DNA of 58,353 nt from Rhodospirillales bacterium (GTDB lineage: Bacteria; Pseudomonadota; Alphaproteobacteria; Dongiales; Dongiaceae): contig VFKA01000050.1 of NCBI GenBank assembly GCA_009885795.1, positions 1 through 58,353 of the forward strand, read 5' to 3'. This document shows, piece by piece, positions 1 to 58,353 of the stretch. Position 1 is the first letter of the stretch; every line of letters starts with the position of its first letter. Made by a program: the position numbers and the translations under genes. The notes under the pieces were generated by a model, which searched no databases, was not told where the DNA came from, and saw nothing but the letters and a program-made list of their open reading frames with translations.

Positions 1-14
1 CCCCCCCCCCCCCC
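1..14. other. C homopolymer at the window edge
   Basis: The window begins with fourteen C residues. A run of this length exactly at a sequence end is more likely an assembly or sequencing artefact than biology, and it makes the reading frame of the partial gene here unreliable. Confidence 0.5.
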
Positions 15-210
15 GACCCGCGCGTGGAAGGATAGTTTTCCTGGTCGAATCCTTGTTCGAAATGCTCGAATTCGGCGACCGAGGATGGTAGGGCCGGATC
101 GCGGAGTCGTATGACTTGAAGCGCCCGTCGAGCAAGGCGTCATCGGCGGCCGCAACGCCCGGCCATGACACCCCTAGCGCAAGGCCGAACGCGATCAATC
201 CGCGCCGCAT
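1..210 (-). CDS. Partial secreted protein, N-terminus only, runs off the window edge
   Basis: A minus-strand frame opens with ATG at 210 behind a GGGA-type ribosome binding site. Its first ~22 residues look like a Sec signal peptide: MRR, then a hydrophobic stretch GLIAFGLALGVSWPGVAAA with an A-x-A-like cleavage site, followed by DDALLDGRFK. After about residue 35 the composition becomes less protein-like and the frame ends in the C-homopolymer at the window start, so either a frameshift or a doubtful sequence end is possible. I cannot assign a family. The signal peptide is what supports a real gene. Confidence 0.35.
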   Translation of the reverse strand, partial: MRRGLIAFGLALGVSWPGVAAADDALLDGRFKSYDSAIRPYHPRSPNSSISNKDSTRKTILPRAGRGGGG

Positions 211-271
211 GGTCCCATCCGATCGTTCGGTTCATGGTCGCGCATCATGCTCGCCGGTCGGGGCCGGACGA

Positions 272-862
272 TCACCGCGGTCTGCGAAGCATCGGAAACA
301 TGGGCGGAGAATTACCCACGACGATCTCTCCGATGACCTCGAAACCGTGTCGCCGGTAGAGCGTCACGCTGGCGGGGCTGGTCGATTCGAGATAGGCGGG
401 CGTTCGGTCGCGGTCGCAGGCGGCAACGCCATGTTGCAATAGAGCCGAACCGAGTCCGCGCCGCTGATAGGCCGGATCGACCCCGATCAGCGGAAGATAC
501 CAGTGCGGCTCGGCCGGATGATACGCGGCCATTCTTTCGAACAATGCATAGAGCTCGCCCAGGCGAGACTGCTCGGTATGCTTCTCGAAAATCTTGCCTA
601 TCGCTTCGTCGTCGGTGTGGGCGCCGGGCGGAATCCAGAGCGCCGCTCCCATGAAGTCGCCGATCACGTGGGCGGTTTCGTTGTCCAGCCCAACTTGTCC
701 GCCGAAGGGACCGACGAATGGAATGAAGAGGCTGACATACCGGTTCGCGTCGGACCATGCCCAACGGGCGACGGGATCCGCTGCCATTGCCAGGGTGAGC
801 GTCGCGGCAAGGCGGTCCGCTTCATCGCGCCGGGCCGGCCTGATTTCGGGTTGTTCCGCCAT
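272..862 (-). CDS. GNAT family N-acetyltransferase
   Basis: A 196-residue acyl-CoA-dependent N-acetyltransferase. The C-terminal half carries the GNAT acetyl-CoA pyrophosphate loop, seen as LIGVDPAYQRRGLGSALLQ, followed by a terminal strand typical of the fold (TLYRRHGFEVIGEI). The start at 862 (MAEQPEIRP) is chosen because a GGGGGA ribosome binding site precedes it at good spacing; an in-frame upstream ATG lacks one. The substrate cannot be predicted. It stands alone, reading towards the window start, next to a palindromic repeat. Confidence 0.85.
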   Translation of the reverse strand: MAEQPEIRPARRDEADRLAATLTLAMAADPVARWAWSDANRYVSLFIPFVGPFGGQVGLDNETAHVIGDFMGAALWIPPGAHTDDEAIGKIFEKHTEQSRLGELYALFERMAAYHPAEPHWYLPLIGVDPAYQRRGLGSALLQHGVAACDRDRTPAYLESTSPASVTLYRRHGFEVIGEIVVGNSPPMFPMLRRPR

Positions 863-974
863 GCGTATCCCCCATGGGTTGCTTTCGCCGCGGGCAACGC
901 CGGCGACCAAGCCATCATATCGCAAATGAATAAAGGGAATAAAGGGGACGCAACCCTATACGACGAGCTACAAC

Positions 975-1005
975 CCCTCATGCCGAGCCTGTCGAAGCAT
1001 GAGGG
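975..1005. repeat. Palindromic dispersed repeat (CCCTCATGC...GCATGAGGG)
   Basis: Nine-base arms flank the core CGAGCCTGTCGAA. The same core sequence recurs at 19226-19304 and 20527-20600, so this is one member of a dispersed intergenic repeat family. Confidence 0.7.
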
Positions 1006-1059
1006 CTGCAGCCGCGAATCTGCTTCTTTGAAATTGAGTGATAGTAAATGCGCGGCGCG

Positions 1060-1383
1060 ATGCCCCGCCCCGCCATCCACCCCGGCGAGATTCTCGCCGA
1101 CGAGCTCGAGGCGCTCGGCATGACGCCGACCGATCTCGCCCGCCGGATCGACGTGTCCCCCAATCGCGTGACCCGGATCATCCGGGGACAGCGCGGCCTC
1201 ACCGGCGACACGGCGCTGCGCCTCGGCCACTGGTTCGGCACGTCCGCGCAATTCCGGCTCGATCTCCAGGCCGCCTACGATATCCGCGTCGCCGGCGCGA
1301 AGGCGGGGAAGGAGATCGCGTCGCTCCCGACCCGACGACCGACGCCAGCCCGTGGTCGCCCGAATACAAAGGCTCTTCCTTGA
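1060..1383 (+). CDS. higA: HigA-family (XRE) antitoxin, orphan
   Basis: A 107-residue protein starting MPRPAIHPGEIL, the classic HigA N-terminus, followed by an XRE helix-turn-helix (about residues 18-60, LARRIDVSPNRVTRIIRGQRG) and the family tail FRLDLQAAYDIRVA. HigA normally neutralises the mRNA interferase HigB and autorepresses the operon. No HigB-like frame lies in the short gap upstream, so it is an orphan or the toxin was lost. Two broken copies of its 3' end follow at 2090-2161 and 2442-2636. An earlier ATG at 1048 is possible; neither start has a clear Shine-Dalgarno sequence. Confidence 0.8.
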   Translation: MPRPAIHPGEILADELEALGMTPTDLARRIDVSPNRVTRIIRGQRGLTGDTALRLGHWFGTSAQFRLDLQAAYDIRVAGAKAGKEIASLPTRRPTPARGRPNTKALP

Positions 1384-1438
1384 CTATCGAGGCGCATAGA
1401 TATACATGTGGTTGAGCGTATATCTATGGAGGGGTTCC

Positions 1439-1669
1439 ATGCGGGTCGCCAAATGGGGTAACAGCCTCGCTGTCCGCCTTCCTGCCGCCGTGGTCGAGGC
1501 GCTGAAGCTGAAGGAAGGCGACGACATCGATATTCATGTCACCGACGCGCGCGAATTCGCGGTGTCGCGCAAGCCCGGCCGCCGGCAACTGCTGAAGCGT
1601 CTTCGTGCCTTCCGCGGCCGCCTTCCCGCCGACTTCAAGTTCGACCGGGAAGAGGCCAATGCCCGGTAG
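1439..1669 (+). CDS. vapB: AbrB/MazE-type antitoxin, VapB partner
   Basis: A 76-residue swapped-hairpin AbrB-type DNA-binding antitoxin: MRVAKWGNSLAVRLP at the N-terminus is the MazE/VapB signature, and the remainder is a charged toxin-binding tail (FKFDREEANAR). The start is fixed by GGAGGGG just upstream. Its stop codon overlaps the start of the PIN toxin by 11 bases, implying translational coupling. It is expected to neutralise the toxin and repress the shared promoter just upstream of 1439. Confidence 0.87.
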   Translation: MRVAKWGNSLAVRLPAAVVEALKLKEGDDIDIHVTDAREFAVSRKPGRRQLLKRLRAFRGRLPADFKFDREEANAR

Positions 1670-2057
1670 CTTCTTCGACACCAACGTCCTCGTGTATCTC
1701 GCGTCCGGCGAACCCGCGAAGGCGGAACGGGCGGAAAGCATCGTCGCCGGCGGCGGTACGATCAGCGTGCAGGTTCTGAACGAGACCGCGAATGTCGCCC
1801 GCCGCAAGATGCGCCTGTCATGGGAGGAAACGCATGCGTTCCTGTCCATGATTCGCGGCCTGCTGCCGGTCGAACCCGTCACCATCGAGACCCATGAAAC
1901 CGGGCTCGGCCTCGCCGAGCGTTACGGTCTTTCGACCTTTGACGCGATGATCGCCGCCTCGGCGCTGCTGGCCGATTGCGACACGCTCTGGACGGAGGAT
2001 ATGCAGGACGAATTATTGATTGACGGCCGGTTGCGCATCGCCAACCCGTTTCGATAG
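1659..2057 (+). CDS. vapC: PIN-domain toxin, VapC family
   Basis: A 132-residue PIN-domain ribonuclease. Acidic metal-binding residues are visible in order: FFDTNVLVY (N-terminal Asp), an ETANVA/E region (central Glu), STFDAMIAASALLADCDTLWTEDMQ (C-terminal Asp cluster). VapC toxins cleave tRNA or rRNA. The ATG at 1659 lies inside the antitoxin gene. All expected catalytic acidic positions are present and the length is normal, so the pair looks functional, unlike the antitoxin debris just downstream. Confidence 0.88.
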   Translation: MPGSFFDTNVLVYLASGEPAKAERAESIVAGGGTISVQVLNETANVARRKMRLSWEETHAFLSMIRGLLPVEPVTIETHETGLGLAERYGLSTFDAMIAASALLADCDTLWTEDMQDELLIDGRLRIANPFR

Positions 2058-2089
2058 CGGGGACGCAACCATATAGAAGGAGCAACGCC

Positions 2090-2161
2090 ATGGCACGTCC
2101 GGCCCGGTTCCGGCTCAATCTCCAGGCAGCGCACGATATCCCCGCAAAGGGGTGGAAGTAA
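2090..2161 (+). pseudogene. Truncated HigA tail remnant (23 codons)
   Basis: An ATG with a good ribosome binding site (GAAGGAG) opens a 23-residue frame, MARPARFRLNLQAAHDIPAKG and a few more, which matches the FRLDLQAAYDIRVAG tail of the intact HigA at 1060-1383. The DNA-binding domain is missing and the frame stops early. It is a remnant of a duplicated antitoxin gene and is unlikely to be functional. Confidence 0.6.
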
Positions 2162-2227
2162 GCGATGGAGACGGCAACATGTAGCCACCTCCCCCTCGAT
2201 GGGGGAGGTCGGCGCGTCCTTCGTCCC

Positions 2228-2290
2228 GCTGACCTCATGGTGAGGAGCGCCCGTCCTTCGTCCGGCTGACCTCATGGTGAGGAGCGCCCG
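2228..2290. repeat. Direct repeat, 26-base copies
   Basis: GCTGACCTCATGGTGAGGAG plus CGCCCG occurs at 2228-2253 and again at 2265-2290, a 37-base period. It contains the CTCATGGTGAG core shared with the dispersed repeat at 53985-54087. Confidence 0.8.
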
Positions 2291-2294
2291 AAGG

Positions 2295-2374
2295 GCGCGT
2301 CTCGAACCAGAGGTCAGCCGCTCAGGATAAGGGGGCGCGTCTCGAACCAGAGGTCAGCCGCTCAGGATAAGGGG
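2295..2374. repeat. Perfect 40-base tandem duplication
   Basis: Two head-to-tail identical 40-base units (2295-2334 and 2335-2374) beginning GCGCGTCTCGAACCAGAGGT and ending with a G run. They look like a recent duplication of one arm of the dispersed palindromic repeat. Confidence 0.85.
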
Positions 2375-2441
2375 GGCCGGGTGGGGGTGAGTCAGGGATG
2401 TTGTGTTATGGCAAAAAAATCGATTCGGGAATTCAGGCGTC

Positions 2442-2636
2442 ATGAGCAAACAGTCCAGGCGATGCAAGAGCGAAGCTCTGGCGGCGGTACACGAAACCGC
2501 GCAGTTCTGGCTCGACCTCCAGGCCGCGCGCGATATTCGCGTCGCCGCCTCGAGGGCGGGCCGGGAAATCGCGTCGCTCCCGACGAGACGACCCGCGCCG
2601 GCCGCCGAACGCCCGAAGCGACGCGCATCGCGGTGA
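2442..2636 (+). pseudogene. Chimeric antitoxin remnant
   Basis: A 64-codon frame whose first ~20 residues (MSKQSRRCKSEALAAVHETA) resemble the N-terminus of YiaG/HigA2-type HTH antitoxins (COG2944), while the rest (FWLDLQAARDIRVAASRAG and on to EIASLPTRRP) is the tail of the HigA family of 1060-1383. Both DNA-binding domains are missing. It looks like a deletion joined the head of one antitoxin gene to the tail of another. Translation is possible but function is unlikely. Confidence 0.5.
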
Positions 2637-2676
2637 TGGCCGGAAGGTCCGAACGAACTTTGGGCAACCAAGAAAT

Positions 2677-3852
2677 ATGAACGCGCCCGATGAAGCACCG
2701 AGCGAAGTCGTTTCCGTTCCCGATCGGCGGTGGTTGGGCCTGGCGGGGGCGATCGCGAGCGCGTCGATTGTCGGTATCATTCTGAGCGGCGTGTCGCCGC
2801 TGCTGTCGCTGAACCTGGAACGCCAAGGGGTGAATTCGGCCTGGATCGGGCTGATGGGGGCGACGCCATCCGTGGCCGTTGTGTCCATCAGCGCATTGAT
2901 CCCCTTGATCATCCGGCGCATCGGGGCCGCCCCCAGCCTCTACGCCGGCAGCGGGCTTGCCCTGGCCATGTTGTTGCTGTTCCCGGTCATTACCCAAATT
3001 CCCGCGTGGTTCGTACTGCGCTTCGTCACGGGCTTGGGGCTGGGCCTCGCGTTGGTGGTGAGCGAAACCTGGATCAATGCCCTGGCGCTCCCGGAAAAGC
3101 GCGGTTCCGTGATGGGACTCTATGTGACTTTCTTTTCCGCCGGACTCGCGACCGGGCCGCTCCTGATCGGCATCACCGGCAGCGAGGGCGCGCTTCCATT
3201 CCTGGTCATCGCCGCCGTCATGGCGATCTCGATACTGCCGATTCCGCTGGCAAGTCGAAGCGGCGCCCCCGCCTTGCGCGACCATGCGCCGATCCCGTTG
3301 CGCCAGGCCTTTCGTCAGGCGCCGGTCGTCATGGCGGCGAGTCTGCTGAATGGGGCGATCTGGCTCACCGCCATGGCGCTGCTGCCGGTCTATGGCGTGC
3401 GTTCGGGCTTGGCCGAGACCCAGGCGCTGTTCCTGCTGACGGCCTATGTCATCGGCAATGTCGGATTCCAGTATCCCATCGGCCGACTGCTCGACCGGTG
3501 GAGCGCGCCGCTGATTCTGGCCAGTTGCGGCGTTGTCCAGGTATTGGGCGCGCTGGCGATACCCTTCATCGTGGACAAGGGCGCCTTGGCCTGGGTGATT
3601 CTTCTTATCTGGGGCGGATTCCTGGGCGGGGCATTCACCGCCTCCATGACGATGCTGGGCCGAGAATTCAAGACCGAGCAGCTTTCGGGCGCTAATTCGG
3701 CCTTCAGTCTGGCCCTGGAGGTCGGCGGGCTCGTGGGCCCGTTATTGGCCGGCCTCGCCATGCGGATTTGGGACCCCCATGGGATGCTGGTCGTGATCGT
3801 CGCGGCCGGGGCGGGCTTGGCCTGGATTGCGCTGCGCTCCCCTCGGCGCTAG
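2677..3852 (+). CDS. MFS transporter
   Basis: A 391-residue major facilitator superfamily protein in the inner membrane, with about twelve hydrophobic segments split into two halves by a basic loop near residues 190-205 ([15 protein letters not shown]). The motif-like loop [22 protein letters not shown] between early helices is typical of the YcaD-like branch. The substrate is unknown; drug or metabolite efflux is likely. It stands alone and ends in a 4-base tail-to-tail overlap with the convergent XRE gene. Confidence 0.85.
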
Positions 3853-4151
3853 CGCTCCGATGCCACCGGTTGCGGTACGGGCTTGACCTTGATCCGGGCC
3901 GCTTTCTTCATGGCCCGCGCCAAGTCGTAGTCCGCCTGCATCCCTAGCCATACCTCCGCGCCGCCGCCGAAGGCCTTGGAAAGCCGGATCGCCATTTCAA
4001 AGCTAATTCCGTTCTTGCCGTTCACAAGGTTGCTGAGCGTCAGGCGGGTGACGCCCAGGGCCTCGGCTCCCTTGGTGATATTGAGGCCCGAAGGCCCGAG
4101 ACAGTCTTTCAGGACATGCTCGCCGGGATGGGGCGGGTTCTTCATGCGCAT
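3849..4151 (-). CDS. HigA-family XRE antitoxin or regulator, orphan
   Basis: A 100-residue HigA-type protein: [16 protein letters not shown] lead, XRE helix-turn-helix about residues 25-62 ([24 protein letters not shown]), and the [13 protein letters not shown] tail. The ATG at 4151 has a perfect AGGAGG seven bases upstream. No HigB-like toxin is present on either side. A perfect 12-base inverted repeat at 4176-4215 lies directly upstream, consistent with autorepression. It is only distantly similar to the HigA at 1060-1383. Confidence 0.85.
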
Positions 4152-4175
4152 TGTCTTTCCTCCTAGTGGTCCGAT

Positions 4176-4215
4176 CCTAACAGACAGTACCCTTTTAAGA
4201 GTGCTGTCTGTTAGG
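4176..4215 (-). promoter_or_regulatory. Perfect inverted repeat, likely operator of the XRE gene
   Basis: CCTAACAGACAG (4176-4187) and its exact complement CTGTCTGTTAGG (4204-4215) flank a 16-base AT-rich centre, 25 bases before the XRE start codon. Size and position suit a dimeric XRE repressor controlling its own promoter. Confidence 0.7.
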
Positions 4216-4310
4216 TGAATCGGCCCACATTCCTATGAATACTTATGATAGTCGATCAAGTCCACGTTCGCCGCGTGCTCTCCCTCGCAAATGGCTGATG
4301 CGAAATCGCA

Positions 4311-4402
4311 AACCGCAGTGCCCTCAATGGCCGTTGCGATCCGATCGGATGATTGCCGCCGCCTCATCGGGTGCCCGCGGTCCAAGCCGCTCGACATGCA
4401 CA
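4311..4402 (-). pseudogene. Degenerate copy of the 37-residue small ORF
   Basis: Read on the minus strand this stretch encodes HVERLGPRAPDEAAAIIRSD, closely matching VERLGLWTPNEAVAIIRSDR of the small frame at 5237-5350, but without a clear start. The two copies bracket the DUF2971 gene, suggesting duplication or insertion into an ancestral copy. Confidence 0.5.
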
Positions 4403-5053
4403 TCATTTCCAGAGTTCCCCTGACCTCTGCCTGACGACCCGGAAGGTTTGGAAGGCCCGCCGCGCCTTGATGACTTCGACGTGGCGAGCCATATCGCCAA
4501 GCGCTTCAGCCAATTCGGCCCGAGATATCGTGGATTTGCAACCGACGATAACCTCTCTGAGCGCGAGTTGTTTGCAAAAGCCAAAGAAATACAGGCCATT
4601 CTTGTCTTTCTCTTCCAACGTCGCAAAAAGCCGGTGCTCGTTTTCATAACGCCAATGGCTGAATTTGGTGGTGAGCATTTGGCGCATTTGCTCTTCAGCG
4701 ACGTCGCCACCGGCTTCAATAGCGGCCATATCCGGCTTCAGGCGCTTGGCCGTGTAGGTCACCGGCATGAGTTCAGCCGTCACGTCGAAGCCCAGGCAAA
4801 GCCCACGGTGACCGTCGGCGTAATGGCTCCATTGAACTGGGTTTCTCCAATGACCGCTGAAGCATAGAAGTCCTTGGGATTGCGCGAGTTCGTCCTTGGT
4901 TTCTACGAATTTTTGCCGCAGCTTCGGATCGTTGGAAGCGAATCCCAACAGTTCGAATGGATCGTTCAACTCATTAATAATGGCGACTTTCAGCCGCCTT
5001 TGCCCCAGGGCCGCCAAGCCGTATTTGCGATTGATGAAGCGATAGACGCGCAT
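4403..5053 (-). CDS. DUF2971 domain protein
   Basis: A 216-residue protein matching the DUF2971 family: an N-terminal RFINRKYGLAALGQRRLKVAIINELNDPFEL block, the central CFSGHWRNPVQWSHYADGHRGLCLGFD motif and the ending YENEHRLFA. The biochemical function of the family is not established. The start at 5053 is preferred because GGAG precedes it at suitable spacing; ATG at 5071 is an alternative. It is flanked by two copies of a short conserved peptide-coding segment and neighbours a TIR-like gene in relatively AT-rich DNA, a context compatible with a defence or accessory islet (inference). Confidence 0.8.
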   Translation of the reverse strand: MRVYRFINRKYGLAALGQRRLKVAIINELNDPFELLGFASNDPKLRQKFVETKDELAQSQGLLCFSGHWRNPVQWSHYADGHRGLCLGFDVTAELMPVTYTAKRLKPDMAAIEAGGDVAEEQMRQMLTTKFSHWRYENEHRLFATLEEKDKNGLYFFGFCKQLALREVIVGCKSTISRAELAEALGDMARHVEVIKARRAFQTFRVVRQRSGELWK

Positions 5054-5236
5054 TCCCACTCCGAGTTCCATATGCCTTGAGGATGCAAGCGCACGATCTT
5101 GAGTCAGTCGGAGCCGAATCACTTGCGGTCAAGGCGAAAAAGGTCGATTGTGAATAAGCTCGTTATTTTGGCCGCCCGGACCGAGGGCCGCAGGCGGTGC
5201 CGTCAACCGCATGCGAACTTGCGAACTCCAAAGGCC

Positions 5237-5350
5237 CTACCGAGCCTCGCGATCCGATCGTATGATCGCAACCGCCTCATTGGGCGTCCACAAGCCAAGC
5301 CGCTCGACTTCCACGCGCACTTCCTTCGCCGTCAGCCTGTTAAGGATCAT
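5237..5350 (-). CDS. Small conserved-looking ORF, 37 residues
   Basis: ATG at 5350 follows an AAAGGTG ribosome binding site and opens a 37-residue frame, MILNRLTAKEVRVEVERLGL then WTPNEAVAIIRSDREAR. The segment from VERLG to IIRSDR is repeated with drift at 4311-4402, and the differences between copies keep the frame and the residue character, which argues for past coding. I do not recognise the family. Confidence 0.4.
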   Translation of the reverse strand: MILNRLTAKEVRVEVERLGLWTPNEAVAIIRSDREAR

Positions 5351-5402
5351 ATTCAACACCTTTCAGATTGCCGCTTGCAAGTCGGCGGTGCGTTTCAGCA
5401 CT

Positions 5403-6194
5403 CTAATGGGGGACGTTATCGCTGCGATCTGAAGTTTCAGACCACTTGGCCATCGCTCTGACTAGAGCAAACTTCCACGTCGGGTGTAACGAAAGTTCAT
5501 GACCCGAGTGGATGTTTGGGATCAGATTCACAAGGCCGGTATTGACAAATTCGATCTTTGCTTTGCGCAACGCTTCACTCGCTTCATTCTTGTCAACACT
5601 ATAAACGCGTTTCATCGCACTACGCACCACAGCCTCCTTGACGTTAAGACCTCCCTCCCCAATAAGACAAGCTACGACCTCGCGCGTTAGGTCAGAGAGC
5701 TGCGCCCACTTTTGCTGGAATGCCTCATCGGAGACACTATCGAATCGATTCTCAGCTAACCACGCTTTGATTATAGGAATAACATCCTCAACGAGGATAG
5801 ACGGATAAGGGTTTACGATCAAGGATGTCATCGCCCCTTCGAGCTTGACCTCGGGATCTACGAAAACGAGGACCGGAATTGGTTTCCCCTCGAAGAATTG
5901 GCGATACGCCAGAATCGCTAGTTCTTGATTGATCCACACAGATGAGCGGTGGCCCCACTCCTGGCCCCCAGGATCAATGACCCTCCCACGATCGTGCATT
6001 ATAATGACCGCTCCGGCACATCGATAGAGCGCGTCGAAGATATTGCGCCCGAGCGCGTCCAAGTCATGCACGGTTTCAGCGAAGTAGGCCTCGAGACTTG
6101 GTGAGGCATCGATCATAGTCTTCACATGAACGCCTACGGTTTTCTCTTGTTCCGTTGCCTGACCGCAGCTTACAAATATGAGATTCTTTTCCAT
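5403..6194 (-). CDS. TIR-like domain protein, candidate NAD-cleaving defence effector
   Basis: A 263-residue protein. The N-terminal ~130 residues resemble predicted TIR-like nucleotide-binding proteins: a first strand IFVSCGQ, a second-helix block DLDALGRNIFDAL, strand GAVIIMHDRG, then SSVWINQEL (W87, E91), which matches the TIR S-x-W-x3-E catalytic-Glu pattern, and a strand IPVLVFVDP. The C-terminal half is helical (FQQKWAQLSDLTREVVACL). Bacterial TIR proteins of this kind often hydrolyse NAD+ in anti-phage systems; no dedicated partner gene is visible, so that role is inferred. The start at 6194 (MEKN) begins just before the first strand; the Shine-Dalgarno is weak. Confidence 0.65.
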   Translation of the reverse strand: MEKNLIFVSCGQATEQEKTVGVHVKTMIDASPSLEAYFAETVHDLDALGRNIFDALYRCAGAVIIMHDRGRVIDPGGQEWGHRSSVWINQELAILAYRQFFEGKPIPVLVFVDPEVKLEGAMTSLIVNPYPSILVEDVIPIIKAWLAENRFDSVSDEAFQQKWAQLSDLTREVVACLIGEGGLNVKEAVVRSAMKRVYSVDKNEASEALRKAKIEFVNTGLVNLIPNIHSGHELSLHPTWKFALVRAMAKWSETSDRSDNVPH

Positions 6195-6494
6195 GTGACT
6201 TGAGGCAAATCGTCCAAACTTCTCCGCATCGGTTGTAGCGAAACGCCGGCAGCTCCACGCGGTTGCCCTACCCAACAGGATCGCCGTCGCAAATGCGTCA
6301 CGTCTCGGCTAATTGGCGCGCTACGCACAGTTTACAATACGATTCATAGCATACCGTTGCCACCAACGTCCGCAATTGCCTAAACACGGAAATTCCTTTA
6401 GCGAAGGCGGTATCCTCAATCGGGCAAGCTTGACTTGTTGACGCAACTAGCGTATCTTTGCGTCAAACCTTTCCCCCACTGAAAGCCCCGCCCC
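6195..6494. other. Intergenic region between divergent TIR-like and HGG/STG genes
   Basis: About 300 bases without a gene. The left half is AT-rich; the right half contains a perfect dyad (6438-6466) and a C-rich leader ahead of the next gene. I see no RNA gene. Confidence 0.5.
6438..6466 (+). promoter_or_regulatory. Perfect 9-base dyad overlapping a -35-like box
   Basis: TTGACGCAA (6438-6446) and TTGCGTCAA (6458-6466) are perfect inverted arms around an 11-base centre. The left arm contains a TTGAC box. It sits about 30 bases before the HGG/STG gene, so it may be an operator or a promoter-associated dyad; there is no T-run, so a terminator is unlikely. Confidence 0.45.
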
Positions 6495-7382
6495 ATGTCC
6501 AAGCCGACGCCCACCCCCTCCCCCGCCTCTCCCCGCGCCGCCGCCGAATCCGCCGCCCGCGACCTCGCCGCCGAGGCCCACGTCCCCGATCTTGCCCTCG
6601 CCGCCGCTTCCACCGGCGATGAATCCCTCTCCCTCGACACCCTCCTCGCCCACCAGCTCGCCGCCGGCCACCGCCTGACGATGCGGCTTGCCGCCAAGGC
6701 CGATGGCTGCCTCGACCAGGCCGCGCCGCCCACCGAGGCCGACACAAGCGACGGCGTCTCCACGCGTTCGGCCGCCGAGGCGGTACGTTTCTCCTACGGC
6801 GCCGCGCGGATGATGGAACGCTTCCGCCTCGGCGCGCTCGCCCTCCACAAGATGCGCGCCCCCGGTTCCGGCGGCGGCGTCAAAACCGTCCGCCTCGTCT
6901 GGGGCGGGCCTCCGCTCGGCGCCGGCGGCCACCGGATCGAACCCGATGCGGCGCCCGCCCCCGCCCCCACTTCGCCGCCCGCCAACCGCGGCCGCCTGCG
7001 CAACGGCAACCGCTCGGGCGACTTCGCGAAGGCCCCGCGCTGCGGCGCCCGCACCCGAAGCGGCGGCGCCTGCCGCCAGCCCGCCATGCCGAACGGCCGC
7101 TGCCGCCTCCATGGCGGCCTGAGCACCGGCCCGCGCACAACCGAAGGCCGCCTGCGCTGCCAACGCCCGCACCTCCGCCACGGCTTCCGCTCGGCGGAAA
7201 TCCTCGGCCTTCGCCGCGAGTCCGCGCTCTGCCACCGCCGCCTCGGCCTCTTGCTCGCCCAATTCCCCGCTTGGCATGGGGTCCGACGCTCGGACTCGAA
7301 GATCGCCGCCGTTGGACGCCCCCTTCGCGGCCATGCTAGCTTGGCAACCTCATCCGCCAGCCCCTCCCACGCGTCCCACTGA
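6495..7382 (+). CDS. HGG/STG-motif protein
   Basis: A 295-residue protein of Ala/Pro/Arg-biased composition. The recognisable part, about residues 178-225, is the Cys-rich CGARTRSGGACRQPAMPNGRCRLHGGLSTGPRT block: two Cys pairs, a His and the invariant HGG-x-STG-P-x-T element that defines a small family common in alphaproteobacterial genomes and prophages. A metal-binding role is suggested by the Cys/His spacing; the function is unknown. The N-terminal part (residues 1-160) has no family I recognise. The next gene starts 11 bases downstream. Confidence 0.65.
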   Translation: MSKPTPTPSPASPRAAAESAARDLAAEAHVPDLALAAASTGDESLSLDTLLAHQLAAGHRLTMRLAAKADGCLDQAAPPTEADTSDGVSTRSAAEAVRFSYGAARMMERFRLGALALHKMRAPGSGGGVKTVRLVWGGPPLGAGGHRIEPDAAPAPAPTSPPANRGRLRNGNRSGDFAKAPRCGARTRSGGACRQPAMPNGRCRLHGGLSTGPRTTEGRLRCQRPHLRHGFRSAEILGLRRESALCHRRLGLLLAQFPAWHGVRRSDSKIAAVGRPLRGHASLATSSASPSHASH

Positions 7383-7393
7383 GGAAGCCCCGC

Positions 7394-8737
7394 ATGTCGA
7401 ACACCGCCGAGATCGTCGACTTCGAACCCTCGCCCAACAACCTCGAAGCCTTCTGGATGCCGTTCACCAACAACCGGCAGTTCAAGAGCAAGCCGCGCCT
7501 CCTCGTCGGCGCCAAGGACATGCACTACACCGCCATCGACGGCCGCAAGATCCTCGACGGCACCGCCGGCCTCTGGTGCGTCAATGCCGGCCACTGCCGC
7601 GAGAAAATCGTCGAGGCCGTCCGCGCCCAGGTCGGCCGCATGGATTACGCGCCCGCCTTCCAGATGGGCCATCCGGCCGCGTTCCAGTTGGCTTCCCGCC
7701 TCGCCGCCATGCTGCCCGGCGATCTCGACCACGTCTTCTTCACGAACTCCGGCTCCGAGGCGGTCGATACCGCCCTCAAGATCGCCATCGCCTATCACCG
7801 CGCGCGCGGCGACGGCACGCGCCAGCGCCTCATCGGGCGCGAGCGCGGCTATCACGGCGTCGGCTTCGGCGGTATCTCGGTCGGCGGCATCGCCCCCAAC
7901 CGCAAATTCTTCGGCGCGCTCCTTACCGGCGTCGATCACCTGCCGCACACCCTCGACATCAAGGCCAACGCCTTCACCAAGGGCCAGCCGGCATCGGGCG
8001 CGAACCTCGCCGACGACCTCGAACGCATCGTGGCGCTCCATGATGCCAGCAACATCGCCGCCGTCATCGTCGAGCCCGTCGCCTGCTCCACCGGCGTCAT
8101 CGTGCCGCCGCAAGGCTACCTCCAGCGCCTGCGCCAGATCTGCGACAAGCACGGCATCCTGCTGATCTTCGACGAGGTCATCACCGGCTTCGGCCGCCTC
8201 GGCGCCAACTTCGCCGCCGATTACTTCGGCGTCCTGCCGGACCTCATCACCACGGCCAAGGGCATCACCAACGGCACCGTGCCGATGGGCGCCGTGTTCG
8301 CGCGCAAGGGCATTTACGACACCTTCATGCAGCACCCGCAGGGGCCGATCGAACTCTTCCACGGCTACACCTATTCCGGCCATCCGCTGGCCTGCGCGGC
8401 GGGCCTCGCCACCCTCGACCTCTACAAGGAAGAAGGACTGTTCGAGCGGGCCAAGGAATTGACTCCTTACTGGCAGGACGCCGTCCACTCCCTGAAAGGC
8501 GCGCGCAACGTCATCGACATCCGCGATCTTGGGCTTATCGGCGCCGTGGAATTCGAGCCCCGTCCGGGCAAGCCGACCGAGCGCGCCTTCGACGTGTTCC
8601 TGCAAACCTACGAGAAAGGCGTACTCACCCGCGTCTCCGGCGACATCATCGCCCTCTCGCCGCCGCTGATCGTATCCAAGGCCCAGATCGACCAGATCGT
8701 CGGCACGCTGGGCGACGCCATCAAGCAAGCCGCCTGA
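7394..8737 (+). CDS. Omega-amino acid (beta-alanine):pyruvate transaminase
   Basis: A 447-residue class III PLP aminotransferase, the normal length for beta-alanine:pyruvate transaminase. Visible features are LDGTAGLWCVNAGHC near residue 55, FFTNSGSEAVDTALK (PLP phosphate binding), FDEVITGFGRLG (Asp contacting the pyridine nitrogen) and TTAKGITNG (Schiff-base Lys, about residue 290). It moves the amino group of beta-alanine or other omega-amines to pyruvate, giving L-alanine. Alanine dehydrogenase, 15 bases downstream, can recycle alanine to pyruvate and release ammonium, so the pair forms a complete deamination unit. GAGGAAG precedes the start. Confidence 0.88.
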   Translation: MSNTAEIVDFEPSPNNLEAFWMPFTNNRQFKSKPRLLVGAKDMHYTAIDGRKILDGTAGLWCVNAGHCREKIVEAVRAQVGRMDYAPAFQMGHPAAFQLASRLAAMLPGDLDHVFFTNSGSEAVDTALKIAIAYHRARGDGTRQRLIGRERGYHGVGFGGISVGGIAPNRKFFGALLTGVDHLPHTLDIKANAFTKGQPASGANLADDLERIVALHDASNIAAVIVEPVACSTGVIVPPQGYLQRLRQICDKHGILLIFDEVITGFGRLGANFAADYFGVLPDLITTAKGITNGTVPMGAVFARKGIYDTFMQHPQGPIELFHGYTYSGHPLACAAGLATLDLYKEEGLFERAKELTPYWQDAVHSLKGARNVIDIRDLGLIGAVEFEPRPGKPTERAFDVFLQTYEKGVLTRVSGDIIALSPPLIVSKAQIDQIVGTLGDAIKQAA

Positions 8738-8752
8738 ACCGGGGGAAGCGTC

Positions 8753-9871
<1,119 letters not shown>

Positions 9872-9878
9872 TCGGTAG

Positions 9879-11633
9879 ATGAACCGGAAGGGCGCCCAAC
9901 GCAAACTCGCGGCGATCCTCTCCGCCGACGTCGCCGGCTACAGCCGCCTCGTCGAAGCGGATGAGGAAGGCACCGTCGCGCGCCTGAAGATCATCCTGAC
10001 GCAAAAGATCGAACCCGGTGTCACCGGGCATGGCGGGCGCATCGTCAAGACCTCGGGCGACGGCCTGCTCGCCGAGTTCCCCAGCATCGTCGACGCGATG
10101 CGCTGCGCGCTGGCGATGCAGGACGCGGTCGGCGAGGCCAACGCCGGCATCCCGGCCGAGCGCCACATCCTGTTCCGCATCGGCGTCAATCTCGGCGACG
10201 TGCTCGCGGAAAAGGACGATATTCATGGCGAGGGCGTCAACGTCGCCGCCCGCCTCCAGCAGCTGGCCGAAATCGGTGGCATCTGCGTCTCGCGCGCGGT
10301 CCGCGAGCAGATCGGCAACCGGCTGCCGATCGCGTTCAGGGACGGCGGCGAGCAGACGGTCAAGAACATCCAACAACCTATCCACGTCTTCCACCTCGCC
10401 CCCGCCGCCGGACAAGGCGCGACCGCCGCGCCGCCGTCGCTGGCCGAGGCCGATTCATCGAAGCCCACGATTGCCGTCCTTCCGTTCGTCAACATGAGCG
10501 GCGATTCGGAGCAGGAATTCTTCGCCGACGGCCTGACCGAGGACATCATCACCGAGCTGTCGCGCTTCCGCGAATTGTTCGTGATCTCGCGCACCTCGAC
10601 CTTCAAGTTCAAGGGCAAGTCCGTGACGGTGCAAGACGCGGCCAAGGAGCTCGGAGTCCAGTACGTCGTCGAAGGCAGCGTGCGCAAGTCCGGCAACCGG
10701 GTTCGCGTCACGGTGCAGCTCATCGAAGCCGAAAACGGTCGCCACCTCTGGGCCGAACGTTACGACCGGCAGCTCGAGGACATCTTCGCCATCCAGGACG
10801 AGATGACGTCCGCCATCGTCGCCATTCTTCCCGGACGGGTCGAGGCCGCCACGCGCGAGCGGGTGAAGCGCAAGCAACCCGACAATCTCGCCGCCTATGA
10901 ATGCGTTCTGGCCGGCAAGATCCTGCACCACCGTTCGACCAAGGAGGACAACGCGGCGGCGCTGAAGCTGCTCGAACGGGCGATCGAACTCGATCCCAAC
11001 TATGCCCACGCCCATGCCTGGCGGGCCTGCACCCTCGGTCAGGCCTGGATCAAGGGGTACATCACCGACCGCGACTTTGTGTGGAATGAAATGATCGCGG
11101 AGTTGCAGGCGGCGTTGGCCATTGCCGACGATGACAGCGACGTCCATCGCATTCTCGCGGCGGTCCATCTGACCGTCCACGATTTCGGCAAGGCCGTCTA
11201 CCACCAGGATCGGGCGCTGGCGCTTAATCCCAACGACGACCTCATCGTCGTGCAACAGGGCGAAATCCTGACCTGGCTCGGCCGGCCGCTGGAAGGGATC
11301 GAATGGGTCCGGAAGGCCATGCGCCTCAACCCCTATCATCCGCAGCGGTTCTGGAATCATCTGGGCCGCGCCTATTTCGTGGCCCGCCGCTACGCCGAGG
11401 CCATCGAGGCCATCAAACATATCGGCGCGCCCGATCAGACCTATCATGCCTTTCTGGCGGCGTGCTTGGCGCGCGCGGGCGATCCCGCGGCGGCGCGCGA
11501 GCAAGCGGCAGCGGTCATGAAGCTCGATCCGAGTTTCACCATTCAGGGCACTCTCGCGACACTCCACTACAGGAACGAGGACGACCGCGAGCATCACCGT
11601 GAAAGCTTGCTTGCCGCCGGATTTCCGGCGTGA
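9879..11633 (+). CDS. Class III adenylate cyclase with TolB-like and TPR domains
   Basis: A 584-residue modular signalling protein. Residues 8-175 are a class III nucleotide cyclase domain: LAAILSADVAGYSRL (first metal Asp), GGRIVKTSGDGLLAEF (second Asp) and RIGVNLGDVL with VNVAARLQQLA. Residues ~200-320 match the TolB-like domain that follows cyclases in this alphaproteobacterial family (IAVLPFVNMSGDSEQEFFADGLTEDI). Residues ~340-570 are TPR-like helical repeats. No membrane segment is evident, so it is probably cytoplasmic. It starts 7 bases after ald and overlaps the GNAT gene by 4 bases. Confidence 0.87.
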   Translation: MNRKGAQRKLAAILSADVAGYSRLVEADEEGTVARLKIILTQKIEPGVTGHGGRIVKTSGDGLLAEFPSIVDAMRCALAMQDAVGEANAGIPAERHILFRIGVNLGDVLAEKDDIHGEGVNVAARLQQLAEIGGICVSRAVREQIGNRLPIAFRDGGEQTVKNIQQPIHVFHLAPAAGQGATAAPPSLAEADSSKPTIAVLPFVNMSGDSEQEFFADGLTEDIITELSRFRELFVISRTSTFKFKGKSVTVQDAAKELGVQYVVEGSVRKSGNRVRVTVQLIEAENGRHLWAERYDRQLEDIFAIQDEMTSAIVAILPGRVEAATRERVKRKQPDNLAAYECVLAGKILHHRSTKEDNAAALKLLERAIELDPNYAHAHAWRACTLGQAWIKGYITDRDFVWNEMIAELQAALAIADDDSDVHRILAAVHLTVHDFGKAVYHQDRALALNPNDDLIVVQQGEILTWLGRPLEGIEWVRKAMRLNPYHPQRFWNHLGRAYFVARRYAEAIEAIKHIGAPDQTYHAFLAACLARAGDPAAAREQAAAVMKLDPSFTIQGTLATLHYRNEDDREHHRESLLAAGFPA

Positions 11634-12340
11634 CGCAGCGGCGCAACGCTCTCGGCCAGCCGATCGGATTCGAACTATCGGGCTGGCGCCCGGCCCTTCG
11701 TCCCCCGCGAACCGCGATGGAAGGCCGCATGGCCCGCGTCGAGCCGCTTCGGCTTGACCACGCAGCCGATCTCTTCGAGGCCTATGCCGCCGATCGCGAT
11801 GCACGCATTTGGTCCTACATGGCCTACGGCCCGTTCGCGACCGCGGCCGGGCTTGGCGCCTGGATCGAGAAGGCCGCGCTCGGCGACGACCCCTTGTTCC
11901 ACGCCATCATCGACACCAAGTCAGGCAAGGCCGTGGGACAAGCGAGCTATCTCAGGATCGAACCCGCAACCGGCGTCATCGAGGTCGGGCATATCGTCTA
12001 TGCGCCATCCTTGCAACGCACGGCCGCCGCGACCGAGACCATGTTCCTGATGATGAAACGGGTCTTCGACGAACTGGGGTACCGCCGCTACGAATGGAAA
12101 TGCGACGCCTTGAACGAAGCCTCGCGGCGTGCGGCGCCTCGCCTCGGATTCACCTTCGAGGGCATCTTCCGCCAGGCGACCATCTACAAGGGCCGAAATC
12201 GCGACACGGCTTGGTATTCCGTCATCGACTCCGAATGGCCGGCGCTGAAAAGTTGCTACGAAGCCTGGCTCGATTCGTCGAACTTCGATTCCACCGGTCG
12301 CCAGCGCCGGACCCTGGCCGCGTTTCGAGGACTCAAATAA
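11630..12340 (+). CDS. RimJ/RimL-type GNAT acetyltransferase
   Basis: A 236-residue GNAT enzyme of the acetyltransf_3 type. The opening RNALGQPIGFELSGWRPALRPP and then MEGR-x-ARVEPL is characteristic of a family that begins this way, so the GTG start at 11630, overlapping the cyclase stop codon, is preferred to the internal ATG. Later blocks include GQASYLRIEPATGVIEVGHI and FDELGYRRYEWKCDALNEAS-RRAAPRLGF. The substrate is unknown. Its end overlaps the convergent PuuB-like gene by 8 bases. Confidence 0.85.
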   Translation: MTQRRNALGQPIGFELSGWRPALRPPRTAMEGRMARVEPLRLDHAADLFEAYAADRDARIWSYMAYGPFATAAGLGAWIEKAALGDDPLFHAIIDTKSGKAVGQASYLRIEPATGVIEVGHIVYAPSLQRTAAATETMFLMMKRVFDELGYRRYEWKCDALNEASRRAAPRLGFTFEGIFRQATIYKGRNRDTAWYSVIDSEWPALKSCYEAWLDSSNFDSTGRQRRTLAAFRGLK

Positions 12341-13613
12341 GATCCCGCAACCTGAACCAGAGCATGGCGAGCGCTAGGATGGGAGTCCGCATCAGCATTC
12401 CGCCGGGAAAGATCGAATGCGGTAATCGGCTGAACAAATCGAACCGCTCGGCCTGACCGGCGATGGCCTCGGCCAGGCACCGTCCGGCGATTCCGGTCAA
12501 GGCGACGCCCTGGCCGGAGAAGCCATGGGCGAAATAGACATTCTCGCTCGCGCGGCCGAGATGCGGCGTCCGCTCCACCGTGATGGCGACGTTCCCACCC
12601 CACGCATAGTCGAGCGCAACGTCGCCGAGTTGCGGATAGACCTTGAGCATCGAGCGGCGCATGGCCGCCTTCAGGTTCGGCGGCGGCACGGCGGTATAGC
12701 TGACGCGCCCGCCGAACAACAGGCGATGATCGGCCGACAGGCGAAAGTAGTTGAGGACGAAATTCGTATCGGCGACGGCGACATCGTCGCGAATGAGACG
12801 GCGCGCCCGTTCCGGCTCCATCGGCGACGTCGCCGACATGTATGTGGCGACGGGCATGATCCTGGCGCGGATCGACGGGACGAGATCGCCCAGATAGGCG
12901 TTGCCGCACAACGCCACGAAATCGCAATCCACGCGGCCTCGCGCGGTGTGGACGCAAGGCCGGGCGCCCGTCTCGACGCGCACGACCTTGGAGCCTTCGA
13001 AGATCGTGACCCCCGCGGCCAGCGCCGCATCGGCCAGCCCGAGGCAATAATTCAGGGGATGCAAATGCCCGCCGCCGTCATCGACCAACCCGCCGCGATA
13101 GAGCTTGGTTTCGAGCATCGCCGCGATCTCGTCGTGCTCGACGATGCGGGCCTCGGCATAGCCGTAGTCCTCGCTCAAATGCGCTTGCTGCCGGCGCAAG
13201 TCTTCAAGGTCGCGGCGTTTCGGGGCGGCATAGAGGTAGCCGGGCTTCAAGTCGCAGGCGATGCCATGGCGCCGGACCCGGTCCCGGATGATCGCCTTCG
13301 CCTCTTCCGCCAGGCGCCAGAGCGCCAGAGCGTCATCGGCCCCGACCCACTTCTCGACCCCGCTCATGCTGGCCGAGTATCCGGTGCAGATCTGGCCGCC
13401 ATTGCGCCCGGAGGCGCCCCAGCCGACGCGCGCCGCTTCGAGCACGATCACCTTGAAGCCGCGCTGGCTAAGTTCCAGCGCCGTCGTCAGGCCGGTGTAG
13501 CCGGCGCCGACGACGCAGACATCGGCCCGCGTCTCGCCCTCGAATACCGGATGCTCCGGCGAAGGATTGGCCGTGGCGGTATAATAGGATGGAACGTGCG
13601 GCTCGCCGGACAT
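12333..13613 (-). CDS. puuB: PuuB-like FAD oxidoreductase (gamma-glutamylputrescine oxidase family)
   Basis: A 426-residue DAO-family flavoenzyme. The N-terminal FAD motif is VCVVGAGYTGLTTALELSQRG at about residue 33, followed by GWGASGRNGGQICTGYS, the segment typical of PuuB-like oxidases. The C-terminal region has YAWGGNVAITVERTPHLGR and FAHGFSGQGVALT. It is predicted to oxidise gamma-glutamylated putrescine (or a similar amine) to the aldehyde with release of ammonia and peroxide. The PuuA-like ligase lies 9 bases upstream on the same strand, supporting the pathway. The exact polyamine substrate is inferred. Confidence 0.85.
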   Translation of the reverse strand: MSGEPHVPSYYTATANPSPEHPVFEGETRADVCVVGAGYTGLTTALELSQRGFKVIVLEAARVGWGASGRNGGQICTGYSASMSGVEKWVGADDALALWRLAEEAKAIIRDRVRRHGIACDLKPGYLYAAPKRRDLEDLRRQQAHLSEDYGYAEARIVEHDEIAAMLETKLYRGGLVDDGGGHLHPLNYCLGLADAALAAGVTIFEGSKVVRVETGARPCVHTARGRVDCDFVALCGNAYLGDLVPSIRARIMPVATYMSATSPMEPERARRLIRDDVAVADTNFVLNYFRLSADHRLLFGGRVSYTAVPPPNLKAAMRRSMLKVYPQLGDVALDYAWGGNVAITVERTPHLGRASENVYFAHGFSGQGVALTGIAGRCLAEAIAGQAERFDLFSRLPHSIFPGGMLMRTPILALAMLWFRLRDLI

Positions 13614-13622
13614 GCAATTCCG

Positions 13623-14990
13623 TCAGATCGTTCTCAAGTACCACTCGTGTTCCAACGGCGACACCGCGGCCTCGAACTTGCGCCGCTCCGCCCACCGGCA
13701 GGCGCTGTGGATTCGGCAGAATTCGGTCCCAAGATAACCGGGAAGTATTCGGGCGGCGTCGAATGCCATGAGCGCGTCTTGCCAGGATTCCGGCAGGGTT
13801 CTTTCGCTCCTGGCCCCGCCGCCGACGGCAGCAGGACCCGGATCGACGCGGCCGTCGATGCCGTGGTGAATGCCGGCCAGCACCGCCGCCGCCACGAGAT
13901 AGATGTTGGCATCGGCGCCGGCGACACGATGCTCGATGCGTCGCGCCTTCGCCTCGCCGCCCGGAACGCGCAGGGCCACGGTGCGGTTGTTGCAACCCCA
14001 GCTCGGTGCCGAAGGAACGAAACTGCCCGTGTGGAATCTGCGAAACGAATTCGCGTTCGGCGCCATGATGGCCATCGATTCCGCCATCGTCGCGGCAAGC
14101 CCGCCGATGGCGTGGCGCAAGGTCGGGGTGCCATGTTCGCCGCCATCGTCGAAGACGTTGCGGCCCTCGCGGTCGAGCAGGCTGACGTGAAGATGAAGTC
14201 CGTTGCCGGCGGTATCGGCGAAGGGCTTGGCCATGAAGGTCGCCTCGAAGCCGGCCCGTTCGGCGACACCGCGGACGAGGCGCTTCAGCAGCACGCCATG
14301 ATCCGCGGCCGTCATCGCATCGCCGACATAGCGCAAGTTCACCTCGTACTGGCCGGGCGCGGCTTCCGAAACCGCGCCCTCGACCGGCAGCCCCTGGATC
14401 GCGGCGGCCTTCGATACTTCGGTGAAGAAATCCTCGAATTCCTCGAGCGCCGACAGGCTATGCGATTGGACCCCGCCCGGGCGCAATCCGCTGCGGGGCG
14501 ATACCGGCGGAAGCAGCCGGCCATCGGGCGCGCGCTCGCGATCGACGAGATAAAATTCAAGCTCGGTGGCGACGACCGGTGTCAGGCCAATGTCCGCGAA
14601 TCGCCGGAGAACGCGGCTCAGCACCTGGCGCGGATCGGCGAAGAAGGGCGAGCCGTCGTCGTTCAGCATCGTGAGAAGCACTTGCGCCATCGGACGCCGG
14701 TGCCACGGCACCGGGCGAAGCGTGCCAGGAACGGGCATGCAGACGCGGTCGGCCACGCCCTGCTCCCACAGCAGGCCGGCCTCGGCGACATCGTCGCCGG
14801 TGATGTCGAGGGCGAAGATCGATTCGGGAAAACGCACGCCGTCGCGAAAGAGCTTGACGAGCCCGTCCGCCGCCAGCCGCTTGCCCCGGATCACGCCGTT
14901 GTTGTCGGGAAGCAGAAGCTCGACCTCGCCCACGTCCGGATGGGCGGCTAAGAAACGTTCTGCCTCGCTGATTGAAACGTCGCTGTTCAT
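13623..14990 (-). CDS. puuA: PuuA-like gamma-glutamylamine ligase (glutamine synthetase family)
   Basis: A 455-residue glutamine synthetase superfamily ligase. Visible are the N-terminal beta-grasp segment (ELLLPDNNGVIRGKRL), the catalytic ELEFYL motif near residue 150, the EAAPGQYEVNL metal site, NGLHLHVSL, and NRTVALRVPG with RRIEHRVAGADANIY near the C-terminus. PuuA-type enzymes condense glutamate with putrescine or related amines using ATP. Its coupling to the PuuB-like oxidase (9-base gap) supports gamma-glutamylation rather than ammonia assimilation. A second PuuA-like paralogue is at 17842. The dyad at 15005-15028 lies upstream. Confidence 0.85.
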   Translation of the reverse strand: MNSDVSISEAERFLAAHPDVGEVELLLPDNNGVIRGKRLAADGLVKLFRDGVRFPESIFALDITGDDVAEAGLLWEQGVADRVCMPVPGTLRPVPWHRRPMAQVLLTMLNDDGSPFFADPRQVLSRVLRRFADIGLTPVVATELEFYLVDRERAPDGRLLPPVSPRSGLRPGGVQSHSLSALEEFEDFFTEVSKAAAIQGLPVEGAVSEAAPGQYEVNLRYVGDAMTAADHGVLLKRLVRGVAERAGFEATFMAKPFADTAGNGLHLHVSLLDREGRNVFDDGGEHGTPTLRHAIGGLAATMAESMAIMAPNANSFRRFHTGSFVPSAPSWGCNNRTVALRVPGGEAKARRIEHRVAGADANIYLVAAAVLAGIHHGIDGRVDPGPAAVGGGARSERTLPESWQDALMAFDAARILPGYLGTEFCRIHSACRWAERRKFEAAVSPLEHEWYLRTI

Positions 14991-15004
14991 AGGTGGATTG
15001 GCAC

Positions 15005-15028
15005 CGGGAATGGACCCTGATATTCCCG
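15005..15028 (-). promoter_or_regulatory. Dyad upstream of the puuA/puuB-like operon
   Basis: CGGGAAT (15005-15011) and ATTCCCG (15022-15028) form perfect 7-base arms around 10 bases, 15-40 bases before the ligase start. On the minus strand a TTGACC box lies just upstream of it, so the dyad overlaps or abuts the likely promoter. It is a candidate repressor site. Confidence 0.4.
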
Positions 15029-15115
15029 TGCTATCTAGGTTGGGGTCAAGGCGGCGTTTGTCCCTCGGTATGCCGTGGAGTAAGATACCTTGACACTACA
15101 AAAGGACAGATCGCC

Positions 15116-15394
15116 ATGGGCTCGGTCGACAAGGTAACGGTCTCACTGCCGAGCGAGATGGTGGCCGAGATCAAGGCGGCAATCGCGGCGGGCGAGTTCA
15201 CGAACGCGGGCGAGGTCATTCGCGACGCTCTGCGGCAGTGGCGGCGGTCGCGAACGGTTATCGCGCTCTCCGACGAGGAACTGCGCCGGCTGACGCTGGA
15301 GGGCCGCGAGAGCGGCGAGCCCCTCGATGGCGAAGCCGCGCTCAAGCGCCTGCGCGCCAAGTACGAAGCGATGTCGGCGCCGAGCGGGCGGTGA
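15116..15394 (+). CDS. parD: ParD-family antitoxin
   Basis: A 92-residue CopG/ParD-type ribbon-helix-helix antitoxin: strand KVTVSLPSEMVAEIKAAI, then GEFTNAGEVIRDALRQWRR, the typical ParD arrangement, followed by a toxin-binding tail. It follows AAAGGA and a TTGACA-containing region. Its stop overlaps the GTG start of the ParE-like gene by 4 bases, showing coupled translation. Confidence 0.88.
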   Translation: MGSVDKVTVSLPSEMVAEIKAAIAAGEFTNAGEVIRDALRQWRRSRTVIALSDEELRRLTLEGRESGEPLDGEAALKRLRAKYEAMSAPSGR

Positions 15395-15642
15395 GCGCCT
15401 GGCGGCTGCGGCCGAGAGCCGTCGCCGACCTCGACGAGATCGCCGCGTTCATCGACGAATTCGTCGCGGTCTTCGCCTCGATCACCGAAAGACCGCTTGC
15501 CTTTCGCCGGAGAGACGACCTTGCCAAGGGTCTTCGCCAATCCGTCCATGGCCGTTATCTCATTCTTTTCACCGCCAATGATGATGGTGTCGTCATCGAA
15601 CGGGTGGTTCATGGTGCGCGCCGACTTGAAGATCTGATTTGA
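15391..15642 (+). CDS. parE: ParE-family toxin with an internal in-frame deletion
   Basis: An 83-residue ParE/RelE-fold protein starting with GTG inside the parD stop. The first strand-helix (WRLRPRAVADLDEIAAFI) and the C-terminal core (LAKGLRQSVHGRYLILFTAN, ERVVHGARRLEDL) are clear. Typical members are about 95-100 residues with a DNP-x-AA-x-R helix between these blocks; here IDEFVAVFASITERPL joins them directly, so roughly 11-13 residues of the second helix appear to be missing. ParE poisons DNA gyrase; the shortened helix may weaken or abolish that activity, leaving mainly the antitoxin. Confidence 0.7.
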   Translation: MSAWRLRPRAVADLDEIAAFIDEFVAVFASITERPLAFRRRDDLAKGLRQSVHGRYLILFTANDDGVVIERVVHGARRLEDLI

Positions 15643-15860
15643 GTTACTGGGATATTGTTCTTCACCCTGAAGATAGGACTTCAGGGATTTGGCCATACGT
15701 CGATAGGATCAGCCAAAGCAGTAACTGGTACCCGGCTTCGAGCGCCGGCCCTCCCCGCCGGACGGCCTCGCCCTTGTCACTGCGAGTTGCCATTGCCCAA
15801 GCGCTCCATCGATGGCGTTGGCACTGTCAATCAGCCTCTTGGATCGGATTTCCGTAGGCG

Positions 15861-15880
15861 CTGGGGGCTGACGCCCCCAG
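15861..15880. repeat. Small hairpin, 8-base stem
   Basis: CTGGGGGC, TGAC, GCCCCCAG makes a perfect stem-loop followed by ACCCCC. No T-run follows on either strand, so I treat it as an intergenic palindrome rather than a terminator. The region 15643-15917 contains nothing else I can name. Confidence 0.5.
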
Positions 15881-15917
15881 ACCCCCAAAAGGATGTAAAG
15901 AGATCAAGATTCAAGAG

Positions 15918-16853
15918 CTAATTGGTTCTCGCCACACGGAACCCCAGGAGGTTGTACCGGCTCGATGCGGCGCCCCAGTCGCGGTCCGCGGAACGGACGT
16001 CCCCCGGTAGAGCGTGCCAGGAGCCGCCGCGAGCGACGCGGAAGGAGCAGTCACCGGTAAGCCACGCCGAGCCATTGGTTGGGGCACCATTGTAAGAGTC
16101 GTGGTAACAATCCTCCGTCCACTCCCACGCATTCCCAATCATGTCGTGGAGGCCGAAGGCGTTGGCTTGGAACCGCCCGACCGGCGCCGTAAAGACATGA
16201 CCGTCCGTGCATTGAAAGATGTTGTCCTCGCTGTCGACAAGGTTGTGCGCCGCCGCGCGAGTTTGGTCGGTAACATTGGCATTGAGGCACGCGGGACCCG
16301 AACGCGAATCGCCCCAATAGCGCGACGTCGTAGTACCCGCGCGCGCCGCGTATTCCCACTCAGCCTCGGTCGCAAGCCGATAGGCCTTGCCGGTCTGCTG
16401 GCTCAACCACGTCGCATAGGCCTTGGCGTCGTCCCAATTCACGCAAACGGCGGGGTGATTTCCGTCTTGCGCGAAGCCCGGATCGCGCCAGTCGTTGACG
16501 CCGGACTCGATCCATTTGCCTTGCGCCGGATCGTAGATCCAGCACGGCCCACCCGCCTGGTGCCCAGTCGCGCGCACGAAGGCATCGAACTGATCGCGCG
16601 TCACTTCGGCGACGCCGAGTGAGAACGAGTTCACGGAAACGGAATGCCGCGGCCGCTCATCCGACACATTTTCGGGCGGCGCGCCCTCGCGGTCGGTCTC
16701 CTCCGAGGTCGATCCCATCATGAACGAACCCACCGGCACGGCGACCATCAACGGACACTCGCCGCAATCGCGGAAGGTTTCGGCGGCTTGCGCCGGCGCG
16801 ATCGTACCGGCCGCGGTCAGAACGAAGAAGGCGATTGCCAGGGCAATGCGCAT
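15918..16853 (-). CDS. Secreted SUMF1/FGE-fold protein without catalytic cysteines
   Basis: A 311-residue protein with a signal peptide (MRIALAIAFFVLTAAGTIAPAQA) and a formylglycine-generating-enzyme sulfatase fold: VPVGSFMMGST, VTRDQFDAFVRATGH, PAVCVNWDDAKAYATWLS, RLATEAEWEYAARAG, DMIGNAWEWTEDCY and the ending RVARGGSWHALPGDVRSADR-x-LLGFRVAR. In true FGE the stretch after RGGS carries two catalytic cysteines; here it reads WHALPGDVRSADR with none, so cysteine-based oxidation is unlikely. Such proteins often act as ligand-binding or periplasmic scaffold modules. GAGGGA precedes the start at 16853. No sulfatase gene is nearby. Confidence 0.85.
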   Translation of the reverse strand: MRIALAIAFFVLTAAGTIAPAQAAETFRDCGECPLMVAVPVGSFMMGSTSEETDREGAPPENVSDERPRHSVSVNSFSLGVAEVTRDQFDAFVRATGHQAGGPCWIYDPAQGKWIESGVNDWRDPGFAQDGNHPAVCVNWDDAKAYATWLSQQTGKAYRLATEAEWEYAARAGTTTSRYWGDSRSGPACLNANVTDQTRAAAHNLVDSEDNIFQCTDGHVFTAPVGRFQANAFGLHDMIGNAWEWTEDCYHDSYNGAPTNGSAWLTGDCSFRVARGGSWHALPGDVRSADRDWGAASSRYNLLGFRVARTN

Positions 16854-16937
16854 GGTTTCCCTCTTAATGTTGTACCACAAACGGATTGTAACAACGGGGC
16901 GTGATTCGGCAAGCCATGGCGCCGTGGGCCGAGGTGG

Positions 16938-16961
16938 ATGCCCGGCTCTGGGGCCGGGCAT
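16938..16961. repeat. Hairpin repeat ATGCCCGG...CCGGGCAT
   Basis: ATGCCCGGC and GCCGGGCAT arms with a 6-base loop, followed by GACAAG. The same hairpin with the same flank occurs at 29723-29745, so it is a dispersed intergenic repeat. Confidence 0.7.
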
Positions 16962-16995
16962 GACAAGAAGCAGGCTTGACCCTGGCGTATGAACA

Positions 16996-17015
16996 GACTA
17001 GATTGATGACTAGTC
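16996..17015 (+). promoter_or_regulatory. Dyad upstream of the Phd-type antitoxin
   Basis: GACTAG (16996-17001) and CTAGTC (17010-17015) flank ATTGATGA, 26 bases before the antitoxin start. Phd/YefM antitoxins bind short palindromes at their own promoter, so this is a plausible operator. Confidence 0.4.
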
Positions 17016-17040
17016 AGCAACCGAACAAAGCGATACCGCG

Positions 17041-17298
17041 ATGAAAACCTGGTCGGTTCAGGATGCCAAGGCCCGTTTTAGCGAGTTCCTCGAGACGTGC
17101 TTGAACAAGGGTCCGCAAGTCGTAACCAGGCGCGGCACAGCCTCGGCGGTGCTTGTGCCTTTGCAGGACTGGCAACGCCTCCAGCAATCCGCGCGTCCGA
17201 CCCTGAAGGAACTCCTGCTATCCCCGGCGGCCCGAACGGATCTCCCGATTCCGAAGCGTGGCCGGCTCCACCGCCGCCGACCGGACGGGCTTATCTGA
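17041..17298 (+). CDS. Phd/YefM-type antitoxin
   Basis: An 85-residue antitoxin. MKTWSVQDAKARFSEFLETC is the Phd/YefM N-terminal dimer and DNA-binding signature, followed by GPQVVTRRGTASAVLVPLQDW and a basic, poorly ordered tail that would wrap the toxin. It is followed after 5 bases by a PIN-domain toxin, the usual partner in alphaproteobacterial Phd-PIN modules. Confidence 0.87.
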   Translation: MKTWSVQDAKARFSEFLETCLNKGPQVVTRRGTASAVLVPLQDWQRLQQSARPTLKELLLSPAARTDLPIPKRGRLHRRRPDGLI

Positions 17299-17303
17299 GG
17301 CCG

Positions 17304-17714
17304 ATGTATCTGCTCGACACCAATGTCGTCGCGGAACTTCGCCGGGCGAAGCCGCACGGCGCGGTCCTGGCATGGATTGAGAGCGTCGCCGACGCCGATC
17401 TGCGCCTCTCGGCGGTGACGATAGGCGAAATCCAGTCGGGGATCGAGATGACGCGGGAGCAGGACGCCGCGAAGGCGGGCGAGATCGAGGCCTGGCTGGA
17501 GAAAGTCGTGGCGACCTACAACGTCTTGGCGATGGAAGCCGGCACTTTCCGTCGCTGGGCCCGCCTGATGCACCGCCGGTCCGATCGTTCGATCGAAGAC
17601 GCGATGATAGCGGCGACCGCCATCGAGCACAACCTGACCGTCGTGACCCGGAACGTCCGGGACTTCGAGCAATTCGGGGCCCGGACATTCAATCCATTCA
17701 AGGATCGGCGGTAA
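17304..17714 (+). CDS. vapC: PIN-domain toxin (FitB/VapC type)
   Basis: A 136-residue PIN ribonuclease: MYLLDTNVVAELRR (first Asp), SAVTIGEIQSGIE (central Glu), SIEDAMIAATAIEHNLTVVTRNVRDFEQFG (Asp pair and TRN-x-x-D-F). The FitB-like ending GARTFNPF is present. All catalytic acidic residues are retained and the length is normal, so the Phd-PIN pair looks intact. ATG at 17304 lies 5 bases after the antitoxin stop. Confidence 0.9.
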   Translation: MYLLDTNVVAELRRAKPHGAVLAWIESVADADLRLSAVTIGEIQSGIEMTREQDAAKAGEIEAWLEKVVATYNVLAMEAGTFRRWARLMHRRSDRSIEDAMIAATAIEHNLTVVTRNVRDFEQFGARTFNPFKDRR

Positions 17715-17841
17715 CCGCGCGCCGTCTCCTCGCCTTGCCAAGGTCTTCGGCGGCATGGTAGCGGTGATCCGTGGGATATCGACGGCGCTCGCTCGTAATG
17801 CAAATGAAGTAAACTACGTAACCTATTGGTAAAATTAACTT

Positions 17842-19191
17842 ATGACTCAATTAGAAGACTGGCTGAAGGAACGCTCGATCGAGGAGGTCGAGTGTCTCGT
17901 CGCGGATTTATCGGGAATCGCCCGGGGCAAGATCCTGCCGGCGCGAAAGTTCATCAAGAGCGTGCGCGAGCATTCGCTGCGCCTGCCGGAAAGCGTCTTC
18001 ATCCAGACGGTGACCGGCGAGTACGCCGAGGACGAGGACGACCAGATGGTCGGCGAAATCGACGTCGACGTCGTGTTGAAACCGGATCCCGACACGATCT
18101 CGCTCGTCCCCTGGTATCGCGATCCGACCGCGCAGGTGATCGCCGATTGCTACTACAACGACGGCGCCCCGGTCGAGATCGCCTCGCGCCACGTGCTGCG
18201 GCGCGTGCTGGCGCTTTATGACGAGCGCGGCTGGCGCCCCGTGGTGGCGCCCGAGCTCGAGTTTTTCCTGGTCCAGGTCAACACCGATCCCGACATTCCG
18301 CTGCTGCCGCCGATCGGGCAATCGGGCCGGCCGGAGACCAGCCGGCAATCCTACGGCATCGACGCGGTCAACGAGTTCGATGCGATCTTCGAGGACGTGT
18401 ACGATTTTTGCGAAGCGCAGGGCATCGACATCGATACCCTGACGCACGAATCCGGCGCGGCGCAGATGGAAATCAATTTCAACCACGGCGATCCTATGGT
18501 CTTGGCGGATCAGGCGTTCCTGTTCAAGCGCACGGTTCGGCACGCGGCCATGCGCCACAAGATTTACGCCACCTTCATGGCCAAGCCGCTGGCCAACGAG
18601 CCCGGCAGTTCCATGCATATCCATCAGTCGGTGGTGGATAAGAAGACCGGCCGCAACCTGTTCTCGGACAAGCAAGGGAAGGACACGAAGTTGTTCCGCT
18701 CGCACGTGGCCGGGTTGCAGCGCTACCTGCCCCAGGCCATGCCGTTGCTGGCGCCAAATGTGAATTCCTATCGTCGCCTGCGCCCGTATTCCGACGCGCC
18801 GATCAACGTGCATTGGGCCGTCGATAACCGCACCGTGGGATTACGGGTGCCGGTGTCGGCCGCGAACGGACGGCGGATCGAGAACCGGCTGGCCGGCGCC
18901 GACGCCAACCCCTATCTCGCGATCGCCGCCTCGCTGGTCTGCGGCTATCTCGGCATGATCGAACGCCTGAAGCCGACGGAACAGATCGAGGGCAGCGCCT
19001 ACAAATTGCGCCACACCCTGCCGCGCACGCTTTACGACGCGCTTCTTCGCTTGGAAGGGGCGCGGGCCTTACGCGAGGTTCTGGGCGACAAGTTCGTTCG
19101 CGCCGTCATCGGCGTGAAGAGGTCGGAGCTCGAGGCTTATCAGCGCGTCATCAGTTCCTGGGAGCGCGAGCATCTGTTGTTGAACGTCTAG
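17842..19191 (+). CDS. Second PuuA-like glutamine synthetase family ligase
   Basis: A 449-residue glutamine synthetase superfamily protein. Motifs in order: VECLVADLSGIARGKILP, APELEFFL (about residue 140), ESGAAQMEINF, GSSMHIHQSV, and NRTVGLRVP with RRIENRLAGADANPYLAIAA. It belongs to the PuuA-like/gamma-glutamylpolyamine branch but is clearly diverged from the ligase at 13623, suggesting a different amine substrate. It is preceded by unusually AT-rich DNA and followed by repeat-flanked saccharopine-dehydrogenase-like and SpuC-like genes in the same direction, which fits polyamine or diamine catabolism. Confidence 0.82.
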   Translation: MTQLEDWLKERSIEEVECLVADLSGIARGKILPARKFIKSVREHSLRLPESVFIQTVTGEYAEDEDDQMVGEIDVDVVLKPDPDTISLVPWYRDPTAQVIADCYYNDGAPVEIASRHVLRRVLALYDERGWRPVVAPELEFFLVQVNTDPDIPLLPPIGQSGRPETSRQSYGIDAVNEFDAIFEDVYDFCEAQGIDIDTLTHESGAAQMEINFNHGDPMVLADQAFLFKRTVRHAAMRHKIYATFMAKPLANEPGSSMHIHQSVVDKKTGRNLFSDKQGKDTKLFRSHVAGLQRYLPQAMPLLAPNVNSYRRLRPYSDAPINVHWAVDNRTVGLRVPVSAANGRRIENRLAGADANPYLAIAASLVCGYLGMIERLKPTEQIEGSAYKLRHTLPRTLYDALLRLEGARALREVLGDKFVRAVIGVKRSELEAYQRVISSWEREHLLLNV

Positions 19192-19225
19192 CGCCGTGTA
19201 TCGGAAATTCTAGAGCCGGGCCTCT

Positions 19226-19304
19226 ATCCTTCGACAGGCTTGAGGCATGAGGCCCTCATGCTGAGCTTGTCGAAGCATGAGCCTGTCGAAACATGAGGGC
19301 CGAG
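19226..19304. repeat. Dispersed palindromic repeat, composite copy
   Basis: Contains CCTTCGACAGGCTTGAGG and CCCTCATGCTGAGCTTGTCG followed by AAGCATGAG, then GTCGAAACATGAGGG, a composite of two palindromic units. The element lies right before the ribosome binding region of the next gene. Confidence 0.75.
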
Positions 19305-19307
19305 CCT

Positions 19308-20504
19308 ATGCGCATCCTGATCGTCGGCGGCGGCGGCGCCATGGCCGGCGGGACCATACGCGACCTGCTGTCGCCGCTGTCGCCGGGTATTGAAAAGATC
19401 ATCGCCGCCGATACGACCGCCGAACGGCTGGCCGATCTCTCGCGCCGGATCGACGATCCGCGGCTGACGACAGCCCGCCTCGACGTGACGGATGCCAAGG
19501 CGCTGGCCGGCCTGCTCGTGGATTGCGACCTCTGCGTCAACGCCGTGCCGACCATGGCCGGGCACCAGATGGCGATCTTCCATGCCTGCCTCGAAGGCCG
19601 GCGGACTTATGTCGATTACGGCGGCCTCGGCGTCTTCACGGTGAAGCAGAAGAAGGAGCACGAGGCCTGGAGGAAGGCCGGCGTGACCGCAATTCTCGGG
19701 CTCGGCTCCGATCCCGGAATCTCCAACATCTTGTGCAAGGCGGTGGCGGAGCGGCTCGATCGGATCGACCGCATCGACCTCTATTGGGCGGCCTGCCTGG
19801 TCGGCCCCGAGAACCCCGTCCTCGTCCCGCCCTACAACATCGCTACCGTGCTGGCCGAGTACGCGCATCCATCGACCCAGTTCATCGATGGCGCCCTCAA
19901 GGAGATGCCGCCGCAAAGCGGCCGCGAGACCTTCATGCTGCCGGAACCCTGGGGCCGGACCGAATTCATGCACACGGCGCATTCGGAACCGCTGACCGTG
20001 CCCTTCGCCGACGGCATTCGCGACAAGGGCATCCGCGAGTTCACCTGGCGGCTGCATCTGCCCAAGCGCGAGAACGAGGCCTGGATCGGGCTGGTGAAGG
20101 CCGGGTTCGGCGAGTTGGACGACCCGATCGAGGTGGCCGGCGTGGCGATCAAGCCGATCGATTTTCTCGATGCGGTCGTCCGGCGCAACATCGCCCGCAA
20201 CGCAAAGACCATTCCGGCGCAAGCGAGCCACGAGCTGCATCTCGCCATCGGCCGCGGCACGCGCGACGGCAAGACGGTGACGGTGAATTGCGCCGTCATC
20301 GGCGGCCCGCATCCCGATCACGAAGGCTATCAGGACCCCGGCACCTCCATGGGCCTTTCCATCGGCGTCCAGCAGATTCTGCGCAATCCCTTGAAGCCCG
20401 GCGTCTGGGGGCCGGAGGAATATTTCGACGTGGCGCCGTTCATGACGGAATTGGAGAAGCGCCACTTCAAGGTCGTGCGCGACCTGGCGGTCGCGAGGGT
20501 GTAG
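19308..20504 (+). CDS. Saccharopine dehydrogenase-like NAD(P)-binding protein
   Basis: A 398-residue protein of the saccharopine dehydrogenase family. The N-terminal Rossmann motif is MRILIVGGGGAMAGGTIRDLL; VDYGGLGVFTVKQ and GLGSDPGISNILCKAVAERL are typical of the lysine dehydrogenase/carboxynorspermidine dehydrogenase-like branch, and the large C-terminal domain follows. It may reduce or oxidise an imine formed from an amino acid or polyamine; the substrate cannot be fixed. Start 19308 is chosen because it begins the Rossmann strand; ATG at 19293 is an alternative. Context between a PuuA-like ligase and a SpuC-like aminotransferase suggests amine metabolism. Confidence 0.75.
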   Translation: MRILIVGGGGAMAGGTIRDLLSPLSPGIEKIIAADTTAERLADLSRRIDDPRLTTARLDVTDAKALAGLLVDCDLCVNAVPTMAGHQMAIFHACLEGRRTYVDYGGLGVFTVKQKKEHEAWRKAGVTAILGLGSDPGISNILCKAVAERLDRIDRIDLYWAACLVGPENPVLVPPYNIATVLAEYAHPSTQFIDGALKEMPPQSGRETFMLPEPWGRTEFMHTAHSEPLTVPFADGIRDKGIREFTWRLHLPKRENEAWIGLVKAGFGELDDPIEVAGVAIKPIDFLDAVVRRNIARNAKTIPAQASHELHLAIGRGTRDGKTVTVNCAVIGGPHPDHEGYQDPGTSMGLSIGVQQILRNPLKPGVWGPEEYFDVAPFMTELEKRHFKVVRDLAVARV

Positions 20505-20526
20505 GAGTCGATCAGCGTGGTGGGCC

Positions 20527-20600
20527 TCGTCCTTCGACAAGCTCAGGACGAGGAAGCTCTATTCCCTCATGCTGAGCCTGTCGAAGCATGAGGGCCGGGG
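20527..20600. repeat. Dispersed palindromic repeat
   Basis: CCTTCGACAAGCTCAGGACG and then CCCTCATGCTGAGCCTGTCG with AAGCATGAGGG. It is the same family as 975-1005 and 19226-19304. Confidence 0.75.
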
Positions 20601-20642
20601 TGAGGGTGGCTCGCGGGCAAGCATCCGTGCTAAGCTAATTAT

Positions 20643-20711
20643 ATGAGCCACAAGATTGATCGCCATGCGGAACTGCTGATTCTCTGCGCCCGGATCGGGT
20701 TCAACCCCTAA
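20643..20711 (+). CDS. Candidate leader peptide, 22 residues
   Basis: ATG at 20643 opens a 22-residue frame, MSHKIDRHAELLILCARIGF-NP, ending exactly at the foot of a terminator-like hairpin (20710-20744). No Shine-Dalgarno precedes it and no run of a single amino acid is visible, so translation is uncertain. The arrangement of short frame, hairpin with T-run, second palindrome, then the aminotransferase gene resembles an attenuator or a small RNA. Confidence 0.25.
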   Translation: MSHKIDRHAELLILCARIGFNP

Positions 20712-20744
20712 AGCCGCGTTCGCGAGTACCGTTCGGCTTTTTTT
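20710..20744 (+). terminator. Intrinsic terminator-like hairpin
   Basis: AAAGCCG (20710-20716) pairs with CGGCTTT (20734-20740), followed by a run of seven Ts (20738-20744). It lies between the saccharopine-dehydrogenase-like gene and the aminotransferase, so it could end the upstream transcript or act as an attenuator. Confidence 0.55.
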
Positions 20745-20746
20745 CG

Positions 20747-20760
20747 CGAAACGCGTTTCG
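20747..20760 (+). promoter_or_regulatory. 14-base perfect palindrome before the SpuC-like gene
   Basis: CGAAACG followed by CGTTTCG is a perfect palindrome, 3 bases after the T-run and just before the GAGGAG ribosome binding site of the next gene. It could be an operator or an alternative hairpin. Confidence 0.35.
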
Positions 20761-20776
20761 GTTGAGGAGATCCTTC

Positions 20777-22156
20777 ATGGCCACCGTCAGACTTCGCAAT
20801 TCGACCGCCGAATGGCAGGCGATCGATCGCGAGCACCACCTGCACCCGTTCACCGATCATGCCGAGCTCGCCAAGTTGGGGGCGCGCATCATCGTCAAGG
20901 CCGACGGCCCGTATATCTGGGATTCCGAGGGCAACCGGCTTCTTGACGCCTTCGCCGGCCTGTGGTGCGTCAACGTCGGCTATGGCCGCAAGGAACTGGC
21001 CGAGGTCGCGTACAAGCAGATGCTGGAGCTGCCCTACTACAACAGCTTCTTCAAGACCGCGACGCCGCCCGCGGTGGAGCTGTCGAAGGTTCTTTCCGAG
21101 CTGGCGCCGGCCGGCCTCGATCACGTGTTCTACGGCTGCAGCGGTTCCGACGCCAATGACACCATCGCCAACATGGTGCGTGTCTATTGGAACCTGAAAG
21201 GCCGGCCGAGCAAGCGGGTCATGATCTCGCGGACCTACGCCTACCACGGCAGCACGCTGGTGGGGGCGAGCCTGGGCGGCATGGACTACATGCACAAGCC
21301 GGCGGGATTGCCGCTGCCGGGATTCGTCCACGTCATGCCGCCCTACCATTTCGGCTTGGGGCACGATGAGGACCCGGCCGAGTTCGGGTTGCGCGCGGCC
21401 GCCGCGCTCGAGGACAAGATCGTCGAGTTGGGTGCCGGGAACGTCGGCGCCTTCATCGGCGAACCGATCATGGGCGCCGGTGGCGTCATCATTCCGCCCG
21501 CGACCTACTGGCCCGAAGTCCAGCGCATCTGCGCCAAGCACGACGTCCTTCTCATCGCCGACGAAGTGATCTGCGGTTTCGGGCGGACCGGCCATTGGTT
21601 CGCGAGCGAGCCGTTCGGGATCAAGCCGGATTTCATGACGCTGGCGAAGGGATTGACGTCCGGCTACCTGCCCTTGTCCGCGGTCATGGTGGGGACCCGC
21701 GTCGCCGAGGCGTTGCTGGCGCCCGGCGTCGAGTACAGCCACGGCTATACCTATTCCGGCCATCCGGTTTCCTGCGCCGTGGCGCTCGAAAACATCAGGA
21801 TCATCAAGGACGAGAAGCTGGTCGAGCGCGTGCACGACGACACCGGCCCCTATCTCAAGGAGCGCCTTGCGACATTGAACGATCACCCGCTGGTCGGCGA
21901 GACGCGGAGCCTCGGTTTCATCGGCGCGATCGAGTTGGTCAAGACCAAGAAGCCGCGCGAGTTGTTCCAACCAGCTGGAAAGGTCGGCGGCATCTGCCGC
22001 GATCATTGCACCAGGCTCGGCCTCGTCATGCGGGCGACCCGCGACACGCTGCTGCTGTCGCCGCCGCTCATCTGGAGCCGCGCCCATGTCGACGAGTTCA
22101 TCGGGCTTGCGCGCCAGGCGCTCGATCTGACCCTGGCGGATTCGAGGAAGATGTAA
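20777..22156 (+). CDS. spuC: SpuC-like class III aminotransferase (putrescine/polyamine:pyruvate)
   Basis: A 459-residue class III PLP aminotransferase. It begins ATVRLRNSTAEWQAIDREHH then LHPFTDH, the SpuC-type N-terminus; further motifs are AFAGLWCVNVGYGRKEL, FYGCSGSDANDTIANM, RTYAYHGST, IADEVICGFGRTG, and TLAKGLTSGYLP (Schiff-base Lys). SpuC-type enzymes transfer the amino group of putrescine, cadaverine or spermidine to pyruvate. GAGGAG seven bases before ATG 20777 decides the start over an upstream ATG. It complements the gamma-glutamyl (Puu-type) route in the same neighbourhood. Confidence 0.83.
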   Translation: MATVRLRNSTAEWQAIDREHHLHPFTDHAELAKLGARIIVKADGPYIWDSEGNRLLDAFAGLWCVNVGYGRKELAEVAYKQMLELPYYNSFFKTATPPAVELSKVLSELAPAGLDHVFYGCSGSDANDTIANMVRVYWNLKGRPSKRVMISRTYAYHGSTLVGASLGGMDYMHKPAGLPLPGFVHVMPPYHFGLGHDEDPAEFGLRAAAALEDKIVELGAGNVGAFIGEPIMGAGGVIIPPATYWPEVQRICAKHDVLLIADEVICGFGRTGHWFASEPFGIKPDFMTLAKGLTSGYLPLSAVMVGTRVAEALLAPGVEYSHGYTYSGHPVSCAVALENIRIIKDEKLVERVHDDTGPYLKERLATLNDHPLVGETRSLGFIGAIELVKTKKPRELFQPAGKVGGICRDHCTRLGLVMRATRDTLLLSPPLIWSRAHVDEFIGLARQALDLTLADSRKM

Positions 22157-22193
22157 TCCTGTAATCGAAGTTGCCATCGAAAGGCGCCGAACC

Positions 22194-23132
22194 ATGCACG
22201 GCCAGCGGAATATTCTGGATGCGATCGGCAATACGCCGCTCGTCGAACTGCGCCGGATCGTTCCGAAAGGCAGCGCACGGATCGTCGCCAAGCTCGAATC
22301 CGCCAACCCGACCGGAAGCATGAAGGATCGGCTGGCGCGGACGGTCATCGAACGCGCGGCCGCGGCCGGCCGCTTGCCGCCGGGCGGCACCGTTGTCGAA
22401 TACACCGCCGGAACCACCGGCATTTCCCTCGCCCTGGTCGCGAGCGCGCTCGGCTATCGGACGCATTTCGTGTTCTCGGACGCCTTCAGCGACGAGAAGC
22501 GCTGGACGATGCGGGCCTATGGCGCCGAAATCACCGATGTGACGAGCGACAACAAGCAGATCACCAAGGCGTTGATCCAATCGATGATCGCCAAGGCGGG
22601 CGAGATCAGCCGGCGGCCCGGCCACTGGTGGGCCGATCAACTGAACAACGGGGACGGCGCCGATGGTTATGCCGGGCTCGGCGACGAAATCTGGAATCAG
22701 ACCAAGGGCGACGTCGACGCCGTCGTCCATACCGTCAGCACGACCCATTCCCTCCACGGCATGAGTCGGGCCCTGCGGCGACATCGGCCGGACCTTCCGG
22801 TCTATGCCGTCGAACCCGCCGAATCCGCCGTTCTGTCGGGGAGGCCCCCCGGATCGCATAAGATCGAGGGTATTGGGCTTGGCTTCATTCCACCGCTTTG
22901 GCATCCGCGAGAGGTAACGGAAATCCTCACCGTTTCAACGGATGACGCGAAGGCCATGGCACGGCGTCTCGCGCGCGAGGAAGCGATATTCGCCGGTACA
23001 TCCACGGGTGCCAACGTTGTCGCCGCGCTGCGGATCGCCGAACGAATGGGCCCCGGTCGGACGGTCGCGACCATCATCGTCGATTCCGGCCTGCGCTACC
23101 TAAGCACCGACGTCTTCCGCGGCGGCTCGTAG
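22194..23132 (+). CDS. Cysteine synthase family PLP enzyme
   Basis: A 312-residue fold-type II PLP enzyme related to O-acetylserine sulfhydrylase and cystathionine beta-synthase. It has ILDAIGNTPLVELRRI, the PLP-lysine motif SANPTGSMKDRLA (about residue 45), VVEYTAGTTGISLALVA (phosphate loop variant of TSGNTG) and IFAGTSTGANVVAALRIA. Substitution of the usual TSGNTG Asn by TAGTTG suggests a substrate other than O-acetylserine. The 37-base gap and same strand place it with the SpuC-like gene; its role there is unknown. Confidence 0.8.
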   Translation: MHGQRNILDAIGNTPLVELRRIVPKGSARIVAKLESANPTGSMKDRLARTVIERAAAAGRLPPGGTVVEYTAGTTGISLALVASALGYRTHFVFSDAFSDEKRWTMRAYGAEITDVTSDNKQITKALIQSMIAKAGEISRRPGHWWADQLNNGDGADGYAGLGDEIWNQTKGDVDAVVHTVSTTHSLHGMSRALRRHRPDLPVYAVEPAESAVLSGRPPGSHKIEGIGLGFIPPLWHPREVTEILTVSTDDAKAMARRLAREEAIFAGTSTGANVVAALRIAERMGPGRTVATIIVDSGLRYLSTDVFRGGS

Positions 23133-23209
23133 ATCGCGATCAGTGTTGTTGCTTCGTGCCCCCCAACCCTGATAGCTGATGGCCGGCGCGGGGAAGGAGC
23201 GCGTCTCGC

Positions 23210-24085
23210 ATGAGCAAGATCACGGTGGCGGCGACGCAGTTCGCCTGCGGCGAGGACAAGCGCGCCAACATCGCCAAGGCGGAGCAGTTGATACGCCGCG
23301 CGGCGGCCGATGGTGCCCAGATCGTCCTGTTGCAGGAACTTTTCGAGACGCCCTATTTCTGCAAGGACCAGGATCGCGAGCTGTTCGGGCTCGCCCATCC
23401 GGTCGAGGCGCACCCGACGCTGACGCGCATGAGCCGGCTTGCCAAGGAACTCGGCGTCGTCCTGCCGGTGAGTTTCTTCGAGCGGGCCAACAACGCCTAC
23501 TTTAATTCCTTGATGCTGATCGACGCCGATGGCGAACCGCTCGGCCTCTATCGCAAGTCGCACATTCCCGACGGACCCGGCTATCAGGAGAAGTTCTACT
23601 TCAACCCCGGCGATACCGGGTTCCGCGTGTGGGACACCAGGCACGGCCGCATCGGCGTCGGCATCTGCTGGGACCAGTGGTTTCCCGAATGCGCCCGCGC
23701 CATGGCGCTTCAAGGCGCGGATATCCTGTTCTATCCGAGCGCGATCGGTTCCGAGCCGCAGGACCAGACGATCAACAGCCGCGACCACTGGCAGCGCGTC
23801 ATGCAAGGCCACGCCGGCGCCAACATGGCGCCGCTGGTGGCGTCGAACCGCGTCGGGCGCGAGGTCGGGAAAAGCTGCACGCTCACCTTCTATGGCGCGT
23901 CCTTCATCGCCGGGCCGACCGGCGAGAAGGTGGCCGAGGCCGGGGACGACAACGACGTGGTCCTGACCGCCGAGTTCGACTTGGATGCCATCCGCGCCCA
24001 GCGCGCGGCCTGGGGCATCTTCCGCGACCGCCGGCCGGAGCTCTATACGACGCTGCTCACTCTCGACGGCATCGAGGTCGGATAG
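23210..24085 (+). CDS. aguB: N-carbamoylputrescine amidase
   Basis: A 291-residue nitrilase-superfamily amidase. The catalytic triad is visible: Glu in VLLQELFETPYFC, Lys in YRKSHIPDGPGYQEK, Cys in GVGICWDQWFPE. These blocks, and the ending SSS-free TFYGASFIAGPTGE with AAWGIFRDRRPELY, match AguB closely. It hydrolyses N-carbamoylputrescine to putrescine, CO2 and ammonia. No agmatine deiminase (AguA) lies in the window; an agmatinase-family gene is at 54094. The putrescine produced could enter the SpuC-like or Puu-like routes here. Confidence 0.92.
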   Translation: MSKITVAATQFACGEDKRANIAKAEQLIRRAAADGAQIVLLQELFETPYFCKDQDRELFGLAHPVEAHPTLTRMSRLAKELGVVLPVSFFERANNAYFNSLMLIDADGEPLGLYRKSHIPDGPGYQEKFYFNPGDTGFRVWDTRHGRIGVGICWDQWFPECARAMALQGADILFYPSAIGSEPQDQTINSRDHWQRVMQGHAGANMAPLVASNRVGREVGKSCTLTFYGASFIAGPTGEKVAEAGDDNDVVLTAEFDLDAIRAQRAAWGIFRDRRPELYTTLLTLDGIEVG

Positions 24086-24088
24086 CCC

Positions 24089-24862
24089 TCAACCCGCCGT
24101 GCTGCCGCCATCGACCGAGAGCATCGCCCCCGTCATGTAGGCGGAATCGTCGGAGGCCAAGAACAGCACCGCCTTGGCGATCTCCTCGGGCCGGGCGATC
24201 CGTTGCAAGGGCACGTGGGCGCCCATCATCCTGTAGCCCTCGGCGCGGCCGTACTCGACGATCTCGGGCCGCGTGTCCAACATCGGCGTTGCGACATCGC
24301 CCGGACAGACGGCATTGACGCGGATGCCGTCGCCGCCGTGGTCGAGCGCCATGGCCCGGGTCATCTGCACCACGGCGCCCTTGCTGGCGCAGTAGGCGAA
24401 GGCGTTCCGCCCGCCGACGAGGCCCCAATCGGAAGCGACGTTGACGATGACGCCGCCGCTGGGCGAGGTTTGCTTCTTCATCTGCCGCACGGCGGCGCGG
24501 CTCATATGGAAGACGCCGTCGGCGTTGACCGTCATGACGGCGCGCCAATCCTCGTCGCTGGTCTTGTCGATGGCGCCGCGGCGAATGATGCCGGCGCTGT
24601 TCACCAGCAGGTCGAGCCGGCCGAACCGCCCGACCGCCAGGCCAAGCGCGCGTTCGGCGAAACTCGGCTCGGCCACGTCACCGGCCAGGAAAAACGCCTC
24701 GCCGCCGGAATCGGCGATGCGGCGGACCACGCCCGCGCCGCGCTCGGCCGAGCGGCCGACGAGCATCAACCGGACACCCGCGGCGCCGGCGGCCTCGGCG
24801 ATCGCGGCGCCGATGCCCGACGTGGCGCCGGTGACGATCGCGGCCTTGCCGGCCAACGTCAC
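24089..24862 (-). CDS. SDR family oxidoreductase
   Basis: A 257-residue classical short-chain dehydrogenase/reductase. The cofactor motif TGATSGIGAAIAEAAG, the NSAG motif at LLVNSAGIIRRG, the catalytic Tyr-x3-Lys in AYCASKGAV and the C-terminal YMTGAMLSVDGG are all present. It overlaps the GYD gene by 4 bases (ATGA) and is in an operon with it and the PuuC-like dehydrogenase. The substrate is unknown. Confidence 0.88.
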   Translation of the reverse strand: MTLAGKAAIVTGATSGIGAAIAEAAGAAGVRLMLVGRSAERGAGVVRRIADSGGEAFFLAGDVAEPSFAERALGLAVGRFGRLDLLVNSAGIIRRGAIDKTSDEDWRAVMTVNADGVFHMSRAAVRQMKKQTSPSGGVIVNVASDWGLVGGRNAFAYCASKGAVVQMTRAMALDHGGDGIRVNAVCPGDVATPMLDTRPEIVEYGRAEGYRMMGAHVPLQRIARPEEIAKAVLFLASDDSAYMTGAMLSVDGGSTAG

Positions 24863-25152
24863 GACAGCGAAGCGGTGATGCTGCGGTATTGCGCTTCGCT
24901 GAAAGCCTTGAGCGTGGTCGTATGCGTAAAGCCGCGACCGCCCATGGTGAGGATGAACTTCGCCATCGCCTCGTCGCTCGGCGCCTCGGCGATGACGACG
25001 AAATCATGCCCGCCCATGGTCAGATAGAAGTCCTTGAGATCGACACCCATTCCCTTCGCCGCCTGCCGGCCGGCGTCCAGACGCTTGGGCGAGTCCTTCA
25101 TGTTGGTGATGCCCTTTTCGGTGTAGCTTCCCAAGATGATGTAAGTGGACAT
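24859..25152 (-). CDS. GYD domain protein
   Basis: A 97-residue protein of the GYD family (named for its Gly-Tyr-Asp-like motif), an alpha-beta barrel fold of ferredoxin type. MSTYIILGSYTEKGITNMKDS and then GVDLKDFYLTMGGHDFVVIAEAP match the family well; the motif here reads GGHDF. Members are often dimeric and poorly characterised. It lies between the aldehyde dehydrogenase (11-base gap) and the SDR (4-base overlap), so it is probably cotranscribed. Confidence 0.87.
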   Translation of the reverse strand: MSTYIILGSYTEKGITNMKDSPKRLDAGRQAAKGMGVDLKDFYLTMGGHDFVVIAEAPSDEAMAKFILTMGGRGFTHTTTLKAFSEAQYRSITASLS

Positions 25153-25163
25153 GGCGTGCCTCC

Positions 25164-26666
25164 CTAATTGCCGATGTGAATCCAGGTAGCCTTCAACTCG
25201 GTGTACTTGTCCATCGCGTGCAGCGACTTGTCGCGCCCGAAGCCCGACTGCTTGAAGCCGCCGAAGGGCGAGGAGATGTGGCCGTTGTCGAAGCAGTTGA
25301 CCCAGACCACGCCCGCGCGCAGGCGCCGGGCCGCCTTCAACGCCTTGGTGATGTCCCGCGTCCAGACCGCGGCGGCCAGGCCGTAGATCGAATCGTTGCC
25401 GATGCGAACCGCTTCCTCGGGATCCGTGAAGGTGATGGTCGAGAGGACGGGCCCGAAGATTTCCTCCTGGGCGATGGTCATCTTGTTGTCGACGTCGTCG
25501 AAGATCGTGGGCTCGACGTAATAGCCGCCGGTTTCGGCGCGCACGCGGGCGCCGCCGAAGACGACCTTGGCGCCTTCCTTCTTGCCGGTGTCGATGTAGC
25601 CGAGCACGCGGTCGAGCTGGGTCTTGTCGACGATGGCGCCCATGCCGGTCTTCGGGTCGAGCGGATCGCCCGGCTGCAGCTTCCTGCCCACGGCCTTGAT
25701 CTTCTCGACCACTTCGTCCTTGATCGATTCCTCGACGATGAGGCGCGAACCGGCGTTGCACACCTCGCCCTGGTTGAAGAAGATGCCCCAGGCGGCGGCG
25801 GTGGCCGCGGCATCGAGGTCGGGGCAATCGGCCATGATGATGTTGGGGGTCTTGCCGCCGCATTCCAGAGACACCCGCTTCATGTTGGATTCGCCCGAGT
25901 ACTTCAGGAAGTACTTCCCGACCTCGGCCGAGCCGGTGAAGGTGATGCAATCGACGTCGTTGTGGCGGCCGAGCGCCTGGCCGGCGGTCTCGCCGAACCC
26001 GGGGAGGACGTTGAACACGCCTTCCGGAATGCCGGCCTCGGCGGCCAACTCGGCGATGCGGATGGCCGACAAGGGCGATTGCTCGGCCGGCTTCAGGATG
26101 ACGCTATTGCCGGTGGCGAGCGCCGGGCCGATCTTCCACGATGCCATCATCAGCGGAAAATTCCACGGCACCACCGCGGCCACGACGCCCACCGGCTCAC
26201 GGCGGATGAGCGACACCGCCTCGGGGCCGGTTGGAGCGATTTCGTCATAGACCTTGTCGATCGCCTCGGCGTACCAGCGGATGCAATTGACCGAGCCCGG
26301 CACGTCGATCTTGGAGCTGTCGCGGATGGGCTTGCCCATGTCGAGGGTCTCGAGCAAGGCCAGTTCGGTCGTGTGTTTTTCGATGAGGTCGGCGAATTTC
26401 AGCATCACCTTCTTGCGGTCGGAAGGCGCGCGGCGCGACCACGCGCCCTTGTCGAAGGCGGCGCGGGCGGCCTTGACGGCGCGGTCGACGTCTTCCTTGT
26501 CGCATGCGGCGACTTGGGCAAGGACTTTGCCGTTCGCGGGGTTGATACGGTCGAAGGTCTTGCCCGAGGCCGCGGCAACGTACTTGCCGCCGATGAAGGC
26601 CTCGGTGCGAAAGCTGAGGCGGTCGGCCTCGGATTTCCAATTGTCGATCGAAAGGACGGCGGACAT
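25164..26666 (-). CDS. puuC: PuuC-like aldehyde dehydrogenase
   Basis: A 500-residue NAD(P)-dependent aldehyde dehydrogenase. Visible are PWNFPLMMASWKIGPALATGN, the cofactor FTGSAEVGKY, catalytic Glu in SLECGGKTPNI, catalytic Cys in FFNQGEVCNAGSRL, and EEIFGPVLS. The similarity of the N-terminal WKSEADRLSFRTEAFIGGKY segment and overall length to gamma-glutamyl-gamma-aminobutyraldehyde dehydrogenase suggests it takes the aldehyde from the PuuB-like step. GGGAGACC precedes ATG 26666. Confidence 0.85.
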   Translation of the reverse strand: MSAVLSIDNWKSEADRLSFRTEAFIGGKYVAAASGKTFDRINPANGKVLAQVAACDKEDVDRAVKAARAAFDKGAWSRRAPSDRKKVMLKFADLIEKHTTELALLETLDMGKPIRDSSKIDVPGSVNCIRWYAEAIDKVYDEIAPTGPEAVSLIRREPVGVVAAVVPWNFPLMMASWKIGPALATGNSVILKPAEQSPLSAIRIAELAAEAGIPEGVFNVLPGFGETAGQALGRHNDVDCITFTGSAEVGKYFLKYSGESNMKRVSLECGGKTPNIIMADCPDLDAAATAAAWGIFFNQGEVCNAGSRLIVEESIKDEVVEKIKAVGRKLQPGDPLDPKTGMGAIVDKTQLDRVLGYIDTGKKEGAKVVFGGARVRAETGGYYVEPTIFDDVDNKMTIAQEEIFGPVLSTITFTDPEEAVRIGNDSIYGLAAAVWTRDITKALKAARRLRAGVVWVNCFDNGHISSPFGGFKQSGFGRDKSLHAMDKYTELKATWIHIGN

Positions 26667-26748
26667 GGGCGGTCTCCCGGACAAAGAGGATGCGAATGAA
26701 TGGATGAACGAACTCTAGCCCGCGGCCGGGCGCCTCGGCAACTCGGCT

Positions 26749-27906
26749 TTAGAGCTTGAACTGCTTGCCCAACGTCAGGCCCTGGGACTGATATGAGGAG
26801 CCGAGATCGGCGCCGTAGGGGCGGTCGGTGGCGCCGGTCAGGCGCTCGTAGCGCAGCCAGCCGATGATCTGCTCGTGTTCCAGGATGAAGGGCACGTCGT
26901 GCGAGCGGACCTCGAGCACCGCCTTGGTGCCGGGCGCGTCGGGGGCGGCGGCGTCGAAGCCGAAGCCGGGATCGAAGAACCCGGCGTAGTGGACGCGAAA
27001 CTCGCCCACCATGGTGTCGTAGGCAACCATCTCGGCGGCGTGGTCGGGCGGCACCTTCACCGCCTCCTTGGTCGCCAGAATGTAGAAATCGTCCGGGTTG
27101 AGGACGATGCCGCCGCTTCGCCCGGCCGGTATCGGCTCCCAGAAATCGAGCGGATCGTAGCGGCCGCGGGCATCGACATCGATCACGTCCGTGTGCTTCT
27201 TGGCGCGATAGCCGATGAGTCCGGTGCGCGCATCGCCGGATAGGTCGAGCGTCACGCCGATGGTGTCGTCGCGGATGGTCTCGGCGCCAGGCGCCGCGTC
27301 GACGAGGCGGAAGCGTTCATGGAGGCGGCGAAGCGCCGTTTCGCTGCTGGGCGAGAGGCCGCGGCGGAAGCGAAGCTGGTTCAAGCGCGAGCCGCGGCGC
27401 GCCTCGATGCTGAAGGTTCGCGGCGCGATCTCCAAATAAAGAGGCCCCTTGTAGCCGCGCTCGACCCGGTCGAAGGCCGTGCCGTTGTCGGCGATGAGGC
27501 GCGTGAACACGTCGAGCCGGCCGGTGGAGCTCTTCGGATTGGCCGCCGCCGACAACCGGCTGCCGAGCGCCAGGCTTTCCATCATGCGCACGATATAGAC
27601 GCAGCCGCGCTCCAGTACGGCGCCGCGCGTCAGGTCGATCTCGTGCATGCCGAACTGCTCGATCTTCTCCATCACCGTGGCCTGGGCCCCGGGCAGGAAG
27701 CTTGCCCGGACCCGATAGGCCACGGAATCGAGCCGGAGATCGAGGCTCGCCGGCTGGTACTGCGCCGGCTCGATGGGATCGGGCGCCAGCACTTCGCGGG
27801 CACGCACCAGTTCCTTGATCGTCTGGTAGGGCAGGATGCCGGTGCTGTGGTGGGACGCGGTCGCGCCGGCGGCGGCGGGGAAGAGTTCCATCGGGCTATC
27901 GAGCAT
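26749..27906 (-). CDS. dcd: 2'-deoxycytidine 5'-triphosphate deaminase (long alphaproteobacterial form)
   Basis: A 385-residue protein made of two dUTPase-like beta domains, as in alphaproteobacterial dCTP deaminases of about 360-370 residues. Visible: QYQPASLDLRLDSVAYRV, ANPKSSTGRLDVFTRLI (the catalytic/nucleotide motif with Ser-Ser-x-Gly-Arg), GPLYLEIAP and SRLNQLRF, then a second copy-like half with DFYILATKEAVKVPPDHAAEMV. It converts dCTP to dUTP for thymidylate synthesis. It lies 9 bases after formate-THF ligase on the same strand, so it may share a transcript with C1 genes. Confidence 0.88.
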   Translation of the reverse strand: MLDSPMELFPAAAGATASHHSTGILPYQTIKELVRAREVLAPDPIEPAQYQPASLDLRLDSVAYRVRASFLPGAQATVMEKIEQFGMHEIDLTRGAVLERGCVYIVRMMESLALGSRLSAAANPKSSTGRLDVFTRLIADNGTAFDRVERGYKGPLYLEIAPRTFSIEARRGSRLNQLRFRRGLSPSSETALRRLHERFRLVDAAPGAETIRDDTIGVTLDLSGDARTGLIGYRAKKHTDVIDVDARGRYDPLDFWEPIPAGRSGGIVLNPDDFYILATKEAVKVPPDHAAEMVAYDTMVGEFRVHYAGFFDPGFGFDAAAPDAPGTKAVLEVRSHDVPFILEHEQIIGWLRYERLTGATDRPYGADLGSSYQSQGLTLGKQFKL

Positions 27907-27915
27907 TCGACACGG

Positions 27916-29598
27916 TCAGAACAACCCCTCGATCTGACCTTGCGCGTTCAGAAAGATACTGTTGGCGGCCGGCACCTTGGGCAGGCCCGGCATGGTCATG
28001 ATCTCGCCGCAGATGACGATCACGAATTCGGCGCCCGCCGAAAGCTTCACCTCGCGCACCGGCACCACGTGGTTGCTGGGCGCGCCCTTGAGGCCGGGGT
28101 CGGTGGAGAAACTGTACTGGGTCTTGGCCATGCACACCGGCAGATGGCCGTAGCCCGCCTTCTGGTACTCGGCGAACTGCTCGCGAATCTTCTTGTCGGC
28201 GATGATGCCTTGGGCGCCGTAAAGGCTTTGCGCGATGGTGCGGGTCTTGTCCCAGAGCGGCATGTCGTCGGGATAGAGTAACTTGAAGCCGTCCGTGCTT
28301 TTTTCGGCGAGCCGCACGACGGCATGGGCGAGGGCTTCCGTACCGGCGCCGCCATCCGACCAGTGCGAGCAGAGGATGGCTTCGGTCCCGAGCTCGGCGC
28401 AGACTTGGCGCAAGGCCGCATGTTCGGCCTCGGTGTCGGCGCTGAACTGGTTGATGGCGACGACAGCCGGCACACCGAACTTTCGGACGTTTTCGATATG
28501 GCGCGCCAGGTTCGCGGCGCCCTTCTTCAACGCCTCGACGTTCTCCTTGCCGAGGTCGTCCTTGGCCACGCCGCCATGCATCTTGAGCGCGCGCACGGTG
28601 GCGACGATGACGGCGGCGCTGGGCTTCAGGCCGGTCTTGCGGCACTTGATGTTGAAGAACTTCTCGGCGCCGAGATCGGCACCGAAGCCGGCTTCGGTCA
28701 CGACATAGTCGCCGAGCTTCAGCGCGCTCCTTGTGGCGACCGCGGAATTGCAGCCATGGGCGATGTTACCGAACGGGCCGCCATGGATGAAGGCCGGGTT
28801 GTTTTCCAGCGTCTGCACCAGATTCGGCATGAACGCGTCCTTGAGCAAGACGGTCATCGGACCTTCGGCCTTGAGGTCGCGGGCGAAGACCGGCTTGCGG
28901 TCGCCGGTCTGGCCGATGACGATGTTGCCGAGGCGCTTGGTGAGGTCCTTGAGATCGCTCGCAAGGCAGAAAATCGCCATCACTTCGGAAGCGACGGTGA
29001 TGTCGAATCCGTCCTCGCGCGGGAAGCCGTTGGCGACGCCGCCCAAGGACGACACGATCGAACGCAGCGAACGGTCGTTCATGTCGATGACGCGGCGCCA
29101 GAATATGCGGCGAACGTCCAGCCCGAGATCGTTGCCCCAATAGATGTGATTGTCGATAAGCGCGGTCAGCAGATTGTGCGCGGTGCCGATGGCGTGAAAA
29201 TCGCCGGTGAAGTGCAGATTGATGTCTTCCATGGGCACGACTTGGGCATAGCCGCCACCGGCCGCCCCGCCCTTGACGCCGAAGCAGGGGCCGAGGCTGG
29301 GTTCGCGCAAACAGATGACGGCTTTCTTGCCGATGCGGTTAAGCCCGTCGCCCAGACCCACCGTGGTCGTGGTCTTGCCTTCGCCGGCCGGCGTCGGCGT
29401 GATCGCGGTCACCAGGATGAGCTTGCCGTCGGGGCGCGCGCTCAGCTCGTCGATGAAGTCGAACGAGATCTTCGCCTTGTGCGGCCCGTAACGATAGAGA
29501 TGCCGGTCGGGGATGCCGAGCCCGCGCGCGATCTCCTCGATCGGCTTCATGGTGGAGGCGCGGGCGATCTCGATATCGCTCCCGACTTTCCTGCTCAT
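27916..29598 (-). CDS. fhs: Formate-tetrahydrofolate ligase
   Basis: A 560-residue 10-formyl-THF synthetase of full length. The ATP-binding loop [47 protein letters not shown] and [13 protein letters not shown] blocks are intact. It ligates formate and THF using ATP, or runs in reverse. Placed directly downstream of the N-methylglutamate pathway genes, it connects the C1 units released from methylamine to the folate pool (as ftfL in methylotrophs). Confidence 0.95.
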
Positions 29599-29674
29599 GG
29601 GTTAGAATTCCTTAAATGAGAACGACGCGGCGACTCTCTAGTTCGGCGACTCTGACACTTCGAACCCACCGATG

Positions 29675-29748
29675 TCATGGCCGGGCCTGACCCGGCCATC
29701 CAGGAATCGATGAAAAACCTGGATGCCCGGATCAAGTCCGGGCATGAC
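29675..29748. repeat. Dispersed hairpin repeat between gmaS and fhs
   Basis: Contains GTCATGGCCGGGCCTGACCC and the hairpin ATGCCCGG (29723-29730), ATCAAGT, CCGGGCAT (29738-29745), followed by GACAAGG. It matches the hairpin at 16938-16961. It fills much of the 200-base gap between gmaS and fhs. Confidence 0.7.
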
Positions 29749-29798
29749 AAGGGAGACGGAAGTCGCAAGCTCGAGAAAGATCCGATTGATCCACTTCA

Positions 29799-31106
29799 CT
29801 AGCAATCGATGGCGTTGGCGATTTCCCACGAGCTGAGATGGCGCATGTAGCTCGACCACTCGTCGTTCTTCAGCTTCAGGTAACTGTCGATGAAGGAATC
29901 GCCGAAAGCCTGGCGCAGCACCTTGCTTTTGTCGGTCGTGCGCAATGCGTCCAGGAGATTGAGCGGCAGGCGGCGCACGTTCTTCAGCGTGTGGCCATCG
30001 GTGTACATGTTGATGTCGAGGCGCTTGCCGGGATCTCGGCTGTTGGCGGCGCCGTCGAGACCGGCGGCGAGCGCGCCTGCCTGCATCAGGTAGGGATTGG
30101 CGGCCCCATCCATGAGGCGCAGTTCGAAACGGCCGGCATCGGGAATCCGGATCATGTGGGAACGGTTGTTACCGCCATAGGTGATGGTGTTGGGCGCCCA
30201 GGTGGATCCGGAGATAGTGCGCGGGGCGTTGATGCGCTTGTAGCTGTTCACCGTCGGATTGAAGAAGGAGCAAAGCGCCTCGGCCGAATGGATGACGCCG
30301 CCGAGGAACGCATAGGCGAGCTTCGACAATCCAAGCTCGCCCTTCGGGTCATGGAACAGATTGGTCTTGCCGGTCTTGTCCCAGACCGAGACATGGGCGT
30401 GACAGCCGCTGCCGGTGAGATTGAGGAACGGTTTGGGCATGAAGGTCGCGCGCAGGCCATGCTTCTCGGCGATCGTCCTCACCATGTACTTGAAGAAGAC
30501 GTGCCGGTCGGCTGTGACGAGCGCGTCGTCATAGTCCCAATTCATTTCGAACTGGCCGTTGGCGTCCTCGTGATCGTTCTGATAGGGCTTCCAGCCTAGC
30601 TTCTGCATGGCATCGCAAATCTCGACGATCACGTCGTAGCGGCGCATCAACGCCTGCTGGTCGTAGCAGGGCTTTTCCTGGGAATCGAAGGGATCGGAAA
30701 TCGCCTTGCCGTCCGGCGTCACCAGAAAGTATTCGCATTCCACGCCCGACTTCATGCGGTAGCCGGACTTGGCGGCGATCGCGACCTGGTTCTTCAAGAC
30801 GGCGCGCGAGCTGTCCGCGACTTCCCTACCGGCCATCCACAGATCGCTGGCGAGCCACGCCACCTCGGGTTTCCACGGCAGGATGGTCAGGCTCTCGGGA
30901 TCGGGACGCGCGAAGAGGTCCGGATGCGCCGGCGTCATGTCGAGCCAGGTTGCAAAACCCGCGAAGCCCGCGCCGTCGCGCTGCATCATGCCGATGGCGC
31001 TCGCCGGCGCCAGCTTGGCGCGCAAAACGCCGAACAGATCGACATAGCTGATCAAGAAATACTTGATCTTTTCCTGCTTCGCGACTTTTTCGAGATCGAT
31101 TGCCAT
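29799..31106 (-). CDS. gmaS: Gamma-glutamylmethylamide synthetase (type III glutamate-ammonia ligase family)
   Basis: A 435-residue glutamine synthetase-like ligase of the type III (GlnT/GmaS) branch. It has YFLISYVDLFGVLRAKLAP, catalytic GVECEYFLV, NDHEDANGQFEMNWDYDDAL, TGSGCHAHVSVWD, NSYKRINAPRTISGSTWAPN then GGNNRSHMIRIPDAGRFELR. It makes gamma-glutamylmethylamide from glutamate and methylamine, the first step of the N-methylglutamate pathway. Position directly after mgsABC and mgdABCD supports GmaS over ammonia-dependent GlnT. Start at 31106 begins the conserved MAIDLEKV. Confidence 0.87.
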   Translation of the reverse strand: MAIDLEKVAKQEKIKYFLISYVDLFGVLRAKLAPASAIGMMQRDGAGFAGFATWLDMTPAHPDLFARPDPESLTILPWKPEVAWLASDLWMAGREVADSSRAVLKNQVAIAAKSGYRMKSGVECEYFLVTPDGKAISDPFDSQEKPCYDQQALMRRYDVIVEICDAMQKLGWKPYQNDHEDANGQFEMNWDYDDALVTADRHVFFKYMVRTIAEKHGLRATFMPKPFLNLTGSGCHAHVSVWDKTGKTNLFHDPKGELGLSKLAYAFLGGVIHSAEALCSFFNPTVNSYKRINAPRTISGSTWAPNTITYGGNNRSHMIRIPDAGRFELRLMDGAANPYLMQAGALAAGLDGAANSRDPGKRLDINMYTDGHTLKNVRRLPLNLLDALRTTDKSKVLRQAFGDSFIDSYLKLKNDEWSSYMRHLSSWEIANAIDC

Positions 31107-31132
31107 GGTTCCTCTCACTTCGTGATTGTTTT

Positions 31133-32605
31133 TTAGCGGCCGGGAATCCAATTGGTGCCGGCCAGCGGCACGCCGGCCATGGCCGCGGCCTCCACGGTCA
31201 AGGCCGCCAAATCGTCGGGCTCCAGATTGTGGACGTGGCTCTTGCCGCAGGCGCGCGCCAAGGTCTGCGCCTCCAGCACCATGACCGAAAGGTAATTCCT
31301 GAGCCAGCGGGCGCCTTGTTCCGGGTCGAGGCGCGCCTGCAGCTCCGGCAGCTGCGTCGTGACGCCCACCGGGCACTTGCCGGTATGGCAGTGGTGGCAG
31401 AAGCCCGGTTCCGTACCCAGCGCATGATAGTCGTCGATGTAGACGGGCTTGTTGCAGCCGAGCGCAACCATCGCCGCCGAGCCGATGGCGACGGCGTCGG
31501 CGCCCATCGCCAGCGCCTTGGCCACGTCGGCGCCGCTACGGATGCCGCCCGAGACGATCAGCTGCACCTTGCGGTGCATGTCGAGCTCCTGCAACGCCTC
31601 GACCGCCATGCGGACGGCGGGCAAGGTCGGAATCCCGGCATGCTCGATGAACACGTCCTGCGTGGCGGCGGTGCCGCCCTGCATGCCATCGACGACGACG
31701 ACATCGGCGCCCGCCTTCACCGCCAGCGCCACGTCGAAGCGCGTGCGCGTGGCGCCGACCTTGACGTAGATGGGTTTCTCCCAATCGGTGATTTCGCGCA
31801 ACTCGCGGATCTTGATCGTGAGATCGTCGGGGCCGGTCCAATCCGGGTGGCGCGACGCGCTGCGCTGATCGATGCCGACCGGCAGGTTGCGCATCTTGGC
31901 CACCCGCTCGGTGATCTTGAGGCCAAGCAGCATGCCGCCGCCGCCGGGCTTGGCCCCCTGCCCCACCACGACCTCGATGGCGTCGGCGCGCCGGAGATCG
32001 TCCGGGTTGAGGCCGTACCGGGACGGCAAGACCTGATAGACCAGGGTCTTCGAAGACTTGCGCTCTTCCTCCGTCATGCCACCGTCGCCGGTGGTCGTGC
32101 TGGTCCCCATCATGGTCGCGGCCCGCCCGATCGCCTCCTTGGCGTTGGCGCCCAGCGCGCCGAAGCTCATGCCGGCGATGGTGACGGGGATCTTGAGCTC
32201 GATCGGCTTCTTGGCGAACCGCGTTCCCAGCACGACATTCGTCCCGCACTTCTCGCGATAGCCCTCGAGCGGATAGCGCGAGACGGAGGCGCCGAGCAGC
32301 ACCAGATCGTCGAAGGTTGGCAGCTTTCGCTTCGCCCCGAATCCGCGAATCTCATAGAGCCCCTGGTCGGCGGCGCGGTGAATCTCGGCCAGCACGTGTT
32401 GAGGAAAGCTATGCGATGGCCGCAGCGCGCGGGTATCGAAGGCCGGCGGCTTGCCGCGCGCATCGCCCGCCGAAACGAGGTTGGCGCGCAAAGCGGCGGG
32501 CGTGACGGCCTTGATCGCCTTGGCGCGGCTGCCCATGCGCGATTTCGGCTTCGCCGCGCGGCCGGAACGCTTCTTGGCCTTGGGCGCGGGCTTTCTAGTA
32601 CGCAT
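31133..32605 (-). CDS. mgsC: N-methylglutamate synthase subunit C (FMN glutamate synthase domain)
   Basis: A 490-residue homologue of the glutamate synthase FMN-binding domain (GlxD/GltB2 type). VTIAGMSFGALGANAKEAIGR, TSTTTGDGGMTEEERKS, DLRRADAIEVVVGQGAKPGGGG, VVDGMQGGTAATQDVF, SGGIRSGADVAKALAMGADAV and the Cys cluster CHHCHTGKCPVGVTT (iron-sulfur) are visible. A basic Lys/Arg/Ala-rich N-terminal extension of ~40 residues is unusual. With MgsA and MgsB it moves the methylamine group to give N-methylglutamate. It overlaps mgsB by 11 bases. Confidence 0.88.
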   Translation of the reverse strand: MRTRKPAPKAKKRSGRAAKPKSRMGSRAKAIKAVTPAALRANLVSAGDARGKPPAFDTRALRPSHSFPQHVLAEIHRAADQGLYEIRGFGAKRKLPTFDDLVLLGASVSRYPLEGYREKCGTNVVLGTRFAKKPIELKIPVTIAGMSFGALGANAKEAIGRAATMMGTSTTTGDGGMTEEERKSSKTLVYQVLPSRYGLNPDDLRRADAIEVVVGQGAKPGGGGMLLGLKITERVAKMRNLPVGIDQRSASRHPDWTGPDDLTIKIRELREITDWEKPIYVKVGATRTRFDVALAVKAGADVVVVDGMQGGTAATQDVFIEHAGIPTLPAVRMAVEALQELDMHRKVQLIVSGGIRSGADVAKALAMGADAVAIGSAAMVALGCNKPVYIDDYHALGTEPGFCHHCHTGKCPVGVTTQLPELQARLDPEQGARWLRNYLSVMVLEAQTLARACGKSHVHNLEPDDLAALTVEAAAMAGVPLAGTNWIPGR

Positions 32606-33278
32606 CGGCGTGATCGACGTGGAAGTTGTAGAGCTTGCGCGCCGAGCCGTAGCGCCGGAACCGCTTGGGGTCGGCCTTGATGCCGGCGCGGGCCAGAAGA
32701 TCGCGCAGGGTCTTGGCGTGGGCCGGCGTCATCTCCTTCTCGATGCAATCGGCGCCGAGGCTCTCGACCTTGCCTTGAACGTAGAGGATCGCCTCGTAGA
32801 TCGAATCGCCGAGGCTGGGGCCGGCGTCGCCGCACACGACCAGATGGCCGGATTGGGCCATGAAGGCGCTCATGTGGCCGACCGAACCGCCGACCACGAT
32901 GTCGACGCCTTTCATCGATATACCGCAGCGCGCGCTGGCATCGCCCTCGATGACGACGAGCCCCCCTTGCCCGGAAGCCGCGGCCGATTGCGAGGCGTTG
33001 CCTTTGACCCGCACCTCGCCCGACATGATGTTTTCGGCGACGCCCTGGCCGGCGTGGCCGTTGATGATGACAGTGGCCGCCTTGTTCATGCCGGCGCAAT
33101 AGTAACCGGTGTGGCCCTCGATTTCGACTTCAAGCGGCAGCGTGAGGCCGGCCGCGATCGCGTGTTCGCCCTTTGGATTGACGATACGCCAATGGCGCTC
33201 GTTGGTGCCGGGCGGCAGCGCATGCAGACGGCTATTCAAGTCCCGAACCGAGACGGAAGCGAGATCGACGGTGCTCAT
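32595..33278 (-). CDS. mgsB: N-methylglutamate synthase subunit B (GXGXG domain)
   Basis: A 227-residue protein of the glutamate synthase alpha-subunit C-terminal (GXGXG beta-helix) type, GlxC-like. Repeating turns such as GHTGYYCAGMNKAATVIING, GHAGQGVAENIMSGEVRVKG and VVIEGDASARCGISMKGVDI are visible. It structures the tunnel between amidotransferase and FMN domains in the complex. It overlaps mgsA by 4 bases (ATGA) and mgsC by 11 bases, so the three genes are translationally coupled. Confidence 0.88.
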   Translation of the reverse strand: MSTVDLASVSVRDLNSRLHALPPGTNERHWRIVNPKGEHAIAAGLTLPLEVEIEGHTGYYCAGMNKAATVIINGHAGQGVAENIMSGEVRVKGNASQSAAASGQGGLVVIEGDASARCGISMKGVDIVVGGSVGHMSAFMAQSGHLVVCGDAGPSLGDSIYEAILYVQGKVESLGADCIEKEMTPAHAKTLRDLLARAGIKADPKRFRRYGSARKLYNFHVDHADAY

Positions 33279-34183
33279 GCGGCTTTCGGAAGGCTCCAGG
33301 TGTAGACGACCGCGGGTTCCGGCTCCCAGATCTTCGCCTTGTCGACTCCGGGCAGATTGGCGAGGCTGCGGAACTCCGAGGCCATGGCGACCCAATCGTC
33401 GGTTTCGGCCAGGACCGCCGGCTTGCAGGCGATGGCGTCGCGCAGGACCGCGAAACCGTCCCGCGTTCCCATGGTGAAGGTGAAGAATCCGTCGAGATCC
33501 TTGAGGCCGGCTTCGAGCGCCTCGGCCAGCGTCGCGCCCTCGGACAGGCGATAGGCGAAATAGCGGGCGGCGACTTCGCTGTCGTTGTCGGTTTCGAATT
33601 CCAGGCCGCGTTTCCTCAGCCACTTGCGCAAATTGTTGTGGTTGCTGAGGCTGCCATTGTGCACCAGGCACATGTCGGCGGCAGCGGTGAAGGGATGGGA
33701 ATGCTCGGTCGTGACGGCGCTTTCGGTCGCCATCCGCGTGTGGCCGATCGCGTGCGTTCCCTCCATCGAGGCAAGACCATATTTGTCCGCGACTTCCGCC
33801 GGCAACCCCATGTCCTTGTAAACTTCCATGAGCTGGCCATAGCCCATGATCCGGATCTCCGGGTGGTGGCGGTGGAGCCAGGCGCGGGCCTTGTCCTCCG
33901 GCGCCGCCACGATCACGACGGCGTGGTTGCTCTTGTGCTCGACATCGACCTCGGCGTCGAACGCCTCGCCGAGCGCGCCGCCCACTTCCCGCCAGCGGTA
34001 TTGCGGGTCCGGGTGAAAGAGCGTCAGTTTGCTCCTGCCGGGTCCGGCCGGACGATGATAGACGGCGATACCGGCGCTATCCGGCCCGCGATCGGTCATG
34101 CCGATCAGCATGGCCTGGACGTGGCGGCCAAGCTCCGATTGCAACGCCGGATTCTTAAAGAACAGCCCTACGATTCCGCACAT
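33275..34183 (-). CDS. mgsA: N-methylglutamate synthase subunit A (class II glutamine amidotransferase)
   Basis: A 302-residue Ntn-type amidotransferase starting MCGIVGLFF, so Cys2 becomes the catalytic N-terminal nucleophile. GTHAIGHTRMATESAVTTEHSHPF and LVHNGSLSNHNNLRKWL are the conserved class II blocks. In NMG synthase it releases methylamine from gamma-glutamylmethylamide for transfer. It is GlxB-like. The 154 bases before it hold two dyads (34227-34241, 34250-34263), the most likely promoter for mgsABC-gmaS. Confidence 0.88.
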   Translation of the reverse strand: MCGIVGLFFKNPALQSELGRHVQAMLIGMTDRGPDSAGIAVYHRPAGPGRSKLTLFHPDPQYRWREVGGALGEAFDAEVDVEHKSNHAVVIVAAPEDKARAWLHRHHPEIRIMGYGQLMEVYKDMGLPAEVADKYGLASMEGTHAIGHTRMATESAVTTEHSHPFTAAADMCLVHNGSLSNHNNLRKWLRKRGLEFETDNDSEVAARYFAYRLSEGATLAEALEAGLKDLDGFFTFTMGTRDGFAVLRDAIACKPAVLAETDDWVAMASEFRSLANLPGVDKAKIWEPEPAVVYTWSLPKAA

Positions 34184-34226
34184 GGCTTCATCCTACCTCA
34201 TATTCGCCGGCTTACGCAACCTAATA

Positions 34227-34241
34227 GGAAACAAAGTTTCC
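34227..34241 (-). promoter_or_regulatory. Dyad GGAAAC-AAA-GTTTCC upstream of mgsA
   Basis: Perfect 6-base arms around AAA, about 45 bases upstream of the mgsA start codon. With the neighbouring dyad at 34250-34263 it marks this intergenic gap as a regulated promoter region. Confidence 0.5.
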
Positions 34242-34249
34242 CTTTAGGA

Positions 34250-34263
34250 ATGATCCCTATCAT
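34250..34263 (-). promoter_or_regulatory. Dyad ATGAT-CCCT-ATCAT with a -10-like box
   Basis: Perfect 5-base arms around CCCT. On the minus strand it overlaps TATGAT, a good -10-like element, about 70-80 bases before mgsA. Confidence 0.45.
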
Positions 34264-34337
34264 AGTGAAGCTCGGAAATCTTGACCCGGCCGCCCTCCGG
34301 CGAACCCATGCGGATCCTGGAGGGCGCTTGCGCGGCT

Positions 34338-35057
34338 TCATGGGCCCCCCAGACGCCGCAACGCTTCCAAGCCGACGGCGGCACCTCCGAACTCCTCCAT
34401 CGCGTCGATGACGCAGGCCCAGAGATATTCGGCCGAGGCGCTGTCGGCGAGCAGGTGATATCCCGGCACGCCGCCGCGGTCCTCGCGGATGACGATGGCG
34501 TTCATCTTGGCCACCGAGGTCTGGGCGATGGCGAGATCGGGAAACCGATGCGTCCGCAAATCGACGCCGCAGATCTTGGAGAACATGGCCGGGCTTTCCG
34601 CGCCCGCGAGCGCGAACCAGGCGTGGCTGTCGGCGCGCGGCATGGGATAGCCGCAAGGCTTGCGCGGCTTCTCCTTTCCCCAACTCCAGGCGGCATCGAG
34701 ACGCGCGCTCAGACGCCCCTCGCCGCCGAGATCGTCGATCAGGAATATCTCGGTCGGCGCCAGGCGCGCCGCCAAGGCGCCGTTCGGCTGGCGATAGGCC
34801 TTGTTACTATCGGGGCCGATATCCAGGCCTTGCGACTGTAGCCACTCCACCGCGCCATTGCCTTTGAAACCGCAACGCGGCAGCGGCGACAGATCGGCGA
34901 TGGCCAGGTGTCGAGCCTTGTGTGTTTCCTCTTCGATGGAGCCGCGATAGCGCAGCGCCACTGCCGCGCCGCCGATCTCGCCGAACTCGGCGCCCGCTTC
35001 CGCCAGCACCCGGTAAAGGAAGCCGCGGCGCTTCAATGATGTGGGATCGATGCTCAT
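34338..35057 (-). CDS. mgdD: N-methylglutamate dehydrogenase gamma subunit (SoxG family)
   Basis: A 239-residue protein of the heterotetrameric sarcosine oxidase gamma-subunit (SoxG) family, a GcvT-like fold. RHLAIADLSPLPRCGFKGNGAVEWL, EIFLIDD and CGVDLRTHRFPDLAIAQTSVAKMNAIVIRED fit the family. It is 10 bases downstream of the alpha subunit. In NMG dehydrogenase it completes the four-subunit complex that oxidises N-methylglutamate. Confidence 0.87.
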   Translation of the reverse strand: MSIDPTSLKRRGFLYRVLAEAGAEFGEIGGAAVALRYRGSIEEETHKARHLAIADLSPLPRCGFKGNGAVEWLQSQGLDIGPDSNKAYRQPNGALAARLAPTEIFLIDDLGGEGRLSARLDAAWSWGKEKPRKPCGYPMPRADSHAWFALAGAESPAMFSKICGVDLRTHRFPDLAIAQTSVAKMNAIVIREDRGGVPGYHLLADSASAEYLWACVIDAMEEFGGAAVGLEALRRLGGP

Positions 35058-35067
35058 GCGTAATCCC

Positions 35068-37986
35068 CTACATCGCCTGGCGCTTGTTGTCGGGGTCGTA
35101 GAAGGGAGGGGAGATGACCCTGCCGCGAATCATCCGCCCTCCGGCGACCTTGATTTCGAACTGCGTATCGGGCGTCGCCTGGGCGGGAGCGACATAGGCT
35201 AGGCCCACCGTGGCGTCGAGCGTGGGCGAGCGCACCGCCGAGGTGACGCGGCCCACGATCTCGCCGCGATGAATGACGAGATGGCATTCATCCGGCACCG
35301 GCGCCGACTTGTCGTCGACGATGAAGCCGACGAGCTTGCGGGTGAGCGCCTTGCTGCCCTGGATTTCGATCGACCGGCCGCCGATGAAGAACGGCTTGTT
35401 CTTGGCGATGGCCCAGCCCATGCCGGCTTCGAGCGGGTGGGTGAGGCCGTCCGTATCCTGGCCGATGATGATGTGGCCTTTCTCCAGGCGAAGGACGCGC
35501 TGGGCCTCGACGCCGAAGGGCCTGATGTCCTCGAGCGCGCCCACCGCCATGATAGCGTCCCACAGGGCCTCGCCCTGACTTGCCGGAACGTGGATCTCGT
35601 AGCCAAGCTCGCCGACGAAGCCGACCCGCAACAGGCGCGCCGGGATGCCGGCCACCGTGCCCTGGCGCACGCCCATGTAAGGAAACGCCTCGGCGGAAAG
35701 ATCGACGTCCGAACACAGGCGCGACAGCACGGCGCGCGACTTCGGCCCGGCGAGATTGACCCCGGCATAAGCCGCGGTCACGTTGGCCACGTCGACGTCG
35801 AGGCGCCACTGCGCGTTCCAAAACAGCATGTGGCGGTAGACGGCATCGACGCCGCCGGTGGTGGCGGTGACATAGAAATGCTGGTCATGAAAACGGCAGG
35901 CGACGCCATCGTCGGTGATGACGCCGCTCTGGTCGGTCATCAAGACGTAGCGCGAACGGCCGACCGGCTGCTTGGCGTAAGCGAAGGTATAGAGACGGTT
36001 CAGCAGCTCGGCCGCGTCGGGACCGCGCACGTCGAGGCCGCCCAGGGTGGAGACGTCGATAAGACCGACATTGCGGCGTACCGCCAACACTTCCTCAAGG
36101 ATCGCCTTGTCGCGATCGGCCGGCACGCCATAATAGGCGGGGCGCAGCCACAGACCGGCCAGCATCATCCGGCCGCCGAGTTCGATATGGCGGTGGTGCA
36201 TGGCGGTGTAACGCACGGGCTCGAACCCGCGGCCGCCGAGATGGCCGAACTTCACCGGACGGTAAGGAGGGCGTTGGGTCGTGACGCCCAGCGCGGATAC
36301 GGGCCGACCGGTCTCCTTGGCCAGCACGCGCACGGCCGCGACGCCTGAGTGCCGCCCTTGCGAAGGCCCCATGCCGACCGTGGAATAGCGTTTCAGCAAC
36401 TCGATGTCGTCGTACCCATCGGCGATGGCATTCACCAGATCTTTAACCTGAAGATCTTCATCGAAGTCGATGAAATCCTTTCCTTTTTTGTGTGGAAAAA
36501 TTGGCCAAGGATGGGTCAAGTCCCGAGCACCGCTGTCGTAGGACGCCACCGGTTCGCTGCCGGTAACGGGCATCCCGGCATCGCGGGCCGCCAGCCAACC
36601 GGCCCGAATCCCTTCGGCGAGAACGGCGTCGAGATCGTAGGCGCCGTTCACCGAGCCCGAGGCAAGCACGCCGGCGGGCAGTTCCGCCGGCTGGAACATG
36701 TGGGTCGCCTCGTCATAGGCAAAGCGCGCGCCGGCATGATGCAGGAGCTGGCCCGCGGGCGTGTAGCCGACCGACATGCAAACGAGATCGCAGCCGACGA
36801 TCGTCGCGCCGCGCTCGTATCGGCCCTCGCCGACGATACGATTGACCAGCACCGCCGCCAGATGTTCGCCGTGGCGATTCTCGATCGCCTCGGAAATGGT
36901 GTGGCCGGCGAGGACGCGAATGCGCCGGTTGGCGACCGAGCGCGTCATGATCGTTGCTACCGGCGCCTCGCGCATATCGACGACCGCTTCCACCTCGACG
37001 CCGGCGTCATCGAGATCGAGGGCAACGCCATATCCATCGGCGTTGGCGGTGAGCACGACCGCCTTGCGGCCGGGCTTTACCCCGTAGAGATGAATGAGCC
37101 GCTGCGCCGCCGACCCCATCATGATTCCCGGCAGATCGTTATGGCGGAAGACCGCCGGCTGTTCCAGGGAACCGGTCGCGACCACGACCGATTTCGCGCG
37201 AATCTTGTAGAGCCGCTGCCCCGCCACGGCGGCCAGCCAGTTGTCGCCATAGAGGCCCGTGCAGGTACAATTCGACAGCACCGTCACGTTCTTGTGGCCG
37301 GCGAGGCGGCGCCGCAGCCGGCTGGCAACGGCGGCGCCCCGCACCCCTTGCGATTCGAACCGGGCATAACCGAGCGAGCCGCCAAGCTCCGGCATGTCGT
37401 CGATGAGGACGATTTCGGCGCCCGACGACGCCGCTTGCAAGGCGGCGGACATTCCCGCCGGCCCGCCGCCGATCACGGCGACATCGGCAAAGAGATACTG
37501 TTTGTCGAAATAACCGTGATGGGCGTGGACATCCACCTTGCCGAGGCCGGCGCGGTTGCGGATGATCGGTTCCCAAAATTTCCAGGCGCCCTTCGGCTTG
37601 AAGAACGCCTTGTAATAGAACCCGACCGGCATGAAGCGGGCCAGGCGCTCGACCACGCGACCGCGATCCTGATTGAGAAAGCCGTCGTAGTTCTGGCCTT
37701 CGGCCGCCAGGCCCTCGGCGATCGGCCGCAGATCGGCCAGCACGTTGGGTTCGGACCCGATCTGGACGAGCGTGTTGCCGTCCTGGCCGGCCATGGTGAG
37801 AACGCCGCGCGGCCGGCGGTACTTGAACGAGCGCGAGAGCAGCCATTCGCCATTGGCGCCAAGCGCGCTGGCGATCGTGTCGCCGGCGAGTCCGCGATAG
37901 GCGCGGCGCTCGAAGGTGAAGTCGATCGGGCGCCGACGGTCGATCAGCCTCCCATAGGGCTCCGGCAGTCGGTTGTCGGCGATCAT
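35068..37986 (-). CDS. mgdC: N-methylglutamate dehydrogenase alpha subunit (SoxA family)
   Basis: A 972-residue homologue of heterotetrameric sarcosine oxidase alpha, of normal length. The N-terminal ~110 residues form the ferredoxin-like segment (AGDTIASALGANGEWLLSRS-FKYRRPRGVL); a dinucleotide-binding domain follows (VAVIGGGPAGMSAALQAASSG at ~175), and the C-terminal ~380 residues form a GcvT-like folate-binding domain (NVGLIDVSTLGGLDVRGPDA, FVGELGYEIHV). The methyl group oxidised from N-methylglutamate can thus be captured on THF. It overlaps mgdB by 4 bases. Confidence 0.92.
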   Translation of the reverse strand: MIADNRLPEPYGRLIDRRRPIDFTFERRAYRGLAGDTIASALGANGEWLLSRSFKYRRPRGVLTMAGQDGNTLVQIGSEPNVLADLRPIAEGLAAEGQNYDGFLNQDRGRVVERLARFMPVGFYYKAFFKPKGAWKFWEPIIRNRAGLGKVDVHAHHGYFDKQYLFADVAVIGGGPAGMSAALQAASSGAEIVLIDDMPELGGSLGYARFESQGVRGAAVASRLRRRLAGHKNVTVLSNCTCTGLYGDNWLAAVAGQRLYKIRAKSVVVATGSLEQPAVFRHNDLPGIMMGSAAQRLIHLYGVKPGRKAVVLTANADGYGVALDLDDAGVEVEAVVDMREAPVATIMTRSVANRRIRVLAGHTISEAIENRHGEHLAAVLVNRIVGEGRYERGATIVGCDLVCMSVGYTPAGQLLHHAGARFAYDEATHMFQPAELPAGVLASGSVNGAYDLDAVLAEGIRAGWLAARDAGMPVTGSEPVASYDSGARDLTHPWPIFPHKKGKDFIDFDEDLQVKDLVNAIADGYDDIELLKRYSTVGMGPSQGRHSGVAAVRVLAKETGRPVSALGVTTQRPPYRPVKFGHLGGRGFEPVRYTAMHHRHIELGGRMMLAGLWLRPAYYGVPADRDKAILEEVLAVRRNVGLIDVSTLGGLDVRGPDAAELLNRLYTFAYAKQPVGRSRYVLMTDQSGVITDDGVACRFHDQHFYVTATTGGVDAVYRHMLFWNAQWRLDVDVANVTAAYAGVNLAGPKSRAVLSRLCSDVDLSAEAFPYMGVRQGTVAGIPARLLRVGFVGELGYEIHVPASQGEALWDAIMAVGALEDIRPFGVEAQRVLRLEKGHIIIGQDTDGLTHPLEAGMGWAIAKNKPFFIGGRSIEIQGSKALTRKLVGFIVDDKSAPVPDECHLVIHRGEIVGRVTSAVRSPTLDATVGLAYVAPAQATPDTQFEIKVAGGRMIRGRVISPPFYDPDNKRQAM

Positions 37987-38291
37987 GACCCGGGCTCGCC
38001 CGGCAAGGGGGCCGTCTTGAACTCGACGCGGTCCTTGAAGACCTCGGTGGCGCGGTAGGTGCGGACGATCTCGTCGCTCACGGTGTCGCGCTCGGCGATG
38101 AACCAGAACGAGGTCGGCACATGGCACCACCATTCCCGCACCATGCCGGCCGTGTTGTTTTCGAGGAAGACGTAGTCGGCCCATTCATGCGCGCCGCAGG
38201 TATTCGGGTCCGGCATCGCCCGCAACTCGCCGCCCCAGGCGAATTCGCTGATGTTGCGCGGGCCGTTCAACGGACAGTTCATGATTTTCAT
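37983..38291 (-). CDS. mgdB: N-methylglutamate dehydrogenase delta subunit (SoxD family)
   Basis: A 102-residue SoxD-type protein. MNCPLNGPRNISEFAWGGEL is the N-terminal metal-site region; in sarcosine oxidase SoxD it is C-P-x-C-G, so here the second Cys is Asn. WWCHVPTSFWFIAERDTVSDEI matches the C-terminal half including the His/Cys pair. Zinc binding may therefore be altered or lost. It has a 14-base gap to mgdA and overlaps mgdC by 4 bases. Confidence 0.87.
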   Translation of the reverse strand: MKIMNCPLNGPRNISEFAWGGELRAMPDPNTCGAHEWADYVFLENNTAGMVREWWCHVPTSFWFIAERDTVSDEIVRTYRATEVFKDRVEFKTAPLPGEPGS

Positions 38292-38305
38292 GACAGCGAC
38301 TCCGC

Positions 38306-39547
38306 TCAGTGTCCGACCGACGCCGCGCCCTTCTCGCCCACTTGCGCGAACTCCGCGAAGCGTTCGAGGCGGAAGGGATAGAGGATGTCCGGCACGCGGC
38401 CGGTGGCGATGAGTTCGGCCATGCGCCGGCCGCACACCGGCGTCGCCTTGAAGCCCCAGGTGCCCCAGCCGGAATCGATGTAGTAGTTGTCGAGCGGCGT
38501 CAGTCCCATGATCGGGCTGAAATCGGGCGTCATGTCGGCCATGCCGGCCCATTGGCGCGCCACATGCACGTCGCCGAGGAACGGGAACAGCTCGAGCATG
38601 TGCCCGAGCAGGCCTTCCTTGAAGTCCAACGTCGAGCGCGACGAGTAGAGGCCGTAGGGGTCGGTCGATCCGCCCATGACCAGTTCGCCGCGCGGCGTCT
38701 GCGAGATATAGATGTGCAGGCTGCCCGAGACCACGATCTGGTCGAGAAAGGGCTTCAACGGCAGCGACACGCAGGCCTGCAGCGGGATCGTCTTGATCGG
38801 CAGGCGGAAGCCGGCAAGTTTCGCCACCCGGCCGCTCGAACCCGCGACCGCCTGCATGGCCAGGCCGCAGCGAACGACGCCCTTCGTGGTCTCGACCGCC
38901 GTCACGCGCCCGTTCTCTTCATGGATGCCGATGACTTCGGTGTTGGTATGAATCTCGACGCCGCGGCGCGTGGCGGCGCGCGCATAGCCCCAGGCGACGG
39001 CATCGTGGCGGGCGATCGCTCCGGGAGGATGATAGAGCGCGCCCAGGATCGGATAACGCACGTCATGCGACAGGTTGAGCGACGGGCAAAGCCTGTGGAT
39101 GTCGTCGGGATAGATCAGCTCCGAATCGACGCCCATATGCTTGTTCACCTCGGCGCGCCACCGGCTGGTCCGCAACGCCGCGTCGGTATGCGCCAGCGTG
39201 AAATGCCCGCGCTCGGAATAGAGGATGTTGAAGTCGAGTTCCTCGCTCAACGTCCGGTAGAGGGCGAGGGATTCCTCGTAAAAGCGCACGCCGTCGGGCG
39301 TCAGGTAGTTCGAGCGGATGATCGCGGTGTTGCGCGCGGTATTGCCGCCGGCGAGATAGCCCTTGTCGATCACGCAGACATTGGTGATGTCGTGATAGGC
39401 GGCCAGGTAATAAGCGGCCGCGAGCCCATGGCCGCCGGCGCCGATGATGACGACGTCATAGGCGGGCTTAAGCTCCGTCGGAAGCGGGAAATGGCGCTCC
39501 ACCGGGTGCTTGCGCGAGAGTCCGTACTTCAATAATCCGAAGGGCAT
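38306..39547 (-). CDS. mgdA: N-methylglutamate dehydrogenase beta subunit (SoxB family)
   Basis: A 413-residue flavoprotein of the heterotetrameric sarcosine oxidase beta type. FAD-binding YDVVIIGAGGHGLAAAYYLA, GYLAGGNTARNTAIIRSNYL (covalent-FMN and FAD region of SoxB) and GWGTWGFKATPVCGRRMAELI are intact. It carries the oxidation site for N-methylglutamate. It is the first gene of the mgdABCD-mgsABC-gmaS run. The 83 bases upstream separate it from a divergent gene and should hold the promoter. Confidence 0.92.
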   Translation of the reverse strand: MPFGLLKYGLSRKHPVERHFPLPTELKPAYDVVIIGAGGHGLAAAYYLAAYHDITNVCVIDKGYLAGGNTARNTAIIRSNYLTPDGVRFYEESLALYRTLSEELDFNILYSERGHFTLAHTDAALRTSRWRAEVNKHMGVDSELIYPDDIHRLCPSLNLSHDVRYPILGALYHPPGAIARHDAVAWGYARAATRRGVEIHTNTEVIGIHEENGRVTAVETTKGVVRCGLAMQAVAGSSGRVAKLAGFRLPIKTIPLQACVSLPLKPFLDQIVVSGSLHIYISQTPRGELVMGGSTDPYGLYSSRSTLDFKEGLLGHMLELFPFLGDVHVARQWAGMADMTPDFSPIMGLTPLDNYYIDSGWGTWGFKATPVCGRRMAELIATGRVPDILYPFRLERFAEFAQVGEKGAASVGH

Positions 39548-39630
39548 GGCGGCTACCGATTACCTTTGGCCCAGTTTGACGCTTGGCGCAAACTGGCGTC
39601 AATCCCGAGCGATCGAGAAGGAAACCGGTC

Positions 39631-40227
39631 ATGAGCGATACAACCGACAACGTGGTCCTGCTGGAAGCGGCGGCCGAGGCGCTGAGGGCCGAGTTCATCT
39701 TCTGGCAGTGCCGGGTGCGCCAAATCGCCATGCGCCAAGGCGGCGGCCGGCCGAGCGCCGGCATGCGCCCGCGCGTGTTCTCGCCCACGGGCGACGAACT
39801 CTCGCCCGGCATCGTCGTACTCGTCAACAAGGCCGAGCCCTTGGAAGCCATCCAGCAATTCCGCTACCAGGTCCTGAAGACGCAAGACCCGATCGAACGA
39901 CACGACAAGGCGCTCGAGATCATGGCCGGGATGTATTTCCAGCGCCCGCATGAGTTCGCCGACGTCCTGACCGCGCTGTTCGGCGAAGGCTCCGGCATCA
40001 TGCTCCGCCTGCTCGATTTCGGGAAATGCCTTTTGGCGTTCGAGCAATTCAACCAATCCTATCGCTTGCCGTGCCGCGTGCGGCTGCTGGCGCCATCCGA
40101 CGATCTCTACCAGGCGACCTACTGGCACAATCGACTGTTCAACCCGCGCATGCCGCCCGGCATCGGTGTCGTGAGCTTCACGCCCGACTGGACGCATGGC
40201 AGCGGCGCTCGAATCGAACCGGACTAA
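39631..40227 (+). CDS. Uncharacterised protein, 198 residues
   Basis: I do not recognise the family. It starts MSDTTDNVVLLEAAAEALRA behind AAGGA, and has mixed helical regions (KALEIMAGMYFQRPHEFADV, LLDFGKCLLAFEQFNQSYRL) and a Trp/Tyr-containing ending (DLYQATYWHNRLFNPRMPPG). No signal peptide or membrane segment is evident. It sits between the two glutamate-type amine operons on the opposite strand, divergent from mgdA (83 bases) and tail-to-tail with the 131-residue gene (4-base overlap). Confidence 0.75.
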   Translation: MSDTTDNVVLLEAAAEALRAEFIFWQCRVRQIAMRQGGGRPSAGMRPRVFSPTGDELSPGIVVLVNKAEPLEAIQQFRYQVLKTQDPIERHDKALEIMAGMYFQRPHEFADVLTALFGEGSGIMLRLLDFGKCLLAFEQFNQSYRLPCRVRLLAPSDDLYQATYWHNRLFNPRMPPGIGVVSFTPDWTHGSGARIEPD

Positions 40228-40619
40228 AACTTCTTATACGCCTTGCGCAACTCGACCATCGGATGGCGCGGCGACATTTGGAACTTGATCAGCATTTCGC
40301 GGGCGATCATGTCGCGGTCCTGTTGGTTATCCGGCAGTTTCATGTTTTTCGGGATCGTGACCCAGCCATTGACGTTGCGGTCGAAGACCGCCGCGCGGCC
40401 TTCCTCGTAGCCCATGTGAACGTCTTCCAGCCAATTGAGGTCGTCCCAGCCCATCAGCTCCATGTACTTGCGCAGGAACGGCGTCAGCCGCTTGTAGTCG
40501 GGCAGCAGATTGACGTCGTAGCGATAGCCGATGTGCTGGCCGATCTCCTTCTCGCGCTTGCTGTCGAGACCGGTCGATTTCAGGAACTTGTTGATGTCGG
40601 GCTTCTTGGCGCCGGGCAT
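40224..40619 (-). CDS. Uncharacterised protein ending the second glutamate-type operon, 131 residues
   Basis: I do not recognise the family. A Lys-rich N-terminus (MPGAKKPDINKFLKSTGLDS) leads into an aromatic/acidic section (LMGWDDLNWLEDVHMGYEEG) and a basic end (FQMSPRHPMVELRKAYKKF). No metal motif or signal peptide. It starts 10 bases after the FMN-domain gene, so it is almost certainly cotranscribed with the amidotransferase/GXGXG/FMN module and may be a structural or accessory subunit. The mgsABC operon has no equivalent here. Confidence 0.75.
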   Translation of the reverse strand: MPGAKKPDINKFLKSTGLDSKREKEIGQHIGYRYDVNLLPDYKRLTPFLRKYMELMGWDDLNWLEDVHMGYEEGRAAVFDRNVNGWVTIPKNMKLPDNQQDRDMIAREMLIKFQMSPRHPMVELRKAYKKF

Positions 40620-40629
40620 GGCCGATCTC

Positions 40630-42006
40630 CTAGTAACGCGTCATGTCGGGCCGGCCGACGGTGTGCTGGGTGCCGGCGAGCGGTACCATGGCGAGCGCCG
40701 AGGCCTCCATGGTGAGCGCCGCCAAATCCTCCGGTTCCAGGGAATGCACGTCGGTCTTGCCGCAGGCGCGCGCCATCATCTGACATTCGATGGCGAGGCA
40801 ATGCAGGAAGTTATAGACGCGCTCCGCGGCCTCGTCGGGATCGAGGCGCTTGCGCAACTCCGGATCCTGCGTCGTGACACCCACCGGACAGCGTCCAGTG
40901 TGGCAGTGGTAGCAGGAGCCGGCCTCGACACCGACTTCCTTCATGTAATCGGCTTCGGGGATGTCCTTGTTGCAATTGAGCGCCATCAGGGCCGAGTGGC
41001 CGATGGCGACCGCGTCGGCGCCGAGCGCCAGCGCCTTGGCCACGTCGGCGCCGTTGCGGATTCCGCCGGCATAGACGAGCGAGATCTGGCCCGACATGTT
41101 GAGGTCGTCGAGCGCCTTCCTGGCTTGGCGGATGGCGGCGATGCCGGGAACGCCCGTCTCCTCGGTCGCGATATGCGGGCCGGCGCCGGTGCCGCCTTCC
41201 ATGCCGTCGATATAGATGCTGTCCGGTCCGCACTTGACCGCCATGCGCACGTCGTCATAGACCCGCGCCGCGCCCAGCTTCAGTTGGATCGGCACCTGGT
41301 AGTCGGTAGCCTCGCGGATCTCCTGGATCTTGAGGGCGAGATCGTCGGGCCCGAGCCAGTCGGGATGGCGCGCGGGCGAGCGTTGGTCGATGCCGGCCGG
41401 AAGCGAGCGCATCTCGGCCACCTGGTCGGTCACCTTCTGGCCCATGAGATGGCCGCCCAAGCCCACCTTGCAGCCCTGGCCGATGAAGAATTCCACCGCG
41501 TCGGCGAGTTGAAGGTGGTTCGGGTTGAAGCCGTAGCGCGACTGGATGCACTGATAGAACCACTTCGAGGAATAGCGCCGTTCGTCGGGGATCATGCCGC
41601 CCTCGCCCGAACAAGTCGCCGTTCCGGCCATGGTGGCGCCGCGCGCGAGCGCGATCTTGGCTTCGAAGGAGAGCGCGCCGAAGCTCATGCCCGTAATGTA
41701 GATCGGGATGTCGAGAACCAGCGGGCGCTTCGCGTTGGGGCCGATGATGGTCTCGGTCAGGCATTTCTCGCGATAGCCCTCGATGACGAATCTCGTCAGC
41801 GTGCCGGGCAGGAAGGTGAGGTCGTCCCAGGTCGGGATCTTCTTGAACAGCGAGAAACCGCGCATGCGGTAGCGGCCGAGCTCCGACTTGATGTGGATGT
41901 CATCCATCACCTCGGGCGTGAAAATTTGGCTATGGCCGAGGACGTTGACGTTGCGCTTCGGCTTCTTCCGAAGCGCCGGAGCGGGGGCGAGTTTGCGCTT
42001 GGCCAT
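40630..42006 (-). CDS. FMN-binding glutamate synthase domain protein, second set (GlxD-like)
   Basis: A 458-residue homologue of MgsC/GlxD. Conserved blocks: YITGMSFGALSFEAKIALAR, AGTATCSGEGGMIPDERRYS, QSRYGFNPNHLQLADAVEFF, YIDGMEGGTGAGPHIATEE, YAGGIRNGADVAKALALGAD and the Cys cluster CYHCHTGRCPVGVTT. It is paralogous to the MgsC at 31133 but lacks its long basic extension and differs in many positions, so the two sets are old duplicates or independently acquired. Confidence 0.88.
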   Translation of the reverse strand: MAKRKLAPAPALRKKPKRNVNVLGHSQIFTPEVMDDIHIKSELGRYRMRGFSLFKKIPTWDDLTFLPGTLTRFVIEGYREKCLTETIIGPNAKRPLVLDIPIYITGMSFGALSFEAKIALARGATMAGTATCSGEGGMIPDERRYSSKWFYQCIQSRYGFNPNHLQLADAVEFFIGQGCKVGLGGHLMGQKVTDQVAEMRSLPAGIDQRSPARHPDWLGPDDLALKIQEIREATDYQVPIQLKLGAARVYDDVRMAVKCGPDSIYIDGMEGGTGAGPHIATEETGVPGIAAIRQARKALDDLNMSGQISLVYAGGIRNGADVAKALALGADAVAIGHSALMALNCNKDIPEADYMKEVGVEAGSCYHCHTGRCPVGVTTQDPELRKRLDPDEAAERVYNFLHCLAIECQMMARACGKTDVHSLEPEDLAALTMEASALAMVPLAGTQHTVGRPDMTRY

Positions 42007-42032
42007 GGAGATTTCCGTCCTATTAAGGGATT

Positions 42033-42869
42033 CTAGAGAACGATCTTCTTTTCGGCTGGCTCGAGATTGTCGTAATTCCAGAGTTGCTTGCCGGCGACGA
42101 TCTTGGTCAGGTTCTTGACGCCTTTCGGGGCAGCGAGGCCGTACATCTTCAGCTTGCGCTCCAGCCACTGGGCGTCGAGGTCGGTCATCTCGCCCGGCAC
42201 CGCGTCGACGCCGAGCCCGGCGATCTTGCCGCCGACATAGATCGTGCCGTCATACATGGAATCGCCGAGGTTCTTGCCGGCATCGCCGAGGATGACCATG
42301 CGGCCGCGCTGCATCATGAAGCCGCAAAAGGCGCCGCAGCGCCCGCCGACGATGATGGTGCCGCCCTTCATGTCGATGCCCATGCGGGCGCCGACATCGC
42401 CCATGCAGACGAGATCGCCGCCGCGCAGCGCGGCGCCGAAGGTGGAGCCCGCGTTCTTCGCCACCACCAACGTGCCGGACATCATGTTTTCGGCGCAGGA
42501 CCACCCCACCCGGCCCTTGATGCGGATATTGGGGCCGTCGATGAGCCCGCAGCCGAAATATCCGAGGCTGCCCTCGATGTAGAGCTGCAGGCGGTTCAAG
42601 ATGCCGACGGCGATGCCATGCTTGGCGCCGGGATTCTTGAGGACGATGGTGCCGTAGCCCTTGGCCATGAGATCGCGCAACTTCAGGTTAATCGCCTGCA
42701 CCGACAGCTTGGCGCAATCGAGCTCGGTGCGCTTGTTGTAGTCGACGTCGAAGGCGCCGGGACTGAGGAAATTCTCCTCTTCCTCCGGCGAGAAGAAGCG
42801 CTGCTGGGTGCGCCCGGCAAGCTGCTCGGTGTGCATCCCGAACTCATGGGATTTGTGTTCTGTTTTCAT
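42033..42869 (-). CDS. GXGXG glutamate synthase domain protein, second set (GlxC-like)
   Basis: A 278-residue beta-helix domain protein, about 50 residues longer than MgsB at the N-terminus (TEQLAGRTQQRFFSPEEEEN then FLSPG). Core turns include GSLGYFGCGLIDGPNIRIKG, VGWSCAENMMSGTLVV, GDVGARMGIDMKGGTIIVGG. It should join amidotransferase and FMN domains of a glutamate-synthase-type complex. Start 42869 is tentative: AAGG lies very close to it, and ATG 42836 is possible. Confidence 0.85.
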   Translation of the reverse strand: MKTEHKSHEFGMHTEQLAGRTQQRFFSPEEEENFLSPGAFDVDYNKRTELDCAKLSVQAINLKLRDLMAKGYGTIVLKNPGAKHGIAVGILNRLQLYIEGSLGYFGCGLIDGPNIRIKGRVGWSCAENMMSGTLVVAKNAGSTFGAALRGGDLVCMGDVGARMGIDMKGGTIIVGGRCGAFCGFMMQRGRMVILGDAGKNLGDSMYDGTIYVGGKIAGLGVDAVPGEMTDLDAQWLERKLKMYGLAAPKGVKNLTKIVAGKQLWNYDNLEPAEKKIVL

Positions 42870-42904
42870 CCTTCGTGACCTTACACCAATTCTCGACGCC
42901 GGAG

Positions 42905-43016
42905 ACCCGTGGCCCATCCTTCGAGACGCGTTCTTCGAACGCTCCTCAGGATGAGGAATGTTACCTCATGCCGGGGAGCCGCAAAGCGGCGTCTCGAAGC
43001 ATGGCGGCGGGGTCGA
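42905..43016. repeat. Dispersed palindromic repeat in the operon
   Basis: CATCCTTCGAGACGCGTTCT, TCGAACGCTCCTCAGGATGA and CCTCATGCCGGGGAGCCGCA then AAGCGGCGTCTCGAAGC. Near-identical sequence recurs at 58226-58353. It separates the amidotransferase and GXGXG genes. Confidence 0.8.
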
Positions 43017-43033
43017 AGCTCCAGGACACCGCA

Positions 43034-43975
43034 TCACGCGTTGCTGCTCCACACCCGCACTTCGCCCTCGTAGGGATCGACAGTGTCGATCTCGTGCGGG
43101 AAGATGCTGCGGATCGCCACTTCCTCGGACGCCAAGGCGATGAACTTGTCGCTCTCGTAGAGCACCATGGGTTTGGCCGCCATCACGTCCTTGGCCATGC
43201 CGAGCTTGTCGGCGGTCGCGACCAGATAGGTGAAAACGCCGTCGAGGCGGTCGATCGAGTCTTTCATCGCGTCTTCGAGCGCGGCGCCCTGCTGCATCCG
43301 GTCGGCAAGGTAAACGGCGATCAGCTCGGAATCGCAGTTCGACATGAAGCGGTGGCCGCGCCGCTCCATTTCCCGGCGCCCCTTCCAATAATTCGTGAGC
43401 TGGCCGTTATGCACCACCGACACGTCGGCGAAGGGATAGGCCCAGTAGGGATGCGCCGAGCGGATATCGACGTCGGATTCGGTCGCCATGCGGGTATGGC
43501 CGATGGCATGGGTGCCGTTGAAGCCGGGGAGCGCGTACTGCTCGGACACGCGCTTGGCGTCGCCGAGGTCCTTGATCAACTCCAACCCGTGGCCGATCGA
43601 CAGAATTTCGGCGCCTTCCACGTCCTCGATGTAGTTCGCCAATTTCCGCAGATCGCCCGAGAACGCGATGCGGTAGCGATAGGCGTACTCGGTGGCCAGA
43701 TCCTCCTCGAGAATCTTGCCGCCCAATTCGACGATGCGCCCATCGACCTTCTGCTTGCGCTCGGTCACCTGGCGGTGGATGTCGAAGCCCTTCGCCATGT
43801 CCTCTTGTTCCGCCACCTTGAAGCGGAGCACGAGTTCCTCCCCCTTCGGCTCGCCATAGAGGGCGTAACCGGTGGAATCCGGCCCGCGATGCTTCAACGA
43901 CTGCAACATGGCGGTCATTTCGCGGCCGATGTCGCCGGTGCCTTTTCGATGAATGAGTCCCGCGATGCCACACAT
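43034..43975 (-). CDS. Class II glutamine amidotransferase, second set (GlxB-like)
   Basis: A 313-residue Ntn amidotransferase starting MCGIAGLIHRKGTGD, with Cys2 nucleophile, and conserved GTHAIGHTRMATESDVDIRSAH-PYWAYPF and VVHNGQLTNYWKGRREM. Paralogous to MgsA at 33275 with an extra internal stretch after residue 50. It probably releases an amine (or ammonia) from a gamma-glutamylamide for its FMN partner. The ligase-like gene lies 27 bases upstream on the same strand. Confidence 0.88.
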   Translation of the reverse strand: MCGIAGLIHRKGTGDIGREMTAMLQSLKHRGPDSTGYALYGEPKGEELVLRFKVAEQEDMAKGFDIHRQVTERKQKVDGRIVELGGKILEEDLATEYAYRYRIAFSGDLRKLANYIEDVEGAEILSIGHGLELIKDLGDAKRVSEQYALPGFNGTHAIGHTRMATESDVDIRSAHPYWAYPFADVSVVHNGQLTNYWKGRREMERRGHRFMSNCDSELIAVYLADRMQQGAALEDAMKDSIDRLDGVFTYLVATADKLGMAKDVMAAKPMVLYESDKFIALASEEVAIRSIFPHEIDTVDPYEGEVRVWSSNA

Positions 43976-44002
43976 GGCGTAACGCTCCCTTGCCAGCCCG
44001 AA

Positions 44003-45469
44003 TTACGGCAGATAGTCCCAGTACTGCTCCAAATCCCAATGCGTGACCGTGGACATGAACCGCTCCCACTCGTCGCGCTTGTAATGGGTGAAGACACGGT
44101 ACATCTCGTTCGGCATCGCCGACTTGACGACCTCGTCCTTGTCGAGTTCCGCGAGCGCGTCGCCCAGCGACATCGGCAGCTTCTTCACCTTCTTGCCCGC
44201 CGCCATCGCCTGATAGATGTTGCGCTCTTCCGGCTCGCCCGGATCGAGCTTGAGGCGAATGCCGTCGTCGAAGGATTTCAAGATTCCCGCCGCCATCAGA
44301 TAGGGATTGACCGTCGAATCCACCGAGCGGTACTCGAAGCGCCCCGGCGCCGAGATGCGCAGCGCGCAGGTGCGGTTCTGATAACCCCAATCGGCATAGA
44401 CCGGCGCCCAGAATCCGGTGTCCCACAGCCGGCGATAGGAGTTGACGGTGGACGATCCGATGGCGGTGAGCGCGCCGACGTGTTTGATGAGGCCGCCGAT
44501 CGAATGGAGCCCGATCGGACCCGGCTTCCTCTCGCCCTTGCGCGGCAGGAAGGTATTCTCGCCGCCCTTGCGGTAGGTGAAGTTCTCGGCGAGACCCGGC
44601 AGCGTTTTGTGGTGCAGGTTGTTCACCTTGTCCTCGCCGCCATGCCACAGCGACAGATTGTGGTGGCAGCCATTCGCCGACACGCCCATGAAGGGCTTGG
44701 CCATGAAGCAGGCGATCAGGTTGAATTCGCGCGCGACCTGGGCGCAGATTTGGCGGTAGGTGGTGAGCCGGTCGGCGGTCCGCAGCGCGTCGTCGAACAT
44801 GAAGTTCAACTCGAGCTGGCCCGGCGCGTCCTCATGATCGCCCTGGATCATGTCGAGGCCCATGGCCTGCGAATACTCGATGGCGCGCAGGAACACGGGC
44901 CGCAAGGATTCGAACTGGTCGATGTGGTAGCAGTTGGGCTTGGAAAAGCCGCCATCGGGCAAGCCGTCGGCACCCTTCTTCAGCCACATCATCTCCGGCT
45001 CGCAGCCGTGGCGCAGATGCAGGCCCTTGTGGTCCTTCTGGAACTGGTCGTGGATGCGCCGCAGATTGCCGCGGCAGTCCGAAGTGAGATACCCGCCCGG
45101 ATCGACTTTTTCCTCGCGGTTGCGGAAACAGGTGCAGAAGACGCGGGCGACACGCTTGTCCCACGGCAATTGGCAGAACGTCTCCGGGTCGGGAATGCCG
45201 ACAAGCTCCGAAGCCTCGGGGCCGTAGCCGATGTAGTTGCGGTGCCGGTCGACGAAGAGATTGGCGGTCGAGCCGTAGACGAGCTGGAAGCCCCGCTCGG
45301 CGATCTGTTCCCAATGATCCGCCGGGACGCCCTTGCCGACGACGCGGCCGGTCACCGAGACGAACTGGTAATAGATGTATTGAATTCCAAGCTCGTCGAT
45401 CCGGGCGCGAACCTGTTTGACGAGTTCCTTGCGCCCCTTCTGGCTGACATGAGCTTCCAAGTCGGTCAT
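44003..45469 (-). CDS. GS-family gamma-glutamylamine ligase, second set
   Basis: A 488-residue glutamine synthetase superfamily protein, longer than GmaS at 29799. Motifs: YIYYQFVSVTGRVVGKGVPA, HGCEPEMMWL (catalytic E), QGDHEDAPGQLELNFMFDDAL, SANGCHHNLSLWHG, NSYRRLWDTGFWAPVYADWG and NRTCALRISAPGRFEYRSVDST. The clustering with glutamate-synthase-type genes and an amine-type FAD oxidoreductase suggests ligation of glutamate with an amine. The insert around residues 300-330 (HKTLPGLAENFTYRKGGENT) and the substituted amine pocket set it apart from GmaS, so another amine substrate is likely. Confidence 0.82.
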   Translation of the reverse strand: MTDLEAHVSQKGRKELVKQVRARIDELGIQYIYYQFVSVTGRVVGKGVPADHWEQIAERGFQLVYGSTANLFVDRHRNYIGYGPEASELVGIPDPETFCQLPWDKRVARVFCTCFRNREEKVDPGGYLTSDCRGNLRRIHDQFQKDHKGLHLRHGCEPEMMWLKKGADGLPDGGFSKPNCYHIDQFESLRPVFLRAIEYSQAMGLDMIQGDHEDAPGQLELNFMFDDALRTADRLTTYRQICAQVAREFNLIACFMAKPFMGVSANGCHHNLSLWHGGEDKVNNLHHKTLPGLAENFTYRKGGENTFLPRKGERKPGPIGLHSIGGLIKHVGALTAIGSSTVNSYRRLWDTGFWAPVYADWGYQNRTCALRISAPGRFEYRSVDSTVNPYLMAAGILKSFDDGIRLKLDPGEPEERNIYQAMAAGKKVKKLPMSLGDALAELDKDEVVKSAMPNEMYRVFTHYKRDEWERFMSTVTHWDLEQYWDYLP

Positions 45470-45540
45470 CTCGATCCCCCCATTGGCGGCGACCGTCGAA
45501 GCCGGACGCCTATTTCTAGTCTAGCGCGACGCCGCCGCTC

Positions 45541-46881
45541 TCAGCTCCACGGAAACGGGCTGTGCGACACCGGATGCAGGCGCCCCGCCGCGAAACGCGA
45601 AAAGCGGAAAGGCTCGAGCAGATCGCTCGCGTGCCCCATGATATCGTCGGCCACCAATTTGCCAACCCCGATCATCTTGTAGCCGTGATTGGAATCGGCG
45701 ATCACATAGACGTTCTCGCAAAAGCTGTCGAAGACCGGAAAGCTGTCTGCGGTAAAGCAGCCGATGCCGCCGGACGGTTCCTTCTTGTATTTCGGGATCT
45801 GCCCTTCGAAGCGTTTCTGGCAGAAGGCCAGCGCCGAGCACCACATATGGGCGAAATCGTCGCCGACGATGAAATCCGGCGAGTCCGGGCCGTAGGGATC
45901 GACCGCCACCTCGTCGGCCGGCGTTTCGATCTTGTACGGCATGGCGCCGCCCTGAATGCCGCCGAAATTGAAATCGGGCTTGTAGTAGATGCCCCAGAGC
46001 TTGTCGGTGATGAGCGAGCCGTCCACGTCGGAAACGAGCGGCGCGTCGGTATCGACGTGAATCACCGGCGGCATCTTGCCGTCGTTGGTGCGCTGCAGCT
46101 TGGGATCGACGCCCAGCGTTCCCTCCTGAAGGCTCCAATAGACCCACATCGGCACGCCCCGGTGCGTCTGGCCGTCGCGGCCCTTGATGTCGATGTCCTT
46201 CGGCAGGTCAAGCATGTCCCAAATCTGCTTCACCCACGGGCCGACGCCGACGATGACGTGGTCGCAGGCGATCGTGCCGCGGTCGGTGACCGCCGCCTTC
46301 ACCGCGCCCGCATTGTCCTTCTCGAAACCGATCACCTTGACACCCGTCATGATGCGCACGCCCTCGGCCTCGGCCTTCTTGGCGAGACCATAGATCGATT
46401 TCGTGTTGTTGGCGTAGCCGCCCTTCTTCTCGTGCAGCACCGAGGTGATGCCTTCGGCCTGCCAATCGTCGAGCAGGCCCTTCATGTAAGTCGTGCAGTC
46501 CTTCTCACCCTCGATGAACTGGGAGTCGTAGCCGATCTCCTTCTGCTGCCGGGCGATCTGGGCCACGTCCTCGTGCATCACCTCCGGGCTGATCTGCATG
46601 TAGCCGACCGGGTGAAAGCTGAAGGCCTCGGGGTCGCTTTCCCATACCGATACGCTGTGCGCCATGAGGCGGCGCATGGCCGGCTGGAAGTAGTTGTTGC
46701 GGATGACGCCACAGGCGATGCCCGACGCCCCGGCGGCGATGCCGGCCTTGTCGATCACGAGCACGTCCTTGCCGCCGCCCTTGCCGGATTTACGAAGATT
46801 TTCAGCAAGATGCCAGGCGGTGCTGAGGCCGTGGATGCCGGCGCCGATGACCAGGTACTTCGCATGCGTTGGGAATGCCAT
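45541..46881 (-). CDS. Single-chain FAD-dependent amine/amino acid oxidoreductase (DAO family)
   Basis: A 446-residue flavoprotein. FAD motif KYLVIGAGIHGLSTAWHLAE, then DKAGIAAGASGIACGVIRNNYFQ and the C-terminal NVYVIADSNHGYKMIGVGKLVA. It resembles sarcosine/dimethylglycine-type oxidases and SoxB, but no SoxA, D or G partner lies in this operon. It is the first gene of the second glutamate-type operon, so it probably oxidises the N-substituted glutamate made by that module (inference). Divergent from a GntR regulator; the 127-base gap is the likely control region. Confidence 0.82.
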   Translation of the reverse strand: MAFPTHAKYLVIGAGIHGLSTAWHLAENLRKSGKGGGKDVLVIDKAGIAAGASGIACGVIRNNYFQPAMRRLMAHSVSVWESDPEAFSFHPVGYMQISPEVMHEDVAQIARQQKEIGYDSQFIEGEKDCTTYMKGLLDDWQAEGITSVLHEKKGGYANNTKSIYGLAKKAEAEGVRIMTGVKVIGFEKDNAGAVKAAVTDRGTIACDHVIVGVGPWVKQIWDMLDLPKDIDIKGRDGQTHRGVPMWVYWSLQEGTLGVDPKLQRTNDGKMPPVIHVDTDAPLVSDVDGSLITDKLWGIYYKPDFNFGGIQGGAMPYKIETPADEVAVDPYGPDSPDFIVGDDFAHMWCSALAFCQKRFEGQIPKYKKEPSGGIGCFTADSFPVFDSFCENVYVIADSNHGYKMIGVGKLVADDIMGHASDLLEPFRFSRFAAGRLHPVSHSPFPWS

Positions 46882-47008
46882 GGCCCGGGGTCCCTCCTCC
46901 ACCGCCTGCGCGGCCCCTAGTTGTTGGCGGCGCGCTTGACGGAATAATCGGCATCCTACAATCTGTGCTGGTCCGATTTCAAACCAATTTTTCACAAAGG
47001 TGTGGGAT

Positions 47009-47752
47009 ATGGCGAGAATTGGTTCCAGCCAGCCCGCCCGCCGCGACGCGGGCACCGCCGAGGCCGGAATCATCGCCGATCCGGCGCGGGGCTCCGCATG
47101 GATCACGGGCCAATTGCGCCACGCCATCCTCGAAGGCGGCTACGGACACGGCGACAAACTGCCGGCCGAGCGCCATCTGGCCGATGCGTTCGGCGCGTCG
47201 CGCACGACCGTGCGCCTGGCGCTCGACAATCTCGAAAATGAGGGCCTGGTGAGCCGGCGCATCGGCAGCGGCACCTTCGTCAACTTTCCCAATCCGCTCG
47301 ATTCCGCCGAGGTCGTCGAATCCACCAGCCCGCTCGAACTCATCGACGTGCGGCTCGGCGTCGAACCCAACATGGTGCGCCTCGCGGTGCTGCACGCCAC
47401 CGCGCGCGACGTGGCGCGGCTGGAGCAGGCGGTCGGGCGGCTGGACGGCGTCGGCGGCGACGTCGAAAGCTTCAGCCGGCTCGACGAGGAGTTCCACGTG
47501 GTCATCGCCGAGAGTACCCACAACCCGCTGATGCTGTTCCTCTACCGCCAGATCAACGAGGTGCGCACCCACGCCCAATGGAATGCCATGAAGGGCAAGG
47601 TGCTGACGCCCGAGCGCATCGGCGAGTACAACCGCCAGCACCGCGCCATGTACGAGGCCATCCGCAGCCGCGACGTGGACGCCGCCGTCGCCATCGTCAC
47701 CAATCACCTGCACTATGCGCGAAGGCAGCTTCTCGGCGCGGCAAGGGAGTAG
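47009..47752 (+). CDS. GntR/FadR-type transcription regulator (FCD domain)
   Basis: A 247-residue regulator. Residues ~30-95 are the GntR winged helix (GSAWITGQLRHAILEGGYGH, LPAERHLADAFGASRTTVRLAL, LENEGLVSRRIGSGTFVNF); residues ~110-240 are an all-helical FCD ligand domain with the metal-binding-type Asp/His positions (SRLDEEFHVVIAESTHNPLM, HRAMYEAIRSRDVDAAVAIV). It is divergent from the FAD oxidoreductase, so it probably controls the second glutamate-type operon in response to an organic acid or amino acid derivative. AAAGGTG precedes ATG 47009. Confidence 0.9.
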   Translation: MARIGSSQPARRDAGTAEAGIIADPARGSAWITGQLRHAILEGGYGHGDKLPAERHLADAFGASRTTVRLALDNLENEGLVSRRIGSGTFVNFPNPLDSAEVVESTSPLELIDVRLGVEPNMVRLAVLHATARDVARLEQAVGRLDGVGGDVESFSRLDEEFHVVIAESTHNPLMLFLYRQINEVRTHAQWNAMKGKVLTPERIGEYNRQHRAMYEAIRSRDVDAAVAIVTNHLHYARRQLLGAARE

Positions 47753-47787
47753 GTGGGGGTCGAGTGCGTGGCGTCCGGAACTGTGGG

Positions 47788-47825
47788 TTGACAAAAACAC
47801 GAATTTGCGTTACGTAGATTTTGTC
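47788..47825 (+). promoter_or_regulatory. Promoter with flanking dyad before the antitoxin-FtsZ/RES operon
   Basis: A perfect -35 TTGACA (47788-47793) is followed after 17 bases by TACGTA (47811-47816), a weak -10. GACAAAA (47790-47796) and TTTTGTC (47819-47825) are inverted arms that bracket the promoter, a plausible autoregulatory site for the antitoxin gene that starts at 47852. Confidence 0.55.
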
Positions 47826-47851
47826 ACTCTTACCAAGGATGAACCAGGTAA

Positions 47852-48532
47852 ATGGCGCAGCGTCGCATTAGGGACAACCTCTCCGCTCGCATCGCAAAGA
47901 AGGCGGCAGGCGCCACGTCGGTGAAGCAATCGATTAGAGCAAGGCGCCCGACCTCGCTGGCGCGCGGGCCTGAGAACCTCAAGAAGATTGTTTTCGAGCG
48001 AGCCGTTCGGGCGATTCATCGGATGGCGACAGAGGCTTCCCCTGCCGAGTTGACCTCGCTGTCCGCCGCCGGCAGCGACTACGAAGTGCTAACGAGAATC
48101 GTGTCCGATTTCCTACCGGAATCGGCACATGTAGCGCGCCGCGATCCGTTGGCTCAGGCACTTGCGCGTGGCATCGATCTAAAGGAACGCTTGATTGCGC
48201 AGGCCGGCGGGCTGTTGAGCGGCGAGCGGGTCGCGGAGCTACTCGGTATCCAACGACAGTCCGTGGCCAAACGTAGGAGCCTCCACAAGTTGCTAGCACT
48301 CCCGACCGGCACTGGCGACTTCAAGTTCCCCGCATGTCAATTCGACGATCGGGGCACGCTTCCGGGCATGGACCGGCTTCTCGCGGCGTTCCGCACCGAC
48401 GATCCGTGGTTCCGCCTCCAGACGATCCTGACGCCCGATCCCAATCTGGGCGGGCAAACCCCTCTGCAAGCATTGAGGGAAGGCCGTGCCGAGATCGCCG
48501 CCGCGGCGATCATGGCCTACGATGATTCTTAG
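47852..48532 (+). CDS. Xre/MbcA/ParS-like antitoxin of the FtsZ-RES locus
   Basis: A 226-residue protein. The N-terminal ~115 residues are basic then helical and unfamiliar; residues ~118-150 look like a helix-turn-helix ([22 protein letters not shown]) and residues ~175-226 match the Xre/MbcA/ParS toxin-binding (DUF2384-type) domain: [20 protein letters not shown] then [19 protein letters not shown] and a helical end. In RES-Xre systems this C-terminus plugs the RES active site. Its last 11 bases overlap the start of the FtsZ-RES gene, so the two are coupled. It is longer than typical Xre antitoxins (~150-160 residues). Confidence 0.82.
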
Positions 48533-50216
48533 CTCTGGGCTCGGCGCCAGCGCCGTTCTCGAACACACTCCGCGCATTGCGGTTATCGGTGTCGGCGGAG
48601 CGGGGCGAGCCGCCATGGATCGATTGGCTCTGCCACCGATCGAGGGAGTCGATCTCTTCATTTCGGACACCGATAAATTCTCGCTCGATAACGCCAAGTG
48701 CGGGCGACGGATCCAGCTCGGTGCAAGTTTGACTCAAGGCCTGAGTGCCGGCACCGTGCCTGAGATCGGCCGCGCCGCCGCGGAAGAGTCGCTGGACCAA
48801 ATCTTCGAGGCGCTGCAAGGCGTCAACATACTGTTCATCACGGCCGGCATGGGCGGCGGTACTGGTACCGGCGCCGGCCCGGTGTTCGCGCGCGCCGCGC
48901 GCGAGCACGGCATCCTGACCGTCGGCGTGGTCACCAAGCCGTTCGCCTTCGAGGGCATGTTCCGCATGCACAAGGCCGAGAGCGGTATCCAGGAGCTGCA
49001 GCAATACGTCGACACCCTCATCATCATCCCGAACCAGAACCTATTTCGGGTGGCGAACGAGAAGACGACCTTCGCCGACGCGTTCAACATGGCGGACGAT
49101 GTGCTGCACAGCGGCGTGCGCGTAATTACCGAACTAATGGCCACGCCGGATGTCGATTTCGCACACATCCGTGCGGCAATGACGCGCGGGGGCAAGGCAG
49201 CAGTCGGCGCGGGTGAGGCCGAAGGAGAGGCTCGCGCAAGGCTCGCGGCCGATGCCGCGATCTCGAATCCCCTTCTTGACGATGTGTCATTGAGTGGCGC
49301 AAAGGCCCTCATCGTGAACGTCACAGGGGGAAGCGACCTGACGCTGTTCGAAGTCGATGAGGCCGTGAACCGCCTACGGGATGAAGTTTCTGCCGATACC
49401 GGTATCGTCTTTCGCTCGACTTTCGACGAACGACTCGAAGGCAGAATCGCTGTCTCATTCATTGCCGCCGGCATGGCGCCAGTATCGATGCCGTGGCAAA
49501 CGTTGGCGAACCTTGGGGAGGTTGTTGCGTTCTTGCCGAGCACGGTCTTGGCAGCGCCGGCAACGGTGGCACCCACTGTTAAGGCCGCGCGGATCCTGCC
49601 GGGGCCGGCTCCGGACAATCCTGCGCGGCCGCCGGCACCGCTGTCCGATCTCGCCCACCGGCGATTGCCGATCGAATCAGTGACGGTCGGCACAACTTGG
49701 CTACGAATTCATTCAGCCAACAAAGATCCGCTCTACTTTGGCCCAGCGCCAAGCGATCCTCCCGGCCAGCGGTTCGACGCACCGGGTGGAGAGTATAGGG
49801 TAATGTATTTGGGTCAATCGTTCGAAGCGTGTTTCGTCGAAAAATTCCTGCGCGTCGCAAATGGCATGTTGCTGCCGCGCGAAATTTTTCTCAAGGTTGC
49901 GGTGAGTGTGGGTGAGACTCTGCGACCCTTGCGGCTGGTGCGTCTGCTGGACGACGGCCTATTCCAAGTAGGCGCGACGAGCGCGTCAATCAACGGTGAC
50001 TATGCGCTCTCGCGCCAATGGGCGTTGGCCCTATTTGAGCATCCCGACGCGCCGGATGGACTTCTCTATCGCTCCCGCTGGAACAATGCGCAGATCTGCA
50101 TTGCACTCTTCGAGCGTTCGCCGGGCGCATTCCGATTCACCGCCACGGAGCCGCTCCTGACGGATGAGGAGAGGTTGGCCGGCGTGCTGCAACGCTACGG
50201 CGTCGGGTTCAGCTGA
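48522..50216 (+). CDS. FtsZ GTPase domain fused to a RES toxin domain
   Basis: A 564-residue fusion. Residues ~17-318 are an FtsZ/tubulin-type domain: [11 protein letters not shown], the GTP signature [12 protein letters not shown] (109-120), [32 protein letters not shown] and [20 protein letters not shown], most like alphaproteobacterial FtsZ. A Pro/Ala-rich linker covers ~335-385. Residues ~390-545 form a RES domain: [36 protein letters not shown] (Glu440) and [12 protein letters not shown] (Ser518), which fit the Arg-Glu-Ser pattern of NAD+-consuming RES toxins. In the T7 loop VDFAHIR (211-217), the catalytic Asp of FtsZ (E. coli D212) is His215 and about three residues before it are missing, so hydrolysis is predicted to be impaired. 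The ATG at 48522 overlaps the antitoxin gene by 11 bases. Confidence 0.88.
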
Positions 50217-50246
50217 GGATGACGCGGCGCGGCGCGGGAGTAGCGC

Positions 50247-52565
50247 TCAACTCCGCGCCGCCTCGACCGCGCGCCAGACTGCCTCGGGTGTCGCCGGCAT
50301 GTCGATCGCGCGCACGCCCAGCGGCGCCAGCGCATCGAGGACGGCGCCGATCGCCGCCGCCGGCGATGGGATCGCGCCTGCCTCGCCGCAGCCCTTGGCA
50401 CCCAGCGGATTGGAGGTTGCCGGCGTTTCCAGATGGCCGATGACGAAAGCGGGAAGATCGGCGGCGCGCGGCAGGCAGTAGTCCATCAGCGAGCCGGTCA
50501 GAAGCTGGCCTTTCGAATCGTAACGGCACGCTTCCATCAACGCCTGGCCGATGCCTTGCGCGATGCCGCCATGAATCTGCCCCTCCACGATCATCGGGTT
50601 GATCTGGCGCCCCACGTCATCGACCGCCCAGTAGCCGACGACGGCGACATGGCCGGTTTCGATATCCACCTCGACCTCGCAGACGTGACAGCCGTGAGGA
50701 AAGGTGAAATCGGGTGGATCGAAACGCTCGGTTTCTCGAAGGTCGGCGGCGGCGGCGATCTCGCCCCAACCGATCACGCGGTCGGTTCCCTTGATTCTGA
50801 AACGACCGGCCTCGAGTTCGATGTCTATCTCGTCCGCCTCGAGAAGCCGCGCCGCGACGGCCTTCGCCTTGGCCACGATGCGGTCGGCCGCGATCGAAAT
50901 CGCCGCCCCGCCGACCACCAGCGAGCGCGACGCATAGGTGCCGACGCCCTCGGCCACAAGATCGGTATCGCCATGAACGACATCGATGCGACCCAACGGA
51001 ATGCCGAGCCGCTCGGCCGCCAATTGCGCGAACACGGTTTCGTGCCCCTGACCGTGGCTGTGGCTGCCGGTGAGGACGGTGACTCCGCCCGAACCATCGA
51101 CGCGTATCTCGGCGGTTTCGAACTGCCCGGACCGGCAGCCATGCGCGGTCACCAGTTTCGACGGCCCCATCCCGGCGGGCTCGAGATAGGACGCGATGCC
51201 GATACCGCGATACCGCCCGCGCGCTCTTGCCGCTTCTCGCCTCGACGGGAAGCCGGCGTGGTCGGCGGCGGCCAAAGCCTTCTCCAGCGCGGCGGCGAAA
51301 TCGCCGGTGTCGTAGGTCCACAGTAAGGGCGTGCGGTAAGGCATCGCGGCGGCGGGGACGAGATTGCGCCGGCGTAAAGCCGCCGGCTCCAGCCCGAACT
51401 CCGCCGCCGCCCGGTCGGCGAGCCGTTCCAGCAGATAGGTCGCCTCCGGCCGACCCGCGCCGCGATAGGCATCGACCGGCGTCGTGTGCGTGAAGACGGC
51501 GCGCACCCGCGCGTAGATGGCGGGGATCACGTACGGCCCCGGCAGGGATCCGGCATAGAAGAAGGTCGGAATGGCGCTGGCGAAGGTCGAAAGATAGGCG
51601 CCGAGATTGGCGTCGGTGCGCACGCGTAGCGCCAGAAACTCCCCGTCGGCGCCGACGGCGAGCTCGGCGATGGTGCGATGGTCGCGGCCATAGGTATCGG
51701 AAAGGAACGCCTCGCCCCGATCGGCGGTCCAGCGCACCGGCCGGCCAAGCCGGCGCGCCGCCCACAGCACGGCCACCTCCTCGCCATAGTGATAGGCCTT
51801 GACCCCGAAGCCGCCGCCCACGTCGGGCGCCACGACCCGAATCCTATCCTCGGGCACCTTCAAGGTATGATGCGCCAGCATGTGGCGCACGAGATGAGGC
51901 ACTTGCGTCGTGGTATGGAGCGTGTAACGGCGCGACGCCGCGTCATACTCGCCGATGCAGGCGCGGGTTTCGATCGGCGCCGGCGCGACGCGGTTCTGCG
52001 TCAACTCGAGGCGAACGATGCGCGCGCCTACGAAGGCGGCTTCGACGGCCCGCTCGTCGCCGATGTCCCAGTCATAGCAGAAATTGCCAGGCGCCTCCGG
52101 CCAGACCAGGGCAGCGCCTTCGGCCACGGCCGTTTCCAGCGAGGCCACGGCGGGCAGCGGTTCGTAGGCGACCTCGATCCGCTCCAACGCGTCGAGCGCT
52201 TGCGCGCGCGTTTCGGCCACGATCATCGCCACCGGATCGCCGACGTGGCGAACCCGATCGATCGCGAGCGGCGGGTGCGGCGGCTCGACCATCGGGCGAC
52301 GCCCTCGCCCGGTTACGAGCCAGTCGCAGCGCGGCGAGCCGATGCCATCGGCCGCCATGTCCGCGCCCGTCAACACCGCGACACCCGGCATGGCCCCAGC
52401 GTTGCCTACGTCGATCCTTAGGATCCGCGCATGCGCGTGCGGCGAGCGCAGGAATACAGCGTGATGTTGACCCGGCAACACGATGTCATCGACGAAGCGC
52501 CCTCGCCCGGTGAGAAAGCGTTCGTCCTCCTTGCGCCGGATCGGCCGGCCGATGGCATCCGTCAT
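50247..52565 (-). CDS. CoxL-like molybdopterin-binding dehydrogenase subunit (form II type)
   Basis: A 772-residue xanthine dehydrogenase family large subunit. Motifs include GRPIRRKEDERFLTGRGRFV, PDVGGGFGVKAYHYGEEVAV, the loop VDAYRGAGRPEATYLLERL, SHSHGQGHETVFAQ and EAGAIPSPAAAIGAVLDAL with the catalytic Glu. AYRGAGR is the form II CoxL signature, not the VAYRCSFR of true CO dehydrogenase, so the substrate is another aldehyde or heterocycle. No FAD (CoxM) or 2Fe-2S (CoxS) subunit gene is in the window. It starts 5 bases after the GST stop on the same strand. Confidence 0.88.
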   Translation of the reverse strand: MTDAIGRPIRRKEDERFLTGRGRFVDDIVLPGQHHAVFLRSPHAHARILRIDVGNAGAMPGVAVLTGADMAADGIGSPRCDWLVTGRGRRPMVEPPHPPLAIDRVRHVGDPVAMIVAETRAQALDALERIEVAYEPLPAVASLETAVAEGAALVWPEAPGNFCYDWDIGDERAVEAAFVGARIVRLELTQNRVAPAPIETRACIGEYDAASRRYTLHTTTQVPHLVRHMLAHHTLKVPEDRIRVVAPDVGGGFGVKAYHYGEEVAVLWAARRLGRPVRWTADRGEAFLSDTYGRDHRTIAELAVGADGEFLALRVRTDANLGAYLSTFASAIPTFFYAGSLPGPYVIPAIYARVRAVFTHTTPVDAYRGAGRPEATYLLERLADRAAAEFGLEPAALRRRNLVPAAAMPYRTPLLWTYDTGDFAAALEKALAAADHAGFPSRREAARARGRYRGIGIASYLEPAGMGPSKLVTAHGCRSGQFETAEIRVDGSGGVTVLTGSHSHGQGHETVFAQLAAERLGIPLGRIDVVHGDTDLVAEGVGTYASRSLVVGGAAISIAADRIVAKAKAVAARLLEADEIDIELEAGRFRIKGTDRVIGWGEIAAAADLRETERFDPPDFTFPHGCHVCEVEVDIETGHVAVVGYWAVDDVGRQINPMIVEGQIHGGIAQGIGQALMEACRYDSKGQLLTGSLMDYCLPRAADLPAFVIGHLETPATSNPLGAKGCGEAGAIPSPAAAIGAVLDALAPLGVRAIDMPATPEAVWRAVEAARS

Positions 52566-52570
52566 CGATG

Positions 52571-53185
52571 TCAGCCGAAATCGGCCTTGTCGATCGTGAC
52601 GTGGCCGGGCTGGTGGGCCACGCGCGCCAACCACGCACGGACGTTATGATAGGGCGCGAGGTCGAACTCGCCCTCATGGGCCACATGCGTATAGGCATAG
52701 AGCGCGATGTCGGCGATGCCGTAATGGTTGTCCACGAAATACATCCGGCTGGCCAAGTGCTTCTCCATGACGGCCAGCGCCTGGTAGCCGCGCTCCTGCT
52801 TTTCCGCGAGCTTGTCACGCCATTCCTCGCCCTTGCCGAGTACATGAACCCAGAACCGCGCCACCGCGATATAGGGTTCGTGGCTGTATTGCTCGAAGAA
52901 CATCCATTGCAGGGTCTCGGCCCTGGCGAAGCGGTCCATGGACAGGAACGGCGTCCCTTCGGCGAGATAGAACAGGATGGCGTCGGATTCGGCGAGCTTA
53001 CGGCCGTCATCGAACACGAGAACCGGGATCCGCCCATTCGGGTTGATGGCGAGGAATTCGGGTGTGCGGGTCTCGCCCTTGACGGTATCTTTCCGGACCA
53101 GGCGGAACTCGCGCCCAAGCTGCGAGAGCAGCAGGCGTACCTTGTAGCCGTTGCCCGAAGACAGATTATCGTACAATGTCAGCAT
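52571..53185 (-). CDS. Glutathione S-transferase
   Basis: A 204-residue cytosolic GST. The N-terminal thioredoxin-like domain (MLTLYDNLSSGNGYKVRLLL) has Ser in the usual active-site region, INPNGRIPVL is the cis-Pro glutathione loop, and ESDAILFYLAEGTPF follows; the C-terminal helical domain ends YGIADIALYAYTHVAHEGEF. It conjugates or reduces electrophiles. Start 53185 is chosen because the family begins with MLTLYDN. It is in an operon with the CoxL-like subunit and divergent from the MBL-fold gene 37 bases away. Confidence 0.88.
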   Translation of the reverse strand: MLTLYDNLSSGNGYKVRLLLSQLGREFRLVRKDTVKGETRTPEFLAINPNGRIPVLVFDDGRKLAESDAILFYLAEGTPFLSMDRFARAETLQWMFFEQYSHEPYIAVARFWVHVLGKGEEWRDKLAEKQERGYQALAVMEKHLASRMYFVDNHYGIADIALYAYTHVAHEGEFDLAPYHNVRAWLARVAHQPGHVTIDKADFG

Positions 53186-53222
53186 GACGTTCTCCGCGTT
53201 GCCGGGACTATAGAGTAAGAGC

Positions 53223-54020
53223 ATGCGTATCGCCACGCCCGAGACTTGGTACGAGACGACAAGACTGGCCGACGGGGTGACGCTGATCGGCGAGCCCCAT
53301 ATCAAGCCCTTCTACCGCTGCAACATCTGGCACCTGCGCGGCCGCGACCGGGATCTGCTGATCGATTCCGGGATGGGCGTCGTCAGCCTTCGCGCCCAGG
53401 TGGCGTTCCTCGCCGAGCGGCCGGTGCTGGCGGTCGCCACCCATACCCATTTCGATCACGTCGGCTCGCACCACGAGTTCGCCGATCGCGCCGTGCACGC
53501 GGCCGAGTCCGGAATCTTGGCCGCGCCGGACCGCCCGCGCACACTCGCCGACAAGTACGTCGCCGCGGAAATCTTCACCGCCCTGCCGCCCGGCGATTTC
53601 AGCGCCGCCGCCTACCGCGTGACCCCGGCGCCGGCCACGCGGATCCTTGCCGATGGCGACGCCATCGACCTTGGCGACCGGCGGTTCGAGGTGCTGCACG
53701 TTCCCGGCCATTCGCCCGGTTCGATCGCGTTGTGGGAAGCGGCGACCGGCATCCTGTTCGCCGGCGACGCCACCTATGATGGACCATTGATCGATGACAG
53801 CGACGATTCGAACATCGACGATTACATCGCCAGCATGGAGCGGCTGCGGCGATTGCCGGTGCGCGTCGTCCATGGCGGCCATTTCCCGAGCTTCGGCCCG
53901 GACCGCCACCGCGAATTGATCGACGAGTATCTCGCCGGCAAAGGCCGTGCAATCGCAGTTGACCGCGATCGGCTTCCCTCCTCTTTCGAGACGCGCCCTC
54001 GCGGGCGCTCCTCAAGATGA
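53223..54020 (+). CDS. MBL-fold metallohydrolase
   Basis: A 265-residue metallo-beta-lactamase-fold enzyme. The metal motif is VATHTHFDHVGSHHEF (H74, H76, D78, H79), LHVPGHSPGSIALWEAATGI supplies another His, and FAGDATYDG the bridging Asp. Function could be thioesterase or lactonase-like. Its last ~13 residues (SSFETRPRGRSSR) are encoded inside the dispersed repeat at 53985-54087, so the natural C-terminus has probably been replaced by repeat insertion. Confidence 0.85.
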   Translation: MRIATPETWYETTRLADGVTLIGEPHIKPFYRCNIWHLRGRDRDLLIDSGMGVVSLRAQVAFLAERPVLAVATHTHFDHVGSHHEFADRAVHAAESGILAAPDRPRTLADKYVAAEIFTALPPGDFSAAAYRVTPAPATRILADGDAIDLGDRRFEVLHVPGHSPGSIALWEAATGILFAGDATYDGPLIDDSDDSNIDDYIASMERLRRLPVRVVHGGHFPSFGPDRHRELIDEYLAGKGRAIAVDRDRLPSSFETRPRGRSSR

Positions 54021-54087
54021 GGGAAGCCTATAGTGAGCCTCATGGTGAGGGGGCCGCTTCAGCGGCCGTCTCGAACCATGAGGCAGT
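53985..54087. repeat. Dispersed palindromic repeat inserted at a gene end
   Basis: CTTTCGAGACGCGCCCTCGC, GGGCGCTCCTCAAGATGAGG and, after a short gap, CCTCATGGTGAGGGGGCCGC then GGCCGTCTCGAACCATGAGG. It is related to 2228-2290, 42905-43016 and 58226-58353. It encodes the last residues of the MBL-fold protein. Confidence 0.75.
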
Positions 54088-54093
54088 TTCATC

Positions 54094-55047
54094 ATGAGCA
54101 AGATTTTTCACCAGCCGCTCGGCGGCAACCAGATGGCGCGCTTCGGCGGGCCGGCCACCATGATGCGCCTGCCGTCGTTCCCGAGCGCCGCCGGGCTCGA
54201 CGCCTGCTTCGTCGGCGTGCCGTTCGACATCGGCACCTCGAACCGCGCCGGGGCGCGTTTCGGGCCGCGGCAAATTCGGGCCGAGTCCTGCCTCATCCGG
54301 CCCTACAACATGGCGACGCGCGCCGCCCCCTTCGACAGCCTGTCGGTCGCCGATATCGGCGACGTGGCGATAAACACCTTCCACATTGAAAAAAGCGTCG
54401 CCATCATCGAGACTGCCTATGACGACATTCTCTCCCATGGCTGCAAGCCGCTGACGCTGGGCGGCGATCACACGATCGCGCTGCCGATCCTGCGCGCGCT
54501 CAAGCGGAAGTACGGTCCGGTCGGCATGGTGCATGTCGATGCGCATGCCGACATCAACGATCACATGTTCGGCGAGAAGATCGCCCACGGCACGCCGTTC
54601 CGCCGCGCGGTGGAGGAAGGGCTGCTCGACGGACGGCGCGTCGCGCAGATCGGCTTGCGCGCCACCGGCTATGCCGCCGAGGATTTCGATTGGCCGCGCC
54701 AGCAGGGCTTCAGGGTCGTCCAGGCCGAGGAATGTTGGCATAAATCCCTGGCGCCGTTGATGGAGGACATCCGCCGCCAATTGGGCGCCGGCCCGGTCTA
54801 TCTCAGCTTCGACATCGACGGGCTCGATCCGGCCTACGCGCCCGGCACCGGCACGCCGGAGATCGGCGGCCTGACCACGCCGCAGGCCTTGGAGATCATT
54901 CGCGGCTGCCGCGGGCTCGATATCGTCGGCGCCGATCTGGTCGAGGTCGCCCCGCCCTACGACCCTTCCGGCAACACCGCGCTCACCGGCGCCAATCTGC
55001 TCTTCGAAATGCTCTGCGTGTTTCCCGGCGTCCAGTACAGGAGTTGA
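54094..55047 (+). CDS. speB: Agmatinase/ureohydrolase family protein
   Basis: A 317-residue arginase-fold manganese enzyme. The metal motifs are LTLGGDHTIALPIL, MVHVDAHADINDHMFG and YLSFDIDGLDPAYAPGTGTPEIGG, all intact. N-terminal FVGVPFDIGTSNRAGARFGP supports agmatinase rather than arginase. It would convert agmatine to putrescine plus urea; guanidinobutyrase is an alternative. It links arginine-derived agmatine to the polyamine catabolic genes elsewhere in the window. Confidence 0.88.
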   Translation: MSKIFHQPLGGNQMARFGGPATMMRLPSFPSAAGLDACFVGVPFDIGTSNRAGARFGPRQIRAESCLIRPYNMATRAAPFDSLSVADIGDVAINTFHIEKSVAIIETAYDDILSHGCKPLTLGGDHTIALPILRALKRKYGPVGMVHVDAHADINDHMFGEKIAHGTPFRRAVEEGLLDGRRVAQIGLRATGYAAEDFDWPRQQGFRVVQAEECWHKSLAPLMEDIRRQLGAGPVYLSFDIDGLDPAYAPGTGTPEIGGLTTPQALEIIRGCRGLDIVGADLVEVAPPYDPSGNTALTGANLLFEMLCVFPGVQYRS

Positions 55048-55052
55048 CGGCG

Positions 55053-55460
55053 ATGAAGCTTCCTCTCGAAGGCGGCTGTCTTTGCGGGCGACTGCGCTAT
55101 CGCGTGACCCAGGCGCCGGTCGCGGCGGCCATCTGCCACTGCCGCATGTGTCAGAAGAATTCCGGCGCGCCGATCCAGGCCTCGGCCGAGGTGCCGGTGG
55201 CCGGTTTTGCCATCGTCAAGGGCGAACCGGCGGTCTATCGCTCGTCCTCCTGGGGCGAGCGCCTGTTCTGCCGGGACTGCGGCACGCCGATCCTCTACCG
55301 GCCGATCGAAGGCGCGAAAACAGTCTCGATCAACTCGCCGACGCTGGACGACCCCGGCGCGATTCCGCCCACGCACCACATCTTCACCGAGAGCCGCATC
55401 TCCTGGTTCGACACCGCCGACGAACTGCCGCGCTATCCGGGCAGCGGGCCGAATGTCTAG
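55053..55460 (+). CDS. GFA family protein (glutathione-dependent formaldehyde-activating fold)
   Basis: A 135-residue zinc protein of the GFA/CENP-V fold: GGCLCGRLRYRV, ICHCRMCQKNSGAPIQ and LFCRDCGTPI supply the Cys sets for two zinc sites. Family members bind glutathione adducts; formaldehyde activation is plausible for an organism with a methylamine pathway but unproven. GGAG precedes ATG 55053; a TTG at 55044 is an alternative start. It follows the agmatinase gene at 5 bases. Confidence 0.88.
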   Translation: MKLPLEGGCLCGRLRYRVTQAPVAAAICHCRMCQKNSGAPIQASAEVPVAGFAIVKGEPAVYRSSSWGERLFCRDCGTPILYRPIEGAKTVSINSPTLDDPGAIPPTHHIFTESRISWFDTADELPRYPGSGPNV

Positions 55461-55504
55461 CAGATCGATTCCATGAAACCTCTCATGTCCCCGAGCAAGG
55501 ATTC

Positions 55505-55570
55505 ACCACAGAGGCACAGAGACACAGAGCCAGGGCCAAAGGCGCCTCTGTGCCTCTGTGCCTCTGTGGT
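55505..55570. repeat. Large palindromic repeat (CCACAGAGGCACAGAG type)
   Basis: Arms of 25 bases with one mismatch (55505-55529 and 55546-55570) built from CAGAGGCACAGAG units around a 16-base loop. Similar CACAGAG/CTCTGTG palindromes are found in many bacterial genomes as dispersed intergenic repeats. Between the GFA and rhomboid genes it could also act as a transcriptional barrier. Confidence 0.8.
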
Positions 55571-55588
55571 TCCGGCCAATAGCGATCC

Positions 55589-56431
55589 ATGCTGATCCTG
55601 CACGACGGCAATCCGCTGGTCCGAATCCGGCGGCCGTGGGTGAACATGGGGCTGATCGGCGCGACCGTTGTCGTCTTTGTCCTGCAATTGTCGGGCCTGG
55701 TGTTCTGGCCGCGCTACGCCTTCTTCCCGGCCCAGCTCTGGTCATTCGGCCCCGAGCCGGGCCCGCTTCATGGCGTGCTTGGCCTCTTCGCCTATGCGTT
55801 CCTGCATGGCGATCTGCTGCATGTCGGCGCCAATCTGATCGCGCTGCGCGTGTTCGGCGACAACATCGAGGACGCGCTGGGGCATTGGCGGTATCTGGTC
55901 TTTTATTTCGCGACAGCCGCGGCCGCCGCGGCGCTCGAGGGCGCGCTTGCCAATCCTTACGCGCCGATCATCGGGGCCAGCGGCGCCATCTCGGCGGTCA
56001 TGGGCGCCTATCTGCTGCTGCATCCCCGCGCCCGCATTCTGATCCTCGCCTTCAACGTGGCGCCGGTGATCGCGCCGGCCTCGGTCGTTGTCGGCTTCAA
56101 CATCGCGCTCAATATCGCGGCAAGCTGGGACGTGGTGTTCCTGGCGCCCAATCCGCCGCACGCCTCGTCCGGCGCCGTGGCCTGGTGGGCCCATATCGGC
56201 GGATTTGTAAGCGGCATGGCGCTGCTGCTGGTACTCAAGGCCCGCGAGGTCGCGCTGTTCCAGCCGCCGGCTCCGGGACCGAGCATGCAATGGCTTGGCC
56301 GCTACATTCCGGCATTGACCTTGCCGGGCGAGCCGCCGCTTACGTTCCAACAACGCCGTCCCGGCTTCGTCGTCTTCATCAAGGCGGCGTTCTATGTCGT
56401 GCTGATCGTCGTCCTCATCCGCTATTTGTGA
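55589..56431 (+). CDS. Rhomboid family intramembrane serine protease
   Basis: A 280-residue membrane protein with about six transmembrane segments. The catalytic serine motif GASG (S131, in IIGASGAISAVMGAYLL) and the histidine in AHIGGFVSGM (H202) form the rhomboid dyad; HGDLLHVGANLIAL supplies the conserved H-x-x-x-H-x-x-x-N helix. It cleaves substrates within the membrane. Its end overlaps the convergent EamA gene by 17 bases. Confidence 0.92.
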   Translation: MLILHDGNPLVRIRRPWVNMGLIGATVVVFVLQLSGLVFWPRYAFFPAQLWSFGPEPGPLHGVLGLFAYAFLHGDLLHVGANLIALRVFGDNIEDALGHWRYLVFYFATAAAAAALEGALANPYAPIIGASGAISAVMGAYLLLHPRARILILAFNVAPVIAPASVVVGFNIALNIAASWDVVFLAPNPPHASSGAVAWWAHIGGFVSGMALLLVLKAREVALFQPPAPGPSMQWLGRYIPALTLPGEPPLTFQQRRPGFVVFIKAAFYVVLIVVLIRYL

Positions 56432-57284
56432 GCCGCAGGCCCATCGCCGAATGGACGGCGAGCGTGCCGATGACGATGACGCCGCCCACCAGCCCCGGCA
56501 CGGTCATGGCCTCGCCCAGGAAGATCCAGACCAGCATCGGCGACAGCACCGCCTGGAGCAGCATCAGAAGCCCGACCTCGGGCGCGGCGATGTAGCGCGG
56601 CCCGATCGTGAAGGCGCCGAACGCCAAGGGCAGAATGACCAGCCCCGTCGTGAAGAGCGGCAGGATGTCGGACGGCGCCATGGCAAAGGGCGCGGCAAAG
56701 GGCAAAACCGCGACGGCCGACAGCAGGCCGCCCAGCGCGGTCGCCGGCAGCATGTCGGCGTGGCGCGCGTGCCGCACCAGGACCAGCGCGCCTGCGAACG
56801 CGGTTCCCGACGCGACCGCCGCCAGGTCGCCCCATGCGGTGCCGAGCGACATTCCGTCGCCCATGACCACGGCGATGCCCACGACAACCGCGAGGATGGC
56901 GACCCAGGTGCGCCCGGGGATGTGCTCGCCAAGGAAGGCCCAACTCATCAGCGCGGCGAACAGCGGCGCTGTCGCAACGATGATGACCGTGTTGGCGACC
57001 GAGGTGTTGACGAGCGCCAACACGAACAGCACCGCCTCGATCCCGTAGAAGAGCGCCACCCACAGCCCGGTCGCGCCAATGCCGCGGCAGATGTCGAGGA
57101 CCCGGCCGCGATAGGCGAGGCCCAGGCCGAGGCCTAGGCCCGCCGCCATCAGCACGCCGCGCCAGAACACGATGGTCCAGGGATCGGCGGAGACGAGGCG
57201 CAACAGCACCACGTCGGGCGTCAAGGCCAGCGCGCCGCCGGCTGTGATCATCAAGCCACGAAGATGCGATCGGCGGTCCGCCAC
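56415..57284 (-). CDS. EamA/DMT family transporter
   Basis: A 289-residue inner membrane protein with about ten hydrophobic segments arranged as two EamA repeats (IVFWRGVLMAAGLGLGLGLA in the first half, FAGALVLVRHARHADMLPAT and LLMLLQAVLSPMLVWIFLGE in the second). Substrate unknown, possibly an amino acid or metabolite efflux. It starts 21 bases after the nitrilase-family gene on the same strand. Confidence 0.88.
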   Translation of the reverse strand: MADRRSHLRGLMITAGGALALTPDVVLLRLVSADPWTIVFWRGVLMAAGLGLGLGLAYRGRVLDICRGIGATGLWVALFYGIEAVLFVLALVNTSVANTVIIVATAPLFAALMSWAFLGEHIPGRTWVAILAVVVGIAVVMGDGMSLGTAWGDLAAVASGTAFAGALVLVRHARHADMLPATALGGLLSAVAVLPFAAPFAMAPSDILPLFTTGLVILPLAFGAFTIGPRYIAAPEVGLLMLLQAVLSPMLVWIFLGEAMTVPGLVGGVIVIGTLAVHSAMGLRLTNSG

Positions 57285-57305
57285 GCCTTTGCACTCGCCC
57301 AGGGA

Positions 57306-58190
57306 TTATTCGCCGGCGGCGGCTCGCATCGTCGTGGCGGCGCCGGATTCGCCGAACGCGCGATCGTGCTTCAGCGCCGGTATCCTGGCGCGCGCCTCGG
57401 CCGATTTGGCGGGATCGATCTCGGCCATGACGTAACCCACCGATTCGCCGCCATCGGCCAGGACCTCGCCCCAGGGATCGACGATGAGCGAATGACCGAA
57501 GGTGCGCCGGTCCTCGGCATGGACGCCGCACTGGTTGGCGGCGAAGACATAAGACCCGGTCTCGATGGCCCGGGCCCGCGCCAGCACGTGCCAATGCGCC
57601 TTGCCCGTCGTGTAAGTGAAGGCGGCGGGAATCGAAAGGAACACCGCGCCGGCTTGCGCCAAGGCCCGATAGAGATAGGCGAAGCGGAGATCGTAGCAGA
57701 CCGACAGTCCAATGAGGCCCCAGGGCGTCGGCGCGACCACCGCCTCGCCACCGGCGCGCACGGTCGCGGATTCGCGATAGGCTTCGCCGCCGGGAAGATC
57801 GACATCGAAGAGATGGATCTTGTCGTAGCGCGCCACGATGGCGCCGGTCCGGTCGAGCAGCAGCGAGCGGTTGACGACACGGGGCCCACCCGGCTCCTTG
57901 AACAGCAGCGAACCGACGAGAATCCAGGCGCCAGTCTCGCGGGCCAGGCGGCGGAAGGCGGCGAGGCCGGGATCGGCCGCTTCCGGCACGGCCTTCTCCA
58001 GCACGAGCGGATTGCGCGGCTCGATCATCGTCGCCATCTCCGGCAACTGAATGAGGTCCGCCCCCGCGCCTGCCGCGGCACGAATGAGCGGCTCCAACGC
58101 GGCGATGCTGGGCGCCATGTCGCGTTCGGCGCAATTCTGGATGCAGGCGACCTTGAATGTCCCGGCCACGAACCCCTCCCCGATTGGCAT
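57306..58190 (-). CDS. Nitrilase-family carbon-nitrogen hydrolase (Nit1/omega-amidase-like)
   Basis: A 294-residue hydrolase with a complete catalytic triad: Glu in LIQLPEMATM, Lys in YDKIHLFDVDLPGGEAYRES, Cys in LSVCYDLRFAYLYRAL. This pattern (KIHLFDVD, SVCYDLRFAYLYR) is typical of the Nit1/deaminated-glutathione or omega-amidase branch. Given the many transaminases and gamma-glutamyl intermediates in the window, hydrolysis of ketoglutaramate-type amides is attractive but unproven. Confidence 0.87.
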   Translation of the reverse strand: MPIGEGFVAGTFKVACIQNCAERDMAPSIAALEPLIRAAAGAGADLIQLPEMATMIEPRNPLVLEKAVPEAADPGLAAFRRLARETGAWILVGSLLFKEPGGPRVVNRSLLLDRTGAIVARYDKIHLFDVDLPGGEAYRESATVRAGGEAVVAPTPWGLIGLSVCYDLRFAYLYRALAQAGAVFLSIPAAFTYTTGKAHWHVLARARAIETGSYVFAANQCGVHAEDRRTFGHSLIVDPWGEVLADGGESVGYVMAEIDPAKSAEARARIPALKHDRAFGESGAATTMRAAAGE

Positions 58191-58225
58191 CCGCCATCAT
58201 ACATCGTTTGCGCGTTTGATGCCGA

Positions 58226-58353
58226 ATCTCGACGCCCACGACCTATGGCCCATCCTTCGAGACGCGTTCTACGAACGCTCCTCAGGATGAAGTATGCGTT
58301 ATATATCAAAATATTACCTCATGCTGAGGAGCCGCGAAGCGGCGTCTCGAAGC
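58226..58353. repeat. Dispersed palindromic repeat at the window end
   Basis: CATCCTTCGAGACGCGTTCT, ACGAACGCTCCTCAGGATGA, an AT-rich segment, then CCTCATGCTGAGGAGCCGCG and GCGGCGTCTCGAAGC. It is nearly identical in order to the copy at 42905-43016 and runs to the window edge. Confidence 0.8.

Follow-up and report, generated by a model that had tools for sequence, protein, structure and literature searches.

The TMAO demethylase Tdm yields dimethylamine (DMA), and the passages on this pathway in PMC5520151 and PMC8918994 give DmmDABC as the usual next enzyme. Pelagibacter HTCC1062 is described in a passage of PMC8918994 as growing weakly on TMAO as its only nitrogen source and as having no dmmDABC, and an unknown isoenzyme of DmmDABC is suggested there. 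A marine DMA bottleneck is inferred in PMC5520151 from missing dmmDABC in SAR11 and further abundant bacteria of the sea, an absence that the relevant part of the paper calls intriguing. We describe a six-gene operon that appears to fill the same step as DmmDABC, DMA after Tdm, from the same place near Tdm, but that has no PF11927 protein and for which we propose an ATP- and glutamate-dependent rather than an oxygen-dependent chemistry. In its parts the operon resembles the N-methylglutamate pathway, with which it shares a GS-like ligase (here GS2) with the GmaS amine pocket, an amidotransferase, GXGXG and FMN subunits and a putative flavin dehydrogenase. It differs from that pathway in that its ligase falls in a separate clade, its proteins are 29-52% identical to the canonical parts next door, it has a single-chain FAD protein without a GCV_T domain and an extra 131-aa protein, and among genomes with Tdm it is exclusive with DmmA-family genes.

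The window analysed here is a 58,353-nucleotide stretch of a Rhodospirillales bacterium (contig VFKA01000050.1) that carries both this operon and a canonical N-methylglutamate gene set (Table 1). All six genes that the first-pass annotation had placed at 40224-46881 were found there, co-directional on the minus strand, and their spacing suggests a single transcript. The longer ligase and the extra small protein that it had described are likewise real, GS2 being 488 aa long and the window gmaS 435 aa. Its single-chain FAD gene is also present, but does not replace the four-subunit dehydrogenase as had been supposed, given that mgdABCD lies intact next door. The soxB and soxA scores of mgdABCD are under the subfamily cut-offs, and past mgdABCD, mgsABC and gmaS the window holds a formate-tetrahydrofolate ligase gene. 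On the other flank of mgdABCD, the stop of neighbour N1 abuts the end of the 131-aa gene; the N1 model (pLDDT 93.1) gave its best Foldseek match to split-barrel proteins at E 8e-5, with a TM-score of about 0.3-0.45. Upstream of the FAD gene, we found no operator site common to the loci tried and none in the window.

Table 1. Features of the locus in window coordinates; the starts of the GXGXG and FMN genes were set by comparison with relatives.
Feature	Position	Strand	Family matches and remarks
gmaS	31106-29799	-	TIGR03105 665 bits, above cut-off 469.6
mgsC	32605-31133	-	
mgsB	33278-32595	-	
mgsA	34183-33275	-	
mgdABCD, canonical N-methylglutamate dehydrogenase genes	34338..39547	-	soxB 479 bits, soxA 882 bits, GCV_T domains
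mgdD	35057-34338	-	
mgdC	about 37986-35068	-	
mgdB	about 38291-37983	-	by position
mgdA	39547-38306	-	
Neighbour N1, convergent with 131-aa gene	39631..40227	+	predicted FMN/heme-type split-barrel fold
131-aa protein, conserved with the set	40224..40619	-	no Pfam/NCBIfam family
FMN glutamate-synthase-like subunit (MgsC-like)	about 40630..42006	-	PF01645, 306 bits
GXGXG subunit (MgsB-like)	about 42033..42869	-	PF01493
Class II glutamine amidotransferase-like subunit (MgsA-like)	43034..43975	-	PF13522/PF13537; N terminus MCGIAG
GS2, GS-like ligase	44003..45469	-	PF00120; TIGR03105 304 bits, cut-off 469.6
FAD-dependent oxidoreductase, DAO family	45541..46881	-	PF01266, 123 bits on longer ORF 45544-47127
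GntR/FCD regulator, divergent from FAD gene	47000..47752	+	PF07729, PF00392

GS2 is 29% identical to the window gmaS. In a midpoint-rooted tree of 50 rows, six of them other, long-branched sequences and gmaS being represented by the window copy and six relatives, GS2 and its paralogues formed a group (100/99) separate from that of gmaS (99/99). The ligase resembles type III glutamine synthetase (GlnT) in that its top NCBIfam match is TIGR03105, and SAR11_1305 has been annotated as glnT (PMC5069961); however, its score of 304 bits lies under the cut-off of 469.6 and the flap Glu of ammonia-dependent GS is absent, with Trp at that position in 32/32 GS2 sequences. We rejected a placement of GS2 as either GmaS or GlnT on its score and the tree. 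Like PuuA of the gamma-glutamylputrescine pathway, it would ligate an amine to glutamate, but it reaches only 224 bits with the gamma-glutamylputrescine synthetase model NF045547 (cut-off 650), and its operon partners are synthase-type rather than Puu-type. The ligase belongs neither within true GmaS, since it lies outside that clade, nor among ammonia-dependent GS, given its missing flap Glu and GmaS-type pocket, the two placements that the first-pass annotation had set against its own reading.

The amine-pocket residues of RhGmaS are named in a passage of PMC7948447. Lys30 (assigned in GS2 from alignment alone), Tyr147, Gln175, Asp177, Glu179, Glu186, Asn188 and the flap Trp300 were present in all 32 GS2 sequences and in 7/7 gmaS sequences. 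Among six other GS-like genes of the window genome, Gln175 was absent from all six and Asp177 from four, while Lys and Trp are non-discriminating because they occur in 6/6 and 3/6 of these genes, respectively. GS2 looks like an alkylamine ligase because the GmaS amine-pocket residues are kept. The pocket is no proof of DMA, however, because the paralogue clade of GS2 keeps all eight residues in the five members with data and has different partners, with P450, ABC transporter and type 1 amidotransferase genes as neighbours. RhGmaS itself accepts DMA poorly, the kinetic values given in PMC7948447 including a Km of 16 mM for DMA versus 27 uM for methylamine.

The three-part synthase of the N-methylglutamate pathway is present in the operon as amidotransferase, GXGXG and FMN proteins. 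The amidotransferase begins with MCGI and is 35% identical to the window mgsA; the FMN protein, which contains the motif CYHCHTGRCPVG, is 52% identical to the window mgsC, and 44 fixed columns differ between 17 operon and 5 canonical FMN sequences. Canonical mgsC (at least 70% identity) was detected in 20 of 45 genomes with GS2, one of which (G266) has only a GS2 paralogue, and was not found in the remaining 25. Some loci without mgsC retain gmaS (L110, L173 and L175), and in such genomes the operon synthase may serve methylamine too. The 131-aa protein is 67-78% identical across 20 relatives; its model (pLDDT 75.7) had no fold match at E <= 0.001, and a search of solved structures by sequence gave one marginal match (E 5e-4), which covers 67 residues of a TLAP2-labelled protein.

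The operon FAD protein has no folate (GCV_T) domain, and a four-subunit folate-domain dehydrogenase adjoins the operon. Homologues of the FAD protein occur in 41/45 genomes with GS2, the exceptions being G071, G077, G193 and G266, and one was also seen in G159, which has PF11927. Its resemblance to soxB raised sarcosine or betaine catabolism as a candidate, which we rejected on a score of 68 bits against a cut-off of 529 and on its neighbours, which point towards TMAO and methylamine genes.

Conservation of the gene set was profiled by scanning genome contigs for GS2, and the best 80 loci (74-86% identity) comprised 24 cyanobacterial and 56 other loci, the latter mostly from metagenome-assembled genomes labelled Alpha-, Beta- and Gammaproteobacteria, SAR324, Deltaproteobacteria, Acidobacteria, Gemmatimonadetes and Coatesbacteria. 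Thirty-two of the non-cyanobacterial loci extend 4.2 kb or more downstream of GS2, and the amidotransferase, GXGXG, FMN and 131-aa genes were all found in each of them, so the gene set is conserved beyond chance and, outside cyanobacteria, shows the consistent co-occurrence on which the first-pass reading depended. Counts of single neighbours among the 56 loci, many of which end at contig edges, were 46 for the GXGXG gene, 43 for the GntR gene, 31 for the FAD gene, 19 for the convergent gene N1, 16 for Amt, 12 for formate-tetrahydrofolate ligase and 5 for FolD; FolB was found in 7 loci. Such neighbours suggest a context of amine uptake and one-carbon metabolism. The synthase genes and the 131-aa gene were found nearby in 0/24 of the cyanobacterial loci. 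These had instead genes for a solute-binding protein (15), PhyH (11), an acyl-CoA-dehydrogenase-like protein (5), Amt (4), Tdm-like pieces (3) and primary-amine oxidase (2), perhaps other means of finishing DMA.

At some GS2 loci a DUF1989+GCV_T protein adjoins the GntR gene. The copy at locus L067 is Tdm, scoring 1216 bits against the NCBIfam TMAO-demethylase cut-off of 1100, and was used as the Tdm query; the copy at L110 scores 1082 bits, slightly below the cut-off. The window genome, 99.89% complete, has a Tdm of 1256 bits, and PF11927 (the DmmA family, which is broad) had no match in that genome and none among the operon proteins. In a class sample of 289 genomes, the same in the GS2, Tdm and PF11927 searches by number and by the genomes listed, GS2 was found in 29, Tdm in 24 and PF11927 in 35. 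Tdm was present in 19/29 genomes with GS2 versus 5/260 without it. Those 19 have no PF11927, four other Tdm genomes have PF11927 (among them G022, with a partial PF11927 match and the weakest Tdm) and G259 has neither. A phylum draw of 398 genomes contained 27 with Tdm, 21 of them new, and all 21 have PF11927 and no GS2 match above 53% identity. A set of 58 genomes from the taxonomic order of genome G207 supplied 17 with GS2, 18 with Tdm, 16 with both and none with PF11927.

In total, the 62 distinct genomes with Tdm divide into 34 with GS2 only, 25 with PF11927 only, none with both and three with neither (G259, G670 and G701). Tdm has GS2 within 20 kb in 24/34 and PF11927 within that distance in 17/25. 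Of our results, this mutual exclusion of GS2 and Dmm in genomes with Tdm is the strongest, and the gene distribution supports replacement of Dmm by the operon. Lineage is uncontrolled in the exclusion because the two groups fall in different families, with no taxonomic family in common (10 versus 9; one family has neither). Within the class sample, PF11927 was not associated with Tdm (4/35 versus 20/254, p 0.51), nor was GS2 significantly related to PF11927 irrespective of Tdm (p 0.22), in Fisher tests that take genomes or families as independent despite kinship. GS2 without Tdm was found in 11 genomes (10/29 in the class sample, and G681). Two of the genomes with neither GS2 nor PF11927, G670 and G701, have the FAD gene adjoining Tdm.

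Genome G207 is a single contig of 1.2 Mb that, from its gene order and size, we infer to be SAR11. Its locus L110 (33% G+C) runs ProX-like binding protein, Tdm, a 116-aa gene, FAD, GS2, amidotransferase, GXGXG, FMN, a 131-aa-type gene, Amt and gmaS, and in this SAR11-like taxonomic order the operon is no more than 20 kb from Tdm in 16/18 sampled genomes with Tdm. Published locus tags of HTCC1062 give 1302 as opuAC and 1305 as glnT (PMC5069961), 1303 as aminomethyltransferase and 1304 as monomeric sarcosine oxidase (PMC3160333), and 1309 as hypothetical and 1310 as amt (PMC2704228), with a separate glxBCD-glnT at 1313-1316 (PMC3160333). Gene order and these tags suggest that the operon is SAR11_1304-1309 in HTCC1062. 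For the 116-aa gene of L110, no HTCC1062 tag is free to match.

We think it narrowly probable that the operon is a dmm-independent, ATP-dependent DMA pathway that would run by way of gamma-glutamyl-dimethylamide and N,N-dimethylglutamate to N-methylglutamate. GS2, proposed from sequence to be a gamma-glutamyl-dimethylamide synthetase, would use ATP to join DMA to glutamate. The amidotransferase/GXGXG/FMN complex, possibly joined by the 131-aa protein, would then free DMA inside the complex and couple it reductively with 2-oxoglutarate to give N,N-dimethylglutamate, the product expected if GS2 and the synthase handle DMA as GmaS and MgsABC handle methylamine. The FAD protein, a proposed N,N-dimethylglutamate demethylating dehydrogenase, would take off one methyl to leave N-methylglutamate, and the neighbouring MgdABCD would take off the second, leaving glutamate and a folate-bound one-carbon unit. 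The two methyl groups of DMA would be matched by two adjacent N-demethylating dehydrogenases, FAD and MgdABCD. Genomes G048, G173 and G269 (81-86% complete), which have the operon and mgd genes and no canonical mgsC, are allowed by this scheme. The first-pass proposal that a second gene set, diverged but still glutamate-linked, handles some other N-substituted amine is supported in part, in that it fits the separate ligase clade, the pocket and the co-occurrence. DMA was not among its candidate amines; it is the distribution of Tdm and PF11927 that adds this substrate, which we take to be the most likely one.

The operon could instead duplicate the function of the methylamine pathway, with GS2 as a second GmaS, the synthase as a second MgsABC and the FAD protein as a single-chain N-methylglutamate dehydrogenase. 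We regard this as unlikely: the pocket residues of GS2 are those of GmaS, Amt is linked at 16/56 non-cyanobacterial loci of the best 80, and the operon may serve methylamine in the 25/45 genomes where canonical mgsC is absent, yet 20/45 have canonical mgsC as well, the window has both full sets, FAD and MgdABCD would duplicate each other, and DMA would be left enzyme-less in the 34 Tdm genomes without DmmA-family genes. It is also possible that the FAD protein alone is a dehydrogenase or oxidase of free DMA, GS2 and the synthase processing the resulting methylamine. The two genomes in which FAD adjoins Tdm with neither GS2 nor synthase would fit, as would the adjacency of tags 1304 and 1303 in HTCC1062 (PMC3160333). 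On the other side, the FAD protein belongs to the DAO family and its nearest models have amino acids such as sarcosine as substrates, and G077 has the operon and no FAD match. To our knowledge, no DAO-family enzyme acts on simple dialkylamines, and we hold such a role for FAD to be slightly less probable still.

The substrate might also be another amine, such as ethylamine or a larger secondary amine, with the link to Tdm reflecting only a shared habitat of methylated-amine users. That 10/29 class genomes with GS2 have no Tdm, that the paralogue clade has the different partners named above, and that the GS2 and PF11927 groups differ by taxonomic family would all agree with this, the most doubtful of the three alternatives to DMA; the lack of any genome with both GS2 and PF11927 among the 62 with Tdm, and the proximity of GS2 to Tdm (up to 20 kb) in 24 of 34, argue against it.

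The operon offers a concrete candidate for the missing DMA step in bacteria without dmmDABC. Among the listings found in an open-licence PMC library, which covers neither subscription papers nor preprints, none presented the operon as a DMA route. Tentatively, as a nearly even matter, we suggest that the operon gives SAR11 its unrecognised DMA step (SAR11_1304-1309 in HTCC1062), ATP-dependent and monooxygenase-free, and that it probably does the same in Thioglobus, SAR324 and many bacteria from soil and aquatic habitats. DMA is a climate-relevant amine, and the six-gene cluster occurs in both soil and ocean bacteria. If the proposed route is true, the marine DMA bottleneck drawn from missing dmmDABC needs revision.

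The type III GS model matched eight places in the genome that carries the window. Two further GS-like genes lie in the window itself (12333-14990 and 17842-19191), one of them adjoined by a DAO-family oxidoreductase gene. Paralogues of GS2, the GS-like ligase of the operon, occur on plasmids of Ruegeria and Paracoccus with 53-56% identity, where another GS-like gene and one for a type 1 amidotransferase adjoin them (L181 and L182), with a cytochrome P450 gene in addition at L181.

Near cyanobacterial GS2 we observed PhyH, acyl-CoA-dehydrogenase-like, Amt and primary-amine oxidase genes, together with pieces resembling TMAO demethylase (Tdm); synthase genes were not found there, for example in the four neighbourhoods tabulated. 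The FAD oxidoreductase gene of genomes G670 and G701 is flanked by Tdm and a sox/mgd-like set, and GS2 and the synthase are absent from that locus.

Locations of compared features
Feature	Location	Position
GS2 paralogue loci, Ruegeria and Paracoccus plasmids	L181:5449-14489, L182:6523-12690	
Tdm / FAD / sox/mgd-like region, G670 and G701	L169:2935-6719, L170:7613-11397	
TGGTCNGACCA palindromes	L011:2506-2518, L035:6405-6415, L041:6404-6414	upstream of FAD gene
Cyanobacterial GS2 neighbourhoods	L053:31-9470, L031:1-8373, L081:2561-9467, L068:572-9467	

The TGGTCNGACCA palindromes, seen at three loci, resemble FCD-type GntR operators; no such palindrome was found in the window.

Among the synthase genes, the mgsC-like protein of G252 (L178:10475-11836) lacks the cysteine motif kept in the other 21 aligned sequences. 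The FMN and GXGXG genes of G077 are separated by an extra ORF (L114:6395-7569), which we take to resemble an IS110-type transposase.

A gene convergent to the set (39631-40227) is conserved together with it. No family match was found for its product, which is predicted to adopt a split-barrel fold of the FMN or heme type.
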